64,000 bases of DNA from CAVPRW01 sp046727435 [NCBI: bacterium] (lineage in GTDB: Bacteria > Tectomicrobia > Entotheonellia > J063), in contig JBKPCR010000099.1 in the NCBI GenBank assembly GCA_046727435.1, positions 8,132 to 72,131 on the forward strand, read 5' to 3'. This document shows positions 1 to 64,000 of this stretch, piece after piece (within the stretch, counting starts at the first letter, position 1; every line of letters begins with the position of its first letter). Position numbers and translations under genes: made by a program. Under the pieces are notes generated by a model. That model ran no database searches. It saw nothing but the letters and a program-made list of their open reading frames with translations, and had not been told where the DNA came from.

Positions 1-1399
1 TGCTCCAGTAGGTGAAGTCTTGGAGGTTTTGGTCTTGAGTGGAACCGTCTGTAGCGATGTCTTCGAGCATTTGCGTGCGGCCGAAATTGGCGAATACCGA
101 GGCGAAGAGATTACGAGAAACAGTATGAGTCAGAGTCAACGTGGCCGATTGGCTTAACACCAGTCCCACATCGTTGATATCGCCTGCGGTATCGTTGATA
201 TTCTGTTGAGTAGACAAGCTCATACTGGTGCGTTGTGTCAGGGGTATAGAGCCATCCAAACTCACTTGCCAATTGGCGAATAGTCGCGTCGGGCGGCGCT
301 GGCGGTCGACTACAGTAGGGCCAACCGAGGCGAACGCAGTGAGGAGGGTCGTGAGCTGCCGACGCACACCAAAACTCACGCCAAAAATCTGGGCGTCCCC
401 GCTTGTGCTGACGTCCGAGGTCCCCTGGTGCTGATCGATCAGTGTGCCAAATGCGCGGAACGAGGCCGTTGTCCTGGGACTGATGATGTATGCGAGATCG
501 CCTAAGGCGGCATGAGTTTGGGTATCGCCAGATTCTTTGCTGTTGGTCAGGCTAAAGAGATAGCCCACGCTACCGCTGAGATCACGCCTGAACCAATGCT
601 GAAGCCCAGCACTCAAGGCATTAGTCACACTGTTTCCCACAACACCACCGAGATTGCTTGCTGAGGGATCCGTATTGTCCTGTTCCACACTGCCATTCCA
701 TACCAAGGTGTTGGTATACGCCCAAGTAAGCGCGGTGGTCGGTGTCAACGCATAGCGGAGCTGGGGGCTGACGATGTTTTGCGAAAAAGGCTGCCGTTGA
801 CGCCTAACGCCAATGGGCGTGGCCTCGTCGGGCTCATCGCTGCGAATAAAGCTCTCGCTGAGGGATAATGACAATCGCGGCAGCTCATACCCCGCAGTGA
901 ATGATAGATTCGCAAAAGCGAAGGTACCCTGCCCTGCCCCAATGTCGTATGAGCCACGCAGCGAGTTGGCCAACGAAACGAAGCCGCGCCCGCTTTCCAC
1001 GCGATACACCGTCCCGAGGTTCAAACTCGTGCGAAATACATCTTGGGGATCGCTATCCGACAAGAAGAAATTGTCGGAGTACTCTTCGGTGAGAGAGACT
1101 GCCATCAGCAGACGAGGAGTCACCTCTCGCAGGCGCAACAGGGATTCGAGGAGAGGATTGGAGCGGACCGTCCGACGCATCCAGTCAAACTGTTTCGGAA
1201 TAGGCGTCAGAATCTGTTCCTGAGGAGGGGGAAGTGGGCCGGGGGCGACGGGAACGGCTTCGACGGGCGCTGGGGCTTCCTCGGGGGCGCCACCTTCCCC
1301 CGTCGCGCCCAGCAAAAGCGCCAGGCAGAGAAAGCTGGCCCAGAAGTAGATGCGGACAACCGTACGAGTGGACTCCGGAACCTTGCATGTTCTGGACAT
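1..1399 (-). CDS. Outer-membrane beta-barrel protein, TIGR03016-like, 3' end outside window
   Basis: Reading the minus strand from the ATG at 1399 gives an uninterrupted frame of 466 codons to the window edge, so the C-terminus is missing. The protein starts MSRTCKVPE, then has a hydrophobic segment (YFWASFLCLALLLGA), a Pro/Ala/Glu-rich stretch and a long run of alternating polar and hydrophobic residues typical of beta-strands, including LTEEYSDNFFLSDSD near residue 110. That EY-S-DN-F motif and the general layout resemble the family of PEP-CTERM/exosortase-associated outer-membrane proteins (TIGR03016) and related putative porins. It probably sits in the outer membrane as part of the EPS secretion machinery. 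The assignment to the exact family is from memory of its motifs; beta-barrel character is well supported. Confidence 0.7.
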   Translation of the reverse strand, partial: MSRTCKVPESTRTVVRIYFWASFLCLALLLGATGEGGAPEEAPAPVEAVPVAPGPLPPPQEQILTPIPKQFDWMRRTVRSNPLLESLLRLREVTPRLLMAVSLTEEYSDNFFLSDSDPQDVFRTSLNLGTVYRVESGRGFVSLANSLRGSYDIGAGQGTFAFANLSFTAGYELPRLSLSLSESFIRSDEPDEATPIGVRRQRQPFSQNIVSPQLRYALTPTTALTWAYTNTLVWNGSVEQDNTDPSASNLGGVVGNSVTNALSAGLQHWFRRDLSGSVGYLFSLTNSKESGDTQTHAALGDLAYIISPRTTASFRAFGTLIDQHQGTSDVSTSGDAQIFGVSFGVRRQLTTLLTAFASVGPTVVDRQRRPTRLFANWQVSLDGSIPLTQRTSMSLSTQQNINDTAGDINDVGLVLSQSATLTLTHTVSRNLFASVFANFGRTQMLEDIATDGSTQDQNLQDFTYWS

Positions 1400-1608
1400 C
1401 AGGCGATCCTGAAGGTTTTCCACTCTGACATACCAAATGCTGCCGAATTATAGCCGGTTCGATTGCCTGCCGCCACTGCGCGCTTGCACGCGCTGCTGAT
1501 GCAAGAGGTTACAGAACGTGGTGGCAAAGTAGGAATGTGATGCTACCGCTTGCTCCAGTGCGCTAGCAGCGATAGACATAAGCGTTAATCTCGATTTATA
1601 GTATACTG

Positions 1609-1629
1609 GGCCTCCAACGAAAGGAGGCC
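1609..1629 (+). promoter_or_regulatory. Hairpin covering the transposase ribosome-binding site
   Basis: GGCCTCC (1609-1615) and GGAGGCC (1623-1629) form a perfect 7-bp stem with a 7-base loop. The right arm contains the strong Shine-Dalgarno sequence AAAGGAGG in front of the ATG at 1636. Such a structure would hide the ribosome-binding site when transcription enters from outside, a strategy known for insertion-sequence transposases. It must lie near the left end of the element; I could not define the terminal inverted repeat. Confidence 0.5.
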
Positions 1630-1635
1630 ATTGCC

Positions 1636-2609
1636 ATGGGCACGTGACGGTTCGCCGATCGGCAGACCCGCCCGACAGAGGTGCTCGATTTGACCAGTCT
1701 CACGGTGGACGAGTTTCGGCAGGTAGTGCCGCCCTTTGAGGCCGCGTTCCAAGCCCATATGGCCGCCTGGCGCCTTGACGCGAAGCCGTGCACGGCCCGT
1801 CGCTACACGACCTACACCAACTGTCCGCTGCCCACGCCCGAGGACCGACTGCTGTGTATCCTAGTCTACCTGAAGACCTCTCCCCTCCAAGTGGTGCAGG
1901 GGCGGCTGTTCGGGATGGGCCAGAGCCAAGCCCATCAGTGGATTCCTGCCCTCTTGGTGGTGCTGCGGGCGACGCTGCGCGGGCTCGGGGATGCCCCGAC
2001 CCGGTCCTTGACGGAGTTGGCGACGCGCCTCGGCGTGGCCGAGGCCGCAGTGGCGGCCATGGTCGAGCCGACGGCGGGGTCGCCGCCGGCCGATCTGCCC
2101 ACGGCGGCAGCGGTACCGGTGCCTGCCTCCCCCCTTTTAGCCACGATGGCACCGCACGGCGCATCGAGCGCCCCCAGGCTCCGACTGAGCAGACGCGCTA
2201 TGATAGCGGCAAGAAAACATACCATACGGTGAAAAACGTGCTGCTGATCAACGCGGCACTCACGATCTTCTTGCTGCGTGAGACCTATGCCGGCAGCACC
2301 CACGATAAACGCATTGCCGATGCCACCCCGTACCCCTTGCCTGCAGGGAGCCGGTTGCTCCAGGATCGGGGCTTCCTGGCGTTTACGCTGGACCAGGTGG
2401 AGATCATCATACCGACCCGGAAGCCGCGAGGCCGCGCCCTCACGCGTTCCCAAAAAGCCGCCAATCGGCGCATCGCGCGTCGCCGTGTGCGCATTGAGCA
2501 CGTCAACAGCAGTGTCAAGCGCTGTCGCATCGTCCACGACACCAACCGTCTGCGGAAGGCGGGTGTTCGCGACCTGGTCATGGAAGTCTGCTGTGCGCTG
2601 CATAACTAG
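1636..2609 (+). pseudogene. IS5-family-like transposase, nonsense codon and frame break
   Basis: The first frame encodes an N-terminal DNA-binding part (LDLTSLTVDEFRQVVPPFEAAF, then RLLCILVYLKT and VVQGRLFGMGQSQAHQWI), as in IS5-type transposases with an HTH_Tnp_4 domain. The second frame, shifted by -1, carries the DDE_4-like catalytic part (DGTARRIERP, GKKTYHTVKN, a DRGF motif, and VRIEHVNSSVKRCRI near the end). The strong ribosome-binding site at 1620-1627 points to the ATG at 1636, but the fourth codon in that frame is TGA (1645-1647). The frame change lies before DGTARRIERP and could be at the C6-T4 run at 2129-2138. Programmed -1 frameshifting is known in some IS5 subgroups, so the shift alone need not be damage, but the early stop suggests the copy is inactive unless the GTG at 1681 is used. 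Confidence 0.75.
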
Positions 2610-3128
2610 CGCGTGGTGTGCCTTGAAAGTCACCGCTTGCTTGCCGGTGTAAGTCCGGCCGTGGTAATTACCGGAGAGCCACGTAGCAGGCGCCCAGTGC
2701 TCTTGGAGGACCGAGGGTGCTGAAGCGGCGTGTCCCTCTGAGAAAGAGGAGCAAACCAGCAGTCCGTAACATCAAGTGAATCCTGCAGCGCCGTGATGTT
2801 AACCCGCAAGGGACAAGGGAGAGCCGAGCCTATTACGCGAGGCGAAGGCCAGGGAAGGGGTGAAGAATCCGGAAGCGCAGCCCCGAAGAACTCTCCGGCG
2901 TAGGGCGAACGGAATGCTGGGACAGGAAACGGTGGAACAAGGGAGACCTCAAGCAGTCAGTGGCCCACATCCGCTGTAACCCCTGGTATAAGACACCAGT
3001 CGAAGTCCAAGGGAATGCTGTTTGAGGAGTCGGAGGAGGTCATAGTACTGTCGATCAGCGAGACAACAGAACTCGCTGGGAGGGAAGGACCTCTGCTTCA
3101 ACCAAGCTCAGCGAGGGGGTAAGTGACG

Positions 3129-4421
3129 ATGCATGCCCGGCAGGGCCAACCACATCCGTTCGATTCATCACGACAACTCCAGCGCAAGCTATACCAGGCG
3201 GCCAAGAGGAGTAGGAATCGCCGATTCCATGCGCTCTACGACCGTATATTCCGGCCTGACATTCTGAGGCGGGCCTGGCGAGAAGTGCGCGCCAATGGAG
3301 GAAGTGCCGGCGTCGACGAGGTGCAGATAGACGACGTCGAGCGGCAGGGGGTAACCGTCTTTCTCCAGGCGCTTGAACAAGACCTGCGGGCTGGGAGCTA
3401 CAGACCGCAGCCGGTGCGGCGGGTCTATATCCCCAAACCGGACGGACGGGAACGCCCACTAGGGATTCCGACCGTGCGAGACCGGGTGGTTCAACAGGCG
3501 TGCAAGATCGTGATCGAGCCGCTCTTTGAAGCCAAATTCCAAGACACTTCCTACGGCTTTCGCCCGAAGCGGAGCGCCACCCAAGCGGTCAAGGTGGTCA
3601 AAGAACAACTCATATCGAACGGCTATGTAGTCGAGGTCGATATCGAACGCTTCTTTGACACCATCGACCATGAGCTGCTGATGCGGCTGGTCGCATGGCG
3701 GATCAGTGACCGGAGGGTCTTAAAGCTGATACGCCAGTGGCTGAAGGCGGGTGTGGTGGAAGCGGGCCAGTGGCACCCGACCACGATGGGGTCACCCCAG
3801 GGAGGCGTCATCAGCCCTGTGTTGGCCAATATTTACTTGCATGTGCTCGATATGTACTGGACACAACAGTACAGCGCGCTGGGACACCTCACACGGTATG
3901 CGGACGATATGGTGATCGTCTGTCGCACGCGAGGGGCGGCCGAGCAAGCCCTACAAGCCGTCACGCAGGGCTTGCAGAAACTCAAGCTGACGGTGCATCC
4001 CACCAAGACGCGCATCGTCGACGTGAAGAGCGCCGGGTTTGAGTTTCTCGGGTTCCACTGTCACAAAGGCAGAGCACGCACGTCAGGGAAGCTGATCCCC
4101 CTGATATGGCCTGGCCAGAAAGCCATGAAAGCCATACGCCGCCAAATTCGGGAACAGACGGAACGACGAGGCTTGAGGGGCACATTTACGGCAATAGTGG
4201 CAAAACTCAACCCAATCATTCGGGGGTGGCGCAACTACTTCCGTGTGGGCAACTCGACCAAGAAGTTTCAGGACCTGGACCGCTATGTGCGGCAACGGGT
4301 GGGACAGTGGGAACGGGCACGCCTGAAGCGAGCGGCAACCGCCGGACAACTCCAGGCTCTGCTCAGCACCAGTGGACTCGAATCCTTCTCAGCGCGAGGA
4401 AGATGCGGCACGCGACCTTGA
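3129..4421 (+). CDS. ltrA: Group II intron reverse transcriptase/maturase
   Basis: This 430-residue protein copies the intron RNA during retrohoming and helps it fold and splice. The reverse-transcriptase blocks are all present: YIPKPDGRERPLGIPTVRDR, SYGFRPKRSATQAV, VVEVDIERFFDTIDH, the QGGVISPVLANIYL block and the catalytic RYADDMVIV box. The C-terminal part (GWRNYFRVGNSTKKFQDLD) is the maturase domain X. No HNH endonuclease domain follows, as in several intron classes that use nicked or single-stranded targets. A GTG at 3123 could also be the start, but GAGGGGG is better spaced for the ATG at 3129. The gene lies inside intron domain IV and ends only about 25 bases before domain V. Confidence 0.93.
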   Translation: MHARQGQPHPFDSSRQLQRKLYQAAKRSRNRRFHALYDRIFRPDILRRAWREVRANGGSAGVDEVQIDDVERQGVTVFLQALEQDLRAGSYRPQPVRRVYIPKPDGRERPLGIPTVRDRVVQQACKIVIEPLFEAKFQDTSYGFRPKRSATQAVKVVKEQLISNGYVVEVDIERFFDTIDHELLMRLVAWRISDRRVLKLIRQWLKAGVVEAGQWHPTTMGSPQGGVISPVLANIYLHVLDMYWTQQYSALGHLTRYADDMVIVCRTRGAAEQALQAVTQGLQKLKLTVHPTKTRIVDVKSAGFEFLGFHCHKGRARTSGKLIPLIWPGQKAMKAIRRQIREQTERRGLRGTFTAIVAKLNPIIRGWRNYFRVGNSTKKFQDLDRYVRQRVGQWERARLKRAATAGQLQALLSTSGLESFSARGRCGTRP

Positions 4422-4445
4422 AAGCCTCTGGAAGAAGGTTGTCGG

Positions 4446-4480
4446 AAAGCCGTATGCGGGAGAACTGCACGTACGGTTTG
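4446..4480 (+). ncRNA. Group II intron domain V
   Basis: The sequence AAGCCGTATGCGGG, a GAGAACT turn, then GCACGTACGGTTT forms the conserved hairpin of domain V. It includes the AGC catalytic triad at the base of the stem and the matching strand CGTACGGTT. Its position just after the reverse transcriptase gene is as expected. Confidence 0.85.
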
Positions 4481-4636
4481 AGGTGGCGGGGGTTGGAAAC
4501 GTAGCCATGGTGGAATTGTGAACCCACCCCGCAATTGAAAGAGCGGGACCGGAAACCCTCCACCTACAGCAGGCGCGCCAGTCCTCGACCCTACCGTCTG
4601 CTGCCATGGCAACCGATGGTTTAATCGGGATGAACT

Positions 4637-4852
4637 CTATTCAGCATCGAGGAGCGTTGGAAAAACCCATGCGGTGATGGTGAACTGTTGGACATTCAAA
4701 TTCGGGTTGCCGGTGACCAAAACTTCACCCGTTCCATCCAAACTGAATGCCTGTTCGACTTGGCCCGGGATAAACGATACGCTGCCGTGCAATTCCCCAT
4801 CATTCGCATCCCTCCTCAATGGGATGACAGGCTTCCGACCACCTCGGCCCAC
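4637..4852 (-). pseudogene. LamG-domain gene fragment
   Basis: The minus strand encodes NDGELHGSVSFIPGQVEQAF, then SLDGTGEVLVTGNPNLNVQQ and FTITAWVFPTLLDAE followed by a stop. This is the first half of a LamG (concanavalin-like) domain: the phrases AFSLDGTG, NLNVQQFTITAWV and NDGELHG are family hallmarks. Both ends are missing. The fragment lies between the group II intron and the complete LamG protein at 5023-8406, so it probably records an older copy of such a gene broken by rearrangement or mobile-element insertion. Confidence 0.65.
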
Positions 4853-4969
4853 TCGGTGGCACGAACGAGCCCGCTCCTAATCCATACTTGGAGCCTAAGA
4901 ACCGTTCTTAGCCCGTCGGTGTAAATTAGGGAGACAGGGCGGGGGGCGTCCGACTACGACAGGCGAAGA

Positions 4970-4995
4970 GCAGCTGGCGGGCCGAGGCCAGCTGC
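4970..4995 (-). terminator. Terminator-like hairpin after the LamG/oxidase gene
   Basis: GCAGCTGGC (4970-4978) and GCCAGCTGC (4987-4995) form a perfect 9-bp GC-rich stem with an 8-base loop, 27 bases past the stop codon at 5023. On the minus strand only a weak T-containing stretch (TCTTCG) follows, so it may work as a 3'-end stabiliser rather than a strong terminator. Confidence 0.45.
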
Positions 4996-5022
4996 CGGCA
5001 GGGGCGGATGGAGATCTATGCG

Positions 5023-8000
5023 CTAGGGCACCGGTGTCACCATGTCGGCCTGGATCTCGGCGGCACTCAGACCTCGGTTGTAGATCCGGACTTCGTCGAT
5101 CTGGCCCGCAAACCATTCACTCCACACTGCATTGCCGCCGATCCGGAGGCGGCCGGTCGAGACCTGGATAATGCCCGTGACCGCCCGGCTGCCGACCTCT
5201 ATGCCATTGACGTACAGGCGTAAGGTGGCACCGTCGTACGTCGTCGCCAGATGCGTCCAGGTGTGTAGGGGCAGGGCCGAGACGCCCACCACGCTCACAT
5301 CCGCGCTACCGATCCGCACGTAAGCGGCGGGCTTCGGCGCATTATCATGCGCATAGAGGGCATAGGCCAGTCCTCCCGGCCGCTCCTTCAGAACGACCGT
5401 GCGCCAGCCGCTGAGGACCGTTGGATACACCCAGGCCTCTAGCGTCATCCCTCCCGTCAGGTCGAGTGAGGCCGAGTCATTGACGTCGACACGGTCATTG
5501 ACCCCGTCAAAGGATAGGCCCACACCAGCCAGCCCGGCAGTGGTCCATGTCGTGCCGGAAAGCGTTCCGGTATTACCGTTACCTGAACGGTCGCTAGTCG
5601 TAGTGCCACTTCCCTCACTAAAGGCATAGGCTGCCACCACGCCTGTCGCCGGTGGTGGAGCCGTGTTCGATACGGTGACCGTGACGGCACTCGACGTGGT
5701 CTGGTTGCCCGCTATGTCGCGGGCGACTGCGGTAAGGACGTGGGTGCCGTTCGGGAAGGTCTGTGTATCCCACGAACGGCTGTAGGGGGCAGCAGTGTCC
5801 TCAGCCCCGAGGTCCGCGCCATCGATTCGAAAGCGCACACCCGCCACCCCCTGATCGTCGGAGGCGGTGGCGGCGATGGTCACCGTGGCGGACACCGTGG
5901 CGCCGCTTGTAGGCGTGGTAATGCTGACAATGGGTGCCTGGGTGTCAGGGAGCGCGGTGCCTGACGCTTCGTTCGAGGGCGTGCTCGCGTTGCCGGCCGC
6001 GTCCTCGGCGGTCACCCGGTAGTAGTATGTACCTGGGGCGAGCCCAGCATCCGTGTATGCAGTAGTAGTCATCTCAGCGATGTAGTTGGCGGCCGAGGGC
6101 GTAAAGCCGGCCGCGGTGGCGCGGTACACGTGGTAGCGGACGACATCCCCGGCGCCGCTCGGCGCGCTCCAGCTCAGGACAACGCGCTGGACGTCGCCGG
6201 CGGCGGTGAGGGCGACCGGCGGTCCGGGCGGCGTTGTATCCTCGGTTGGGGATGGCAGGCGGACCCAGCGCGCGACAGACGGCACGCCGGCCGTGTTCAG
6301 CACGAACAGCATGTAGTAGCCAGGCGGGGTGAGGGTCGCACTTGCCGGCGCATCGACGCTGAGAGTGCTGCCGCTCTGCTGGAACGCGAGGTTCAGATAG
6401 CGTTGGTCCTCGTCGAACTGGTGCGTCACCGCGCCTGGCCGCAGCAGTGCTACCGCGTCAACGGTCGCGGTGTTGGAGAGGCTGACGGCGAAGGCGGTGC
6501 CGTAGGGGATCACCGCGGGGACGGAGGCAATCGCGGGCTGAGTTCCCTTAAAGAGATAGGGTGGCGAGTAAAACTCCGCTGTCGTCTGGTCCGGCCCACC
6601 GTAACTGTCCCCACTACCGGCCACGACGACGCGGCCATCGGTGAGGAGCAGGGCCGTCGAGTGGTATAGCCGCGGCACCTGCATAGCGGCCATGGTCTGC
6701 CACGTCTCGGTGGCCGGCGACCACAGCTCGGCCTCGAAGACAGCGGCTGAGACGTCCTTGCCTTCGGTCGTGACCCCGCCACCAGTCACCAGGACGTTCC
6801 CGTCCGGCAGCACCGTCAGCGTGTGGTACGCGCGCGGGAAGGCCATTGGGGCCGTCTGCCGCCAAGCCGGCGACGGCTCGGTCATGTCGAGGACGTACGT
6901 CGACGCCTCGGCGGGGTCATTTGAGACGTCTGTCGTCGCCGATGTGCCCGACTTGAGCACCTGGCCGGGGCGGTACATCGCGGCGCTGCCCCCATCGACG
7001 ACCAGCGGATCCACGGTTGTCCACTGCTGGCTCGCAAGGTTGAGCGTGCGCGCGGGGGCCGGCTGCTCTCCAGCCCCCGCATTCAGAACGCGACCGTCCG
7101 GAAGCACGAAGATGAATGGGTAATAGGGGAACGCCAGTTCTGCGCCGGTAAGCTGCGTCCACGAGTTCGTCTGGGGGTTATAGATCTCCGGGATGTCTGC
7201 AATACACTCGAAGCAGGTGGTCGCGCCAGACGTCACGAGGACACGGCCGTCCGGCAGGGTTGTCGCGGTTGGATACCAGCGCCGGTATGTCATCGATGGC
7301 ACCGACGTCCATGATTCGCTGATGGGATCGAAAATGGCTGCCTGGTTGGAGCCGAGGACGCCGCCAGCATTGTCATGCCCGCCGACGACCAGGATACGGC
7401 CGTCAGCCAGGGCCGAATGGCCGGAGCAGAACACGTTGTAGGGGGCGGGGATTAGGCGGAGGGTTCCAGTCGCTGGGTTCCACACGGTGGCCGACGTCCC
7501 TCCATGGGTCTCGCCGCCGTACATGAGGATCTTGCCCGTGTGAAGGTGGATCATGTTAACCGCTACGAGACCCAGCTCGACCGGAGTCGACCACTGGCCG
7601 ATCGTGGAAGCCCCAGGTGGTGGGGGTGGCGGCGGCGGCAGCCCGATGGGCGTGGCCATGTCGGCCTGGATCTCGGCCGGACTCAGTGCCCGACTGTAGA
7701 TCCGGACCTCGTCTATGCGGCCCGCGAAATATTCGCCCCACAGCGCGTCGCCTCCGATGCGGAGGGGCATGGTGGAGGCGACAAGGGCGCCACCCAGGGG
7801 CCTGCTGCCGACCTCGCTGCCGTTGACGTAGAGCCGGAGGGTCACGCCGTTGTAGGTGGCGGCCAAGTGCGTCCAAGTGTTCAGGGGGAGTTGAGAGGCA
7901 CCATAGATCCCTTGTTCCACCCCGGTATTGACAAAGGTATTGGGGCGATTAGAGTCGGCATTGGCGTACAGCGCATAGGACAGATTGCCGGGAATTTCCT

Positions 8001-8406
8001 TCAGGATCACCGACCGCCAGCCGTTGGTGGCTCCTCCAGAGAGCGCTGTGGGATATACCCAGGCCTCCAGTGTCATGCCGGTCCCCAGGTCGAGGTCAGC
8101 GGCATTGGCCACGGTGACCCAGTCGTTCAGCCCATCGAAGCTGAGTGCGCTGTCGAACATCCCTCCCGTCGTCCACGTCGCACCCGTGATCGTGCCCGTA
8201 TGGGCATGGCCGGACGCATCCCCTACCACGGTGCCGGCACCCTCATCGAAGGAAAACGCCGCGACAGGCCCCGTTGGCTGGCTCGTCGCAGGACCCGCGA
8301 GCAAAGCGATCAAAACGACGACCACGGCAGCAGCCGCGACGCGAGGTCCCTCCATCGTGAATGGATTCCACCTGCAAGGGGTGCAGGTAGACTTAACGTT
8401 TTTCAT
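5023..8406 (-). CDS. Secreted LamG / galactose-oxidase-like (AA5) / FN3 / Ig / LamG protein
   Basis: This 1127-residue protein has a signal segment (VAAAAVVVVLIALLAG) and then five modules. They are LamG (about residues 45-250), a Kelch-type propeller (280-615), the DUF1929 domain typical of galactose and glyoxal oxidases (620-718), fibronectin III (725-818), an Ig-like domain (825-915) and a second LamG (925-1127). An eight-proline run links LamG and propeller. The copper-radical-oxidase ligands can be matched: Cys in VFCSGHSALADGR (about 327), Tyr in RRWYPTATTLPDGR (378), Tyr-His in PRLYHSTALLL (581-582) and His in GAVTHQFDEDQR (662). An active oxidase acting on sugar or aldehyde groups outside the cell is therefore plausible, with the LamG domains binding glycans. 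The ATG at 8406 is preceded by GAAGGA at good spacing, and is preferred over a TTG two codons upstream. Confidence 0.88.
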   Translation of the reverse strand: MKNVKSTCTPCRWNPFTMEGPRVAAAAVVVVLIALLAGPATSQPTGPVAAFSFDEGAGTVVGDASGHAHTGTITGATWTTGGMFDSALSFDGLNDWVTVANAADLDLGTGMTLEAWVYPTALSGGATNGWRSVILKEIPGNLSYALYANADSNRPNTFVNTGVEQGIYGASQLPLNTWTHLAATYNGVTLRLYVNGSEVGSRPLGGALVASTMPLRIGGDALWGEYFAGRIDEVRIYSRALSPAEIQADMATPIGLPPPPPPPPGASTIGQWSTPVELGLVAVNMIHLHTGKILMYGGETHGGTSATVWNPATGTLRLIPAPYNVFCSGHSALADGRILVVGGHDNAGGVLGSNQAAIFDPISESWTSVPSMTYRRWYPTATTLPDGRVLVTSGATTCFECIADIPEIYNPQTNSWTQLTGAELAFPYYPFIFVLPDGRVLNAGAGEQPAPARTLNLASQQWTTVDPLVVDGGSAAMYRPGQVLKSGTSATTDVSNDPAEASTYVLDMTEPSPAWRQTAPMAFPRAYHTLTVLPDGNVLVTGGGVTTEGKDVSAAVFEAELWSPATETWQTMAAMQVPRLYHSTALLLTDGRVVVAGSGDSYGGPDQTTAEFYSPPYLFKGTQPAIASVPAVIPYGTAFAVSLSNTATVDAVALLRPGAVTHQFDEDQRYLNLAFQQSGSTLSVDAPASATLTPPGYYMLFVLNTAGVPSVARWVRLPSPTEDTTPPGPPVALTAAGDVQRVVLSWSAPSGAGDVVRYHVYRATAAGFTPSAANYIAEMTTTAYTDAGLAPGTYYYRVTAEDAAGNASTPSNEASGTALPDTQAPIVSITTPTSGATVSATVTIAATASDDQGVAGVRFRIDGADLGAEDTAAPYSRSWDTQTFPNGTHVLTAVARDIAGNQTTSSAVTVTVSNTAPPPATGVVAAYAFSEGSGTTTSDRSGNGNTGTLSGTTWTTAGLAGVGLSFDGVNDRVDVNDSASLDLTGGMTLEAWVYPTVLSGWRTVVLKERPGGLAYALYAHDNAPKPAAYVRIGSADVSVVGVSALPLHTWTHLATTYDGATLRLYVNGIEVGSRAVTGIIQVSTGRLRIGGNAVWSEWFAGQIDEVRIYNRGLSAAEIQADMVTPVP

Positions 8407-8425
8407 ATGCAAGTCCTTCTTTCAT
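8393..8425 (-). promoter_or_regulatory. Possible 10-residue leader ORF overlapping the oxidase start
   Basis: The upstream repeat copy provides GAAGGA and an ATG at 8425 that opens MKEGLAYEKR and stops at TAA (8393-8395), in a different frame, 11 bases inside the main gene. Translation of this leader would pass over the main start and could lower or couple its expression. The arrangement is seen in the sequence; the regulatory role is inferred. Confidence 0.4.
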
Positions 8426-8438
8426 GTGCAAGTCCTTC
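8401..8438 (-). repeat. Tandem 19-bp repeat duplicating the ribosome-binding site and start codon
   Basis: Two adjacent 19-bp copies, 8401-8419 and 8420-8438, differ at one base. On the minus strand each reads GAAGGACTTGCA(C/T)ATGAAA, so each holds a Shine-Dalgarno sequence and an ATG. The downstream copy starts the LamG/oxidase gene at 8406. Confidence 0.9.
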
Positions 8439-8611
8439 AATAAGAGATGGTAGTACCAAACAGAAAGCGTGGCCGATCTTCCGCACTTTTGGTGAGGTGA
8501 AGTGAGGCTGAGCTGATAAGAGGGGTGGAGTAAGACGCAGGATCACCGCGGTGGTAGGCCGATGAAGAGGGGGCTAGCGGTGTCAAACGGCCGTCACGCT
8601 GTATAGATCGC

Positions 8612-8643
8612 GTAGCCGTCCCAGGCTAGCCTGGGACGGCTAC
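8612..8643. terminator. Perfect 32-bp palindrome
   Basis: The stretch starting GTAGCCGTCCCAGG and centred on CTAG at 8626-8629 is its own exact reverse complement over 32 bases. It lies 51 bases after the stop of the gene at 8694-9614 and about 200 bases before the start of the next minus-strand gene. A stem-loop at the RNA level would be very stable. No T-tract follows on either strand, so a Rho-independent terminator is possible but not certain. Confidence 0.55.
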
Positions 8644-8693
8644 ATTTCGGGTCGCAATGACCTCCCCTCACTTACCCCAGGTGTGGGGCAGCG

Positions 8694-9614
8694 CTAGGGG
8701 AGGCAGTATACGTCGATGAACCAAGTGCGGTTCTTGTCGCGGGGACGCACGCGGACGGTCACTGTCTGCGGCCCCGACCCCTGCTCGACGTCATCGAGCA
8801 AGACGCGCTCGACCGTGCAGCCGTCCTGGTTGCCGATAGCGATGTAGTGGATACCGACCTCAGGCGCCTCCACATGCGCCTCATGCATGATTACGAGCTC
8901 GGGCTTGTAATAGGACCATTTGGTGTTGTTAGCGCCGTGGATGTCGGTCCAGGTCACTCCCCGGCCATCCAGGAGGTTACCGCTGCTGTCGAAGAACCGC
9001 GTGTCAATCTCGCGGACGTCCGAGTCCTCGACCTTGAAGTTATCGGTCTTGCTGTGGCTAGGAATGAAGCCGTGACGATTCGCGGGTGCGTTACCGCAGT
9101 CTACCTCGTCCAAGCCCGTGATCCCAGCCTTACCAAGTTCCTGGCAACCGAGCAAGAAGTCCTCAAGGCGGGTCACCCATACCTTGTACTCGCCCCCAGG
9201 GTTGGGGGTATCATTATAGGGGACCAGCTGCACGGTCTTTGCGGGGGGATGATCCACATCATTTCCCGTGGCATGCTCACAGTCGGTGTCAACCACACTG
9301 CTGATAACCCCGCTGCTCACTACAAATTGACGACAGCGCGCAAAGTCCGTCGAGAGCAGCGTCTTGCCCGATGGGTCCGTGACCTGGAAGACGTATGTCC
9401 CATCGTCGAGGCCTGCCGCGTCTTGGGGCGCTCCGACCCCGGGGCCGCCATCCAGATAGACGTCATTCTTGTCATCGTAGATATTGAAGTTGACTTCGCT
9501 GCCATCCGGGAGCGTCGTGAAAATCGCCCCCGAGGGCGCGTGCGCCGCCGCCGGCACAACCAGGGCCGATGCCACACCGACGGCCAGGACCAACCTGATG
9601 ATTCCTTGCTTCAT
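8694..9614 (-). CDS. Secreted protein of unknown function
   Basis: The ATG at 9614 has GGAG six bases upstream and starts MKQGIIRLVLAVGVASALVV, a clear signal peptide that ends at AAAHA. The mature protein of about 285 residues is rich in beta-strand-like sequence. It starts with a segment containing GSEVNFNIYDDKNDVYLDGG and DDGTYVFQVTDPSGKTLLS, which looks like a prealbumin or SpaA-type fold. Later parts contain five or more cysteines (CRQF, TDCEH, LLGCQE, VDCG, DGCT, VYCLP), suggesting disulfide bonds in the periplasm or outside the cell. It shares its strand with the LamG/oxidase gene downstream, separated by the 32-bp palindrome. I do not recognise the family with certainty. Confidence 0.75.
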   Translation of the reverse strand: MKQGIIRLVLAVGVASALVVPAAAHAPSGAIFTTLPDGSEVNFNIYDDKNDVYLDGGPGVGAPQDAAGLDDGTYVFQVTDPSGKTLLSTDFARCRQFVVSSGVISSVVDTDCEHATGNDVDHPPAKTVQLVPYNDTPNPGGEYKVWVTRLEDFLLGCQELGKAGITGLDEVDCGNAPANRHGFIPSHSKTDNFKVEDSDVREIDTRFFDSSGNLLDGRGVTWTDIHGANNTKWSYYKPELVIMHEAHVEAPEVGIHYIAIGNQDGCTVERVLLDDVEQGSGPQTVTVRVRPRDKNRTWFIDVYCLP

Positions 9615-10053
9615 GGTACTCTCCATTCTGTTGTGATGCCCCACTGACGGGGGCCATGCGAAAGGGCGCAGGCTGCCGGTGTCGTGGTCACCCACTCCCC
9701 GGCGGATAGCCGGGGCAGCCACCGAGCGCGTGCGCCGTGTTGCCAGCCATGGCCGTACCAGCAGACGAGAGCGTATCAGGCAGCCTGTGCTGGCGCAGGC
9801 TTGAAGAGCAGCGAGGGTTGTGACCGAGGGACAGCCAAGCCTTGTAGGTGGATATAAGTGTGAGGAGCTGCAGGCGCGCAGCGATATACGATTCGTACTA
9901 TTGTGCGCTACCGTTCGTTATCGCGTGAGGGGCAAGGGGCGGTACATATGCCCCACGAGGGTCAGCCGATGCGCTGGACGTGAGAGGTGCCGCAGGACGG
10001 TGATGAGACAAGAGACGGTCCGAGCCGAGTGGACATAGCCCAGCGCCCGGACC
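9615..10053. other. Non-coding interval
   Basis: About 440 bases separate the start of the secreted-protein gene from the end of the first glycosyltransferase. It should hold the promoter of the minus-strand secreted protein. I see no convincing gene, tRNA or repeat in it. Confidence 0.5.
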
Positions 10054-11160
10054 TCACGCCAGAAGGGTGTCTATAAGCGTCTGGTAGCAGCGGACCATCG
10101 TGGTCTCCTGGAAACCCATGATGATCTTGGATCTCGCTGCGCGACTCATGGTTTGCAGATTCGATGAATCCTTCAGCCTGAGCAGCGCGGAGGCAAATCC
10201 CTCGCCTCCGTCGCCGGTATTTCTGAGGAAACCATCCTTGCCATCATCGATAATATTGCGGATTTCACCAACGTCTGAAGCGATCACTGGCAAGCCGACG
10301 GACATAGCTTCCAGGATGGTGAGAGGCATTTGCTCGGTAAATGACGTGAGTAAAAAGACATCTCCTGCCCTGAGATAGGGCAGCACCTCAACGCGCTGTC
10401 CCACCATGACGAGGCCTGTATGAATGTCTTTTTGAATGCTTAACTGCTCTATCTTTCGTCGTTCTGGACCATCACCTATAATGAGCAATTTGGTTTTCTT
10501 GTCTCTCTTATAGCAGTATTCAAAGACTTCCAATAACAGTGCGAAGTTTTTAACCGGATCCAGGCGACCAGAAAATATGATGACGAAATCTTCTTCGTCA
10601 AAATTTAATTCCTTTCTCATGCATCGACGGATATGATTGTCTGGTGAATAATAGTCCGAATCTATGCCGTTGGGAATCATCAGAACATGATTATCACGCA
10701 GCCAATACTTTTTCTGCACAGAGATCTTTAAATTGGAGCTCACGGTCACGAGTGCGGATGCCATCCGATACACAATAAATCGATAAACATCTCTCTTCCA
10801 TATGGTCATTCGTGCTTCTTCAATACTGAAGCCATGCTCATGATGGATAATTTTCTTAATTCCAGCTAGTCTCCCCACCCATATGGCATCCGTCGCTCCC
10901 CAATTATAGGTCATTAATAAACCTGGAGACACTTTCTTGATTTCTCTATATAGCTTCATAAGGTATTGAGAGAAATCTTTACTTTTATGAAAGATTATTT
11001 TTTCGATGTTATTCGTTTTAATCCACTGAAAAGCACGATCGTTTCCATCCAAACTAAGTATAATATGTTGATATTTGGAAAAAGTATGGTTAATAATCGA
11101 ACAGATGACTTTTTCCATCCCTCCGAGGCCAAATGATGGAATGACATGGAGAATTTTCAT
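10054..11160 (-). CDS. GT4-type glycosyltransferase
   Basis: A 368-residue GT-B retaining glycosyltransferase that would move a sugar from a nucleotide donor onto a lipid-linked EPS intermediate at the inner face of the membrane. The N-terminus MKILHVIPSFGLGGMEKVI has the glycine-rich GGMEK loop of GT4 enzymes. The Rossmann-like C-terminal half has FSGRLDPVKNFALLLEVF, and then TEQMPLTILEAMSVGLPVIA with the EX7E-type donor-binding motif. The gene is markedly AT-rich compared with the rest of the window and follows another AT-rich glycosyltransferase on the same strand after 32 bases, so the pair was probably acquired together. Confidence 0.92.
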   Translation of the reverse strand: MKILHVIPSFGLGGMEKVICSIINHTFSKYQHIILSLDGNDRAFQWIKTNNIEKIIFHKSKDFSQYLMKLYREIKKVSPGLLMTYNWGATDAIWVGRLAGIKKIIHHEHGFSIEEARMTIWKRDVYRFIVYRMASALVTVSSNLKISVQKKYWLRDNHVLMIPNGIDSDYYSPDNHIRRCMRKELNFDEEDFVIIFSGRLDPVKNFALLLEVFEYCYKRDKKTKLLIIGDGPERRKIEQLSIQKDIHTGLVMVGQRVEVLPYLRAGDVFLLTSFTEQMPLTILEAMSVGLPVIASDVGEIRNIIDDGKDGFLRNTGDGGEGFASALLRLKDSSNLQTMSRAARSKIIMGFQETTMVRCYQTLIDTLLA

Positions 11161-11192
11161 GGCGAGTAGCTTTCCTTACTGGAACATATCTC

Positions 11193-12359
11193 TCAATGCA
11201 TGGCGGAAGATCGCGTGATTTCTGTGATCAGCTCATCAAACCTCTGCAAATTCTTTTCCCAACAAAAATTTTGCTCAATAAATTGCTTGGCGTTCTTCCG
11301 AAGCCTTTCTCTCAGGCTTGCATCGTTGAGTAGTCTGATGGTGGCTGCGGCAAAATCTTCTGGGTCGTCCGCCATGAGAATTTCTTGGCCGGGCACCGCG
11401 TTAATGCCTCGATTCGCCATGGAGGTGGCGACCACGGGAACTCCCATAGCCATTGCTTCAAGGATCTTGTTTTGGACGCCCATGGCTACACGTAAGGGCA
11501 CCACGCAGACAGCGGCTTTGGAGAGATAGGCGCGGATATCCGGCACGAAACCTGTCACAGTCGTATGGCGATCGGCCAGTTTTCGAATTTGCGCGGTCGG
11601 ATGCATGCCCGCGATGATAAACTGGGCAGCTGGAATCTCACGTTTAATTAACGGGAAAATATAGCGGTGAAAATGCAGGACGGCGTCAGTGTTGGGAAAG
11701 TAATTCATCACGCCAGTAAAGATGATCGAGCCGTCATTGGGAGTATTGTCTGTGGAGAAATACTGTTGATCGACCCCATTTGGGAGGACGGTGATACGAG
11801 AACTATTGTCAAGCAGGGACTTCTCATGCTGAGAGGTTACCAAGCAGTGGTCAAATTGTTTAGAGAGGAACTGTTCAAAGCGAAAAAGCCTGCGAGACTC
11901 CGTCCGGTAAATCATCGAATAAGGAAAGGGAGCCATCGAAGAGAGATGTTCCCATTTCTTTGAATCAATGTCAACGTAATCAAGAATTTTCGGTGAAGAT
12001 ATATTGAGAGCATATTGAGCCATAGTTGAGCAATCGGCAAGTACTACATCTGGAGAAAGTCTTTGCACCACCTTTGCTAACACTCCTGAATAAAAATATG
12101 CAACGGATAATGGATAATTCGAAAAAAGAGATGTAAGACAAGATAAATAGGAAACAACGGTCTTATATTTAATTGGAAAAATGGATTCGCAGTATTGCCT
12201 CAGATGTTCTTGGCATGCATAATGTTCAGCACTAAATACTGGGTATACAAGCGTCAGATCATAATTCTTGGAGAGATGTTTGAGGAGATTATAACAGCGG
12301 ATACGATCGCCTCGATTTGGCGGATATGGACATGTATGGGCCAGATACAGTATTTTCAT
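11193..12359 (-). CDS. Sugar transferase, TIGR03087-like (exosortase-system associated)
   Basis: This 388-residue GT-B enzyme starts MKILYLAHTCPYPPNRGDRI, the typical opening of glycosyltransferases in exosortase/PEP-CTERM EPS loci (TIGR03087). Further motifs are LDYVDIDSKKWEHLS, ITVLPNGVDQQYFS, IIFTGVMNYFPNTDAVLHF and ILEAMAMGVPVVATSMANRG. The ATG at 12359 was chosen because family alignment starts there; an upstream in-frame start at 12428 would add 23 residues unlike the family. It stands first in a two-gene minus-strand unit with the GT4 gene at 10054 and is divergent from the plus-strand gene at 12642. Base composition is AT-rich. Confidence 0.9.
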   Translation of the reverse strand: MKILYLAHTCPYPPNRGDRIRCYNLLKHLSKNYDLTLVYPVFSAEHYACQEHLRQYCESIFPIKYKTVVSYLSCLTSLFSNYPLSVAYFYSGVLAKVVQRLSPDVVLADCSTMAQYALNISSPKILDYVDIDSKKWEHLSSMAPFPYSMIYRTESRRLFRFEQFLSKQFDHCLVTSQHEKSLLDNSSRITVLPNGVDQQYFSTDNTPNDGSIIFTGVMNYFPNTDAVLHFHRYIFPLIKREIPAAQFIIAGMHPTAQIRKLADRHTTVTGFVPDIRAYLSKAAVCVVPLRVAMGVQNKILEAMAMGVPVVATSMANRGINAVPGQEILMADDPEDFAAATIRLLNDASLRERLRKNAKQFIEQNFCWEKNLQRFDELITEITRSSAMH

Positions 12360-12519
12360 AAAGTACCCATGAATGAGGGCGTCCCAGGCTGAACGCAAGA
12401 TTGTCAAGATGTGCATTGCGTCCGCCACAAGGTTATGGGGGTCCGATCGAACTGATCGGACGTGTTCAGTGCCGCGATCACCGCATTATAACAAGAGTGG
12501 CATTGCGATGCAGAGATTT

Positions 12520-12549
12520 TTGCGCAGAGATGATCAGAAAATATATAAA
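12520..12549 (+). promoter_or_regulatory. Candidate sigma-70-type promoter
   Basis: TTGCGC at 12520-12525 and TATAAA at 12544-12549 are 18 bases apart (or TATATA at 12542-12547 with 16). They lie in a short AT-rich patch in the 282-base divergent interval, about 90 bases before the start at 12642. The match is moderate and based on E. coli-type consensus only. Confidence 0.3.
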
Positions 12550-12641
12550 TACCCTAAATCTCAGAGACACCGAGGGTGATCAGGTGTTATTATCAGTTTT
12601 GCAAGGTACCCTTCGCGGCGATGGCTTTCAGAGGTGGCGGC

Positions 12642-15242
12642 ATGCTGTGCTCGCTTATCATCACAGAAGAGAGTGGAATCGCTCGCTTTGACGAGCCGGT
12701 AATTTTGGGCCTTCCATTTCCGCGCGGCGTGCTATCGCAGACCCAGCGATTATCGCTGATCGCTGACCGACAACAGCAACGACTGCCGTTGCAGGTGGAG
12801 GTGCTCGATCGCTGGATTGACGGTAGTGTCAGATGGGCACTGTTGGATTTCCAGGCCACTGTCGCGGCCGGCCAGACCATGGAATACCACCTCCGGTCCG
12901 CGCCTGATTCCCCGCCAGTCCAAGATTCACAGGTTTCTCTGGTGCAGGCTCAGGACGCCTGGACGATCGATACCGGTGTGGCCCGCTTCACGTTGAATAC
13001 CCACACGCTCAGGCTCTTTGATGAAGTGGTCAGCGGGGGGGCGGTGATCGGCGAGGTTGCGGGGAGCCAGATTGTGCTCACCGACGCGGAAGGCCAGACA
13101 TACGAGCCGAAAATCGATCGCATCGCGGTGGAGGCTTCTGGACCGCTCAGGCTTTCCCTCGACATACATGGGAAATTGATCTCTCCAGGCCGGGAACCTC
13201 TGGCAGAATACAGTGCCCGTTTGAGCTTCTATGCCGGAAGCGGCGTGGTTGAACTGAAGTTGACCATTCATAATCCCAGAGCCGCCAAACACCCGGGCGG
13301 TGTCTGGGACCTTGGCGATCCCGGATCGATCTACTTCAAAGACCTCTCTCTGCACACCGCTTTGCGCACAGACAGGGCTGCCGCCATGTGGACCGCCCAG
13401 CCGCAAGAGCCCTTTGTTGCGGTCGCGGGTGCAGCGGTAGAGATCTATCAAGACTCCAGCGGTGGGACGAACTGGCAGAGTACCAATCACGTCAATGCCG
13501 ATGGTCGGGTCATGCAGCGGTTTCAGGGATATCGCGTGCAGGTCGGTGAGATGACGGTCGCGGCGGGGAAGCGCGCCGCCCCGACTATCCTCGTCTATGA
13601 TCCCAGTGATCACCGGAGTATCGCCGGTGCTGTAGAGGGATTCTGGCAAAATTTTCCGAAGGCGCTTGAGGTCCATGGCAATCGACTAACCATTGGGGTG
13701 TTCCCACGCCAGTCCGCCGATGTCTATGAGCTACAGGGGGGTGAACAAAAGACACATACGCTGTTTTTAACATTCGGCCAGCATCGGCACCACGCCGCAG
13801 GGCTGACCTGGGTGCATGATCGATTGGTGCCACGCGCGCAGCCTGAATGGTATGCGCAGTCTAAGGCCATCAGTTATCTCATACCGCAAGCTCGGGATGA
13901 CCATCGCGACTGCCTGGCCCTCATCGATACCGCCATCGCCGGGCCGAACTCGTTCTTCGAGCGGCGAGAGATCAGCGATGAATACGGCTGGCGTCATTTT
14001 GGAGACCTCTATGCCGATCACGAAGCTGTCGGCCATCAGAGGGCATTTCCGCTTATCTCGCATTACAACAATCAATACGATGCCATCTATGGGATGCTGA
14101 TCCAGTATCTCAGAAGCGGCGACGTGCGCTGGTTCCACCTCATGCGCGATTTGGCAAGACATGTCATCGATATCGATATCTACCATACACAGGAAGACCG
14201 TCCAGACTACAACGGTGGTCTGTTCTGGCATACAGATCATTACGTCGATGCGGCCACCGCCAGCCACCGCAGCTATTCACAGGCCAATCGGGAGACGCAG
14301 GGAGGGTGTCGCTATGGCGGAGGGCCGTCGAACGAACACAACTACACCACCGGTTTGCTCTACTATTACTTTATAACTGGCGACATCGGCGCACGTGAAG
14401 CCGTTCGCAGCCTCGCCGATTGGGTCATCAAGATGGATCAGGGCTGGCGAGCGCTTCTGAGTTGGTTCGACAGACGTCCAACTGGCCTGGCCAGTGCCAC
14501 AACGAGTCGGCAATACCATGGCCCCGGGCGCGGAGCTGGGAATTCTATCAATGCGCTGATCGATGCCTACCTGCTGACTCGTGAGGAGCGGTATCTGACC
14601 ACAGCTGAGGTGCTAATCCGTCGGTGCATTCATCCCGCCGACAATATTCAGGCGAGAAATCTGCACGATGTGGAACATCGCTGGTCCTATACGGTCTTCT
14701 TGCAGGCCCTCGGTAAGTATCTGGACGTGAAGATCGAGCAGAATTCCCTCGATTTCATGTACGGCTATGGTCGGGAGAGTTTGCTCCACTATACTCGCTG
14801 GATGCTTGAGCATGAAGTGCCCTATGCCACGGTCTTAGATCGGGTCGAGATTCCGACAGAAACATGGCCGGCACAGGACATCAGGAAAACGAATGTCTTC
14901 GATGTTGCGGCGAAGCATGCCGATGAACCGCTCCACACAGCCTTTCGTCAGAAAGCCGATTTCTTCTTCCACGCTTGTATCCGCGATTTGCGGTCGTTCG
15001 ACACCTGCACCCTAACCCGCCCACTTGTGTTACTCATAACCAACGCGTTTCGGCATACATACTTCCAGCTCCACCCAGATGAGCTCGCTCCCCGCCCCGA
15101 CCAGCCGTATGATTATGGGAAACCGGAGCACTTCACCCCGCAGCTCGCTGAGCTCTATCAGGCTAAAGAATGGCTGATCGCGCTGTCACAAACGGCGAAG
15201 CACCTCGGCCGGTGCCTTATTAGACCATACGGGAACGGTTAA
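12642..15242 (+). CDS. PcRGLX/YetA-like polysaccharide-active protein
   Basis: The protein of 866 residues starts with a beta-rich domain containing ARFDEPVILGLPFPRGVL and DGSVRWALLDFQATVAAGQT. These match the N-terminal RIFT-barrel domain of the PcRGLX/YetA family, named after a rhamnogalacturonan exolyase. The centre, rich in His, Tyr and Trp (NEHNYTTGLLYYYF, GPGRGAGNSINALIDAYLL), looks like an alpha/alpha-toroid of polysaccharide lyases and glycosidases. No signal peptide is visible, so it may act in the cytoplasm or be released. The start at 12642 has AGGTGG upstream; an in-frame GTG at 12576 would add 22 residues. A role in cutting or trimming a polysaccharide is inferred; catalytic residues were not identified. 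Confidence 0.65.
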   Translation: MLCSLIITEESGIARFDEPVILGLPFPRGVLSQTQRLSLIADRQQQRLPLQVEVLDRWIDGSVRWALLDFQATVAAGQTMEYHLRSAPDSPPVQDSQVSLVQAQDAWTIDTGVARFTLNTHTLRLFDEVVSGGAVIGEVAGSQIVLTDAEGQTYEPKIDRIAVEASGPLRLSLDIHGKLISPGREPLAEYSARLSFYAGSGVVELKLTIHNPRAAKHPGGVWDLGDPGSIYFKDLSLHTALRTDRAAAMWTAQPQEPFVAVAGAAVEIYQDSSGGTNWQSTNHVNADGRVMQRFQGYRVQVGEMTVAAGKRAAPTILVYDPSDHRSIAGAVEGFWQNFPKALEVHGNRLTIGVFPRQSADVYELQGGEQKTHTLFLTFGQHRHHAAGLTWVHDRLVPRAQPEWYAQSKAISYLIPQARDDHRDCLALIDTAIAGPNSFFERREISDEYGWRHFGDLYADHEAVGHQRAFPLISHYNNQYDAIYGMLIQYLRSGDVRWFHLMRDLARHVIDIDIYHTQEDRPDYNGGLFWHTDHYVDAATASHRSYSQANRETQGGCRYGGGPSNEHNYTTGLLYYYFITGDIGAREAVRSLADWVIKMDQGWRALLSWFDRRPTGLASATTSRQYHGPGRGAGNSINALIDAYLLTREERYLTTAEVLIRRCIHPADNIQARNLHDVEHRWSYTVFLQALGKYLDVKIEQNSLDFMYGYGRESLLHYTRWMLEHEVPYATVLDRVEIPTETWPAQDIRKTNVFDVAAKHADEPLHTAFRQKADFFFHACIRDLRSFDTCTLTRPLVLLITNAFRHTYFQLHPDELAPRPDQPYDYGKPEHFTPQLAELYQAKEWLIALSQTAKHLGRCLIRPYGNG

Positions 15243-15262
15243 CTCAGCTCTCCGACAAACTT

Positions 15263-15289
15263 CCCTCTCCCTCCGGGAGCGGGCGAGGG
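15263..15289. repeat. REP-like GC-rich inverted repeat
   Basis: CCCTCTCCC, then TCCGGGAGCGGG and CGAGGG form an imperfect hairpin of the CCCTCTCCC...GGGAGAGGG kind found scattered between genes in many bacterial genomes. It lies 21 bases after the stop at 15242 and could also act as a transcript end. Confidence 0.45.
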
Positions 15290-15465
15290 TGAGGGAGGCT
15301 GCCCCTACTCCTGCCGAACTACCTCTAACCGCCAGCGCTGAGGTCCCTGCGCTGGCACGCCTCGTCCCTCTGGTGTCGAGTGAGCCAGGGGGACTTCTAA
15401 GCTCAACCGCTCGCGAGAGATGGCGAAATAGGTGGTCAAGAAGTGCTCGTCCTTATTGGCAAAGT

Positions 15466-15525
15466 AGTATTATAGATAATAATTAATTTATATTAATGAA
15501 TTAATGTTATTATGAGTACTCATTG
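15466..15525. other. Strongly AT-rich patch in intergenic region 15243-15560
   Basis: From TAGTATTATAGATAATAATT to about 15525 the sequence is nearly all A and T and repeats ATTAAT/ATTAAT-like words, against a GC-rich background. It lies about 120 bases upstream of the decayed FN3-PKD-LamG gene and may be its promoter region or a curved or H-NS-like protein-binding site. The rest of the 318-base interval shows no gene. Confidence 0.4.
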
Positions 15526-15641
15526 AAAGCGATAGCAGCTGTCTAAAACACTAAGAAGCGATGGACCCGAGACACGAGAGCACTGCTAGAAACCTGCGAG
15601 ACGACGGGGAGGATTGGAAGGGTGGGCGTCTGTCGAGCAAG

Positions 15642-17983
15642 ATGCGAGTTTTCCCAAACCCCATTGCAACACTGCTCATGACCATCGTGATGAGTGCCCA
15701 GCTGCATGCAGCCGAGGTCCAGCTTACATGGACTGCCCCGGCCACCAATGTCGACGGCACCCCCCTGACCGACCTAGCCGGGTATCGGGTGTACTATGGG
15801 CAAACAAGCGGCAACTTGACACTTAAAGTCGATGTCGGGAACCAGACTACGTACCTGCTCTCTGGGTTAATAGGCGGTCAAGTATACTACTTCGCAGTCA
15901 CCGCCTATGATACCTCTGGCAACGAAAGCGGGCTCTCCGACGGGGCAAGTGCCACGACTCTCAGTGATACCCCACCCCCATCAGTGGCAAGCTTTACCGG
16001 CACGCCCATCACAGGATCAGCACCGCTCACCGTCACGTTCACCGATACCTCTACGGGGCAAATCACAACATGGGGCTGGAGCTTCGGGGATAACACTGGC
16101 AGCTCCGTGCAGCACCCCCAGCATACCTATGCCAGCGCTGGTACCTATGCTGTGACGCTTACCATTAATGGTCCCGGTGGTTCCAAGACTGCTACCAGGC
16201 AGGGGTATATCACCGTCATTGCCCCTCCCCACACCAAGCACAGGACTGGTGGCCGCTTATGGCTTCGATGAGGGAACAGGCTCGACACTCACCGATATCT
16301 CCGGTAACGGCAATCACGGCACCATTTCTGGGGCACATTGGATCAATTCGGGACGATACGGCAAGGCTCTCATCTTTGGTGGCGTCAACGATTGGGTGAC
16401 CGTGAACGATGCGCCCTCCCTCGACCTCACCACTGGAATGACGCTAGTGGCTTGAGTTTATCTGACCGCCTTGAGCGGGGGTTCAAGGAACGGATGGCGC
16501 ACCGTCATTCTGAAACAATCGCCGGGTCAGTTATAGCGGTTTTCACTCCGATATATGGGGCAACTGGAGGCTAAACTCCCGTCTCCCAGGGGAAGTTGTG
16601 GTGGATGCCATACAGCTGCTCGGGAACCGCTCTAGGTTATGCCCTCTATGCCAATTCCGATCACAATTGTCCCAGTGGATATGTCTATACCAGGGGGGAG
16701 CAGGGAGTGTTCGGAAACGCCCAATTGCCGCTGAACATCTGAAGGCACCTGGCCACTACCTATGATGGGGCGGCGCTTAGGTTGTGTGTGAACAGCTCGC
16801 TAGTCGGGAGTCGATCCCTGACCGCCTGCATCAGGGCCTCAGGGAGTCCGCTACATATTGCTGGGAACAGAGTCTGGGGTGACTATTTCAAGGGCCGCAT
16901 CGACGAGGTGCGTGTATACAATCGCGCACCAACGTCCAGCCAGCTGCAGACGGCTATGAATCCCCTGTGTCGCCCCCGGAGGGTTACGCTCGCCTGCAAC
17001 ACCCCGCTAGCAATGCAGCTGGAGGAGGCATTACGTGGTAACGCCCGTGCGGGCATAGAGAAGACTGTCGGATGGTCTATGGTGGACAGCGCTACCAACC
17101 GAAACCTACGTCTGCGTGATGCAAGCGCCTCCTCAGAGGCCCAACCGCATCTCGTTGATGTCGGTGAGCTACAATTAACGCCGCAATGGCAACGGATTGA
17201 GATCAGCGAAACGTTCGTCAATCCAGTCGTCATAGCCTGTGCCGTAAGCACCGCTGGGAGCGCCGCAGCACTCATCGACGTTCGCCATGTAGAGCCCTCA
17301 GGTTTCGAAATTCGCTTACAGCAAATGATCGCTGGAGCCGGAACACCTCTCAGTGGCGTCGCAGGCTTCCTGGTGCTAGAACGAGGGACGTATACTCTAT
17401 CAGATGGCACCCTTGTGGAAGCCGCAAGCGCTGTGGCGACGTTGTCCGGGGCGTCGTATGGACGCCCTTCAGCCGTCCCTTTAACCGCATCCTCGTGGTG
17501 CTGACCGCCGTTAGGAGCGACGATGAGGTGGGGCCCGTCGCCCGTCACCAGTCGTGTCCAGGTGTTGACGCAGAGCTACCTCCGTGTTGACCTGTACAGA
17601 GGAGGTTCCACGACTCATGCCAGCGGCAATACCAAGCTGTCCTACATCGCCTGGGAGCCGTCAGCGGGCACGCTGCAGGGCATAACGTTTGAAGCACAGA
17701 GAGCCCAGGACATCGCACGTGGGCAATGGCATGCTCTGGCATTCCTCGGCGCGTTCGACGCCCCCCGGTTTTACTCGCCGAGGTCCAGGGAGGTGGCTCC
17801 GGCCATCCCCTGACCTTGCGCTGGGATGCCATGCGCGCGGACGGCGTCGAGGTGACGATCGACGCCAGGCCGTATGGCGACGCACACGACGTCCCGCCGC
17901 GATGGTGGGCTATATCGCGCTGCGCTGACGTCACCGATCGGTGTGAATTGGGGGGGACAATTTGGCTTGACGGCTGTACATAG
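15642..17983 (+). pseudogene. Decayed secreted FN3-PKD-LamG protein gene
   Basis: The signal peptide (ATLLMTIVMSAQLHA) is followed by fibronectin III (VQLTWTAP to GLSDGASATT) and a PKD domain (GSAPLTVTFTDTSTG, WSFGDNTGS). A frame change near 16235 leads into a LamG domain (LVAAYGFDEGTGSTLTDISG). The LamG is broken by TGA at 16453-16455, where relatives have Trp in EAWVY, by an extra segment near 16530-16630, and by TGA at 16740-16742. The frame then runs through RIDEVRVYNRAP and a beta-rich region to TGA at 17502-17504, continues in the same frame, and shifts again near 17780 before ending at 17983. With at least six lesions the gene cannot make its full product. Its LamG is closely related to those at 5023-8406. 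Confidence 0.8.
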
Positions 17984-18243
17984 ATGTGATAGTTATTAAT
18001 TCCCCCGCTGGACTCCCCCTGATGAGTCAGCCTCAACATTCCCTGAATCGTTCAACTATGAGGCGTCCCTCACCGCCGCAGTCGTGTGGGGCGAGCCATG
18101 AGGCCAGCTGCGGGCAACCGCGAGACGAACGTGGCAGAGTGTGGCTGCGGGCTCGGCAGGCAGCTGACTCTGCCGCACCTGTCTGGCGGTGGTGAAGACG
18201 TGATCCGAGGGCAACCATTCGTCCCTGGTGATGGGAAGGGGTA

Positions 18244-18972
18244 ATGATGGAAAGCCTGCCCGCATATGGAAAGACCGCCGACCATAGGCGAGCGAAAACA
18301 CCTGACGGTGCGCTCAACCGCGCTGTCTGGCATGTGCTTATGGCGTTGATCGGAGCACTCTCTGTGAGCATGTTTGTAGGGCCGGAGATCGCCCGTGGAC
18401 AGAGCACTGGGAGTCCATGCTTAGCGGCACCAACCCTGGCGATGGCCGGGACGAGAATCGTTAACGTCGCGTCTGCAGCACAACTTCAAAGTGCCATGGG
18501 TAATCTACAGACTGGGGATACCATTGTCCTGGCGAACGGCACATATAACCTGAGCAGCATCCTATATGTGAATGGCCGCGACATTGAGTTTCGGTTTTCG
18601 ACAACCGGGGCTGAGGCCAGGAATAACCTGGGAGACGCACCGATCGGCCTGCGTGATGGCGCCACCTTCACTCAAAGCGGTAATCTCTTGACGGCGACGG
18701 CAAGCCTGTTCGTCAACCCCAGCGCCGGAGACCTGCATCTAAAGAGCACCGCCACAGCGGTAATCGATCAGGTGCCAGCGTTGAGTAGCGTGACGAACGA
18801 CATCGACGGCAACACTCGTCCATTAGGAGTCGGCTACGACATCGGCGCCGATGAATTTGTCGGAGGTGGTGGAGATATTACTCCCCCATCGGCTCCCACT
18901 GGGCTTACAGTTACTCCCATTGCTGCATTTGAGAGGATCCATGAAATGAAAACACCGGAACGCAAAATGTGA
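18244..18972 (+). CDS. Beta-helix protein with probable internal deletion
   Basis: The 242-residue product has an N-terminal hydrophobic segment (VLMALIGALSVSMFVG) and the opening of a right-handed parallel beta-helix (IVNVASAAQLQSAMGNLQTG, DTIVLANGTYNLSSILYVNG). It then jumps to what is normally the end of such proteins, DIDGNTRPLGVGYDIGADEF, which matches the choice-of-anchor Q type C-terminus. The long helix repeats between them are missing. It ends with DITPPSAPTGLTVTP, the start of a fibronectin-type linker, then out-of-family sequence. The most likely reading is a secreted surface-polysaccharide-binding or lyase-like protein that lost its core by deletion. It may still be translated; a GGAAGG ribosome-binding site precedes the ATG. 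Confidence 0.6.
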   Translation: MMESLPAYGKTADHRRAKTPDGALNRAVWHVLMALIGALSVSMFVGPEIARGQSTGSPCLAAPTLAMAGTRIVNVASAAQLQSAMGNLQTGDTIVLANGTYNLSSILYVNGRDIEFRFSTTGAEARNNLGDAPIGLRDGATFTQSGNLLTATASLFVNPSAGDLHLKSTATAVIDQVPALSSVTNDIDGNTRPLGVGYDIGADEFVGGGGDITPPSAPTGLTVTPIAAFERIHEMKTPERKM

Positions 18973-18988
18973 AACTGAGGAGGAGATC

Positions 18989-20311
18989 ATGCGATCAAAA
19001 ACCATGTACGTGGGACTTGTCCTGATAGCGTTCATGAGCGGCTTCCACCTCCACGGAAGCATGAATATGTCTAGTGGCCAAGTATATGCTCAAACAAGTC
19101 TCCCCCGTGTGGCGCTGAGCGATCTAGTCTACCAGGGTGCGTTTCGCGTACCGGGCAGCCAGGTCGGCCCCGGTCCTAATGATTATTTCGAATACGCCAA
19201 TGAGGGCATCGCCTACAACTCCGCCAACAATTCTCTCTTTATCAAATGCAAAGGTGCCAACCTGAATGATACCACCCAGCAGCACGTTGCGGAGATGAAC
19301 ATTCCGGCGCTGGTCAACAGCACGAATATTGGCAGCCTAAATACCGGAACGGTGCGTCAAAATTGCGCGGACATCACCGAGAATCATCTGAACCCGCAGG
19401 GCATTGCCAACGGCATGACCATTGGCGGGCTCCTCGTGCACAACAACAAATTGATCGGTTCGGAATGGGCGTATTACGACGGCGGCGCAGATCAGACGAC
19501 GTCGCATTTCTCTCACAGCCTCACGCTGAGCCAAACTGGTACCTATCAGGGCCAGTATGCGCTCACCGCGCCTTTTGCGGCATATGTGGGCGGGTACATG
19601 ACGCCAATCCCCTCCGAATGGCAGAGCGCGTTTGGCGGCCCTGCATTAACCGGCCACTGCTGCACGTCCATAATCAGCCATCAATCCACTGGGCCGTCCG
19701 CGTTTGTCTTTGATCCGAATAAGCTGGGGGCAGTAAACCCTGTTCCGGCAACACCGGTGGTTTACTACAACACGTCCCATCCCACCCTTGGGACATGGGA
19801 TCATCCCTTGCCTGCCAATCCGGTGTACAATATCTCAACCCTGATCACGGGTATTGTCTTTCCGGCGGGAACGAGAAGCGTCATGTTTTTTGGCCGGACG
19901 GGGATGGGCAGTCAGTGTTACGGTGATGGCGTAGCCAGCGGAAGCAATATAGACGGGACGCAGTGCTACGACCCCAATTATGTCGGATGGAAAGGCACCC
20001 ATTCTTATCCGTACGCCTATTATGTATGGATGTACGATGCAAATGATATGGTTGCGGTAAAGAACGGTACGAAACACCCGTGGGATATCACTCCGTATTA
20101 TCACGGAACGATCACGCTGCCATTTGCAAGCGGAGCATGGCGCCCTGAGCTGAACGGTGCAGCATATGACCCGGCCACCAAGCGAATTTATATCTCTCAA
20201 TATTTGGCAGATAATGGTAAGCCCATCATCCATGCCTTCCAGGTGAATGTGGGCTCTCCTTCCGCCGACACTACCCCTCCCGCGGCTCCCACTGCGCTAA
20301 AAGTGCAGTAA
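18989..20311 (+). CDS. Secreted protein of unknown function
   Basis: The ATG at 18989 follows a strong ribosome-binding site (GAGGAGGAG). The 440-residue product has a signal peptide (MYVGLVLIAFMSGFHLHG, ending near VYAQ) and a long domain of propeller-like sequence without clear repeats. Segments include LVYQGAFRVPGSQVGPGPND, NPQGIANGMTIGGLLVHNNK and PELNGAAYDPATKRIYISQY. Several cysteines (NCADIT, GHCCTS, SQCYGD, TQCYDP) point to disulfides. It ends with DTTPPAAPTALKVQ and a stop, a short tail like the beginning of a fibronectin domain. It lies 16 bases after the shortened beta-helix gene and may be co-transcribed. I do not recognise a named family. Confidence 0.8.
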   Translation: MRSKTMYVGLVLIAFMSGFHLHGSMNMSSGQVYAQTSLPRVALSDLVYQGAFRVPGSQVGPGPNDYFEYANEGIAYNSANNSLFIKCKGANLNDTTQQHVAEMNIPALVNSTNIGSLNTGTVRQNCADITENHLNPQGIANGMTIGGLLVHNNKLIGSEWAYYDGGADQTTSHFSHSLTLSQTGTYQGQYALTAPFAAYVGGYMTPIPSEWQSAFGGPALTGHCCTSIISHQSTGPSAFVFDPNKLGAVNPVPATPVVYYNTSHPTLGTWDHPLPANPVYNISTLITGIVFPAGTRSVMFFGRTGMGSQCYGDGVASGSNIDGTQCYDPNYVGWKGTHSYPYAYYVWMYDANDMVAVKNGTKHPWDITPYYHGTITLPFASGAWRPELNGAAYDPATKRIYISQYLADNGKPIIHAFQVNVGSPSADTTPPAAPTALKVQ

Positions 20312-20351
20312 TCAATTACAGGCGGGATCAGACGTTCTTTTGGGGTGAGCA

Positions 20352-20441
20352 CTACCTGCTTCTGGCAAAACCAGGTAGAGTCTACCTGACGTCCTCGGCT
20401 CGTGGCGCGGCGCAATCTGCGCCCCGACCGAGGTGTAGACT
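20352..20441. terminator. Bidirectional terminator between convergent genes
   Basis: Two hairpins fill the 129-base gap between the plus-strand gene ending at 20311 and the minus-strand gene ending at 20441. The first pairs CTACCTG (20352-20358) with CAGGTAG (20372-20378). The second is nested: AGTCTAC (20379-20385) with GTAGACT (20435-20441) and CCTCGG (20393-20398) with CCGAGG (20428-20433), plus an inner GGCGC/GCGCC pair. It even overlaps the end of the minus-strand stop codon region. Confidence 0.6.
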
Positions 20442-21781
20442 TATGTGGTCTTCGCACAGGAGGGCGCTATGTTGGGTAGGGGAAAAGAGGAGGAAGGAAG
20501 ATCGATGGTTGGAGGGCTCGGGGCTTTGATGGCCCCAAAGGCGGCTCGATGGGCCACTTGATCGACAATGAATGAAAGGAAAATATAGTGCCAGAACATT
20601 TCATTGTATTGAAAAGGGAGAAAACTACCACCAACAAGGTAGACGCAAAGCCCCGATCGCAGAGCTATAGCTGTGGATTCAAGGTGTATAAGCTCGGGAT
20701 GACCTGAAACCAGCTTAGATACGCGGGAACAGGAGCGGAATGCGCAGAGGAGAATCAAAGCATACAAGGCGAGGCCTAGAAATCCTAACTCCGCGGTAAT
20801 ACCTAGCGGAGAGCTATGCACAGAGCGCATGCGTCCGTACCTACCTTGGGAAAAGTCGTAGGTGTCGTAGGCCTGATTGTAAGCGTTGAAACCGATGCCG
20901 AAGAAGGGATGAGCTTGGGCCATAACAAGGGCTACTTGCCAGAAGTGAAGACGGCCCAGAGCAGATTCGTCCTCTTCTTCTTCATACGTTTGGATGGTAT
21001 TCATTCGATTCCAGAACGCCTCGGGTAACGTTGCGACGATGATCATCATGACTATTAATAGAGCCATCAAGTTGCGGAATTTGTAGCGAGATTGTAACCA
21101 ATAAATCACTGCCAGAGCGATGCAAGCGACAAAGCCTCCACGGGAATAGGTCGATAGGGCCCGATAGAACACCCCGATGAGCAGGGCCCAATAAGCTGGA
21201 CGTACCCACTTCCACGCTGTTGATTGAGCGAGCAAGCCGACGACGGGCACCAGCATCAGCATTCCGACAGCAACGCCATTATTGTCGCCGAGGAATGGTA
21301 GCGGATTGACGTTTGGCGATCCTGGTGACGTAAGCAGAGCAAACCATCCTTGTCTGGCGCCCTCAAGACCTAGCGACAAGGCAATCACGAGCAGCGTCAG
21401 GCGCAGTTTCGAAAAATCGTCGATAAGAATAAGCATTAGATAACCTATAATATTTATCTTTAAGAATTCTTTCCAAAAAGGCCAACTATATTCATAATAG
21501 GATGATACCCATATAGAAAAAAATGTCTGTACTAGAAAAATGAAAATAAGTACAGTACGAGTGTTTAGAACAAATTTTTTTCTGGATAGTAATGTTATAA
21601 TTATTGTGTAGAATCCAATGAAATAGGAAAGGTTGATACGTTGTAGAGAATTGTCCCAGAGCCAAATTTCTGGCCTGAAATATGCGTTCCACAAATAGAA
21701 GAGGAGTGCATAAAATGGCCCTTGCAAGGCATAGTACGTGCCAATGATTATCATACTAAAAGCAATAATGGGACGGAGCAT
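20441..21781 (-). CDS. O-antigen-ligase-like membrane protein (TIGR03097-like)
   Basis: The 446-residue protein is very hydrophobic with about ten membrane segments. It starts MLRPIIAFSMIIIGTYYALQ and carries the sequence LPFLGDNNGVAVGMLMLVPV, then YSRGGFVACIALAVIYWL, and a periplasmic loop with GRLHFWQVALVMAQAHPFFG and SVHSSPLGITAELGFLGL. This pattern (DUF5935 plus Wzy_C) is that of the ligases linked to exosortase A loci (TIGR03097), which are proposed to transfer polysaccharide onto an acceptor. It is the last gene of the long minus-strand EPS block. The 5' half is AT-rich, unlike its neighbours. Whether it acts as polymerase or ligase cannot be told from sequence. Confidence 0.85.
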   Translation of the reverse strand: MLRPIIAFSMIIIGTYYALQGPFYALLFYLWNAYFRPEIWLWDNSLQRINLSYFIGFYTIIITLLSRKKFVLNTRTVLIFIFLVQTFFSIWVSSYYEYSWPFWKEFLKINIIGYLMLILIDDFSKLRLTLLVIALSLGLEGARQGWFALLTSPGSPNVNPLPFLGDNNGVAVGMLMLVPVVGLLAQSTAWKWVRPAYWALLIGVFYRALSTYSRGGFVACIALAVIYWLQSRYKFRNLMALLIVMMIIVATLPEAFWNRMNTIQTYEEEEDESALGRLHFWQVALVMAQAHPFFGIGFNAYNQAYDTYDFSQGRYGRMRSVHSSPLGITAELGFLGLALYALILLCAFRSCSRVSKLVSGHPELIHLESTAIALRSGLCVYLVGGSFLPFQYNEMFWHYIFLSFIVDQVAHRAAFGAIKAPSPPTIDLPSSSFPLPNIAPSCAKTT

Positions 21782-21964
21782 AGTTAAATCCCAATAAAGT
21801 TGAAAAATATCTGTGTTAAATTGTGAAAGTCTTTTATTAGAAAGAATGGGTATGAATTGCGAGAGATATGTAGGTAGTACTGGGAACGCTGACTAGCTCA
21901 TGTGAAGTGGGGATTTGATGAAAGCAGCATACTATCTCGCACCTGCGGCTTAAGACCATGAGGT

Positions 21965-23032
21965 CTACTGAGTAAGATATTTTCGAACATGAGGACCAAG
22001 CCATCGTGTCACATGCAGAGGGAGATATCTCCAGAGTTGCGCCAGTAGAACGGCTTTCGGGTCCGCGCCCGATAGCCTTAGGCATTGGGGGGCCACGGTC
22101 GGGATCGTGTACCAAAATAACGGCTCCTCAACGGCGCCCCACTGACGCTTGAACCGGTAGGTTCCCGAGTTGCGGCTTGAGCGCCCGAAATCGAACCGCA
22201 GGAAACCCTCAAGACAAGCGCTGCGGAGCACCTCCCAATAGAGGAGCATGTTAGGACATAGAGGAAGGTATTGGCGTAGCGAAGAGGCCCACGGGACAAT
22301 CAGGGAGTTTTTGAACGCCAAAGCGATCAACCCGCCGATGGGTTGTGCATCTTTGCGTACGAGCACGACGCGGGCACAGTCACCGAAGGCTTCGAGGATA
22401 GCCTGAAAAAATCCCCGGGCGTGTACAGGCGATCCAAGATCGCGCATGTTCTGGGCGAAGATCTCATAAAAGCCATCTAACCTATTGGATTGTCCGAACT
22501 CCACCGACAGGCCCGAGCGTTCCGCCTTGCGCACTTGATTGCGCACCTTGGCGTCGAGCTGATTCCAGAGGCGCCCTGGATCCTTGGGAAGCGACCGAAA
22601 GAGGTTCACCTTATCGCCGGTGGCTGCGACCGGCAGGTCCAGCGGCACAGTGCAGCGCAGCTCAACCAGCCTCGCTCCATGGTGTGCAGCTTCTTCTATC
22701 AAGCGTGTCAGGAGCATGCGGCTGAGAGCCGGTGAGGAACTACAAGGGCCTCCCGTGTCAAGGAATGGCATCGACGTTACCACTGTCCCGAATAGACGGC
22801 TGCGGACGAGGAACGCCGGCAGGATAGCCATCTGCCCTGTACTATTCTCAGCCTGCAGGTATAGAGGAGTATGGCCATAGGCCCTATGGATGGCTGCGTA
22901 CCACCGCGGCGACTGTGCCACGTTGGCATCGTCCATCTGATGAATGAGAGTAGACCACTCACCCTCCACATCAGGTTGGCAGCAGAGAACCTGAACCGTA
23001 GAATTGGGTGACTGCAAAGTTTTGAAGTTCAT
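21965..23032 (-). CDS. FemAB-like protein, exosortase-system type (TIGR03019-like)
   Basis: This 355-residue protein belongs to the GNAT-fold FemAB group. Characteristic parts are MDDANVAQSPRWYAAIHRAY, VRNQVRKAERSGLSVEFG, DLGSPVHARGFFQAILEAFG and LRFDFGRSSRNSGTYRFKRQ WGA. In XrtA-type EPS loci such proteins are standard members and are thought to add an amino-acid or acyl group to the polymer or a peptide acceptor. The ATG at 23032 has GGAG nine bases upstream; a GTG at 23053, directly after the TAG of the preceding gene, is an alternative. It follows the glycosyltransferase at 23054 without a gap and is likely translated with it. Confidence 0.85.
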   Translation of the reverse strand: MNFKTLQSPNSTVQVLCCQPDVEGEWSTLIHQMDDANVAQSPRWYAAIHRAYGHTPLYLQAENSTGQMAILPAFLVRSRLFGTVVTSMPFLDTGGPCSSSPALSRMLLTRLIEEAAHHGARLVELRCTVPLDLPVAATGDKVNLFRSLPKDPGRLWNQLDAKVRNQVRKAERSGLSVEFGQSNRLDGFYEIFAQNMRDLGSPVHARGFFQAILEAFGDCARVVLVRKDAQPIGGLIALAFKNSLIVPWASSLRQYLPLCPNMLLYWEVLRSACLEGFLRFDFGRSSRNSGTYRFKRQWGAVEEPLFWYTIPTVAPQCLRLSGADPKAVLLAQLWRYLPLHVTRWLGPHVRKYLTQ

Positions 23033-23053
23033 AATAAAGGTCTCCACGGGCAC

Positions 23054-24322
23054 CTAGGCTCGGCCGACTGAGCGTCTGTAGAACGCGTCTAACGTGTCAC
23101 CGATGACCTGCCAAGAGTAACGACGCTCAACCAATTGCCTCCCCTCCATTGCGAGGCGTTCGCGCAACTCCTCGCGATCCAATAATGCGATAAGCTGCTG
23201 CGCGAAATCCCCCGCCGCATCGGCGACGAGGACGTGTTGACCGTGGACGCACTCGATGCCTTGAACGCCGACTGTGGTTGAGACAATGGGAACCCGCATG
23301 GCCATCGCCTCGAGTACTCTGAGCCGCGTGCCACCACCCGCCAACAGGGGCACCACAAAGGCAGCCGCATCGCGCACATGCTCTCTGATGTCTGCGACCG
23401 ATGCGGCCACGCTGACACCACGAGAGACCTGACGCAGGAGCGCCCGCTGGGGGTTACGCCCGACGATGTGTAAAGTAGCGTCTGGCCGCGCCTCCATCAC
23501 CGACGGCCACACTTGGTTGAGGAACCAGAGTAACCCTTCGACATTGGGCAGCCAGTCGAGTGATCCAACCGACACTACCCGATAAGGGCGAGGCCGACGG
23601 GGGATGTCGAAGAAGGCGGGGTCAACTCCGTTCGGTATGACCTCCTGGTCAGTGTGCGGTGCTACTGCCTCCACCATATGGGCGTCCCGCGCAGAGACGA
23701 CACCGACGGCATCCACAGCCTGTAATGTCTCTTGTTCGAAACGGGCGAGCTTTCGCAGTTGCGAGCCAAGATACCAGCGGAGAAGTGCTTTCGAGGTGTT
23801 ATCGCGAGTTGAGCGCAGAAGACTCGTTTCATAATTATGCTCATCCAAATATACAGCCGGTCTTGGACAGCAACTCTGCAGATACACTGCAGCATCCAGG
23901 TGATCCAAGTGCACAAGATCAAAAGACTCACGACTCATAAGGCTGCTGATCAGACGAGCCAAGCCCTCGCGATAATGGCTATATGCAGCCACATACGGTC
24001 TGGCACTGGCGACGAAAGCCACTGGGTCAAGGATTTTACTTACAACCGATGGGGGCTTTAACGGAACAGAATAGAGCTGAGAAACCAACGCGCGGATTTG
24101 CTCCTCCCCCTCTGTGTCCTTTGGAGCTTTTTGCGTCACGAGTGTTACCTCATGGCGCAGCCCAACTTGTCGGAGGATGTGATAGGTACGAATTCTCCCA
24201 CCGGTGTTGAGAGGCCATGGAAGAAACTCTGTAATGAACAGTACACGGAGTTTTCTCTTCCAAGCACTGGATTCGAGCCTATAATATCTTCTCTTGTGGT
24301 GACGTTGACTTCTGGGGATCAT
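23054..24322 (-). CDS. GT4-type glycosyltransferase (TIGR03087-like)
   Basis: A 422-residue GT-B enzyme. The N-terminus is basic (MIPRSQRHHKRRYYRLESS) before the family opening LRVLFITEFLPWPLNTGGRI. Further motifs are LVHLDHLDAAVYLQSC, EVIPNGVDPAFFD, VVSVGSLDWLPNVEGLLWFL, and LEAMAMRVPIVSTTVGVQGI at the donor site. It is related to, but clearly different from, the AT-rich TIGR03087-type gene at 11193. It should transfer one sugar of the repeat unit in the cytoplasm. The downstream FemAB gene follows immediately. Confidence 0.9.
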   Translation of the reverse strand: MIPRSQRHHKRRYYRLESSAWKRKLRVLFITEFLPWPLNTGGRIRTYHILRQVGLRHEVTLVTQKAPKDTEGEEQIRALVSQLYSVPLKPPSVVSKILDPVAFVASARPYVAAYSHYREGLARLISSLMSRESFDLVHLDHLDAAVYLQSCCPRPAVYLDEHNYETSLLRSTRDNTSKALLRWYLGSQLRKLARFEQETLQAVDAVGVVSARDAHMVEAVAPHTDQEVIPNGVDPAFFDIPRRPRPYRVVSVGSLDWLPNVEGLLWFLNQVWPSVMEARPDATLHIVGRNPQRALLRQVSRGVSVAASVADIREHVRDAAAFVVPLLAGGGTRLRVLEAMAMRVPIVSTTVGVQGIECVHGQHVLVADAAGDFAQQLIALLDREELRERLAMEGRQLVERRYSWQVIGDTLDAFYRRSVGRA

Positions 24323-24409
24323 GGGCTGAGTCCCGACTTGTTATATGATGTCCGGCTTTTTGGTTGGACTGTGGCGCACAGCTGTCGTGTTTGTGCCATA
24401 CACCAGTGG

Positions 24410-25486
24410 TCAGATAAGTTCTTGCTCTACGCGGCGCTGGCCGGCCTTGTGGTGCTGATTGATGAGTTTCCAGAGCGCGTCCCGCAGCTTTGTGGGCTGG
24501 AGCCAGCGCATGACCACCACGGAGACAATTGCGAGGCCTGGATAGAGAATAAGCATGAGGAGGCCGATACGCGGCCAATAGCTGGGAATCACATAGCGCA
24601 GCGGCGGCTGCAGCGCGAATAGCAGGGGCATATGCGCAATAAAGATGAATAACGAATGACGGGCGAAGAACGCAACTATAGCATAAGCAGGGAGACGCCT
24701 GGCAACCTCGAAGACGAGCCAGGTATAGGCAACGTAGAGGAAGGTGACACATGCAGAACGCGTCAGCACCATGGCCGAGCCAGCCATACCAATAAAATTC
24801 CGGAAGGGGAATGCCTCATCGAGAACAACCTGGCGCATGCCAAGAGTCCAGGCGATGAGCAAAGTCGCTAGGCTTAACAGGTACATGGGCAGGGCCGCGT
24901 CGTTTGCCTTCTGCTCTCGGTCGCGCATGTACATACCTAACAGGAACACTGTGGCCCAATTCGGAAGCATCATATACGTGCGGAAGAGGGCTCCGCTGTC
25001 CAGCATTACGGCTCGAAGAATGATTTCTCCCAGTGCGACAATGCCAACCATCCAGAGCCGAACGCGCACTTTGTGAAGCACCAGCGCCCAGAGCAGGACC
25101 ACATGTATATAAGTGCCGATATACCAGGTCGTCGGATTGGCCGGGAAGTAGTCCAGCAGAACATTGATCCCAAGGAAGAAGGGGAGATAGTTGCTTTCGT
25201 TTAAGTCACGCTGCGTCACGAAGAGGATTGCACTCATCACCATGGCAAAGCCGAGACCCACGAGAATGACCGGAAATAACCTATTGTAGACGACTTGAAA
25301 GCGATGCCGCGATTCGCGTGCCAATCCCCATCCGATGACGAAGATGAAGAACGCCACACCGAGCTGCTTGGCATAGATTGGTGGGGTCAGGTACATAATT
25401 GAACCGGTGGCGACGTGTCCCAAGACAATTAGGAACATGCCCAGGCTCTTCATCCAATCGATGAAATGGATATGTGGACGATCCAT
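24410..25486 (-). CDS. Acyltransferase 3 family membrane protein
   Basis: The 358-residue protein starts MDRPHIHFIDWMKSLGMFLI at 25486, with AGGAG nine bases upstream. It has about ten membrane segments. The N-terminal helix carries the family's basic residue and His in DWMKSLGMFLIVLGHVATGS, where the His is thought to be catalytic. Acyltransferase 3 enzymes (OafA, WecH type) O-acylate surface polysaccharides, usually moving acetyl from the cytoplasm to the periplasmic glycan. Here it stands at the end of a unit that also encodes an ACP, a reductase and an acyl-activating enzyme, so it may use a longer or modified acyl group. Gap to the preceding hexapeptide gene is 25 bases. Confidence 0.88.
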   Translation of the reverse strand: MDRPHIHFIDWMKSLGMFLIVLGHVATGSIMYLTPPIYAKQLGVAFFIFVIGWGLARESRHRFQVVYNRLFPVILVGLGFAMVMSAILFVTQRDLNESNYLPFFLGINVLLDYFPANPTTWYIGTYIHVVLLWALVLHKVRVRLWMVGIVALGEIILRAVMLDSGALFRTYMMLPNWATVFLLGMYMRDREQKANDAALPMYLLSLATLLIAWTLGMRQVVLDEAFPFRNFIGMAGSAMVLTRSACVTFLYVAYTWLVFEVARRLPAYAIVAFFARHSLFIFIAHMPLLFALQPPLRYVIPSYWPRIGLLMLILYPGLAIVSVVVMRWLQPTKLRDALWKLINQHHKAGQRRVEQELI

Positions 25487-25511
25487 GCTAGTCTGCTCCT
25501 GAGCCACCAGT

Positions 25512-26144
25512 TCAGCCCTGACTCTGCGTCTGCAGCTCGTCTCTGAGTTGTCGGACGAATCGACTTGGGTTGCCCGCCAGCAGAATCCCAGCCCGTGCAT
25601 CCTGCTCAACAACCGCCCCGGCCGCCACCATGGTCCCTGCCCCAACATTGGCCATGACGATGGCGCCCTCTCCGATCCATGCGTAGTCCCCGATTTTGAT
25701 CTGGTGCAGTCGCGTCTTGTCGCAGGGGCCCCAGCGACCCTGCTCGTCCAGTTCGTGTAAGGCAGTGCCACTGAGGAGACTTGCTCGGCTGCCGATCAGA
25801 CACCCTTCACCGAGATGAGTCGAGCCCACCAAGGCGTATGCCCCGATGTAAGCGTTCTGCTCTACAACAGCACAACGATGCGTGAAGAGCGCGCCAAAGC
25901 CAATGTAGAAATTGGACGCACAGCGGTCCAAGGTCAAGCGGTAGTATGCACGGCGCAGAAACACTCCCGGTACCCCAGGGAAGACGGAGAATATGTGGGC
26001 CCAGAACAGAAACATGGATTCCGAGCCGTCAGTGATGCGCTCCTCGAGCCAACAACTGAAGGCGCACGGTGACACCAGCGCCAGACATACGCCATTCATG
26101 AGCGTTTTGATAGTTATCCGAATCTTGGGCAATCGTTTCTTCAT
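25512..26144 (-). CDS. Left-handed beta-helix (hexapeptide) acyltransferase
   Basis: The 210-residue protein has an N-terminal hydrophobic part (TLMNGVCLALVSPCAFSCWL) and then hexapeptide repeats such as VVEQNAYIGAYALVGSTHLG, IKIGDYAWIGEGAIVMANVG and GTMVAAGAVVEQDARAGILL, ending AGNPSRFVRQL. Enzymes with this fold acylate sugars or amino groups from CoA or ACP donors. The hydrophobic start suggests membrane contact, as in some colanic-acid or capsule acetyltransferases. It has GGAG seven bases before the ATG and follows the ANL ligase gene after 56 bases. Partner of the acyl module; exact acceptor unknown. Confidence 0.85.
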   Translation of the reverse strand: MKKRLPKIRITIKTLMNGVCLALVSPCAFSCWLEERITDGSESMFLFWAHIFSVFPGVPGVFLRRAYYRLTLDRCASNFYIGFGALFTHRCAVVEQNAYIGAYALVGSTHLGEGCLIGSRASLLSGTALHELDEQGRWGPCDKTRLHQIKIGDYAWIGEGAIVMANVGAGTMVAAGAVVEQDARAGILLAGNPSRFVRQLRDELQTQSQG

Positions 26145-26200
26145 AACAATTCTCCGTGGATGGTGAAAGCCCTGCTACTCTCAGACCTTTCCTCGCGGCG

Positions 26201-27553
26201 TTACAAGGCCTGACTGGCTGCCCGACGCATTCGCTTGAATCGTTCAGTATGCAGAGGTTCGTTGGTGAAGCGCACCCGCGTCGGAATTTGGTATGGCGCG
26301 AGCCGGTCCTTACAGAAACGGCGCATCCGTATCTTGAATTGCGCCGCCGACTCCTCGCGTTGTAATTTGATGGTCGCCGCCACCATATGACCAGTGAGCG
26401 GGTTGGGCTCGGCATACACCACTGCGTCTTGCACATTGTCCAATGTCAGTAAAACGCTCTCGACTTCCGCAGGGAAAACTTTGCTGCCACCGACGTTAAT
26501 GATCTCACTTGCCCGACCAAGGATGCGCAGCCATTCGCCATCGACTTCGACCACGTCGCCGGTGTCGAAATAGCCTTGCTCATCCAACGAGCTTGCGGCA
26601 TTGAGGTAGCCCAGCATCGCCGACTCAGCTTTGATCCACAGCCGATTGTCGATGACTTTCATCTGGTACCCTTCCCCGCCGAGTCGCACCCACCGCGACG
26701 TCGAGTCGCGTGATTGCGATCGGAGAATGCCCAACTCGGACAGGCCGTAGGTCTGCTGCAGCGTCACCGCCGGAAAGACTTGAGCTACCCAGTCTAACGT
26801 GCTCTGTGGCATAGGCTCAGTGCCATAGGTAATCAGCCGCAATGATGATAAGTCGTATGCCTTGTCCGCACCGGAAAGGAGCAAGAAATTAAGGAACGTT
26901 GGTGACGTCGGCAACAGTTCCACACGGTGCTGCTGGATGGCCTGACACACTCCGCTCGGACTTCGATCCGCCGCCACGACCGCCATACCGCCATTCGATA
27001 AGGTATAAAAAAGCGTGTTGATGCCACCGATATGATCGAGTCCGAGAAAGAGCAGTGTGCGCCATCGGCGTCGTGGTTGTTGAAACTTCTTCAGTAACAG
27101 ATGTAGATCATGCACCACTGCCTTGTTTTTCCCCGTTGAGCCGGATGAAAACAGCACCAGCCCTGGGGCTTCGCGCTGTTGGAGTAAATCATATAACGGC
27201 TGTTGTGCATGTCGCCCAGTTGACTCGATTGTCGGGGTGGTACCAGCCAGGCGGATGTAATATTCGACCTGAGCAATGTCACAGAACTCATCATGATGCG
27301 ACTGGGCTTCTCGCGACAGCGGCACGATGATGGTGCGACGTTGCATCAAAGCGAGCAGCAGGGAAAGCGTCTGGGCACTGTAGTGGCCGTCTATGCCCAC
27401 CACAGTGCCGGGGCTGAGGAGGGCCTGGCCAAGATGATCCTGCCAGGCTCGAACGTGGTCCCACAGGCTTTGGTAGGTCATGACAGTGATGTCGGAGGCG
27501 AGGGCCTCGCAGTCTGCATGCGCCCGCATCGTCTCCAGTAGAAACGTCATCAT
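26201..27553 (-). CDS. ANL-family acyl-AMP ligase
   Basis: The 450-residue enzyme would activate a carboxylic acid as an acyl-adenylate and load it onto CoA or, more likely here, onto the neighbouring ACP. Core motifs are visible: the P-loop LVLFSSGSTGKNKAVVHD, LQQTYGLSELG, GYFDTGDVVEVDGEWLRILG, GRASEIINVGGSKVFPAEVE and the C-terminal Lys region HTERFKRMRR. It is shorter than the usual 500-550 residues, mainly in the N-terminal half. The gene overlaps the SDR stop codon by four bases (ATGA), so the two are translationally coupled. Related ligases occur in exosortase A loci (TIGR03098), but this one lacks the usual decarboxylase and hydrolase neighbours. Confidence 0.88.
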   Translation of the reverse strand: MMTFLLETMRAHADCEALASDITVMTYQSLWDHVRAWQDHLGQALLSPGTVVGIDGHYSAQTLSLLLALMQRRTIIVPLSREAQSHHDEFCDIAQVEYYIRLAGTTPTIESTGRHAQQPLYDLLQQREAPGLVLFSSGSTGKNKAVVHDLHLLLKKFQQPRRRWRTLLFLGLDHIGGINTLFYTLSNGGMAVVAADRSPSGVCQAIQQHRVELLPTSPTFLNFLLLSGADKAYDLSSLRLITYGTEPMPQSTLDWVAQVFPAVTLQQTYGLSELGILRSQSRDSTSRWVRLGGEGYQMKVIDNRLWIKAESAMLGYLNAASSLDEQGYFDTGDVVEVDGEWLRILGRASEIINVGGSKVFPAEVESVLLTLDNVQDAVVYAEPNPLTGHMVAATIKLQREESAAQFKIRMRRFCKDRLAPYQIPTRVRFTNEPLHTERFKRMRRAASQAL

Positions 27554-28263
27554 CCTAGTCCTCCCAGATAGATGACCTGTCCGGTGATCATCTGGCTTTC
27601 AGGATGGAGAAAGAAATCGATGATATGCGCCACATCGCTGGGTTGAGCCATACGCCTGATGGCTTGCTGTTCCACGAGGTGGCGAATCTTCTCTGCCCCC
27701 ACACCTTTGAGCAGATCTGTATCGATCGGGGTTGGGCCGACGGCATTACAGGTGATGCCGAAGGCACCCAACTCCCGGGCTGCTATGCGGGTTAGGGTTT
27801 CAATGGCGCTTTTTGAGGCAGCGTAGATTGCCTCGCCCGCCAACCGCAATGGCACCGCGACACTAGACATGTTGACAATGCGCGGTGCAGGGGATTTACG
27901 CAGCAGGCGAATCGCCGCTTGGCTCAGCAGGAACGTGCCCAGAAAGTTTGTTTCCATGATACGGCGTGCCACCTCCACTGGCGTCAGCGCGATCGGATTC
28001 ATATTGGCGACGCCGGCATTGTTGATCAGCGCATCTAGGCCGCCCACGTCCCGTTGCACGTCATGTAACAGTGTCTGCACGGCGTGCGCATCCGTCACAT
28101 CGACACGATAATGGCGATACCCCTCATGGCTAATGAGGCGTTCCGACGCTTCAGTGCGCGCGCAACCGATGACGAAGTCACCCTGGTCAAGGTAGTGACC
28201 CGCCAGATAGCATCCCAGTCCTCGGCTGGCACCCGTGATGAGGATGTGACGTCTCCTGCTCAT
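27550..28263 (-). CDS. SDR-family reductase (FabG-like)
   Basis: A 237-residue short-chain dehydrogenase with the NAD(P)-binding TGASRGLGCYLAGHYL, the NNAG motif in LINNAGVANMNP, the catalytic Ser in NMSSVAVPLRL and Tyr/Lys in YAASKSAIE. FabG-type enzymes reduce 3-oxoacyl groups on ACP. The position between an ACP gene (3 bases upstream) and an acyl-AMP ligase (4-base overlap) supports a job on an ACP-bound acyl chain, although a sugar substrate cannot be excluded. It should be cytoplasmic. Confidence 0.88.
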   Translation of the reverse strand: MSRRRHILITGASRGLGCYLAGHYLDQGDFVIGCARTEASERLISHEGYRHYRVDVTDAHAVQTLLHDVQRDVGGLDALINNAGVANMNPIALTPVEVARRIMETNFLGTFLLSQAAIRLLRKSPAPRIVNMSSVAVPLRLAGEAIYAASKSAIETLTRIAARELGAFGITCNAVGPTPIDTDLLKGVGAEKIRHLVEQQAIRRMAQPSDVAHIIDFFLHPESQMITGQVIYLGGLG

Positions 28264-28266
28264 CGC

Positions 28267-28557
28267 TCAGCTGGCCAGACGATCTTCGATGAAGGCCACC
28301 AGGGACGGCACATCTTTGAAAGGACTCCGTGCACGCGACATCGCCCGCTCGTTTGTTAGGATAATGTTGTAGCCCGCTTCCCCAAGGGCCTCCTCGATGT
28401 CGATAATGAGGGCGACGAGGCCCATGGAGTCAAGTTGACCATCATTGCCAAACAACGGGGCATCGGGCGAGACGGTTAACTGTTGGTTGTCCTCGCGCGC
28501 CTGATTGGCCATACGTAGCGCGTCAAGAATAATTGTTTGAATCTGACTACAATCCAC
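28267..28557 (-). CDS. Acyl carrier protein
   Basis: The 96-residue protein has the phosphopantetheine attachment motif DSMGL in NDGQLDSMGLVALIIDIEEA, and the helical acidic character of ACPs. The start is GTG at 28557, with AAGGAG eight bases upstream; a nearby ATG at 28563 is in another frame. It heads the acyl module and would carry the acyl group through reduction to its transfer onto the polysaccharide. It lies 124 bases downstream of the asparagine-synthase-like gene, the only sizeable gap in this part of the locus, so an internal promoter is possible. Confidence 0.88.
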   Translation of the reverse strand: MDCSQIQTIILDALRMANQAREDNQQLTVSPDAPLFGNDGQLDSMGLVALIIDIEEALGEAGYNIILTNERAMSRARSPFKDVPSLVAFIEDRLAS

Positions 28558-28681
28558 TGCATGCTCTCCTTAATCGCGATATCTCAAAGGGCAACCATGG
28601 CAGCGAGAATGCGTTTGGGAGGAGGTTTCTCATAAGGAGTTGCCATGGTCCACGACGTGTGTCGGTTAGGGGCCTCCCTCC

Positions 28682-30622
28682 TCAGCCTACGGAGAGGGGA
28701 GAACTGCTTATTGCAGGCCTCTTTTGTGTGAGGCCTTCGCCATCGATGAAGGTTCGATGCCAGAGTTCCAGTATCAACAAATCCCAGAGGTACTTCGCGT
28801 GATCTGCTTCCCCACGACAATGGGCCTCGAGCAACTTCGCGATTGCCTCGGACTGAAAATACCCCCGCTGCAGAGCACGCGGGGTGAGGAGGACGTCGTG
28901 CGCCATCTCCCGTAATTCCTTGCGGAACCAGCGCGCCAGGGGGACACAGAAACCCATTTTAGGTCGCTTCAAGACAGCCTCTGGAAGCTCATCACGGAAC
29001 GCAGCCTTCAGCACACGCTTCTGCTGCCTACCTGTGAGCTTCAAGCATGCTGGTAAACTTGCGACAAATTCCATCAGCTCATGGTCGAGGAAGGGTGATC
29101 GAGCCTCCAGAGAGTGAGCCATCGTCGCCCGATCGATTTTGACCAACAGATCCTCGGGGAGAAACAGGTTGACATCTGTGTCGAGCATTGTATCAACCCA
29201 TTCCTCGGTGTCACTCCGAGCAAAAGCCTCTCCAAATAATCCTTCTGGATTGCTCTCTATGACCTGTGCGCCAAATGATGAGGTATATAACCGCTGTCGC
29301 GCCTCTGGGGAGAAGTGTTCCATCCAGTAGGCATAGCGGCATGCTGGTGACAAGGCGAGTAACTCTGTCAAATGTGTGATCTTGCGTAACAGTCGGTGCT
29401 GCCTCCTGACCGACGACAGGCCTCGCCCCCACGAAGCAATCCATTGCCGCAGCCACAATGGGATGACCTCTCCTCGTCGCACTAATAGATCTTTGACGTA
29501 CCACTCATACCCTGCAAAGTTCTCATCCCCCCCATCGCCATTGAGAACCACTGTGACATGCTGGCTGGTGAGCTCGGCAATCGCGTAGCTCGGCACCGCC
29601 GAGGTATCCCCAAATGGCTCGTCGTAATGCCAGACAAGACGTGGGAGAATATCGGTCACTGGAGCCTTTACTACCAGCTCTGTATGAATAGTCCCAAAGC
29701 GTTCTGCTACCAGTCGGGCATATGGGCGCTCATCAAATGACGCATCCTCAAATCCCACCGAAAACGTCCGCACCGGATGTCCCATTTCTTGTGCCATGGC
29801 GGCCACGACAGCGCTTGAGTCAACACCACCACTGAGGAATGCCCCAAGCGGGACATCGCTGACCAGGCGGAGACGGACGGCCTCGGCAAAACGCCAGCGT
29901 AATTCGGCTACAGCCTCTGGCAGGGTGATCTGGCGTTTGGGGGTGTATTGGAGTTTCCAGTAACGCCCTATCTCTAAGTGACCATCGCGGACTTCAAGCC
30001 AGTGAGCTGGAGGAAGTTTTCGTATGCCCCGAAAAGCCGTCAGCGGCGCTGGGATATATTGCAAGGCGAGGAAATGATCCAGGGCCACCGGATCGGGTTC
30101 AGCCGGAATAGTGTGATCAGCGAGCAGCGCCTTGATCTCGGACCCAAACAGAAAGCAATCGCGGCCGAGATAATAAAATAGGGGTTTCTTTCCTACCCGA
30201 TCACGCGCCAAGAATAAAAGACGCTGGCGCGCATCCCAGATGGCGAAGGCGAACATGCCGCGTAACCGCTCGACACACGTGCGACCATACTCCTCATAGG
30301 CATGGACGATGACTTCAGTATCACTCTGGGTGCGGAAAATGTGCCCTTTGGCTTGGAGTGCTTGACGCAGCTCCTGGAAGTTGTAGATCTCGCCATTGAA
30401 CGTAATCCAGATGGTGCCGTCTTCATTGCACATTGGCTGATCGGCCACAGCACGTAGGTCGATAATCGCCAGACGGCGATGGGCCAGCCCCACATGTTGA
30501 GCTGCCCAGACCCCGTCACCGTCGGGGCCACGATGGCTGAGGGCCGTGGCCATCTGTTGCAGTTCCTTGGGGTCGACGGTGCGTGTCTGGTCGAAATAGA
30601 GCTTTCCACAAATACCGCACAT
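28682..30622 (-). CDS. asnB: Asparagine synthase-like glutamine amidotransferase
   Basis: The 646-residue protein has the N-terminal glutaminase domain with Cys2 as nucleophile (MCGICGKLYF), the SHRGPDGDG and FNGEIYNFQELR motifs, and the synthetase domain with the ATP-binding LSGGVDSSAVVAAMAQE. Length and layout fit class B asparagine synthases. Close relatives belong to exosortase A EPS loci (amidotransferase 1 type), where they are thought to amidate uronic acids or an amino-acid decoration rather than make asparagine. In this locus an amidated diacetamido-uronic acid would fit with the WbpB/WbpD-E genes. The substrate is inferred, not shown. Confidence 0.9.
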   Translation of the reverse strand: MCGICGKLYFDQTRTVDPKELQQMATALSHRGPDGDGVWAAQHVGLAHRRLAIIDLRAVADQPMCNEDGTIWITFNGEIYNFQELRQALQAKGHIFRTQSDTEVIVHAYEEYGRTCVERLRGMFAFAIWDARQRLLFLARDRVGKKPLFYYLGRDCFLFGSEIKALLADHTIPAEPDPVALDHFLALQYIPAPLTAFRGIRKLPPAHWLEVRDGHLEIGRYWKLQYTPKRQITLPEAVAELRWRFAEAVRLRLVSDVPLGAFLSGGVDSSAVVAAMAQEMGHPVRTFSVGFEDASFDERPYARLVAERFGTIHTELVVKAPVTDILPRLVWHYDEPFGDTSAVPSYAIAELTSQHVTVVLNGDGGDENFAGYEWYVKDLLVRRGEVIPLWLRQWIASWGRGLSSVRRQHRLLRKITHLTELLALSPACRYAYWMEHFSPEARQRLYTSSFGAQVIESNPEGLFGEAFARSDTEEWVDTMLDTDVNLFLPEDLLVKIDRATMAHSLEARSPFLDHELMEFVASLPACLKLTGRQQKRVLKAAFRDELPEAVLKRPKMGFCVPLARWFRKELREMAHDVLLTPRALQRGYFQSEAIAKLLEAHCRGEADHAKYLWDLLILELWHRTFIDGEGLTQKRPAISSSPLSVG

Positions 30623-30655
30623 AGTTTACTGGTTCCCGAAGATTGTTGAGGAATG

Positions 30656-31843
30656 TTAGGACGAAGTCGCCGCGTAAGCTGAGGAGATCCCTGCGGGCTG
30701 TACCCCTATGAGATGTTCATAGAGGCTTTCAATGCGCTGCAAGCGCCCAGTAAAAGAGAATTCACGCTCCACGTGCCTCCGGCCAGCTTGACCCATTCGC
30801 CACCGCATATCTTGATTGTCTGATAAAGTGTTCAGGGCTTCGGCTAATCCGTAGACATCCTGCTGTGGTAAGACAAAGCCGGTCTCGCCGTTGATGACCA
30901 GTTCTTTCGCCCCGGCCACGTCCGTGGTCACGACAGGGAGACCCAGTGCCATGGCTTCGAGGATCGAATTCGGCAGACCTTCGCGACGGGAGCTCATGAA
31001 GAAGATGTCGAAGCTACGGTAAAACGGCGGTAGGTTTTCCTGATAACCTGAGAAGATCACGCGCTTATTGATTCCGAGTGAGGCCGCCAAGTCACGAAGC
31101 TGATGCAATGTGTGTCCGTCACGGCCCTCGCCTACCAATACAAAGCCGGCGTGTGGAAATTTTTCGGCCACCAGGGCGGCCGCACGCAGCCAGGTCTCGA
31201 GATCCTTCTCGGGCATAATCCGACCGACATAACCAATGATTGGAGAAGCATGGCCCAGTCCCAACTCTTCACGAAGGTTTCTGCTCACTTGGGTGGGTGA
31301 CCAGGTATCTGTCTCGATGGCATTATGGATAACACTAATCATCGCTGCTGGCACTCCAGCCGCAGTCATTTCATCCTTGGTCGCCTGGGAGACCGCGATC
31401 AGATGCGTGAAACGGCGCATCAGGAAGAGATCGAGGCGACGATAGAGACGGCCGCGTGGTCCCAACATCACCCAGGCATGGGCTGTTGACAGCAAAGCGA
31501 GACGTCGTCGGCGCAACCGTAGGCCGACCACATAGGCAAACAGGTCGCTTTTATAGTCGTGGGCATGAATGAGGTTAATATCGTGCTTGATGATGATGTC
31601 CCGGATGGCTCGTAAGACATGCAGGTCAAACTTGCCATGCTCCACGATCTCATAGAAGGTGAGACCCAAGGCACGAGCTTTGTCGGCGATTCTGAATTCA
31701 TGGTCATGAGCATCGCGGACATAAGCGACGACGACCGAGACCCGGCTTGGGTCGTGTTGGGCTGCCGAGAGCAGGATGGTCTTGTCAGGACCACCACCCC
31801 ATTTATACGTATTGCGGAGTTCGAGAAGACGAATCGGAGGCAT
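30656..31843 (-). CDS. GT4-type glycosyltransferase
   Basis: A 395-residue GT-B enzyme. The N-terminus MPPIRLLELRNTYKWGGGPD has the glycine-rich donor/acceptor loop. LIHAHDYKSDLFAYVVGLRL, IGYVGRIMPEKDLETWLRAA and SSRREGLPNSILEAMALGLP (EX7E) follow. The start at 31843 fits the family. An upstream ATG at 31906 overlaps the stop of the preceding small gene as TAATG and would add 21 residues, so coupling from that start is an open alternative. It is the last gene of a tightly packed block that starts at 35737. Confidence 0.88.
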   Translation of the reverse strand: MPPIRLLELRNTYKWGGGPDKTILLSAAQHDPSRVSVVVAYVRDAHDHEFRIADKARALGLTFYEIVEHGKFDLHVLRAIRDIIIKHDINLIHAHDYKSDLFAYVVGLRLRRRRLALLSTAHAWVMLGPRGRLYRRLDLFLMRRFTHLIAVSQATKDEMTAAGVPAAMISVIHNAIETDTWSPTQVSRNLREELGLGHASPIIGYVGRIMPEKDLETWLRAAALVAEKFPHAGFVLVGEGRDGHTLHQLRDLAASLGINKRVIFSGYQENLPPFYRSFDIFFMSSRREGLPNSILEAMALGLPVVTTDVAGAKELVINGETGFVLPQQDVYGLAEALNTLSDNQDMRWRMGQAGRRHVEREFSFTGRLQRIESLYEHLIGVQPAGISSAYAATSS

Positions 31844-31905
31844 TGTTCCTTTTGGCTCAGGGCTGCCCATCGTAGGCTGGGCAGCGCAAGCTGTGCTGCA
31901 TTGCA

Positions 31906-32196
31906 TTAGTGTGCTGCGCCGAGGCGCGACTGTTCAACCTTTAACTGATAGAGCATACGTCTGCTAGCTGTTTGAGGCCCACCACGTGGGACGAGCCAAC
32001 CATCGTCCAGCACGTCGAGATCGTGGGTCCGTGATTTTCCGAGCTCGGCAAGGTAGGCTACCATCGGCTCCAAAGCCTTTGCGACTTCGTGCGCCGTCTG
32101 TTGCTCCGCGGACATGAATGCCCGAGGGTTCGGCGGAAAAAGCCGATCCAGGAGCCGCAGCGTCCGCCCGTGAACGTTCCGATCGAGAGTCATCAT
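31906..32196 (-). CDS. Small protein of unknown function in a coupled gene block
   Basis: This 96-residue frame starts MMTLDRNVHGRTLRLLDRLF and ends QSRLGAAH. It is basic at the start and likely helical (SAEQQTAHEVAKALEPMVAY). I recognise no family. Support for translation comes from context: its ATG overlaps the stop of the upstream APH-type gene by four bases (ATGA), and its TAA overlaps an ATG of the downstream glycosyltransferase frame (TAATG). It might be an adaptor or the remains of a larger protein. Confidence 0.55.
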   Translation of the reverse strand: MMTLDRNVHGRTLRLLDRLFPPNPRAFMSAEQQTAHEVAKALEPMVAYLAELGKSRTHDLDVLDDGWLVPRGGPQTASRRMLYQLKVEQSRLGAAH

Positions 32197-33122
32197 CGCG
32201 TTAGATCTCCAAGAAAGGCTTCAGGAGCGCCAGCCAGATCCTCGACCCAGTCGAGGAGAATCCGGCGCAGCCTCGTCCGCCGTTCCAGGCCATAACATTG
32301 GTTGATCCGCCAAAGCAAATGATGCATTAGCAGGCCGGGGAGATGCTCCCCCACGACTGCACGGTCCATCAGGCTTCTCTCCACGCAGATCCTGATGCAA
32401 TCGCTTCGTGACAATGGGCATCGTTCGTCCTGAGAGAGGGGCAGCGAGAGCGCCAGGCCAAACGCATCATGCAACGGCATGAGCGTGCTGCCAAACTCGT
32501 CGAAATCGATCACCGCCAGCGAATCGGCCGAGACGAGGAGGTTGTTGAGGGAGAAGTCGCCGTGCTGCCAGATGCCTGGCCAGTCATCACCCCCGAAAAC
32601 TTCGCCCCACTCCTCGACCCGCCGGAGCGCGAGCGCCGATAGCGAGATATTCCTCAACTCGAACAGGCGCACCTGCCGGGCCAGCTCAGCGCGGACGTTA
32701 ACACACCCCACCCACGCCGGCACTGCGCCGATCGCCGAGTGCAGCGGGAGCATGGCGGAGACCGCGCGAACCAGCAGATGCTGCCAATCGGCAGCTGTGG
32801 TGAGCCCGTCCGCCACGCGAAACCACGGTATACCCGGCAGGCCTTCCTGGACGTGCACGTACATCTTGCCATGCCACGAACTGCAGCAGAGGGAGCGAGG
32901 AACCCCTCCGGGCACTCGGTGGTGCAGCTCGGAGAGAATTGCAACGACGCGCAGCAGACGATCGGCGGTGCCGAAGTCCACCACACACACGGGCCATGTC
33001 GAATCGTTGTCGAAGACCAGGTACTTTGGACGCGTGGTCCGGATACATGCGACAGTCGGCCGGCTGCCCTGCAGCAGCCCAGGCAGGAGTTGGCGGACGA
33101 GTGGAACGACTTCCAGCATCAT
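32193..33122 (-). CDS. APH-fold phosphotransferase
   Basis: The 309-residue protein has the kinase signature of the aminoglycoside phosphotransferase/choline kinase group: the catalytic loop IWQHGDFSLNNLLVSADS and the metal-binding VIDFDEFGSTLMP. The N-terminal lobe is short and lacks an obvious Gly-rich loop. In a glycan locus such kinases may phosphorylate a sugar, an amino alcohol or a lipid intermediate. Resistance is less likely given the context. The start overlaps the stop of the 520-residue glycosyltransferase by four bases, so both are coupled; the C-terminal tail of that glycosyltransferase may functionally belong with this kinase. Confidence 0.75.
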   Translation of the reverse strand: MMLEVVPLVRQLLPGLLQGSRPTVACIRTTRPKYLVFDNDSTWPVCVVDFGTADRLLRVVAILSELHHRVPGGVPRSLCCSSWHGKMYVHVQEGLPGIPWFRVADGLTTAADWQHLLVRAVSAMLPLHSAIGAVPAWVGCVNVRAELARQVRLFELRNISLSALALRRVEEWGEVFGGDDWPGIWQHGDFSLNNLLVSADSLAVIDFDEFGSTLMPLHDAFGLALSLPLSQDERCPLSRSDCIRICVERSLMDRAVVGEHLPGLLMHHLLWRINQCYGLERRTRLRRILLDWVEDLAGAPEAFLGDLTR

Positions 33123-34681
33123 GGGTGTCTGCCCACGACGACGACCCCGCCGAGCGCGGGGTCACACATAAACCATCGCGCCAGAATCCGTCGCAATGCC
33201 TGGGCCGAGCCGCGTGGGCGCAGGCAGTGATCGGCATACTCGGCGGCGGGACTGTTCAGCTCGTACACGCAGGACGGTGCGTCAAGGCTGGGATCGACGC
33301 CGTATCTTCCCACAACCTTGGCACCGCCGCGTGCGATCGCTCGCTCGACGCGCCGCAGGCGCAACGGCAGCGTGGCAAGCGTCACCAGGCGAGCAACGGG
33401 TGGAGCATTGAGTCCAATTGCGTACGCGATCCAGTCACCTGAAGACATCCCATCCAGAGCCGTACGAAGAGCTTCACGGTCGAAGCGAAGCGGATTGCGT
33501 TCCAGCAGCACGTTGCAGCGCGGGCCGGTTCCAGCCGTTGCTGCGACCTCGCCGAAAAGCAGAGCCGCGAGCACCTCAGGATCTGGGCGCGCGCCAATCA
33601 GCCGACGATACAGCCGCACGTACTCGAACGCCGTCCGCTCGGGGCGGCAATTCTCCTCCATGCGCTGGCGGCCAGCCGCACCCAGCCGGTGGCACAGGTC
33701 GGGAGATTGAATCAGCCGATCGATTGCTGCCGCCAGGGCGCCGGCATCGCCAGCCGGCACCAGCAGACCTGTTTCTTCATGGGCAACGAGCGAGGGAATG
33801 CCGCCGACGTCGCTCGCGACGACCGGAATCCCGAGCGACATCGCCTCAATGATGCTCCGGGGCCTGGCTTCGCTGAATGAGGGGAGGACGAACACGTCGC
33901 CTGCGCTCAGGACTGCGCCGATATCCTGCCGATGATTTTCGAAATGGACGCGCGAGGCCACGCCCGCGTCCTGCGCCATGACCTTGAGGTGCTGCGGATA
34001 TCCCGGGGTGCCCCAGTCCCCACCGGCGATCAGCAGCTCCGAGGAACCTTGAAGGCGGGCGAACGCCTCAATAAGTACGTGGAGGCCTTTCCGCTCGACG
34101 ACCTGGCCGAGAAAGACCAAACGTGCGACGCCCAGGCGTCTTGGCGGCAGCGCACGTTCGGGCACCATTGTCAAGCGCACCCGGTCGGGACGGAATAAGT
34201 CACCGGTGATAACCACCCTTGGCGCGAGCGGCGAGTCGAGTAGATCGGCCGCGTGCGCGCGGCAGTTCGCGACGTAGGCATCAACCCACCGGTTTGAGAG
34301 ATTGTCGGGAATGACCGATCCACCAGCACGCGCGACGATTGGTATTCCACAGATATAGGCTGCGCAGGCGAGCGATGGACCGTAGCCAGCATAGTTCAGG
34401 TGGACCACATCGGGACGCCACCTCGCGAGACGGAGCATCCACGCGAGCACATCGATCGTGTAGAGTGGGAGGCCGCGCCTAGAGATCGGGCGGCTCCGCG
34501 CCCGTAACGTCTCGATGCCACGGCGGGCCGCTTCGTCGCAGAGCTCAGGGGAGAGGGAACCGCACAGGGCGATACGCACATCTTCCGGGGCGGCGAGCTC
34601 TGCGAGATCGAGCGCGTCGTTGACAGCGCCGATGCGCAGATCGGCGCTGTTCAGCTCAATCAAAATTCGCAAGTCTGCCAT
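33119..34681 (-). CDS. GT4-type glycosyltransferase with extra C-terminal domain
   Basis: The first 375 residues are a GT-B glycosyltransferase, with PDVVHLNYAGYGPSLACAAY, ARLVFLGQVVERKGLHVLIE and SEARPRSIIEAMSLGIPVVA. Some 140 further residues follow, containing LDGMSSGDWIAYAIGLN, GGAKVVGRYGVDPSLDAPS and DPALGGVVVVGRHP, which are not part of the GT4 family. I do not recognise this tail with certainty. It is followed at once, with a 4-base overlap, by the APH-type kinase, so tail and kinase may work together. GGAG stands seven bases before the ATG. Base composition is GC-rich compared with neighbouring blocks. Confidence 0.85.
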   Translation of the reverse strand: MADLRILIELNSADLRIGAVNDALDLAELAAPEDVRIALCGSLSPELCDEAARRGIETLRARSRPISRRGLPLYTIDVLAWMLRLARWRPDVVHLNYAGYGPSLACAAYICGIPIVARAGGSVIPDNLSNRWVDAYVANCRAHAADLLDSPLAPRVVITGDLFRPDRVRLTMVPERALPPRRLGVARLVFLGQVVERKGLHVLIEAFARLQGSSELLIAGGDWGTPGYPQHLKVMAQDAGVASRVHFENHRQDIGAVLSAGDVFVLPSFSEARPRSIIEAMSLGIPVVASDVGGIPSLVAHEETGLLVPAGDAGALAAAIDRLIQSPDLCHRLGAAGRQRMEENCRPERTAFEYVRLYRRLIGARPDPEVLAALLFGEVAATAGTGPRCNVLLERNPLRFDREALRTALDGMSSGDWIAYAIGLNAPPVARLVTLATLPLRLRRVERAIARGGAKVVGRYGVDPSLDAPSCVYELNSPAAEYADHCLRPRGSAQALRRILARWFMCDPALGGVVVVGRHP

Positions 34682-34705
34682 TGTTGACTCCGCCGCAGAG
34701 CCCGA

Positions 34706-35737
34706 TCACTCAAGCGTGGCGCCGGGCCGGTGCGGCTCGATGTGGCCGTGCTGATGCGTCGGCTTACGCACTCGAGTGATGACCGGCTCCAGCCAGTGCC
34801 ACGCCAACGCCCCGACACGGCGCTTCCAGCGGAACCGCCGCCACGCGCCCCACAACTCGATATCCGGAGAGATGCCAGCCGCGAGCGCGAGAAAGGCATC
34901 GCACGTGCGCTGGTCGCCATTCTCGAAGGCTGTCGTGCCGCTCCAGAACGCCGCTTCGGCAATTGTGCGATTCGCTGCGCGCTCGAAGTCGGCAATCTGG
35001 GGCCACGGCGGGGCGTATTCGCGGAAGTGCGTATCGAAGGCCCGCTTCTGTTCTTCCAGCCGGCGAAGCGGCGAATACTCCAGGCTCATGTTAGCGGCGT
35101 GGAGACGCCGGAATGCCTGCTCCGCGTCGATCTCGGCGACCGCGGCATGAACGGCCATCCGCAGCCAGATCTCAGTGTCGCCGCTGTGCGGCAACTCGGC
35201 TCGATAGCCGCCAATCTCGCGGTGCAGCGCCGTACGAACGATCGCCGTCGGCGCCTGAATAGGCGTGTGACCGAGCCTGCACGAGATGTCGAGGAACTCG
35301 AGATAAGTTAGGATCCGGTTTCCACAGTACTCCCCGCCGGTGGTGAGATGGGAGGGCGGTGCATCCCGAAACGTGATATCATGCCCGTAGGTGAGCCCTA
35401 CCTCGGGATGGGCGTCCATGAGACGCGTTGCGCGCATCAGCGAGCCCGGCGTCAGCAGATCATCGGCCGAGAGGATCATACAATAGTCACCGGTCAAGTC
35501 GTCCAACGCCTCGTTGTACGTGGCGATATGCCCACGATTGACGTCGTGGCGCCGGTACTCGACGCGTGGATCCTGTGCCGCCAAGCGCCTGCCGATTTCG
35601 GGTGTAGTGTCCGTCGACGCGTCGTCCATGATGATGATTCGTGCATCGACCTCCTGCTGTGACAACACGCTGGCGACGCACGCGTCGAGCAGGTCGCCAT
35701 AGTTGTAGCAGGGCACGATGACATCTACGCGCGGCAT
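34706..35737 (-). CDS. GT2-type glycosyltransferase
   Basis: A 343-residue GT-A enzyme of family 2. The N-terminus VDVIVPCYNYGDLLDACVAS, then MDDASTDTTPEIGRR and the DXD-like YCMILSADDLLTPGSLMRA give the nucleotide- and metal-binding site. An inverting transfer onto a lipid-linked glycan in the cytoplasm is expected. It is the first gene of the packed block 35737-30656 and is separated by 182 bases from the acetyltransferase upstream, so a promoter may lie there. Confidence 0.9.
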   Translation of the reverse strand: MPRVDVIVPCYNYGDLLDACVASVLSQQEVDARIIIMDDASTDTTPEIGRRLAAQDPRVEYRRHDVNRGHIATYNEALDDLTGDYCMILSADDLLTPGSLMRATRLMDAHPEVGLTYGHDITFRDAPPSHLTTGGEYCGNRILTYLEFLDISCRLGHTPIQAPTAIVRTALHREIGGYRAELPHSGDTEIWLRMAVHAAVAEIDAEQAFRRLHAANMSLEYSPLRRLEEQKRAFDTHFREYAPPWPQIADFERAANRTIAEAAFWSGTTAFENGDQRTCDAFLALAAGISPDIELWGAWRRFRWKRRVGALAWHWLEPVITRVRKPTHQHGHIEPHRPGATLE

Positions 35738-35919
35738 AGTCTGTGGTCTCCCAGGAACGGGCTGAGCACCCTCACATGCCCGACCGCTCGACGTCCAGCC
35801 TTGAACCCTTCCAATCTTCGAGTCAACATCGCGGGCGAGCCCTCAGCCTGTGAACGGCGGCAGCACAGACGGTACAAAATGTTCTGTGAGTATTAATGTC
35901 TGTACGGGCTCGATCCTGT

Positions 35920-36501
35920 TCATATCACACCCCGGCTTGTGGCTCCAGGCTGCTTAATGATGGCCGGCACACCGACGGCCAGACACCCTGCAGGTACTGG
36001 GGTTCGAACGACAGCATTGGCGCCAATGCGACAATAGTCCCCTACTTCAATCCGTCCCAATATTTTGGCCCCAGCACCAATCACTACATGGTTGCCGATG
36101 CTTGGAGCACCACCCCAGCCCCCGAGATCTCCCAGGGTGACACCATGATAGATGGTGCAGCCTTCGCCGATGACGGCCTCGGAATGGACGATGATGCCTC
36201 CGAAATGATGAATGCGCAAGCCTCTCCCGATCCGGGCTTGCACCGGAATCGAGATGCCAGTGGTGATCTCTGTAAAGCGTTCGATGAAGAAGCGAATCGG
36301 CTGCGTCGGAATGCCACGCTCATGGAACCAGCGAAAGATCCGGTAGACCAAGAGCGCCTGGAACCCCTGAGAGAGCACTCCACGGGTTAGGGTGCGCAGG
36401 CCCGGATTCTCCTCGCGGAGCCGCTTAACATCAGCTCGGATTATCTGCCAGAACGGCTCTGACTTCGACTGTAGGTTTGACTCGTTGAGTATCCTGGCCA
36501 T
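35920..36501 (-). CDS. Serine-acetyltransferase-like hexapeptide enzyme
   Basis: The product of 193 residues has the N-terminal helices of the CysE-like group (PFWQIIRADVKRLREENPGL) followed by hexapeptide repeats: GISIPVQARIGRGLRIHHFG, EAVIGEGCTIYHGVTLGDLG and IGAGAKILGRIEVGDYCRIG. The His in HHFGG and the HGVTLG motif are typical of O-acetyltransferases that use acetyl-CoA. In EPS loci such enzymes acetylate sugars. The ATG at 36501 was preferred over a TTG at 36528, although neither has a good ribosome-binding site. Confidence 0.82.
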   Translation of the reverse strand: MARILNESNLQSKSEPFWQIIRADVKRLREENPGLRTLTRGVLSQGFQALLVYRIFRWFHERGIPTQPIRFFIERFTEITTGISIPVQARIGRGLRIHHFGGIIVHSEAVIGEGCTIYHGVTLGDLGGWGGAPSIGNHVVIGAGAKILGRIEVGDYCRIGANAVVRTPVPAGCLAVGVPAIIKQPGATSRGVI

Positions 36502-36584
36502 TTTTACTGTAAGAGGGGGGTTAGTCAATAGTCTTTATGAACTGCGTTAGCACCACGCATGAAGTGGGACTCGGCGCAGAGAAT

Positions 36585-36887
36585 TTAGCGACGACCAACG
36601 AGGGCGAGCAATTCACCGGCGAGACCGTTGAGCACACGCGGCAGCGCTACCACCTCGCACGTCAACGCCTGCAACGGGCAGCTGCGGCATGGAATTGTAC
36701 CGGGAAGCGACCCAAGTCTATCCATCCAAGCAGCATCGACGACAATGATCTTGTTCGCGGCATGTGTCTGCCCGAGCACTGATGCAATCGTGTCGCTCAC
36801 AAGGTGCACCGCGTTAAAGCGAGGAAGATAACGTTCATCTAAATCATGCTTTCTCCCTGCATTGTCAAGAAGTGGAAGACTCGCTCA
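36585..36887 (-). pseudogene. Remnant of a GT2-type glycosyltransferase
   Basis: An open minus-strand frame without a plausible start contains RYLPRFNAVHLVSDTIASVL, then GQTHAANKIIVVD. This follows the GT2 N-terminal pattern NA-x-SVL-x-QT-x-IIVVD, but the DDGSTD that should follow is replaced by AAWMDRLG and the rest is unrelated. The frame closes at 36585. It is best seen as a broken end of a lost glycosyltransferase gene; the similarity is short, so confidence is limited. Confidence 0.4.
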
Positions 36888-36935
36888 TGAGCGGTCGATA
36901 CCGTTCGCTCCAATCAGCTTCTTGTGGATTCAGAA

Positions 36936-37277
36936 TCATTCACACTTATCGAGGCAATCGATATATTTTTCTTGGCACTTTGTTGATGCTTCCCAATTAT
37001 TCTTAGTACCAGGTTTATCTTTCTCCTTCGCGTCTTTCTCGCAATCGTATCTAGGTTTATTACAGCGTTCCAAGCACTTAAATTTCTTATCCATTTGGGC
37101 CAGGAGAAAAATCCCCTCGGGAAGCCTCTCGGGTGAATTGGGGTCTAGATCGCATACCGCCTCCACCGCGTCACCTAATGTGTCCTTCGGCGCAGTTGCA
37201 AGTCCGGCTAGACCGAGAACTGCGGTTCCGCCCAGAGTGGCCAGGCCCAGAAGCACAGCAAGAAAAGTCTTCCTCAT
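36936..37277 (-). CDS. Small secreted Cys-rich protein
   Basis: This 113-residue protein starts MRKTFLAVLLGLATLGGTAV, a signal peptide ending near LATA. The mature part is charged and helical, with cysteines arranged as CLERCNKPRYDCEKD and then KCQEKYIDCLDKCE. The two CX3C-type pairs look like a helical hairpin held by disulfides, as in twin CX3C or CX9C proteins. AGGA seven bases upstream supports the ATG at 37277 over one six bases earlier. It lies 34 bases after the stop of the 2881-residue secreted protein and is likely co-transcribed. No family is recognised; a role as partner of the giant protein is speculation. Confidence 0.7.
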   Translation of the reverse strand: MRKTFLAVLLGLATLGGTAVLGLAGLATAPKDTLGDAVEAVCDLDPNSPERLPEGIFLLAQMDKKFKCLERCNKPRYDCEKDAKEKDKPGTKNNWEASTKCQEKYIDCLDKCE

Positions 37278-37311
37278 TGGCATATCCTTTCTGCTTTATC
37301 GGTTCAGTAGC

Positions 37312-38700
37312 TTACATAGCTCCCGGGTTGTAAGTAAGGGTGAGGTTGTGGAGGACTGGGGTTTGTCCAGGAATCGTGGTGATCAGCTGGGCCTGATACT
37401 GAATGTAGCGCGTGCTACCGCCGATCGTCGCCCCCGAGCTTGACAGAGGGGTGAACGGGGTCCACGTCCCATCCGGGATCGGCGTGGTGCCCTGGCGCAC
37501 GCTGATGCGGAGACTCGTGCCACTGGGCACGGTACTCGTCCAGCTGGCTGTGCCCCAGCTCACCAGTGCCCCCGCATTGAACACCTGGGAGGTGAAGATG
37601 CCCGATGTGGCATAGGGGGTCATGCGCAACCAGTCCACCACCACCGTGCCGCCCCCCGCCGTGGCGTCGCTGACCAAGGGCCGCATGGGGGTCGTACTGG
37701 CACGCGCGTGGGTGGCCACCACGGTGCCGTCGACCGAATAGACCACGTTCGTCGCATTCCAGTCGATGCGGAAGCGATGCGGGGCACCCAGCCGGCCGCT
37801 GCCCAGCGGCGTACTAGTTGTGGTCGACCCGAACCGGGTCTGGGCGAGGAGGTTGCCGCCCTGGGTGGTGAACCTCGCCCAAGGCGCGATGCTAAAGTCA
37901 GTGCCGAAGCCAACGTTCTGGTTCGCCGCGCCGCTGAAGGTGGCCACGAATTCGAGCGAGCGGCCGGCTCCGAACGTGGCCGTGGTGCCGGCACGCGCGC
38001 CATCGATGGTGAGCATGCCGTTGGCGACCGTGGCGGTGCCGGAGAAGGCGGTCCAGCCGCTGGGTAGGGCGGTGCCATCGAACTCGGTCCGGATGGTCGG
38101 GGCTAGGAGCACTTCGCCGTCAGCGGTCTGGCCGATGTAGGTGCCAGCCTCGGGCGTGCCGGTACGGAAGTCGACGACTGTGGTATCCAGGAAGGTTCCG
38201 GGCGGTAAGGATGGGGTGAACACGACATCGACCCAGTAGTTGCTGGCATTGAAGGTTTGGGTGGGGAAGGCGCTGCTGGCACTATAGATATAGACGCCGT
38301 TGCCGCCCGCCTCGCCATCGGCCAGGGCCCGTAGCGGGCCGTTGGTGAAGGCGGTGCCAAAGTAGGGCTCGTTGAGGGCGTAGTGCCCCGTGTCGGTGTG
38401 GTAGGAGGCGACGTAGATGATGCCGGCTTTGATGGGGACGGGGCTGGCGAAGCTGGCCTGCTGCCAGCCCGAGGCCGTCTCGCCGCTGAAAGTGACGCTG
38501 GTCAGCGGTATGCCGGCGGCCGTCCACAGGGTGCCCACATGTACCCCGGTGTTGGTCGTGCCCTTGTAGAAGCGCAGGCCGGTGATGTAGCCATCGCTCT
38601 GGGCTTGGAACTTCACGCCGACCTCCACCCGCTTCGCATCGTTATCGGCCGCCACCGCCGGCACCGTCGCATCGCTCCACAAACTACACGGACACGCCGC
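37312..38700 (-). repeat. Internal duplication, copy B (DUF4082 plus concanavalin-like module)
   Basis: DUF4082 copy 4 and the module from [10 protein letters not shown] to [15 protein letters not shown] form the C-terminus of the giant protein and mirror copy A. The two further DUF4082 copies lie at about 43535-44016 and 38995-39483. Confidence 0.8.
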
Positions 38701-41700
38701 CGACGCCGAGATGGTGAAGGTTTGGGTATTGGAGGTGCCACCACCTGGGGCTGGGTTGAAGACCGTCACCGCAGCAGTCCCGGTTGCGGCGATGTCTGCA
38801 GCCGCAATCGCGGCCGTCAGCTGTGTTGCGGAGACAAATGTCGTCGGCCGATTTGCCTCATTCCAGCGGACCACCGAGTTGGTGACAAAATTCGTCCCGT
38901 TCACCGTCAGTGTAAACGCTGCTCCGCCCGCTATCGCCGAATTTGGCGCGAGGCCGCTCGTTGTCGGCACGGGGTTATTGGATGGCGGCGCCTGGGTGGT
39001 GAACACGACATCGACCCAGTAGTTGCTTGAGTTAAAGGTCTGGCTGGGGAAGGCGCTCGCGCCATAGACAAAGAGGCCGTTGCCACCCTCCTCGCCATTG
39101 GCCAGTGCCCGCAGCGGCGGATTACTGACGCCTGAGCTCGCAAAGTATGCCCCATCGAACGCGTAATTCCCCGCGGTGGTGTGATACGACGCAACATAGG
39201 TAGTGTTGGTGGTGATCGCCACCGGCGCAGATAGGGTGACCTGCTGCCAGCCGGAGGCAGTCTCATTGGTGAAGGTAGCGCTTGCCAGCAGGGTCCCGCT
39301 GCTGGTCCAAAGATTGCCCACATGCGTACCCGTATTACTCGCCCCCTTGTAGAAGCGCAGCCCCGTGATGAAGCCATTCACGGTTGACTGGAACTTCACT
39401 CCGAGCTCGACGGCATTCGGATCGTTCGCCGACGCCACTGTCGGGGTCGTGGCGTTACTCCACAGGCTGCACGGACATGCAAGCGGTGTGGTGGTGAATG
39501 AGGAGGTGACGTTGGCCAAAGCATTGCCAGCCTGATCCTTGGCGCCGGTGATGGTCATCGTATAGGTCGTCCCGAACGCCAGCGTGTCAATTGGATTTAC
39601 GGTAGCAGTATGCGTCGCAGCGTTATAGGTGACGGTGACGGGCACGAGGGTGCCATTGGCATCCCGGAGCTCGATGGTACTTGTATTGATCGTCGCCGGA
39701 TCCATCGCCTCGCTAAAGGTGATGGTGAAGCTGGCTGCGGGATCGACATTGGTCGCGCCGTTCGGCACGGAGGTCGAGCCGACCGTTGGCGGCGTCGTAT
39801 CGGGTGCATAGGTGGCTTGATAGGTGCCCACGGTGGCTGCAAAGAAGGCATAGTCGATACCTTTAACGACCTGTGTTGAGTAGGACACCGAGGCGCCATT
39901 CCGTGTGATACCAGTCAGTGCACCAGCGGCAACCGTTGTCGGCAACATGGCCTGGATGCCATTCGTGCCCGAGCCCGGAGTTATGGTGAAGCTCAGGGTA
40001 TTCCCATTCCAGGCCAGTGACCCAAACGACGAGCTATCGCGGCCGTCCAGCCAGGTCAACATTTGTCGGGCGGAGACCACGGGCACGCCGCGAGCCTGCG
40101 CCGAGGCGATGATTGCATCCGATCCGCTTGAGGACACGGAGTCCGTGTGCATGTTGGCGGTGAAGGCACCGTAATAGCCCTCAGTGCCGATTGCTTTGTC
40201 CAAAAGCGCATTGATTGTAAAGGGGTATGTCTGGCCGGACTCGTCGGTCATCTGCGTCGTCGCTTGATAGATATCGATCATGGTGCCGTCCAGAAGCGCA
40301 AAGCGCATCGGCATACCAGAGCCGGTAAAGAACCCTGGACGGTCAGCGAGCCAACTGGGCGGCCAGTAGTAGTAGTTCGTGTCAAGACGAATGCCGTGGG
40401 CCAGCTCGACCTGAGGCTGGGTCATGTAGTCACTCCACACGATGCAGTGCGTCCGGTTGGTCGTGGGGGCTGGGACGCTCGGGAAGGTCGAAGCGAACGT
40501 GGCGAGCTGGTCGCTATAGAATGATTCAAGCGACGAAGGTGTCGTCCAGTTATCGCATCCAGTGGTGACGTGTAGGCCCACCTCGAAGCCCTGGGCGACG
40601 TAGGAGGCGGCCTGTGCATCCGTCAGTGGAGTGGTTGGATAGATGTACGAGGTGCTGCGGATACACTCCCAGTCGGCGACCAAGCAACCTGCTGGGCTAT
40701 TCGCTTTGTATTGGTCAAAGCGGCCAGCGGTACCACCATTCGCATGATCGTCGCCGGTCATGATGACGACGGCCTTTTTGCCGTGAGGGAAGTACCAAAA
40801 GCGCGGCAGCGGCTTTTTGTCGCGGTTCATGGACAGGATGAGATTTGCCAGCAGGCGCTGCTGCTCATCCGCCTGTGGGATCGCAACCTTGTTCAGGTCG
40901 ACCCAGTCTGGCTGAGGGTCACCGGAGGCGTTTCCGAAGAACATGTCGTCGGAACGCCTCGGTGGGAAGCCATCGCGCTCTTGTCCAGCCCAGTCGGTAT
41001 TGCCCTGCCGCATGTCGACGACCGAGAGCGCCAGGTCGTATGTGAAGGCGGCTGCTTGACCTCCGTTCGTGCCAACGCTGCGTAGCGTGACAGCTGGGTT
41101 CGCGGTCGCCGTGCTGGCATTCGAGTAGAGCGTGGCGAGACGTGAGGCGCCGCTGAGTGTGTAGCGATCGGCGATGCCACGGTATTGAATGGTCTGGCTT
41201 ACGATCCCCGCGCCGGGCCCCGTCGAGGTGTCCACCAGGAGGTAGGCATTCGCCAGTATCGACGACGTATCGGTCAGCCCGAGCAGGCTGGCGAGTTGCT
41301 TGTCCGGGCGCATGGCGATCAATTTTCCGCCAGCGTTGACCCAATCACTGAACATTGTAACCTGGGCGGGTGTGAGCGATAGCGGGCCGAGAATGACCAC
41401 GTCATAAGCAGCCAGCGTTGGTGTCGAGACCGCAGAGATGTCGCTGACATCGAAGGCGTTGAAGCCTTCGGTACGTAGAATCTCGGCGTAATAGCGACTG
41501 AAGGGGTTTGATGCGCCAGCAACGACTAAGATCGGTCCACCCGGCCCCTGGTCGGGCGCGGACGCTGCAGAGGGGGCCGCTGCGGCCAACGACGAGGGGC
41601 CGTCGGCGCTTAGTGTGTTGGCTGTTAGTGTGTTGCCTGACGGATCCTGCACGCCATCGGCGCCGCCTTTGAGCGTAGTCGCTAAGGTTCCCATCTGCGC

Positions 41701-44700
41701 CAGGGACCCGCTCGGCGCAAACGTGTCGGCGACAGCTGTGGAGCTGAAGCTGCTGGCGCCCGTCATCGTCCCGCCCGCCGCCTCGTTAATGGTGAGGTCG
41801 TGGAGGACTGGGGTTTGTCCAGGAACGGTGCTGGCGAGCCTGGCTTGATACTGAATGTATTGCGAGCTGCCCACAATAGTTGCCCCCGAGCCCGACAGGG
41901 GAATCCAGGAGCCCGTCAGGGGTAGCGTGTTGCCTAGCCGCACACTGATGCTGAGACTCGTCCCACTCGGCAGCTGGCTCGTCCAGCTGGCCGTCCCCCA
42001 ACTCACCTGTGCCCCCGCATCGAACACGCGGGAGGTGAAGATGCCCGATGTGGCATAGGGGCTCAGCCGCAGCCAGTCCACTACGACACTGCCGCCCCCC
42101 ACTGTGCGGTCGCTGGCCAGGGGGCTCATGTTTTGGCTAATGGCACGGTTGTGGGTGGCCACCACGGTGCCGTCGACCGAATAGACCACGTTTGAAGCAT
42201 TCCAATCGATGCGGAAGCGATGCGGGGCCCCAAGCCGGCCGCTCCCTAGCGTCGTATTATTTGTGGTCGATCCGAGTCGGGTTTGGGCGTAGAGGTTGCC
42301 GCCGCCGCGCGTGGTAAACATCGCCCACGGCGCGGTGCTGAAGTCGGGCGTGGTGGTGTTGGTGAAGCCGACGTTCTGGTTGGCCGCCCCGCTGAAGGTG
42401 GCCACGAATTCGAGCGAGCGGCCCGGCCCGTATGGGGCCACCTGACCGGCACGTGCCCCATCCAGGGTGAGCACGCCATTGGCGACAGTAGCGGTGCCGC
42501 CGGTGCTCCAGGCAGGGGCAGTCCAGCCGGCGGGCAGGGTAGTGCCCGTGAATTCGGTCCCGACGGTCGGGAGCAGGAGCACTTCGCCATCGGCGGTCTG
42601 GCCGATGTATGTGTTGGCCCCAGGGGTGCCATTGGGGGTGCCAGCGCCGAAGTCGGCTACAGTGGTGTCGGTAAAATGCGGGGGCACCTGCGTGGTGAAC
42701 ACGACATCGACCCAGTAGTTGCTGGCGTTAAAAGTTTGGGTGGGGAAGGCGCTGGCGCCATAGACATAGACGCCGTTGCCGCCCGGTGTGCTGCTGGCCA
42801 GGGCTTGCAGCGGGCCATTGGTGAAGGCGGTGGCGAAGTAGCCCTCGTTGACGGCGTAATGCCCCGTATTGGTGTGGTAGGAGGCGACATAGGTGGTGTT
42901 GGCGGCGATCGCCACCGGCGAGGCGAAGCTGACTTGCTGCCAGCCGGAGGCGGTCTCGCCTGTGAAGGTGACGCTGGTCAGCAACGTGCCAGTCGCGGTC
43001 CACAGGGTGCCCACATGCGTCCCGGTGTTAGTCGTGCTCTTGTAGAAGCGCAAGCCGGTGATGAAACCAGCGGCCTGGGCCTGGAACTTCACCCCCACCT
43101 CGATGGCCTGATTGTCCGGGTCGGCCGCCACCGCCGGCACCGTCGCGTTACTCCACAAACTGCATGGACAGATCGGCGAGGATGAAGCCGCTGTGGTGAA
43201 CGACCAGGTTACGTCGGCACTCAGTTGGTTACCCGCGGCATCCTTGACGCCATTGGTTCCACTCTTGATGGTAACCCTATAAGTCGTCGAGGATGCCAGC
43301 GATGCGGTCGGATCCAGGGTGACGGTATTAGTCGCGGCATTATAGGTGATACTAGCGGGCACGAGATTCCCCGCTGAGTCGCGCAGCTGGACAGTGTTGG
43401 TGTTGATGGTTGTCGGATCCATCGCCTCGCTAAAAGTAGCGGTGACGTTTGCGCCAGGATCAACGTTGGTCGTGCCATCGGGTTGGGATACCGTGCTGAT
43501 CGTGGGCGGGGTCGTATCTGACGATCCGGATGTGGTGAACACGACATCAACCCAGTAATTGCTGGCATTGAAGGTTTCAGTGGGGAAGGTGCTGGTGGAA
43601 CTATAACGGTAGACGCCATTGCCCCCTGCTTGGCTTGTGGCCAAGGCGCTCAGCGGGGGGGTCGTGAACGTGGTGCCGAAGTAGCCCTCGTCTACGGCGT
43701 AATGCCCTGTATTGGTGTGGTAGGAGGCGACATAGGTGCTATTGGCGGTGATACGGACGGCACTGGAGAAATTAGCCTGCTGCCAGCCCGAGGCCGTCTC
43801 GCCAGCGAAGGTGATCTGGGCCAGCGGTGCACCGGTGGCGGTCCACAGCGTGCCCACATGCGTCCCGGTGTTCCCGGACCCCTTGTAGAAGCGCAGGCCG
43901 GAGATGAAGCCATCAACCTGGGCTTGGAACTTCACCCCGACTTCCACCGCCTGGTTGTCGGAATCGGCTGCCACAGCCGGTACTGTCGCATTACTCCACA
44001 GACTACACGGACAGGCACGCGGCTCAACAGAGACGGTGACAGTCGCCGGTGAGGGCTCGAGATTGCCGCTATCATCGACGGCGCGACTCATGATGGTTAC
44101 TGATCCGAGGGCGCTGGGGGCCCAGGTGTAGCTCCAACTTGCGCGGCCGTTGGCCGGATGCCAGGTCGTTCCACCGTCAACGGAAACTTCGACACCGCCC
44201 ACAACACCGCCGCCTGCATCCGTCGCGGTGCCAGAGATTGTGATAGGACTGCCACTTTGCACGGTGGAACCCGCCGCCGGAGAAGTGATCGTCGAGATAG
44301 GGTGGGCATTATCGGTTGAGGCGGTGGCCGTCACCAGGCCAGATTGAAGTGTATCCGGCTGCACGCCCATGTCGGCGAACAGATTGACCATGGCCTGCTG
44401 CATTCGCACATCTGGAGCGGCGCTACCACGATCATGATGGCTGTCGAGCCCCCAGGACCACTGCACTGTACCGGCGCCGAACACGAGAGCACCACTACTA
44501 CTGTGGCGATACAACGTGAGCCGGTGAGTGGCGGTCCCCGAGCCGTAGGTCGAGCCGTAATCAAGGAGGACCTCCACACCGCTAACAGCAGTTGTGGACA
44601 GCCGGACAAGGCCTGCGGGTCGGACGCCGTTGTCAAGCTCTTCATCCCACTCATAACCCAGCGTTCCACTGGGCAAGGTGGCCGTCTGACCAGACGCCAA

Positions 44701-45957
44701 GGTCGCGATGCTCGTGTTGCGCCAGAAGCGCATCTCGCCGTCGGCCGCAGGCACCTTAATGGCGGACGTGCCAGAATTGACTTTAAAGATCGTGCCCGTC
44801 AGGGCGTTCTCGGGGCGGCCCCCGTCAGCCGGAGGGCTGAAGCGCGGATCGCGCCAGGTGCCGGTCCAGACGTTTGGCAGCGGGTCGATCTTCGCATTGG
44901 CATGCGTCTCCTTGTAACATACCAGTGTGCGATAGTCTGTGCCTGAGCCATCGATACTGCTCTCCCAACGGGTCTTCCAGAAGACTTCATTGCCGCTGAA
45001 GAAGGCTAGGTGGACGCCGGCATTGCGTGCCGCTTCGACGTTGGCGCGCTGCCCCCCCGACCAGTACTCATCATGGCCGACCGATAGGAAAGCTTGATGC
45101 TTAAGGATTTGAGTGCCCCTGCGGTCGCTGTCGACACCGGTGAAATAGCTCACATCATAGCCGTTGGCTTCCAGCCAGCGGACCATTGGATATTCGGCGT
45201 TGAAGACCCAGTCCTCGGGGCCGTTGCTGCGCGTGTTGAACGGGCGATTATAGCTAACCTTGTAGGCGCGGCCTGCTGGCGAGCCAGCGTAGAGGCTATT
45301 GCCGCCGTAGTTGTTGTAGGCCTGCCAGGTCGTGTCAGAGGTTTGGAACAGCAGGTCGGAGCCGACCTCGTTAGGGTCTACGTCATTGCGTACGATAAAG
45401 ACGATATGGCTCGCGCCCGATACCCCGCTCTCGCGCACGAGCTTCGCAAAATAAATCCCCGAGGTGGCGTCAGGCGGGACTGCCCACGATGCCGATTCGG
45501 CCCAGTTGCCGCAATCGATAAGTCCAGTCGCCCCATCCGTGAGACAGTTTGGCTGATTTTGGGGGAGTGGCACGGAAGGTCGGACCGTCGCCACCTTCCG
45601 TGCACCCATGCCCCCGTAATAGCCCATCCGGTAGATATCGAGTCGATAGGCGCTGGCGTCGGTATCGACCTTGAAATGGACCGTCTCCCCCTGATTGACG
45701 CTGATGTCGGTGGCGAAGCCCTGAATACTGGAACTGCCGGCACCGCTGATGTCCCACTCGCTGGCAGGGTTCCCGGGCTTAGAGTTTTCGCACACGATTG
45801 GGTTGAGGAGAGGCGTATCGCAAGGCGCAGCGAAGGCCAGCTGACCGCCCGGCCTCGAGTCGAAGACCAGCCAGGCTCCCATGAGCAGAACAGTAGCTAG
45901 ACACGAGCGCATGACCTTTACGAACTGTTGCTTAGTTTGTTCCAACTCATGGTTCAT
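37312..45957 (-). CDS. Giant secreted multidomain protein (DMFA2-like, DUF4082 repeats, deacetylase-like)
   Basis: The 2881-residue protein has a signal peptide (ending QLAFA) and AGGAGG nine bases before the ATG. About residues 75-530 resemble the C-terminal domain of the N,N-dimethylformamidase large subunit ([28 protein letters not shown]). An Ig-like domain (548-645) follows. DUF4082 domains lie near 648-807, 929-1087, 2159-2321 and 2420-2581, each starting CPCSLWS and ending NYWVDVVFT. SbsA-like Ig domains are near 812-925 and 2053-2155, and a partial one near 1400-1435. A ThuA/amidotransferase-like region (1478-1740) and a polysaccharide-deacetylase-like region ([21 protein letters not shown]; 1745-1990) occupy the centre. 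An IPT/TIG domain (2325-2419) and two concanavalin-like modules (1095-1392, 2590-2881) complete it. It is probably a surface or secreted glycan-acting protein. Confidence 0.85.
41780..43173 (-). repeat. Internal duplication, copy A (DUF4082 plus concanavalin-like module)
   Basis: This segment of the giant gene encodes DUF4082 copy 2 followed by the module that begins [10 protein letters not shown] and ends [11 protein letters not shown]. At the DNA level it is closely similar to 37312-38700, for example GTGGAGGACTGGGGTTTGTC near both ends. It marks a duplication of about 1.39 kb. Confidence 0.8.
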
Positions 45958-46027
45958 TTATGGCTGCCTCCTGCGAGAAGCTCGCAAATATTGTACCTGA
46001 CAACTCCTGCAGCTATGGGCTCGCGGA

Positions 46028-47182
46028 TCAAGGGCGCAGGGTTCTGAGAAGGTGCTCGATGACGTATTCCTGTTCGTCGTCGGTCATCGTCGCATAGATG
46101 GGGAGCAACAGGGTCTGGGACGCTGCGTTTTCTGTGACGGGCAACTTTACCTGGGGAAAGCGCTGGCGGTAATAAGGCTCCAAGTGGATGGCCATGACGC
46201 CACGTCGCGTTGCGACCCCCACCTCCAACATCTGCTGCATGGCCTGCTCGCGGGGTTTGGTCAGCTGCGGCCGCAATTGGATGATGTAGGATTGGTAGCT
46301 ATGCGGGGTATCGCTTGAACTGAAGGGCAGCTGCACACACTCGAGGCTGGCGAAGGCTTCGTTATAGCGTGCAGCGATCTGCTCGCGTTGTGTGAGCATG
46401 AAGTCCAGCTTCTTCAGCTGCTCGATCCCAACGGCTGCATGCAGGTCGCTCAATCGGTAGTTGTACCCGAGGTCGTGGTATTCCTCAATGGCGATGTTTT
46501 TTGCATGATGACGCGCCAGATCGGATAGTGACATGCCGTGGGTGCGTAGGATACGAGCGCGGTTCGCGAGGGCTTGGTCAGCTGTGAGAATCATCCCACC
46601 TTCCCCGGCTGTGATAACTTTCCGTGGATGAAAGCTGAGGCAGGTGACATTGCCCAGGCCGCCGACTCGTCTCTCTTTGTACATGGCCCCCAGTGCGGGC
46701 GCGGCATCTTCGATGACGGCCAAGCCATGGCGGTGGGCGACGGCGTTGATGCAGTCCATATCCGCCGCCAGTCCGATCTGATGGACCGGCATGATCGCCC
46801 TGGTACGCGGCGTTATCGCAGCCTCGATGGCATCCGGGTCGAGGTTATATGTTTGTGGGTCGATATCGACGAATACCGGCGTAGCGCCCGTATAACATAC
46901 GACATTGGCGGTGGCGATAAAGGTGAATGAGGGGACGATCACTTCGTCCCCCGGTCCAATTCCAAGCAGCACCAGCGCCAGATGCAGCGCTGTGGTACAG
47001 CTTGAGGTGGCAACGGCTTCCGGCACGTCGACGTAGTCGGCCACAAGGCGTTCGAATTCCGCCACCTTCGGCCCCTGGACGACCCACCCAGACCGCAGAA
47101 CCTCGACGACGGCGCGTTCTTCGTCCTCTCCAAACATGGGTTTTGTGATGGGAATTTTCATGCGTGTTGAAACGATGCTCAT
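46028..47182 (-). CDS. DegT/DnrJ/EryC1 family aminotransferase
   Basis: A 384-residue PLP-dependent sugar aminotransferase. The catalytic Lys lies in TCLSFHPRKVITAGEGGMIL; MKIPITKPMFGEDEERAVVE, ATSSCTTALHLALVLLG and VIEDAAPALGAMYK are family blocks. It would convert a nucleotide-bound keto-sugar to an amino-sugar with glutamate as donor. The ATG at 47182 has GAGG six bases upstream, so the long upstream extension of the frame is not used. Next to an epimerase and a NeuD-like acyltransferase, it may produce a 4-amino sugar for N-acylation. It is separate from, and clearly different to, the aminotransferase part of the fusion at 49002. Confidence 0.9.
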   Translation of the reverse strand: MSIVSTRMKIPITKPMFGEDEERAVVEVLRSGWVVQGPKVAEFERLVADYVDVPEAVATSSCTTALHLALVLLGIGPGDEVIVPSFTFIATANVVCYTGATPVFVDIDPQTYNLDPDAIEAAITPRTRAIMPVHQIGLAADMDCINAVAHRHGLAVIEDAAPALGAMYKERRVGGLGNVTCLSFHPRKVITAGEGGMILTADQALANRARILRTHGMSLSDLARHHAKNIAIEEYHDLGYNYRLSDLHAAVGIEQLKKLDFMLTQREQIAARYNEAFASLECVQLPFSSSDTPHSYQSYIIQLRPQLTKPREQAMQQMLEVGVATRRGVMAIHLEPYYRQRFPQVKLPVTENAASQTLLLPIYATMTDDEQEYVIEHLLRTLRP

Positions 47183-47255
47183 GTGAGTCCTCTTCGATTG
47201 GATATTTGGGTGGAATCGCACCCGTTGACGACTCTTGGGCGGGCTGACGGCCGTC

Positions 47256-48254
47256 TCAGACTGTTGCTGGGATCTTGTCAGCGGTGAGACGTTTCTCCTG
47301 CCACCAAGCGACGAGGCGGCGCAGGCCCTCCGCAAGTGACACCTGGGTTTCGAAACCCAGGAGCTGCCGAGCCTTACTGACATCGGCAAGGCGACGCGGC
47401 ACCGGATTGACCTTGCGTTCAGGGCCGTGGACTGGCTGTACCGTCGACCCCATGATGCTGATGAGCGTCTGCGCCAGATCGCTGAGGCTGGTCTCGACAC
47501 CACTCGCGACGTTGAACACTGCGTCCGTCACCGGAGCTTTAGCGGCGAGGATGTTGGCCCGTGCCACATCTTCGACATACACAAAATCCATAGTTTGCAA
47601 GCCGTCTCCAAAGATCAGCGGCGGTTGGCCTGCAGTGATACGCTCCATCCAGCGGATGAGCACCTCGGTGTAGGCTCCATAGATGTCCATGCGCGGCCCG
47701 TACACGTTGAAATAGCGCAGCGCGACATAGTTCAGGCCGTACATATCATGAAAGCTGCGTAGCAGGCCTTCATTGAACACCTTCGCGGCCCCGTAAAGCG
47801 TCCGATTGTTGTATGGATGATGCTGTTCATCCGTGGGGAAGGCCTCGGCTAAGCCGTACACCGACGCGGAGGAGGCGGCGACAACCTTCTTCACGCCGGC
47901 CTGCACCGCCGCTTCCAGAACATTGAACGTGCCGGTGGCGAGAACCTCCAGTGCCAACCGTGGGTCCTCAGCGCATTGCGTAATGCGAATAGCGGCCTGG
48001 TGGAAGACGAGGTCGACGTCACGCATGACCTCGGCCACACACTGCGTGTCACGGATGTCGCCGTCGACAAGGGTTACAGAGCCATGCAAACGGGCGGCGG
48101 ATAAATTATCCGGATGGCCACGGGTGAAATTATCCAGCACGATAATTTCTCGGCAGCCGAGGGCACGGCGTTCCTGCATAAGACAATCGACGATATGTGA
48201 ACCGATAAGACCTGCGCCACCCGTGACCAAAATGCGTTCCCAGCCATTACTCAC
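47256..48254 (-). CDS. NAD-dependent nucleotide-sugar epimerase/dehydratase
   Basis: This 332-residue extended SDR starts at GTG 48254, preceded by an excellent AAGGAGG six bases away. The Rossmann motif is VTGGAGLIGSHIVDCL, followed by VVAASSASVYGLAE and the active-site TLYGAAKVFNEGLLR (YX3K). RYFNVYGPRMDIYGAYTEVL is typical of GalE/WbpP-like UDP-sugar epimerases. It most probably inverts C4 of a UDP-hexose or UDP-HexNAc(A) in the cytoplasm. It sits between the NeuD-like gene (66 bases) and the aminotransferase (73 bases) on the same strand. Confidence 0.9.
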   Translation of the reverse strand: MSNGWERILVTGGAGLIGSHIVDCLMQERRALGCREIIVLDNFTRGHPDNLSAARLHGSVTLVDGDIRDTQCVAEVMRDVDLVFHQAAIRITQCAEDPRLALEVLATGTFNVLEAAVQAGVKKVVAASSASVYGLAEAFPTDEQHHPYNNRTLYGAAKVFNEGLLRSFHDMYGLNYVALRYFNVYGPRMDIYGAYTEVLIRWMERITAGQPPLIFGDGLQTMDFVYVEDVARANILAAKAPVTDAVFNVASGVETSLSDLAQTLISIMGSTVQPVHGPERKVNPVPRRLADVSKARQLLGFETQVSLAEGLRRLVAWWQEKRLTADKIPATV

Positions 48255-48320
48255 AATCAGCCTCCTTGGGCTTACTCTGCCACTGCGTAACAATGGCCTG
48301 AATCACTAGCCATGAGAGCG

Positions 48321-48995
48321 TCATGGCGCCACCCTCCGTCGGAGTACCCTGGCGGGATTACCGGCGACCACCACATTCTCCGAAACGTTCCGTAGCACTA
48401 CGCTCCCCATACCGATCAGGCAGTGGTCTCCGATTTTGATATTGGCGATGACAGAGGCGTTGGTGCCGAGGTAGCAGGACGTGCCGATTTCAACCCCACC
48501 TGAAATACACACGCCACCCGCGATGCACGTATAATCGCCAATGGCATCATCGTGACTGATAACCGTATTTGGTAGGACGATGACATGGTCGCCTATGCGA
48601 ACATTGGAGGTGATGGTGACATGCTGAAATATGACGACACCACGACCGATCATAGACAGACGTGACACACTCGCAGTGGGATGGATAATGGTTTCAAAGC
48701 GCTCAATAGGTAGGCCAGTTTTTCCGATGATCGCCTGCTTTCGCCAGAAATTTGTTGGACTCCCAATACCATTTACAAAGTAACAATCATGATAGGTTTG
48801 TGCACTGCTCAGCGGTCCTAATATCTTTGCACCATGTAATTCCGTTCCCCACTTCCTCTCATCATCATCGAGGAAGCCTTTGCAAGTGTATACAGTCTTT
48901 CCAAAGGAGTCATTGATGTCACAAATCGTGTCGAGGACATCGATACAATTCCCATTAGTTCCTAAAATAATGATCTCTTTTGGCAGCATGCTCAT
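48321..48995 (-). CDS. NeuD/PglD-like sugar O/N-acyltransferase
   Basis: The 224-residue protein has an N-terminal Rossmann-like domain (KEIIILGTNGNCIDVLDTIC, KGFLDDDERKWGTELHGAKI) and a C-terminal hexapeptide helix. HPTASVSRLSMIGRGVVIF, the catalytic-type His in VLPNTVISHDDAIGDYTCIA, and GNPARVLRR at the end are standard for the PglD/NeuD group, which acetylate amino-sugars or sialic-acid-like sugars. It follows the WbpD-WbpE-like fusion after 6 bases and is probably coupled to it. The gene is more AT-rich than its neighbours. Confidence 0.88.
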   Translation of the reverse strand: MSMLPKEIIILGTNGNCIDVLDTICDINDSFGKTVYTCKGFLDDDERKWGTELHGAKILGPLSSAQTYHDCYFVNGIGSPTNFWRKQAIIGKTGLPIERFETIIHPTASVSRLSMIGRGVVIFQHVTITSNVRIGDHVIVLPNTVISHDDAIGDYTCIAGGVCISGGVEIGTSCYLGTNASVIANIKIGDHCLIGMGSVVLRNVSENVVVAGNPARVLRRRVAP

Positions 48996-49001
48996 GGGCG
49001 G

Positions 49002-50642
49002 CTAGCGGGATCCAACGAGCGAGGCTGAATTGTGGTCAGCGAAGGCATACACGCTCTGCACAATGGCATCAATATCCAGTGGGGCTAATTCTGGATACAT
49101 CGGCAGGGACAGGACCTCCATCGCCGCACGCTCGGAGTGTGGGAAGGTCCCGGCAGAGTACCCTAAATCGGCATACGCTGGTTGCAGGTGAACGGGGATG
49201 GGGTAATGAATGCCGGTCTGGATCCCTTGGCTCTGGAGCCATTGCTGTAGAACGTCACGAGATGGTGTGCGGATGGCATAGACATGGTAGACATGACGTG
49301 CCCATGGCATCGCCTGTGGTGGCTGCACGCAGCTTCCTATGAGTTGCTTGTCGTAGCAGCTGGCATGCGATCGACGGGCCTCAGTCCATCTCTCCAAATA
49401 GCGCAATTTCACCCGCAGTACGGCGCCCTGCAGGGCATCCAGGCGATAATTATACCCCTGTAGCACGTGATGATACTTGCGATCCTGCCCCCAGTCGCGC
49501 AGGATGCGGATGGTGCGGTCGTACTCGGGGTTGTTGGTGACGACGATTCCCCCTTCACCATAGGCCCCGAGGTTCTTGGCCGGGTAAAAACTAAAACACC
49601 CCAGATCGCCGAGTCCTCCGACGCGTTTGCCCTTATACTCGGCCCCATGCGCTTGCGCGGCATCTTCGATGACCACGAGCCTATAGCGGCGAGCGATGTC
49701 CAGAATGGGATCCATATCGGCTGGCTGGCCATAGAGGTGCACAGGTAAGATCGCCTTGGTCCGGGGTGTAATCGCCTGCTCGATCTGGTTGACATCGATG
49801 GTGTAGGAGTGGGGATCGATATCGACGAACACGGGGCACGCTCCCGCATATAGAATGGCGGCAGCCGTGGCCACGAACGTGAAGGGGACGGTAATTACCT
49901 CATCTCCAGCGCCTATCCCCGCTGCTAAGAGCGCCAGATGCAGGGCACTGGTGCCGGAGTTGACGGCGATGCTGCAGTGCGCCCCCGAATAGGCGGCGAA
50001 CTCTCCTTCAAAGGCCGCGACCTCCTCCCCCAGGACGTATGAGGAACTGTCCAGCACTCGATTAATTGCCTCGTGAATCTCCACTTTGATGGTCTCATAC
50101 TGCGCCTTGAGGTCGACCAATGGCACGCTCACTCGGCCCTCTTGGCCGTTTTGGAGAACGTCTCTTCTCTCCAGACGGCGTATGACTTGCGCTGGTACAC
50201 CGGCGACTACAGCATGGGCTGGCACATCCTTAGTGACGACGCTGCCCGCCCCGACGATGGCCTGCTCGCCGATAGTGACGCCGCAGAGGATCGTGGCGCT
50301 GGTGCCAACGGAGGCGCCCCGTTTGACTAACGTCGGGACGCATTCCCAATCGGCCTCGGTTTGTGGGCAGCCGTTGACCGTGGCCCGGGGGTATTTATCG
50401 TTGATAAAGGAGACGTTGTGGCCGATGAACACGTCGTCCTCGATCGTCACCCCCTCGCAAATAAACGTATGGCTGGAGATCTTTACATTGCGGCCGATCT
50501 TGGCGCCCTTCTGGATCTCAACGAAAGCGCCGACCTTGGAGTGATCGCCGATTTCGCAGCTGTAGAGGTTCACGAAATCATAGATTTTGACGTTGTCGCC
50601 GAGCGTGACATCTCGAAGATTCTGTTTGGGATTGTCGGTCAT
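49002..50642 (-). CDS. Fused N-acetyltransferase (WbpD-like) and aminotransferase (WbpE-like)
   Basis: The 546-residue protein joins two enzymes that are normally separate. Residues 1-165 form a hexapeptide acetyltransferase of the WbpD/WlbB type (GHNVSFINDKYPRATVNG, SVVTKDVPAHAVVAGVPAQV). Residues 172-540 form a DegT-type aminotransferase (VPLVDLKAQYETIKVEIHEA, NSGTSALHLALLAAGIGAGD, catalytic Lys in CFSFYPAKNLGAYGEGG). In the known pathway to UDP-2,3-diacetamido-2,3-dideoxy-glucuronate, WbpB and WbpE make the 3-amino group and WbpD acetylates it, so fusion would channel the amine directly. The gene overlaps the WbpB-like gene by four bases (ATGA). No stop or frame change lies at the junction. 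Confidence 0.9.
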   Translation of the reverse strand: MTDNPKQNLRDVTLGDNVKIYDFVNLYSCEIGDHSKVGAFVEIQKGAKIGRNVKISSHTFICEGVTIEDDVFIGHNVSFINDKYPRATVNGCPQTEADWECVPTLVKRGASVGTSATILCGVTIGEQAIVGAGSVVTKDVPAHAVVAGVPAQVIRRLERRDVLQNGQEGRVSVPLVDLKAQYETIKVEIHEAINRVLDSSSYVLGEEVAAFEGEFAAYSGAHCSIAVNSGTSALHLALLAAGIGAGDEVITVPFTFVATAAAILYAGACPVFVDIDPHSYTIDVNQIEQAITPRTKAILPVHLYGQPADMDPILDIARRYRLVVIEDAAQAHGAEYKGKRVGGLGDLGCFSFYPAKNLGAYGEGGIVVTNNPEYDRTIRILRDWGQDRKYHHVLQGYNYRLDALQGAVLRVKLRYLERWTEARRSHASCYDKQLIGSCVQPPQAMPWARHVYHVYAIRTPSRDVLQQWLQSQGIQTGIHYPIPVHLQPAYADLGYSAGTFPHSERAAMEVLSLPMYPELAPLDIDAIVQSVYAFADHNSASLVGSR

Positions 50643-51643
50643 AGCTTGACTTCTCTTCCACGTCGTTTAATGGACATTTCTGCGGCTTCCAAAATCTTCA
50701 CCACGTTCAACCCGCTGGCGCCATCGGTGAGTGGGCGGCGTCCAGTAATAATGCAGTCGATGAACTCCGTCGTCATGTGGCGCAGGGCCTCGGTTGGGTC
50801 TAATTGCGGCGCCCACATGTCACCGAGACGATAGGAGATGAGCGCACGGTGGACAACTTCGGTGTTGGTGATGTCCACCCCACGGTCGTAGACCTTGACC
50901 TTCTCGCTGATCTGCATGTCGTCGTAGAGGATCATGCGCTTGCTGCCGCCGACGATGACGCTACGGATCTTGACCGGTGCTAACCAGTTGTTGTGGAAAT
51001 GGGCGATGAAGCCACTGTCGAAGTACACCGTCAAATAGGCGACGTTTTCGATACCATTGCCGATGTGGCAGGCGCCATTGGCGCAGACGCTTACAGGCGG
51101 CTCCTCGACGAGATGGTCCAAGATGGCGATATCGTGCGGGGCCAGATCCCAAAGCACGTTGACATCGCGCTGGATGAGGCCGAGGTTGATGCGCACTGAA
51201 TCGAAGTAGTACAGATCGCCCAGGTCGCCGCGCGCGACCATCTCCTTCATCTTGCGTACCGCACCGGTATAGATGAAGGTGTGGTTGACCATGAGCGTGA
51301 GGCTGCGTTTGGTGGCGATCTCAATCAGGCTTTCGGCCTCGGCCACCGAGGCGGCGAGCGGCTTCTCCACCAGCACATGCTTGCCGTGTTCGAGGGCCTT
51401 CCGCGCGAACTCGTAATGCGTCCCGACGGGGGTGGCAATGGCGACGGCATCCACCGCGGGGTTGGTTAAGACCTCATCGTAATCAGTGGTGAGCAGCAGC
51501 GAGGGGTGCTTCAGCTTCGCCTGAGCCAAGCGCTGCTGGCTCATGTCGCAGCACGCCAGCATGTGCGCTCCCTCGGTTTCATGAAAGTTACGTACCAGGT
51601 TCGGACCCCAATAGCCATAGCCGATAACTGCGACATGGATCAT
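50639..51643 (-). CDS. Gfo/Idh/MocA oxidoreductase (WbpB/WlbA-like)
   Basis: A 334-residue NAD-dependent sugar oxidoreductase. The Rossmann part is MIHVAVIGYGYWGPNLVRNF; the EKP motif in VLVEKPLAASVAEAE and the His in NVLWDLAPHDIAILDHL are typical of this family and of WlbA/WbpB in particular, which oxidise C3 of UDP-N-acetylglucosaminuronate. It would supply the 3-keto sugar to the fused aminotransferase next door, with which it overlaps by four bases. The ATG at 51643 has AGGTG eight bases upstream. The 6-dehydrogenase that should make the substrate is not in this window. Confidence 0.88.
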   Translation of the reverse strand: MIHVAVIGYGYWGPNLVRNFHETEGAHMLACCDMSQQRLAQAKLKHPSLLLTTDYDEVLTNPAVDAVAIATPVGTHYEFARKALEHGKHVLVEKPLAASVAEAESLIEIATKRSLTLMVNHTFIYTGAVRKMKEMVARGDLGDLYYFDSVRINLGLIQRDVNVLWDLAPHDIAILDHLVEEPPVSVCANGACHIGNGIENVAYLTVYFDSGFIAHFHNNWLAPVKIRSVIVGGSKRMILYDDMQISEKVKVYDRGVDITNTEVVHRALISYRLGDMWAPQLDPTEALRHMTTEFIDCIITGRRPLTDGASGLNVVKILEAAEMSIKRRGREVKL

Positions 51644-51722
51644 ACGTAAGACACCTCTCGCGAGTGGGCCAAAGTGACGGCCTGATCTCGCGGCAAAATG
51701 ATTGGCAAGAAAAGCAATCTCT

Positions 51723-52823
51723 TCACTGGGGGACCGCTTGTGGCCAGATGTTTTGCGACTGCGACGGACGGACCGCGACGGGAGAATAGGCCTGCGCGGC
51801 AAATAGACGGGGCTCGCCGCCCCCATCGGCAGGGACAGCCCAGGTGTGCATAGCGGCGGAGCGCGTGGTCCGATCCGGCAGGGCATACAACACTGTCGCG
51901 TCATCGAGCCATTCAGCCTGGTCATCGATGCTGCGAGTTTCGGCGAGCAACCATTCCCGCTTGGTGGCCAGGTCAAGCACCGCTAGCCTCCAGGTCACCG
52001 GCACCCAGGTGCCGCCCTCACGTTTCTTGAAGGCGATCCGGCTCTCGTCGGGAGAGAGTGCAGGGCACTCGATGTCGCCCCACCGCACCCAGGCGGTTTG
52101 CTCCCGCGTATCCCCTTCGATCAAGTAAGTACGTCCGCCGCTCCCGAGGGTGGCATAGAAGCGGTGGCGATCGTGGCTGAAGGTTACTCCCCAAAAGTTG
52201 GAATCGATGGCCTGAAGGCGCTCCCCGTCGCGCCAGACCGTGAACTTCTCCAAGTCAGGGGCGATAAATGCCCCCGTCTGCAGATCGATGATGCTGGTAT
52301 GCGTAGAGAAACCAGCGGCGGCGTATGAGTGGCCGCTGACGAATACTGTCATGGCGGCCACACGGCCATCAGCGGAGACGCGGACGCGACTCGGCGTGCC
52401 GCGTAACGGTATCGTGTGTAGAGGTTGGAAAGCCGCATCGAATACGGTGGCCTCGTACGTGGTAAAGACCCCTCGGCGAGCGGTCAGACAAACACCGCGC
52501 CCGGCCGCGAAGTGCACGCGATCGCAGCGCAGGCTGGCCACGGCAGGGGGTGATTCCGGGTGATCGAGACGCACAAACGCCAGCCTGCCGTATGTATCGC
52601 CCAACGCAGTATGACGGAACAACAGTGAGGGGGATTCCCCGATTGAAGGCTCTACTGGTGAGGATTTCGACGGCAGTGTATGAGGTTGTTCGACCTCCAG
52701 GGTCATGCGCGAAAGACTTGAGGGGCTGCCATGAACGATGTAGGCAATGGCAATCAAAGTGCAGACGATGCAGAGCATCCCCACCCACCAAATCCGTGCT
52801 AAAGGCTGGTTGATGGTCTTCAT
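51723..52823 (-). CDS. Membrane-anchored TolB/WD40-like beta-propeller protein
   Basis: The 366-residue protein begins with an N-terminal membrane anchor (IWWVGMLCIVCTLIAIAYIV), followed by a Ser/Pro-rich linker and a propeller with repeated segments such as RVRVSADGRVAAMTVFVSG, FSHDRHRFYATLGSGG, ALSPDESRIAFKKREGG and WLDDATVLYALPD. These resemble PD40/TolB blades. It probably projects into the periplasm and binds a protein or glycan. The ATG at 52823 overlaps the stop of the MFS gene by four bases, so both are co-translated and may act together. Function beyond that is unknown. Confidence 0.72.
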   Translation of the reverse strand: MKTINQPLARIWWVGMLCIVCTLIAIAYIVHGSPSSLSRMTLEVEQPHTLPSKSSPVEPSIGESPSLLFRHTALGDTYGRLAFVRLDHPESPPAVASLRCDRVHFAAGRGVCLTARRGVFTTYEATVFDAAFQPLHTIPLRGTPSRVRVSADGRVAAMTVFVSGHSYAAAGFSTHTSIIDLQTGAFIAPDLEKFTVWRDGERLQAIDSNFWGVTFSHDRHRFYATLGSGGRTYLIEGDTREQTAWVRWGDIECPALSPDESRIAFKKREGGTWVPVTWRLAVLDLATKREWLLAETRSIDDQAEWLDDATVLYALPDRTTRSAAMHTWAVPADGGGEPRLFAAQAYSPVAVRPSQSQNIWPQAVPQ

Positions 52824-54091
52824 TGCGCTGCAGGCTCCTGTTTCCGAGCGAGGCTGAGAGTGGCAAAGAGTATCGCGGTGGTCAACCCGATGATGAACAT
52901 CAACAGTGCGATGCGTGGACCTTCCCAGCTCCAGAGCATGCCATACAGGATAGAGGCGACAACCCGCGACAGGATGGTCGTGGTGGTAAGGAGCGCCAAC
53001 CCACTGGTGAGCTGACCTTGCGGCAAGGTCTCGCTGGCCAGCGCCATGAGCACGCCCTCGGTAGCTGCATAGTAGGTTCCGAAAAGGATCAGACAACCTC
53101 CTAGTGCGAACAGTCCCAAATGCGGAAGCAGGAGGAGAGCATAGACCCCCAACAGCACGACATAGCCTCCCAGGAACACGCGATTACGTCCCACTCGATC
53201 AGCCAGGCGTCCCAGAGGCATGGCCAGTGACAAGTAGATGAGAGCCGTCCCCAGGTAAAGCAGGGGAAAGAAATGGAGATTGAGATCGGACAGACGCTGA
53301 AATGTCAGATAGATGAAGGCATCGCTCACCGAGAGTAGGGCCAAGGGCGCAGCAGCCAGGAGGAGCCGGCGAAATGAGAGCAGCCGGAGAAGCTCCAAGA
53401 GAGACCGCCATGACATACCGGATGGTGATGACTGCTGGGTGGAGTCGGGTAATCGATTGTGAACGAGCGGTATTAGGATCGCTAATCCACATACTCCCAT
53501 GATAAAACTCACCATGAAGAGCCAATGGAAGGCGCTGGGAAAAAGACCGAGAAGACCAAAAGCAACGATCGGTCCCAAAAGAGCGCCAGCGGTATCAAGA
53601 GTTCGGTGCATGCCGAACGCCTCAGCACGCCTGGAGCGTGGACTGCTCAGCGAGATCAGAGCGTCGCGCGGGGCGGTTCTGATACCTTTGCCGATGCGGT
53701 CAAGAAACAGACATGCGGTAGCTGGTAGCCAGGCACCATAGACTGCCAGGAGACCCAGCTTACACCCCGTGGAAAGCGCATAACCGACGGTCGCCACTTC
53801 CTTGTAGCGGTGGTGACGATCAGCTATCAGCCCGCTGGCCAGACGCAGCACCGCCGTCATTCCCTGGTAAATGCCGTCGAAGAACCCGAATTGTAGGACG
53901 GTAAATCGGAGCTCGAAGGTAAGATACACCGGCAGTACTGCGGCTATCATCTCCGAGGAGATGTCGGTGAACATGCTGGTCAGTCCCAGAAACAGAACGT
54001 TCCCACCCATCAGGCCAAGGCGCGACCATGCTGCGATACGGGGGACACGACCCACAGTGTCGACGGCTTGATGCTGTTGAGAGAAATACAT
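52820..54091 (-). CDS. MFS transporter
   Basis: The 423-residue protein has twelve predicted membrane segments. LFLGLTSMFTDISSEMIAAV, LDRIGKGIRTAPRDALISL and the loop motif GRLADRVGRNRVFLGG are typical of a group of major facilitator proteins often annotated as multidrug or sugar exporters. It lies 11 bases after the Wzt gene and overlaps the TolB-like gene by four bases, so it belongs to the EPS transcript. It may move a precursor, a decoration donor or a small metabolite; the substrate cannot be read from the sequence. Confidence 0.87.
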   Translation of the reverse strand: MYFSQQHQAVDTVGRVPRIAAWSRLGLMGGNVLFLGLTSMFTDISSEMIAAVLPVYLTFELRFTVLQFGFFDGIYQGMTAVLRLASGLIADRHHRYKEVATVGYALSTGCKLGLLAVYGAWLPATACLFLDRIGKGIRTAPRDALISLSSPRSRRAEAFGMHRTLDTAGALLGPIVAFGLLGLFPSAFHWLFMVSFIMGVCGLAILIPLVHNRLPDSTQQSSPSGMSWRSLLELLRLLSFRRLLLAAAPLALLSVSDAFIYLTFQRLSDLNLHFFPLLYLGTALIYLSLAMPLGRLADRVGRNRVFLGGYVVLLGVYALLLLPHLGLFALGGCLILFGTYYAATEGVLMALASETLPQGQLTSGLALLTTTTILSRVVASILYGMLWSWEGPRIALLMFIIGLTTAILFATLSLARKQEPAAQ

Positions 54092-54102
54092 ATGTGGATC
54101 CG

Positions 54103-55398
54103 TTAAGATGGTTGGGATTGCGCTGCAGTCGTGCAGACTTGATGCATTGGAGGAGATTCGCCCTTATCTGGCTCCCAATGCCATTCCGCCGCCTCATGGA
54201 AGACGCCGAAATGGGGACTGAGCAGATGGTGCCGTACGTGGAACGTCATACCCATCTGCGCCGAGTAAAGCTGTTGGAACTTTGTATCCCACACCATTAC
54301 ATGAATGGCATACAGTTCGGCCACCAGTTTGAGAGGAGGCGTCAAGACTTCGATCATTCCCTTGCCATAGAGGGAGAGGATACTGAGCCCATCCATGGCG
54401 GTGTTGTAATTGCAACAGGGCACGTTGTCGCCGCGTATGAAGCTGACATTGAAATTGGGACACTCGATCGGCTGGGTCGCATCGAAGTGCAAGCGTATCC
54501 GCATGCGCTCGCCGTAATCGAAAATGCGCCGCGATTGGCCATGTTCATCGAGGACTTCGATGTCGGTAATGGCGATGGGGCGCTTGGACGGATCGGCATC
54601 GATCATGCCCTGGGCCCAGGGGGCCGTGCTCAAGCGGCTGTCCCCTTCGTATAACTGAATGGCGTCCTCCGGCGGACCATCGAATTGCACCTGCCCGTCG
54701 GCCATATAGATGACGCGATTGCAGAGGGCTTTGACGGCGAACATGTTGTGCGACACGAACAGCACGGTTGCATTGCCTTCCTGGAGGCGTTTGGCGTACT
54801 CCAGACATTTGCGCTGGAAGGCCAGATCGCCGACCGACAAGACCTCATCGATCAGCAGGATGTCCGGGTCTAAGTGAGCAGCCACCGCGAAGGCCAAACG
54901 CATGTACATGCCGCTGGAATAGTGCTTCACGGGCGTATCCATGAATTTTTCAACCTCGGCAAAAGCGACGATCTGGTCGAACTTGCGGTCGATCTCAGCC
55001 TTCGGCATGCCCAGAATGGCGCCGCTCAGGTAAAGGTTCTCACGTCCCGTGAGCTCCGAATGAAAGCCGGTGCCGACCTCGAGCAGCGATCCTATCCGTC
55101 CCCAAAGCTCTGCGCGCCCTGTTGTCGGTCGGGTTATGCGCGACAGGATTTTCAGCAGTGTGCTCTTGCCGGCACCATTGCGCCCGATGATCCCAACCAG
55201 TTCCCCACGCCTGACCTCGAATGACACATCTCGAAGGGCCCAGAGCGTGCCATCGCCCACATGCAGGCGGCCATTACGCCGAAAGAGCGCTCTGGTGCTC
55301 GCCATCAGTTGGTCGCACAGGGTAGTATGGTGCTCTCTGGTCTGGCCGATCTTGTACTGCTTACCGAGATGCTCTGCTCTTAGCGCTAGTTCATTCAT
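54103..55398 (-). CDS. wzt: Polysaccharide ABC exporter ATP-binding protein (Wzt-like)
   Basis: The 431-residue protein has the ATPase domain with Walker A GIIGRNGAGKSTLLK, signature HYSSGMYMRLAFAVAA, Walker B DILLIDEVLSVGD and the switch His in VLFVSHNMF. After about residue 245 comes the beta-sandwich of Wzt C-terminal domains (RIFDYGERMRIRLHFDA, NFNVSFIRGDNVPCCNYNTA), which in known systems binds the chain end of the polymer before export. The start ATG at 55398 overlaps the stop of the permease gene (TGATG). It powers export of an assembled polysaccharide across the inner membrane. Confidence 0.93.
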   Translation of the reverse strand: MNELALRAEHLGKQYKIGQTREHHTTLCDQLMASTRALFRRNGRLHVGDGTLWALRDVSFEVRRGELVGIIGRNGAGKSTLLKILSRITRPTTGRAELWGRIGSLLEVGTGFHSELTGRENLYLSGAILGMPKAEIDRKFDQIVAFAEVEKFMDTPVKHYSSGMYMRLAFAVAAHLDPDILLIDEVLSVGDLAFQRKCLEYAKRLQEGNATVLFVSHNMFAVKALCNRVIYMADGQVQFDGPPEDAIQLYEGDSRLSTAPWAQGMIDADPSKRPIAITDIEVLDEHGQSRRIFDYGERMRIRLHFDATQPIECPNFNVSFIRGDNVPCCNYNTAMDGLSILSLYGKGMIEVLTPPLKLVAELYAIHVMVWDTKFQQLYSAQMGMTFHVRHHLLSPHFGVFHEAAEWHWEPDKGESPPMHQVCTTAAQSQPS

Positions 55399-56246
55399 CA
55401 AATCACATCCGCAAAGGTCTGTTCCATGTGTTTGAAGAAGATCACCCCGCCGATCAGCAGCGCGATGACCGCGATGACGCTCACCATCATGATGCCGACA
55501 TCCGGGCTCTGTTTTCCGAGGAGTGCCCAGCGGAAGCCCTCGATAACGCCGGCCATAGGGTTCAGGCCATAAAGCACCCGCCACCCCTCTGGCACCACGC
55601 TCACCGGGTAAGCGACGGGCGAGGCATACATCCAGCATTGGATGAGGAAGGGGACCGTGTGTCGAACATCACGGTAGCGGACGTTGAGGGCCGAGAGCCA
55701 CAGACCAACAGCCAGAGCGGTGAGGAGCCCCAGGAGGAGGAAGCCGGGAAGCATGATGATGCCCCAGGTCGGGCTCACGCCATACCACGCCATCATGGCC
55801 AAGAGGAGGATGAAGGCCAGGAGGAAGTCGACCGCCGGTGAGACGACTGCCGCCAGCGGCATGATGAGTCGCGGGAAATACACTTTGCGAATGAGCTGAG
55901 CATCGCCGACGAGGCTGACGCTACTGCGGGTCATCGCTTCGGAGAAATAGGTCCACGGTAGCAAGGCAACAAGGGTGAAGAGCGGATATGGCAAGCCGTC
56001 GGATGGCACATTGACGAACATGCCGAAGATCACTGTAAAAATCGCCATTGTCATCAAGGGCTGGAGTACCGCCCAGGCGACACCAAGCACCGTTTGTTTA
56101 TAGCGCACCTTGACCTCGCGCCAGACCAGGAAGTAGAGCAACTCCCGGTAATGCCAGACGGCTGGCAGGTCGAGGTCGAGCAGGTTGGTGCTTGGCAGCA
56201 CCACGACGCTCGGGGTGGTCATAGTCTGGTCCGAAAGTCCGGTCAC
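55398..56246 (-). CDS. wzm: Polysaccharide ABC exporter permease (Wzm-like)
   Basis: The 282-residue membrane protein has six predicted helices of the ABC-2 type. LLYFLVWREVKVRYKQTVLG is the cytoplasmic entry helix typical of Wzm/RfbA permeases, followed by WAVLQPLMTMAIFTVIFGMF and LLPWTYFSEAMTRSSVSLVG. It forms the export channel with the Wzt-like ATPase encoded immediately downstream. It stands 27 bases after the deacetylase gene. Confidence 0.92.
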   Translation of the reverse strand: MTGLSDQTMTTPSVVVLPSTNLLDLDLPAVWHYRELLYFLVWREVKVRYKQTVLGVAWAVLQPLMTMAIFTVIFGMFVNVPSDGLPYPLFTLVALLPWTYFSEAMTRSSVSLVGDAQLIRKVYFPRLIMPLAAVVSPAVDFLLAFILLLAMMAWYGVSPTWGIIMLPGFLLLGLLTALAVGLWLSALNVRYRDVRHTVPFLIQCWMYASPVAYPVSVVPEGWRVLYGLNPMAGVIEGFRWALLGKQSPDVGIMMVSVIAVIALLIGGVIFFKHMEQTFADVI

Positions 56247-56273
56247 GTGTGCTCCGTCCTAGTTTTAGGGCGC

Positions 56274-57119
56274 TTAGTCTAGTAGATGCTGCTGGCGCAA
56301 GACATCCAACAAGGTGCCAAAGGTGAAGTCCTGCATGAGCCGGCTTAGCCGCGCCTCAGTCTTGTGCAAGTTGACATACTGGCGAAATCGTGCCGCCGCC
56401 CCTGCGTGGACCCGGGGTTGGTCTGGATCGATCTCCCAGGGGTGGAGATAGATCAGTGCTGGTTGCCGTTCAAGGCGGTTAATGGATCTGAGGCCCCGCG
56501 AGATCAATGCATAAGGGAATAGCCGGAAATATCCCCCGCCCGCAATGGGGAAGTTGACGCCCGCCAAGCGCATGGTGGAGATCGGAAACTCGATGAGCTG
56601 GCCGCCGCCGTGGTTATCGAGCACGTGGCAGAAGCGCGGATACCCCGGAATGCCATAGCGATCATGATAAATGGGAAAGATGCTCGAATCGTAGGTAAAG
56701 CCCTCTTCCCCAAGAATATCGAGGGCCCAGAGACTCTCCCTGGTGATAGAATAGCTTGCCGCCCGGTAGCCGTGGATGCGCTCGCCGATGATGTCCTCCA
56801 GAAGCCTCATGGAACGCTGGGTCTCCTGCCGGAACTGAGCCGGCGATTGCGTGTAGATGCGCTGATGAGCGTAACCATGCGAGGCCACCTCATGGCCGCG
56901 GGTATGAATTGTTCGCACCAGTTGTGGATGGCGCTCGGCAACCCAGCCAAGGACAAAAAATGTGGCTTTGGTATGGTGCGTATCCAGGAGGTCAAGAAGA
57001 CGGAGGGTATTACGCCCAACCCGACTCTCGTACCCGTCCCAGTCCGCACGTTGGATGACCGATTCAAAACCGGTGACGTGATAGTAATCCTCGACGTCAA
57101 TCGTTAGGGCATTCAGCAT
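56274..57119 (-). CDS. Polysaccharide deacetylase with DUF3473 (exosortase-system type)
   Basis: The 281-residue protein starts MLNALTIDVEDYYHVTGFES. The NodB fold shows the Asp motif IDVEDYYH, the zinc-binding HEVASHGYAHQR and YRAASYSITRESLWALDILG. The C-terminal part RFRQYVNLHKTEARLSRLMQ DF is the DUF3473 region seen in exosortase-associated deacetylases (TIGR03006). It removes N- or O-acetyl groups from a glycan. The ATG at 57119 was chosen from family length; a longer frame start at 57194 would overlap the preceding gene. It lies 22 bases after the Wzc-like gene. Confidence 0.92.
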   Translation of the reverse strand: MLNALTIDVEDYYHVTGFESVIQRADWDGYESRVGRNTLRLLDLLDTHHTKATFFVLGWVAERHPQLVRTIHTRGHEVASHGYAHQRIYTQSPAQFRQETQRSMRLLEDIIGERIHGYRAASYSITRESLWALDILGEEGFTYDSSIFPIYHDRYGIPGYPRFCHVLDNHGGGQLIEFPISTMRLAGVNFPIAGGGYFRLFPYALISRGLRSINRLERQPALIYLHPWEIDPDQPRVHAGAAARFRQYVNLHKTEARLSRLMQDFTFGTLLDVLRQQHLLD

Positions 57120-57141
57120 GGGGCTACCTGTCAGGAATGGT

Positions 57142-59382
57142 CTATACACGATTGTAAACACGGCGATAGTAGGATGAAGTTGAAGACTGCACACCGTTGA
57201 AGATAATACCCAGAAGTTTTTGCGTCGCTAAGGAATGGATCCCCATTGTGACCGCATCCTTTGGTGTCATTTCGGCTCTCACCACCAACAAGATTGCGTC
57301 GACCAGCTGTTCAATAATGGGCATGTCTGGCAGTGAAAGAATTGGTGGAGAATCGATCAAAATCAACTCATACCGTTCGCGTAGGCGGGTTAAGATGTTT
57401 GCAAACTCTTGGGAGCTCAAAATGGTGGCAGAATTCTTGGCGCTGTGTCCGAAGGGGAGGACCGCAAGATTGGGATGCCCGAAGTTGACCAGGCTCGATG
57501 CCAGATCAGCCTGGTTGAGGAGTACATCCATCAGGCTCACGGAGGTATTTAACTCTAAATACCTATGAAAGCTAGGATTCTTGAAATCCCCTTCGATGAG
57601 AAGAGTCTGTCTGCCGAAATCCCTAGCGGCCGTCAGGGCGAAGTTCAGCGACGTCGTCGTTTTCCCTTCTCCCTCGATGGCACTTGAGATCGCAAGAACG
57701 GTCTGTGGCATTCCGGCGGTGGCGTGCATGACGCGCGTGTACAGCAGGCGGTATTGTTCGGCGATCAGCGAATCAGATTGTTGCTGCGTGATCAAGGGTT
57801 GATCGGTGCGCTGGACGGTCTTATATGTATGGATGGTTGCTAGCACTGGGAGCGAGACGGTATCCTGAAAATCCTCCGGCCTGCGGTAGGAGGGCTTCAG
57901 AAACTGTGGGAGGAAAACCAGACCAGCACCGACCCCAAGGCTCAGCAGGCTTCCCAGGATAACGATCTTGACGCGGTCGGGCTTGAAGGGTTTCTCAGGC
58001 ACCGTGGCTGGGTCGACGATGCGAAACTGTTCCGCTTTTTGGCGTTTCTCGAGATTTTCTGAGATCCTGGCGTTCAGGCGCTTTTGCAGGAGGGCCTGGT
58101 AGTTCTGGCGCGACATTTCGTAATCTCTGCTGAGGTCGAGCAGCTGCTGTTCGTTGGCAAAGGTGACCTCGACTCTGTTCTCGTAGTCTTTGACTAACGC
58201 GGCGGTGCGATTTTGCTTGGCCCGTAACGCGGCGATCTCGGCGTTGATGGCCTGCAACTGGGTGCTGATCGCTTGTCGCTGGGTGATGAACGATGGGGTG
58301 ATGGGTGTCGGGCTAGGGGGGGCCGACGACTTCGCCACCGGCGCCAGCGTGTCTCCATAGGCCAGTTGTTCCTCGAGTTCGTGGATCTGCTTTTTGAGCC
58401 ATCCAATATCCGGATAATTGTCCTTATATTGTGCTTGGAGCCGCGTGAGCTCCTCCTTCAACTGATCGAGCCGCGCGACCAGCCCGATTGCGCCGGTATC
58501 TGGCGTCGTACTGGGCTTCAATCCCGCCAGCTGCTTCTCAAGGTCTGCCAGCTGCGCTTGATGGAGAATTTTCCGGTCTTCCGCGCTTTTCAGCGCGTCG
58601 TTGATCGTCTGCAACTCCACCTGGAGTCGATCGAGGGTACGCAGGTTGGCCGTCATTTGTTCGGGGAGAGCCCCCATGCGCTGTTCTTTGAATTCTTTGA
58701 GGGCCCTTTCCTGTTTTTCCAACTCTTTTTTTGCCTCGGCATGTTCGTTGGCGAGAAATTCTGATGTGCCCTCGGCTTGCTGCTCTCGAATGCGCAGGTT
58801 CTCATCGATGAAGAGGGACGCAAGGAGGTTGGTGACCTTCATCACAATCAAGGGATCGGTTCCGACGTAGGCGATCGAAAAGGCGTTATTTCCTCCCATG
58901 ACTTTCACTTCGATATCCTGTCGCATGCGGTCGACAAGGACTTCCATAGGGGGAACGGATTGATCCAAGGTCAGGATGAAACGACTAAGCATTTGAGTGA
59001 CGTGCTGCCCCAAGAGCTCTCGGAAAGATTGCTGCATACTTTCAGGGGAGGTACTGCGATAGACCGTCGAAGACTGCCGTTGATACAGATCGAACTGAAT
59101 GATAATCCGTTCGAGGTTGGTCCGACTGAGGATTTGTTGACTGATGGTACTGAGCCTCTCCTGCACAGTCGACGTGACCGTGGAGCTTACATAGGCGGCC
59201 GGAATTCGCTGGGGCTCGACTAAGATTAACGTTGAGGCGCGATAAAGAGGAGGTAATTGATAGCTATAGGCCGCCGCAAACGTCGTTCCCAGAACAAAGG
59301 CGAGAATAAGCCACCATTTCCGGGCGAGGAGGAGATGGACATAGGTTTGGAGGTCGAATGAACCTTGCGATGGTGTTGTCAT
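57142..59382 (-). CDS. wzc: Chain-length regulator fused to BY-kinase (Wzc-like)
   Basis: The 746-residue inner-membrane protein has a Wzz domain with helices near residues 22-42 and 470-490 around a long periplasmic coiled coil (HAEAKKELEKQERALKEFKE, RKILHQAQLADLEKQLAGLK). The cytoplasmic kinase has Walker A SSAIEGEGKTTTSLNFAL near 568-577, Walker A' LLIEGDFKNP near 596 and Walker B LILIDSPP near 675. It ends with SSYYRRVYNRV, three possible autophosphorylation tyrosines. The Walker A' has Glu-Gly-Asp where Asp-Ala-Asp is usual. In many XrtA loci these two parts are separate genes; here they are one. AGGA precedes the ATG by six to seven bases. Confidence 0.93.
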   Translation of the reverse strand: MTTPSQGSFDLQTYVHLLLARKWWLILAFVLGTTFAAAYSYQLPPLYRASTLILVEPQRIPAAYVSSTVTSTVQERLSTISQQILSRTNLERIIIQFDLYQRQSSTVYRSTSPESMQQSFRELLGQHVTQMLSRFILTLDQSVPPMEVLVDRMRQDIEVKVMGGNNAFSIAYVGTDPLIVMKVTNLLASLFIDENLRIREQQAEGTSEFLANEHAEAKKELEKQERALKEFKEQRMGALPEQMTANLRTLDRLQVELQTINDALKSAEDRKILHQAQLADLEKQLAGLKPSTTPDTGAIGLVARLDQLKEELTRLQAQYKDNYPDIGWLKKQIHELEEQLAYGDTLAPVAKSSAPPSPTPITPSFITQRQAISTQLQAINAEIAALRAKQNRTAALVKDYENRVEVTFANEQQLLDLSRDYEMSRQNYQALLQKRLNARISENLEKRQKAEQFRIVDPATVPEKPFKPDRVKIVILGSLLSLGVGAGLVFLPQFLKPSYRRPEDFQDTVSLPVLATIHTYKTVQRTDQPLITQQQSDSLIAEQYRLLYTRVMHATAGMPQTVLAISSAIEGEGKTTTSLNFALTAARDFGRQTLLIEGDFKNPSFHRYLELNTSVSLMDVLLNQADLASSLVNFGHPNLAVLPFGHSAKNSATILSSQEFANILTRLRERYELILIDSPPILSLPDMPIIEQLVDAILLVVRAEMTPKDAVTMGIHSLATQKLLGIIFNGVQSSTSSYYRRVYNRV

Positions 59383-59431
59383 GTGCTTTCCTACAATGCT
59401 GCCGAACAAGCAGAGATGCCTACTCGCCGCA

Positions 59432-60049
59432 CTATGGAATGAGGATGGTATCTCCTGATTTCAGGAGGATGTTATTCTCGTGATATTTCCCGCCTAGAAT
59501 ATCCCTGTAGCTAATTCGCGCGGCACGTTGCTGGTGATCACCACTGCCATTGCGAAGGACCAACACCTCGTTGTATGCTGCGAAGGGAGTAAATCCCCCC
59601 GCCAAAGCAATGGCCTGGAGAAACGTGGTGCCACGCTTGACCGTGTATTGCCCGGGACGCCCGACCTCTCCCACGATAAAAATCACATAGCTATTGGCCT
59701 GCTGAACGATGAGAGAAACGTGCGGCGGCTCTTGGTAAAAGTCTGTTAAGCGCTTCGTGATCTCCTCCTGCACCTGGGTTGCCGTGAATCCAGCCGCCTG
59801 AACGTCGCCAATGAGTGGAAGCGAGATTCTGCCATCAGGACGCACGGTGACCACTTTGGAGAGATCGGCATTCTTCCAGACCAGGACTTCGAGGACATCT
59901 TCCGGGCCGAGCCGGTAGTCATCACCACTGTGCGTATCTGCAGAGATGTCGAATGGGTGCTGCACAACGACCTTGGCACACGCGCTGAGGAGGCAGAGAA
60001 GCGCCAGGAAAGTGCAGGCACGAGAGGCTGTGAACAATGTTCTTGCCAT
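59432..60049 (-). CDS. wza: Polysaccharide export lipoprotein (Wza-like)
   Basis: The 205-residue protein has a lipoprotein signal (FLALLCLLSACAKVVV, lipobox LSAC) and then the Poly_export domain (YRLGPEDVLEVLVWKNADLS, VRPDGRISLPLIGDVQAAGF) and one SLBB domain (IVGEVGRPGQYTVKRGTTFL). It is shorter than classical Wza, as is common for XrtA-type export proteins, and lacks the C-terminal helix that forms the outer-membrane pore. Another protein, perhaps the barrel at 1-1399, could form the pore. It precedes the Wzc-like gene by 49 bases. Confidence 0.93.
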   Translation of the reverse strand: MARTLFTASRACTFLALLCLLSACAKVVVQHPFDISADTHSGDDYRLGPEDVLEVLVWKNADLSKVVTVRPDGRISLPLIGDVQAAGFTATQVQEEITKRLTDFYQEPPHVSLIVQQANSYVIFIVGEVGRPGQYTVKRGTTFLQAIALAGGFTPFAAYNEVLVLRNGSGDHQQRAARISYRDILGGKYHENNILLKSGDTILIP

Positions 60050-60095
60050 GGCTGGATACCCCGTATGATCCTACCTATCAACGACCGGACACGAC

Positions 60096-61166
60096 CTAGT
60101 GTCTTATACCGATCGCACCGTTAAACCGCGCCAGAAGCCGCGTGTAGAGGCTCTGGCGGTATAGCTTCAGCTCTACCATTTGATGCTGCCCGTTGCCCTC
60201 CCACAGGCGATCGTTCTGCACTGCTGGTCCAAGGCTATACTTGTAGGTGCAACCACTTTCAAAGAGAACTCGCAGGATAGCCAGGTTCAGCTCCGGCCAG
60301 GGTCGTAGGGCGTGGTAGCTGGGATCTTCACCCGCTGCTAGGACGTGTACTGTGCTATGAAAGTGGAGCTGATACTCGAAGGCAATAACATGGTCGTCGA
60401 GTTTAAGCGTCCACAACGAGAGCCAGCCGTTCTTTGCTGCGCGTTGGGTTAATGCCTGGAAAAACTCCCGTTGACGCGGCATGGTGGTGCTTACATGGCT
60501 GCCGTGCAGCTGGAGATGCATGATCGCAAGCATCTCCTGGAAGAGGGAGCCTTGGAGATCGACGAGGCGATGCTCTTCGAGTCTAAGCTCACCGGCGTGC
60601 TGCAGGGTTACATGTATGTGCTGGTAAATACCGGCGGAAGACTGATTCATGGTCCTCCAGAAACGATCCCAATCCCCATCGATCATGACATTTGGATACG
60701 CCAGATGGTTCTCGCGACGCCAAGAGAGTCGGCCTGGCAAGATGGCTTCTAATGCCTCCAGGGTCGGAGAGGTGACCGGAAGTTTTTGCAATCGAGCGAT
60801 ATCCCAATCCGAGCGACTGGTCAAATGATTCAGGAACAATTCAATGACGGGGCGAGATTGTCCAGGGGGTACCAGATCCGCTATGAGGCAGTGGGGCGAT
60901 TCGAGGAAGCTGATATAGCGGATGGGCAGGCCGTACAGGCGTTCCCTCCAGCGCATCAGCGGAATGATAGCAACTGGGGTGTCTCCGTCCTCGACAACGA
61001 GAATCTCTGGATGACGTTGTGGCACCACACCATGCCAACAGCACCAGAACCAATCGTAGCTGAGAAATGGTGAAGTTTGCCCGGTCTCGTTGATCAACCG
61101 AGACCATATCGGCTCAAGGGCTACGAAATCTCGGGCATGGTCAATGCAGCGGATACGGAGAGTCAT
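60096..61166 (-). CDS. CelD/BcsL-like GNAT acetyltransferase
   Basis: The 356-residue protein contains SPFLSYDWFWCCWHGVVPQR, VAIIPLMRWRERLYGLPIRY and, near the end, HALRPWPELNLAILRVLFES and YKYSLGPAVQNDRLW. These fit the CelD/BcsL group of GNAT-fold proteins found in cellulose and EPS loci, related to the FemAB-like protein elsewhere in this locus. A role in acylating the polymer or a lipid-linked intermediate is expected, but no member of this branch has a reaction that can be assigned from sequence here. It is 30 bases after the sugar transferase gene and 46 before the Wza-like gene. Confidence 0.78.
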   Translation of the reverse strand: MTLRIRCIDHARDFVALEPIWSRLINETGQTSPFLSYDWFWCCWHGVVPQRHPEILVVEDGDTPVAIIPLMRWRERLYGLPIRYISFLESPHCLIADLVPPGQSRPVIELFLNHLTSRSDWDIARLQKLPVTSPTLEALEAILPGRLSWRRENHLAYPNVMIDGDWDRFWRTMNQSSAGIYQHIHVTLQHAGELRLEEHRLVDLQGSLFQEMLAIMHLQLHGSHVSTTMPRQREFFQALTQRAAKNGWLSLWTLKLDDHVIAFEYQLHFHSTVHVLAAGEDPSYHALRPWPELNLAILRVLFESGCTYKYSLGPAVQNDRLWEGNGQHQMVELKLYRQSLYTRLLARFNGAIGIRH

Positions 61167-61196
61167 GAACCGTGGACCTGATTAGCCTGAGGCATC

Positions 61197-62585
61197 TTAG
61201 CGTGCACCCCGTGCGAAGAGGACAACCTGCACGCTTTTCAACAGAATCAGCAGGTCAAGAAAGATCGACATGTTCTTGATGTAATAAAGATCGTACTGCA
61301 ACTTCTCCAGTGCATCCTCTACCGTACTACCATAGGGATATTTTACTTGGGCCCAACCGGTAATCCCGGGCTTCACCGCAAAGCGGAGGACATAGAACGG
61401 AATTTGCTCTTTCAACTGGTTGACAAAGACTGGGCGTTCGGGGCGTGGTCCGATAAAACTCATATCGCCTCTCAACACGTTGAACATCTGCGGCGTTTCG
61501 TCGAGACGGATCTTGCGCAATAAACGTCCGACTCGGGTGATGCGGGGGTCGTCTTCGCTGGCCCACACAGGACCGGTGCGCTGTTCGGCATCTACAGACA
61601 TCGAGCGGAATTTATAGAGCATAAAGACCTTGCCATCCTTGCCCACCCGTGCCTGGCGAAAGAGCACTGGCCCGGGAGAGTCCATCTTGATGCTGAGGGT
61701 AGCCACGGCCATCACCGGAGCCGAGAGGATCAAGCCCATGAGGGAGAGTCCCACATCGAGGATGCGCCTGATAGTTTCCGTCAAGAGAGTTTTCACTGGC
61801 CCATCTGAGAATATCAGCCACCCTGGGCGTAGAGAGTTGATGACGATCTTGTCGGTCAGTTTTTCGAAGAACGACGGCCATTCCTCGACCTGGATACCGC
61901 GGAAGCGGCACTCCAGGATGTCATGCACAGGAAGGCTGCCACGCATGTTGGTGAGAGCTACCAATATGATGTTTGGGTGGAGCTGCTCCACTATGCCGAG
62001 CAGCTCGTTGACTTTGCCGCAGAGATCATACCCAGGCGGCAGGTGGTCCTGAGCCACAGGATTGTCGTCTAAGAAGCCGACGATGCGGAAGGGAATAGTG
62101 TCATGATGGCCTTCATAGGCGATTATGACGTCGGCCAGGTCGGTGCCAAGCACCAGCACCCGTTGCTGGAGCAGCTGATGGGAGATGAGGATACGGCTCA
62201 GGAGTCGGAATGCCGTGAGCCCCAGAGTCGATGAGACGGTGAGGCTGATAAAGGCCATGCAGCTGAACCGTAAGGACGGTATGGCATACCCGATTGCGGC
62301 AGTCAGTCCGGCCGCGACCACTGCTGCAAGTCCTACTCGGAGAACGAGCTCCCCTTTGTCGAACTGGAGCTGAAAATGATAGAGGTCGGCGAGATAGAAG
62401 AGCAGCAAGGTCGTGGCCGCAAGCACCATAACCTTGGACCAAAATACGCCTTCTCCGACCCAATCCACCCACCAGTAGGTCAGCGCCACCGATGCCAAGA
62501 GCATCGCGAGGTCGCCAGTGAGAATGATGAAGAAAATATTCGAGATGTAGTGGCGAGAGATCCGAATCAAGGCTCGACTCGACAT
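61197..62585 (-). CDS. Initiating undecaprenyl-phosphate sugar transferase (EpsB/TIGR03013-like)
   Basis: The 462-residue membrane enzyme has four to five N-terminal helices, a Rossmann-like middle part ([31 protein letters not shown]) and the C-terminal bacterial sugar transferase domain. [50 protein letters not shown] and [13 protein letters not shown] are the family motifs. It moves a sugar-phosphate to undecaprenyl phosphate and starts the repeat unit. It is the first gene of the minus-strand EPS block, consistent with a promoter upstream of 62585. No clear ribosome-binding site precedes the ATG. Confidence 0.92.
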
Positions 62586-63194
62586 CGTCGTTGGGTTGTG
62601 AAGATCTTGCCAATCGACCGTGGTAGCAAGGCATAGTACGACAAGGAAGCCACATCCTGAAAGTGCCGAAGCCAGTGCAGGCCCTTGGAAGTCGGAGCCA
62701 AGGCTTCGCCCCCTTCGATTTCGCTCCCTCTTGCCGGGAGTTCAATCATCTTTTCTGGAAAATACGCGACAGATGACAATAGATAGTTTGTCATTAAACG
62801 GAACTTATTATCATCATATGTCAATGCAGTCACCATTTGAGCAAACTATATGCCACAAGTCGACCCCGGCGCTGCCATAACGCCAGAATGCTAGGTTTAG
62901 CGCAGCCTTGCATGGGGAAGTAGGGTGGAACGGATGAGGAGGATGGCAGGCGTGCTGTCTCAGAACTGACTCAAGCTATGCACTCTTCCCAGCGCATTCG
63001 CCTTCCGCTAACAAAACGACATGATGCATCAACCCAGCAGAATTTTATCGATAAACCATGGCGGAACTCATGGAGTGCTTCGCCGTCGACGGCTGTCATT
63101 TTGTTAGAGAAGTTTCCATTCTCAAGGATAATACAATCTTATCGCGCTATTCTCAGAAATGAGACGCATTTGCGAGTATCTATAGCGCTTTTCG
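62586..63194. other. Non-coding interval upstream of the EPS block
   Basis: About 600 bases lie between the first EPS gene and the IS3-type element. The part around 62760-62880 is AT-rich and contains TTGACA near 62818-62823 on the minus strand, plus the inverted repeat listed separately. I see no convincing gene, tRNA or terminator. It is the natural place for the main EPS promoter. Confidence 0.55.
62773..62794. promoter_or_regulatory. Inverted repeat, candidate operator
   Basis: ATGACAA (62773-62779) and TTGTCAT (62788-62794) are perfect inverted arms with an 8-base spacer. The site lies about 190 bases upstream of the first EPS gene in an AT-rich stretch. Size and symmetry fit a site for a dimeric regulator; no regulator gene is in the window. 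Confidence 0.4.
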
Positions 63195-64000
63195 TGATCT
63201 GCTCCCCGAAAACTGGGCCACGTCATCTGTGAGAATCCTCTGATCCAGGGGATGACCCCCATGAAGGTCAGCCGGTGTTCGGCGGAGCAGATGATCCACC
63301 TGTGGCAGCAGGCTGAGCAGGGCGAACCGTCCATCGGCGCGCGGTGCCGGGAGCATGGCATCACAGCGCCGACCTGCGACCGCTGGCGCACGAAGTGCGG
63401 TGGCATGACGGTCCCAGCGGCCCAGCGCGTGTGTGAGTGGGCCCAGGAGAAGGCCCGCCTCACGCGGTTGCGCGCCGAGCGCGACCTGGCCGTGGACGCG
63501 CTGAAGGCCCTCCTGGGCAAACCATCGTCCCGGTGGCGGCCCGCCGTGCGGCCGTCCAGCTCGTGGTCGCCTGTGGGCTCTGGCCGCGTCGAGCCTGTGT
63601 CCTGAGGCCGCTGCAGCGCTCGGCGTTCGCCTAGCAGGCGCGCCCCGAGGGCCACGCGGAGCTGGCCCTGCCAGTCCACGAGGTGGCCCGACGGCATCCG
63701 CGCGAGGGAGACCGACGCGTGGGGGCGTTGCACCGACGGCACGGCCCGCGTGGGCCCAAGAAGCACGGGCAGCGGCGCTGGCAGCGGGCGACATGGCCGG
63801 TCCGCACGGGCACGCGCCAGCGACGACGGGCACGCCATACCGTGCGCCCGGGAGAAGCGACGCCGTGGCAGAGGCGCGCGTCGGGCTCGACCGTGATCGC
63901 CGGCCGGACAATGCGGCACGTCCGCCGCGTCGTTTGAGCGACCGCACCCCAGCAGAGTGCACGCAGGAGTGGTGTGAACGGCAGTCGTCATCCGATGGAC
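63195..64000 (+). mobile_element. Left part of an IS3-family element
   Basis: TGATCTGCTCCCCGAAAACT at 63195 has the TG start and the CCCGAAAACTGG core of IS3-family terminal repeats and lies 57 bases before the orfA start. The element runs off the right edge, so its other end and target duplication are not visible. Confidence 0.65.
63252..63937 (+). pseudogene. Decayed IS3-family transposase (OrfA and OrfB parts)
   Basis: OrfA starts MTPMKVSRCSAEQMIHLWQQ and holds the helix-turn-helix region (IGARCREHGITAPTCDRWRT) and a leucine-zipper-like segment (RLTRLRAERDLAVDALKALL). OrfB follows in the -1 frame (AAVQLVVACGLWPRRACVLR), as usual for IS3 elements, which make the full transposase by frameshifting. 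OrfB is stopped at 63632-63634 (TAG), continues in the same frame as VHEVARRHPREGDRRVGALH and ends at 63937 before the catalytic DDE residues. The product cannot be active. Confidence 0.75.

Follow-up and report, generated by a model that had tools for sequence, protein, structure and literature searches.

A conserved five-gene acyl carrier protein module in an exosortase A-type exopolysaccharide locus and its possible role in acyl decoration

Acyl groups influence how viscous and adhesive exopolysaccharides (EPS) are and how well they resist enzymes; to our knowledge, little has been established about the chemistry of EPS linked to exosortases. In the starter cassettes of mupirocin (MupQ-MupS-MacpD) and thiomarinol (the pTML1 set), a ligase, an SDR reductase and an acyl carrier protein (ACP) adjoin, as they do in the locus described here. 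Cassettes of the MupQ/MupS/MacpD type contain an ACP with a C-terminal extension. A study of priming cassettes for the hydroxylated acyl starter units of mupirocin and thiomarinol reportedly deals with succinyl-CoA and 4-hydroxybutyryl and with a bis-thioester. The members of the thiomarinol set are presumably those named TmlQ, TmlS and TacpD. These three names are absent from the pTML1 paper (PMC3069032). In the case of mupirocin, PMC10098928 describes a 3-hydroxypropionate starter derived from malonyl-CoA and carried on MacpD. The pTML1 order is ligase-SDR-ACP, ahead of a polyketide synthase (PKS) gene, whereas the present order is ACP-SDR-ligase; the annotation of the pTML1 stretch inspected includes no hexapeptide transferase, membrane acyltransferase 3 or EPS gene. 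For exosortase systems, the words acyl, ligase and carrier protein are all absent from Haft 2006 (PMC1569441). Among the open-licence papers listed in literature searches, none described the five-gene set.

The stretch of DNA analysed here (64,000 nucleotides; the window) contains an EPS locus of the exosortase-A (XrtA) type, in which five markers exceed their NCBIfam cut-offs. These markers and two further genes are situated as follows:

11193..12428, minus strand: XrtA glycosyltransferase (TIGR03087, over cut-off)
12576..15242, plus strand: PcRGLX-like protein of 888 aa with polysaccharide-lyase-like domains, a co-occurring partner of the module
20441..21781, minus strand: O-antigen-ligase-like protein, exosortase A-associated (TIGR03097, over cut-off)
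21965..23053, minus strand: FemAB protein, XrtA-associated (TIGR03019, over cut-off)
28682..30622, minus strand: asparagine-synthase-like amidotransferase (best NCBIfam match TIGR03108, XrtA; 659.5 bits, below the cut-off of 816.9)
56274..57194, minus strand: XrtA polysaccharide deacetylase (TIGR03006, over cut-off)
61197..62585, minus strand: XrtA glycosyltransferase of the EpsB type (TIGR03013, over cut-off)

No exosortase gene was found among the subset of window open reading frames scanned with Pfam, and the locus may extend past the window. PseC-, LegB-, NeuD- and Gfo-like genes are also located here.

On the minus strand, an ACP, an SDR, an acyl-AMP ligase, a hexapeptide transferase (HEX) and a membrane acyltransferase 3 (AT3) form an uninterrupted row:

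28267..28557, minus strand: putative ACP, GTG start, 96 aa, with Ser44 in D-S-M-G
27550..28263, minus strand: SDR reductase, 237 aa, Pfam match
26201..27553, minus strand: acyl-AMP ligase, 450 aa, Pfam match
25512..26144, minus strand: HEX, left-handed beta-helix transferase, 210 aa, Pfam match
24410..25486 if the ATG start is used, minus strand: AT3, 358 aa, Pfam match

From the coordinates, the ACP and SDR are separated by 3 bases, the SDR and ligase overlap by 4 bases, and gaps of 56 and 25 bases follow between ligase and HEX and between HEX and AT3, respectively. The row of five genes with 3-base and 4-base junctions at its ACP-SDR-ligase end, reported in the preliminary description, is thus confirmed, with all five open reading frames present. 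The open frame of AT3 reaches 25771, beyond the assumed ATG at 25486. Four of the five proteins (ligase, SDR, HEX and AT3) have Pfam support.

When this order was sought in other genomes, all five genes were found in the order of the window in 15 of 85 related loci from four phyla, so the order is not confined to the window. Confinement would have been the disproof named in the preliminary description, whose view of a self-contained module therefore stands; the module is also conserved. The ACP-SDR-ligase triad occurs in 72/85 loci and is contiguous in 65, and AT3 is present in 20/85. Neighbouring genes are mechanical open-frame calls, longest first, so that unlabelled ones are approximate; L104, L007 and L008 include spurious or over-long frames, and L012, L025, L038 and L054 are interrupted by contig ends. 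The ACP is present in L110. In L018, no HEX adjoins on the same strand; its HEX lies on the opposite strand and may be unrelated. The five-gene set behaves as a unit: in Paraglaciecola polaris (L009) it is surrounded by housekeeping genes, and in two Acidobacteria (G497 and G435) ACP-HEX-AT3 lies apart from ligase-SDR, both parts being kept. That the ACP is found there with HEX-AT3 and away from ligase-SDR points to HEX and AT3 as the enzymes it serves. Furthermore, correlations of 0.60–0.90 were obtained between the pairwise distances of the five proteins (19 rows including the window; kinship uncorrected). Each of the five families is common singly, and they might be accidental neighbours with no joint function; however, the order is kept in four phyla, also outside polysaccharide surroundings, with correlated divergence, and the 15/85 count, the distance correlations and the ligase tree (below) already contradict this explanation, which is extremely improbable.

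The ACP has no Pfam match at 0.001 and a weak match to DltC in NCBIfam (E 8.3e-4; 19.3 bits, cut-off 68). Its assignment as a putative ACP is based on the conservation of Ser44 and on a predicted helical model. Ser44 is kept in all 73 aligned rows, comprising the window and 72 loci with an ACP identified from its similarity to that of the window, and the C-terminal residues A72, S74, S78 and P79 are conserved. The structure model (41-row alignment; pLDDT 91.3) places the start of a helix at Ser44. Foldseek with this model gave no match at E ≤0.001; heading its list, each with a probability of 0.99, were a chain of complex I (E 0.057) and 1x3o, an ACP of Thermus (E 0.09). Comparison with solved structures yielded nothing specific to the ACP. 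If the acyl-decoration reading given below is correct, the module also provides a hallmark by which ACPs of this type, missed by Pfam in the window, could be recognised.

The ligase contains an AMP-binding domain (6.8e-32) and the C-terminal domain, and its K440, read here as the lysine of the final adenylation motif, is kept in 85/86 rows. The exosortase A-associated acyl-CoA ligase (TIGR03098) is likewise an AMP ligase of an XrtA EPS locus, but the window ligase reaches 83.8 bits against a cut-off of 592.35; membership of this family is rejected on that score. In the ligase tree, one branch (SH-aLRT 100) separates the window and 19 of the 20 loci with AT3 from L070, the remaining one. PKS-type ligases are nested within the family of the window ligase, with the pTML1 row forming a long branch. 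The ten best plasmid matches show 38–48% identity, and the pTML1 ligase is 39% identical.

The SDR matches adh_short_C2 (4e-47), and its Y147 and K151 are kept in 81/82 rows. The usual catalytic Ser of SDRs is S134 in the window, but Thr in 69/82 rows. In a tree of 38 of the 81 SDR loci (the window among them, a subset picked for spread) and seven outside SDRs, 33 module SDRs form one clade (99/98), while five PKS-type SDRs form a separate clade (100/99), which groups with E. coli FabG and KduD at 99/96, with long branches. The window SDR scores 155.5 bits with the FabG equivalogs PRK05653.1-3 against a cut-off of 296, and comparison of the module SDR gave 89 bits with MupS (4yxf) and up to 128 bits with FabGs. 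Lying below the cut-off and in a clade of its own, the SDR is not a FabG, and the earlier label "FabG-like" is not retained.

HEX matches Hexapep (1.2e-11), is predicted to have three N-terminal helices before the beta-helix, and keeps H130 in 21/21 rows. AT3 matches Acyl_transf_3 (PF01757; 4.5e-15, 56 bits against a gathering cut-off of 31) over profile positions 1–320 of 326, and its K13 and H24 are kept in 21/21 aligned rows. The HEX fold is nearest to carbohydrate O-acetyltransferases and resembles the maltose and galactoside enzymes; its solved relatives include many O- or N-acetyltransferases that depend on acetyl-CoA, as well as gamma carbonic anhydrases. HEX and AT3 could therefore simply acetylate. 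The module might then perform two separate jobs, with ACP-SDR-ligase making an N-acyl donor for an amino sugar and HEX and AT3 acting as ordinary acetyl-CoA O-acetylases of the same EPS. The HEX resemblance fits such a division, as do the excess of triad loci over AT3 loci, the amino-sugar genes in several triad loci without AT3, and the genes of this kind in the window. However, no amino-sugar gene like those of the window was found next to the L009 module, G497 and G435 keep the ACP beside HEX-AT3 and away from ligase-SDR, and the ligase distances are tracked by those of HEX and AT3. A division into two jobs is possible but not likely.

The exosortase-type setting proposed from the window recurs elsewhere: of 28 genomes that carry all or part of the module, 27 have an exosortase and 25 a PcRGLX-like protein. 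The latter is present in the window too, where the preliminary description had not related it to the module. The association with PcRGLX is the stronger one. Within one family, PcRGLX occurs in 13/13 AT3 genomes against 38/233 without AT3 (p 3.4e-10; kinship uncorrected). The exosortase association is weak inside the family of G001 (p 0.015, kinship uncorrected) because 180 of its 246 genomes have a match anyway (178 over cut-off); for Acidobacteria, p is 0.041 (kinship uncorrected). The Desulfobacterota sample is uninformative (PcRGLX in 1/2 AT3 genomes and 5/198 overall; p 0.05, kinship uncorrected). No PcRGLX match exists in G564 and G697, and G701 has neither exosortase nor PcRGLX, its SDR and ligase being all that is present of the module, on a 4.1-kb contig. 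In G171, the exosortase is on a different contig from the module and PcRGLX. In G129 and G101 (family of P. polaris), the module lies at least 1 Mb from both partners on one contig, as might be expected if its target were a lipid carrier, a glycolipid or a PEP-CTERM protein glycan and the XrtA EPS of these cells were coincidental. Such a target is unlikely: the co-occurrence is stricter with the PcRGLX-like carbohydrate enzyme than with the exosortase, and module genes lie about 5 kb or less from the exosortase in G002, G009, G245 and G497.

On balance, the module is likely, by a slight preference, a dedicated acyl-decoration set for one type of XrtA EPS, a reading based on the kept gene order, the kept residues, the correlated divergence and the co-occurrence with exosortase and PcRGLX. 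The conserved kit probably loads a small acid on its own carrier for reduction and subsequent attachment to a secreted polysaccharide; the acyl group made on the ACP would be short, probably a hydroxyacyl. The ligase would adenylate a short carboxylate and load it onto the phosphopantetheine at Ser44, and reduction of the bound group by the SDR would most likely yield a hydroxyacyl. HEX, with its predicted helices and beta-helix, and AT3 would then acylate the EPS from the acyl-ACP. The HEX step would probably take place in the cytoplasm on a lipid-linked intermediate, and that of AT3 at the membrane or across it. Against acyl decoration stand the acetylating HEX relatives, the Ser-to-Thr change in most SDRs, the PcRGLX or exosortase gaps in G564, G697 and G701, the HEX placement in L018, and the separate exosortase contig in G171.

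Compared with the mupirocin- and thiomarinol-type cassettes, the ligases are kin (MupQ itself lying outside the comparison), but the SDR and ACP belong to other groups; membership is therefore rejected, and the cassette serves as a clue to what the ligase does. The ACPs compared here, those of L001, L002 and L004, show 13%, 16% and 14% identity to the window ACP, are longer and lack its C-terminal motif. An extended version of acyl decoration, which is improbable, has an omega-hydroxyacyl (3-hydroxypropionyl or 4-hydroxybutyryl) made by mupirocin-like chemistry on the module's own ACP, with SDR and ACP recruited independently. The group would pass from ACP to HEX, AT3 and EPS in a two-transferase relay, the PcRGLX-like protein being the matching lyase or trimming enzyme of an acylation-and-processing system found across phyla and able to act in trans. 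Short hydroxyacyl groups on surface sugars are reported for Idiomarina abyssalis KMM 227 (4-hydroxybutanoyl Qui3N) and, as a prediction, for Acinetobacter K loci (3-hydroxybutyryl QuiNAc4N). In the passages on the latter, acyltransferases act on an amino sugar nucleotide, and the ACP-SDR-ligase-HEX-AT3 set is not mentioned. If acyl decoration is correct, the group that XrtA EPS receives is probably not acetyl and comes from a dedicated carrier protein, and the five-gene operon, sometimes far from its EPS locus, offers a clean genetic handle. AT3 and HEX are members of the acyltransferase 3 and hexapeptide carbohydrate acetyltransferase families, to which the HEX fold is also close; unlike the usual enzymes of these families, those of the window are tied to a dedicated ACP.

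The putative ACP-based acylation module of the window is real as a gene set, conserved, and tied through co-occurrence to one type of exosortase-A (XrtA) exopolysaccharide (EPS). Five minus-strand genes lie in a row at 24410-28557, as the preliminary description had claimed, and the gene junctions given there agree with the ORF coordinates:

28267-28557, minus strand: putative acyl carrier protein (ACP), without a match in the Pfam scan, assigned from Ser44 conservation and the structural model
27550-28263, minus strand: reductase (SDR), Pfam-supported
26201-27553, minus strand: acyl-AMP ligase, Pfam-supported
25512-26144, minus strand: hexapeptide transferase (HEX), Pfam-supported
24410-25486 (counted from the ATG), minus strand: membrane acyltransferase 3 (AT3), Pfam-supported

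Ser44 of the ACP is conserved in 73/73 aligned rows, and a second conserved patch in the alignment comprises A72, S74, and P79 (73/73 each) and S78 (72/73). In the predicted structure (pLDDT 91.3), Ser44 begins a long helix in an ACP-like manner; Foldseek returned nothing at E 0.001 or better with this model, and the second-ranked match was an ACP, 1x3o (E 0.09). The SDR alignment preserves Tyr147 and Lys151 in 81/82 rows, and position 134, which we take from the SDR motif spacing to be the usual catalytic Ser position, is Ser in the window, with Thr in 69 and Ser in 11 of the 82 rows. The HEX model (pLDDT 92.7) contains three N-terminal helices and a beta-helix, its nearest structures being galactoside and maltose O-acetyltransferases. 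H130 of HEX is invariant across 21 rows, and K13 and H24 of AT3 are kept in 21/21 rows.

The window is an EPS locus of the exosortase-A type, in which the XrtA EPS markers TIGR03013, TIGR03006, TIGR03087, TIGR03019, and TIGR03097 score over the cut-off. An asparagine-synthase-like neighbour scores best against TIGR03108 (XrtA amidotransferase), yet under that cut-off. No exosortase was found among the Pfam-scanned ORFs of the window, a subset of all its ORFs, and the EPS locus may continue beyond the window edge. Two further features belong to these surroundings:

12576-15242: polysaccharide-lyase-like (PcRGLX-like) protein
46-52 kb: sugar-nucleotide genes of the PseC, LegB, NeuD, and Gfo/Idh kinds

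Besides the five module genes, an Acidobacteria MAG contig (L007) has Gfo-, DegT-, LegB-, PseC-, GT2-, and APH-like genes in common with the window. The window also encodes a 2881-aa protein (37312-45957) that combines an N,N-dimethylformamidase beta-like domain and a choice-of-anchor Z repeat with Big domains and four DUF4082 stretches; a galactose-oxidase-like Kelch protein of 1129 aa with LamG and Ig-like domains (5023-8412); and a fusion-like ORF joining a hexapeptide transferase to a DegT/PseC-type aminotransferase (49002-50642). Near the left end lie a Group II intron reverse transcriptase over the cut-off (3123-4421) and an IS5-type transposase match under it (1788-2609).

A scan with the ligase alignment matched at least 591 stretches, of which at least 549 were confirmed; the best 80 of these, together with six plasmid loci, gave 86 loci, 85 of which carry the ligase. 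Since these ligases are those closest to the window's, the following shares are not natural frequencies: ACP, SDR, and ligase are all present in 72/85 loci and contiguous in the window's order in 65/85. The search for the five-gene order in other genomes, proposed in the preliminary description, found ACP-SDR-ligase-HEX-AT3 in 15/85 loci, from four phyla (Acidobacteriota, Pseudomonadota, Thermodesulfobacteriota, and Planctomycetota). In the ligase tree, built by a quick method with SH-aLRT support only and long branches flagged, a branch with support 100 splits 24 rows from 62. On the 24-row side stand the window and L003, L005, L012, and L038 together with all AT3 loci (19 of 20) but one, L070, which is the single AT3 locus of the 62-row side; five changes are needed to account for AT3 presence. 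Furthermore, the pairwise distances of the five module proteins correlate at 0.60 to 0.90 (18 loci and the window). The Chloroflexi version (L022, L027, L031, L047, and kin) carries a conserved protein after ACP-SDR-ligase in 17 loci, 485-555 aa in those seen and without a Pfam match in the one protein scanned, often near a hexapeptide-like protein and a UDP-GlcNAc 2-epimerase-like gene. One locus labelled Candidatus Parcubacteria (L040) has a ligase grouping among Chloroflexus sequences, perhaps through a binning error.

Among 28 genomes with the whole module or part of it, an exosortase (PF09721) is present in 27 (14/14, then 5/5 and 8/9 further genomes), the sole miss being G701, where a 4.1-kb contig (L012) shows only the ligase and the SDR. 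PcRGLX, queried with the window protein at E 1e-10, is found in 25/28 (13/13 and 12/15 further genomes), the genomes lacking a match being G564, G697, and G701. AT3 served as the module's marker gene: across the first set, ligase and HEX accompany AT3 in the 13 genomes that carry it, some contigs being incomplete, and in split-module genomes the ligase is located elsewhere in the genome. In the family of G001 (246 genomes; AT3 in 13, exosortase match in 180, PcRGLX in 51), PcRGLX occurs in 13/13 genomes with AT3 versus 38/233 without (Fisher p 3.4e-10), and exosortase in 13/13 versus 167/233 (p 0.015), both values ignoring kinship. Across 247 Acidobacteria genomes, all 3 with AT3 are among the 7 with PcRGLX (E 1e-60; p 1.4e-5) and the 86 with an exosortase match (p 0.041), kinship again being ignored. 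Among 198 Desulfobacterota genomes, AT3 occurs in 2 and PcRGLX (E 1e-60) in 5, with an overlap of 1.

The five-gene module behaves as a unit that occurs in differing genomic settings. Exosortase and module are on separate contigs in Paraglaciecola polaris (L009), and the four scanned flanking genes, which lie beyond the immediate module neighbours, encode a flavodoxin-type reductase, DUF2333, a dihydrouridine synthase, and a mechanosensitive channel. G129, a genome of the same family with a 5.19-Mb contig, has all five genes together; its AT3 is at 4.873 Mb, its exosortase at 1.415 Mb, and its PcRGLX at 1.446 Mb. One contig of G171 carries PcRGLX, FemAB, and AsnB followed by the five module genes, and the exosortase is on a different one. 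In other cases the exosortase lies near the module: the distance between it and AT3 does not exceed roughly 5 kb in G002, G009, G497, and L107. L107 runs EpsB, deacetylase, exosortase, HEX, AT3, PcRGLX, ACP, and SDR up to the contig end, with the ligase at the start of a second contig, and L106 reads HEX-AT3-PcRGLX-ACP-SDR-ligase. The module is divided in G497 and G435, where ACP-HEX-AT3 form one group and ligase-SDR are found about 30 kb off or on a different contig; such splits suggest two halves, one for charging and one for carrier and transfer, with the ACP as donor for HEX and AT3.

In the proposed working, the ligase would charge an acyl group onto the ACP, the SDR would reduce the ACP-bound group, and HEX and AT3 would transfer it to the EPS. 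A hydroxyacyl group is a candidate that would fit a reductase working on an ACP-bound substrate; polysaccharides bearing hydroxyacyl groups exist. The module is probably an ACP-dependent decoration of polysaccharide by a portable five-gene set, of which no description was found in the open-licence literature.

The best plasmid matches of the ligase (ten records) have 38-48% identity. In the four of the ten inspected, the related ligase mostly stands in the order ligase-SDR-ACP before polyketide synthase genes, as in the thiomarinol plasmid pTML1. In contrast, the Rhizobium plasmid L003 carries at 7037-12690 an ACP, an unknown gene, SDR, a ligase from the window's ligase family, an unknown gene, and a halogenase annotated CmlS, and its ACP and SDR are nearer to the window's than those from three polyketide-type sets. 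In mupirocin, the MupQ-MupS-MacpD set turns malonyl-CoA into a 3-hydroxypropionate starter, according to PMC10098928. The module SDRs form one clade (99/98), whereas the polyketide-type SDRs form a separate clade with FabG and KduD, and the window ACP shares only 13-16% identity with polyketide-type ACPs. Thus, by analogy, the ligase chemistry may carry over from the mupirocin-type sets, whereas the reductase and carrier of the module are, judged by sequence, a different pair.
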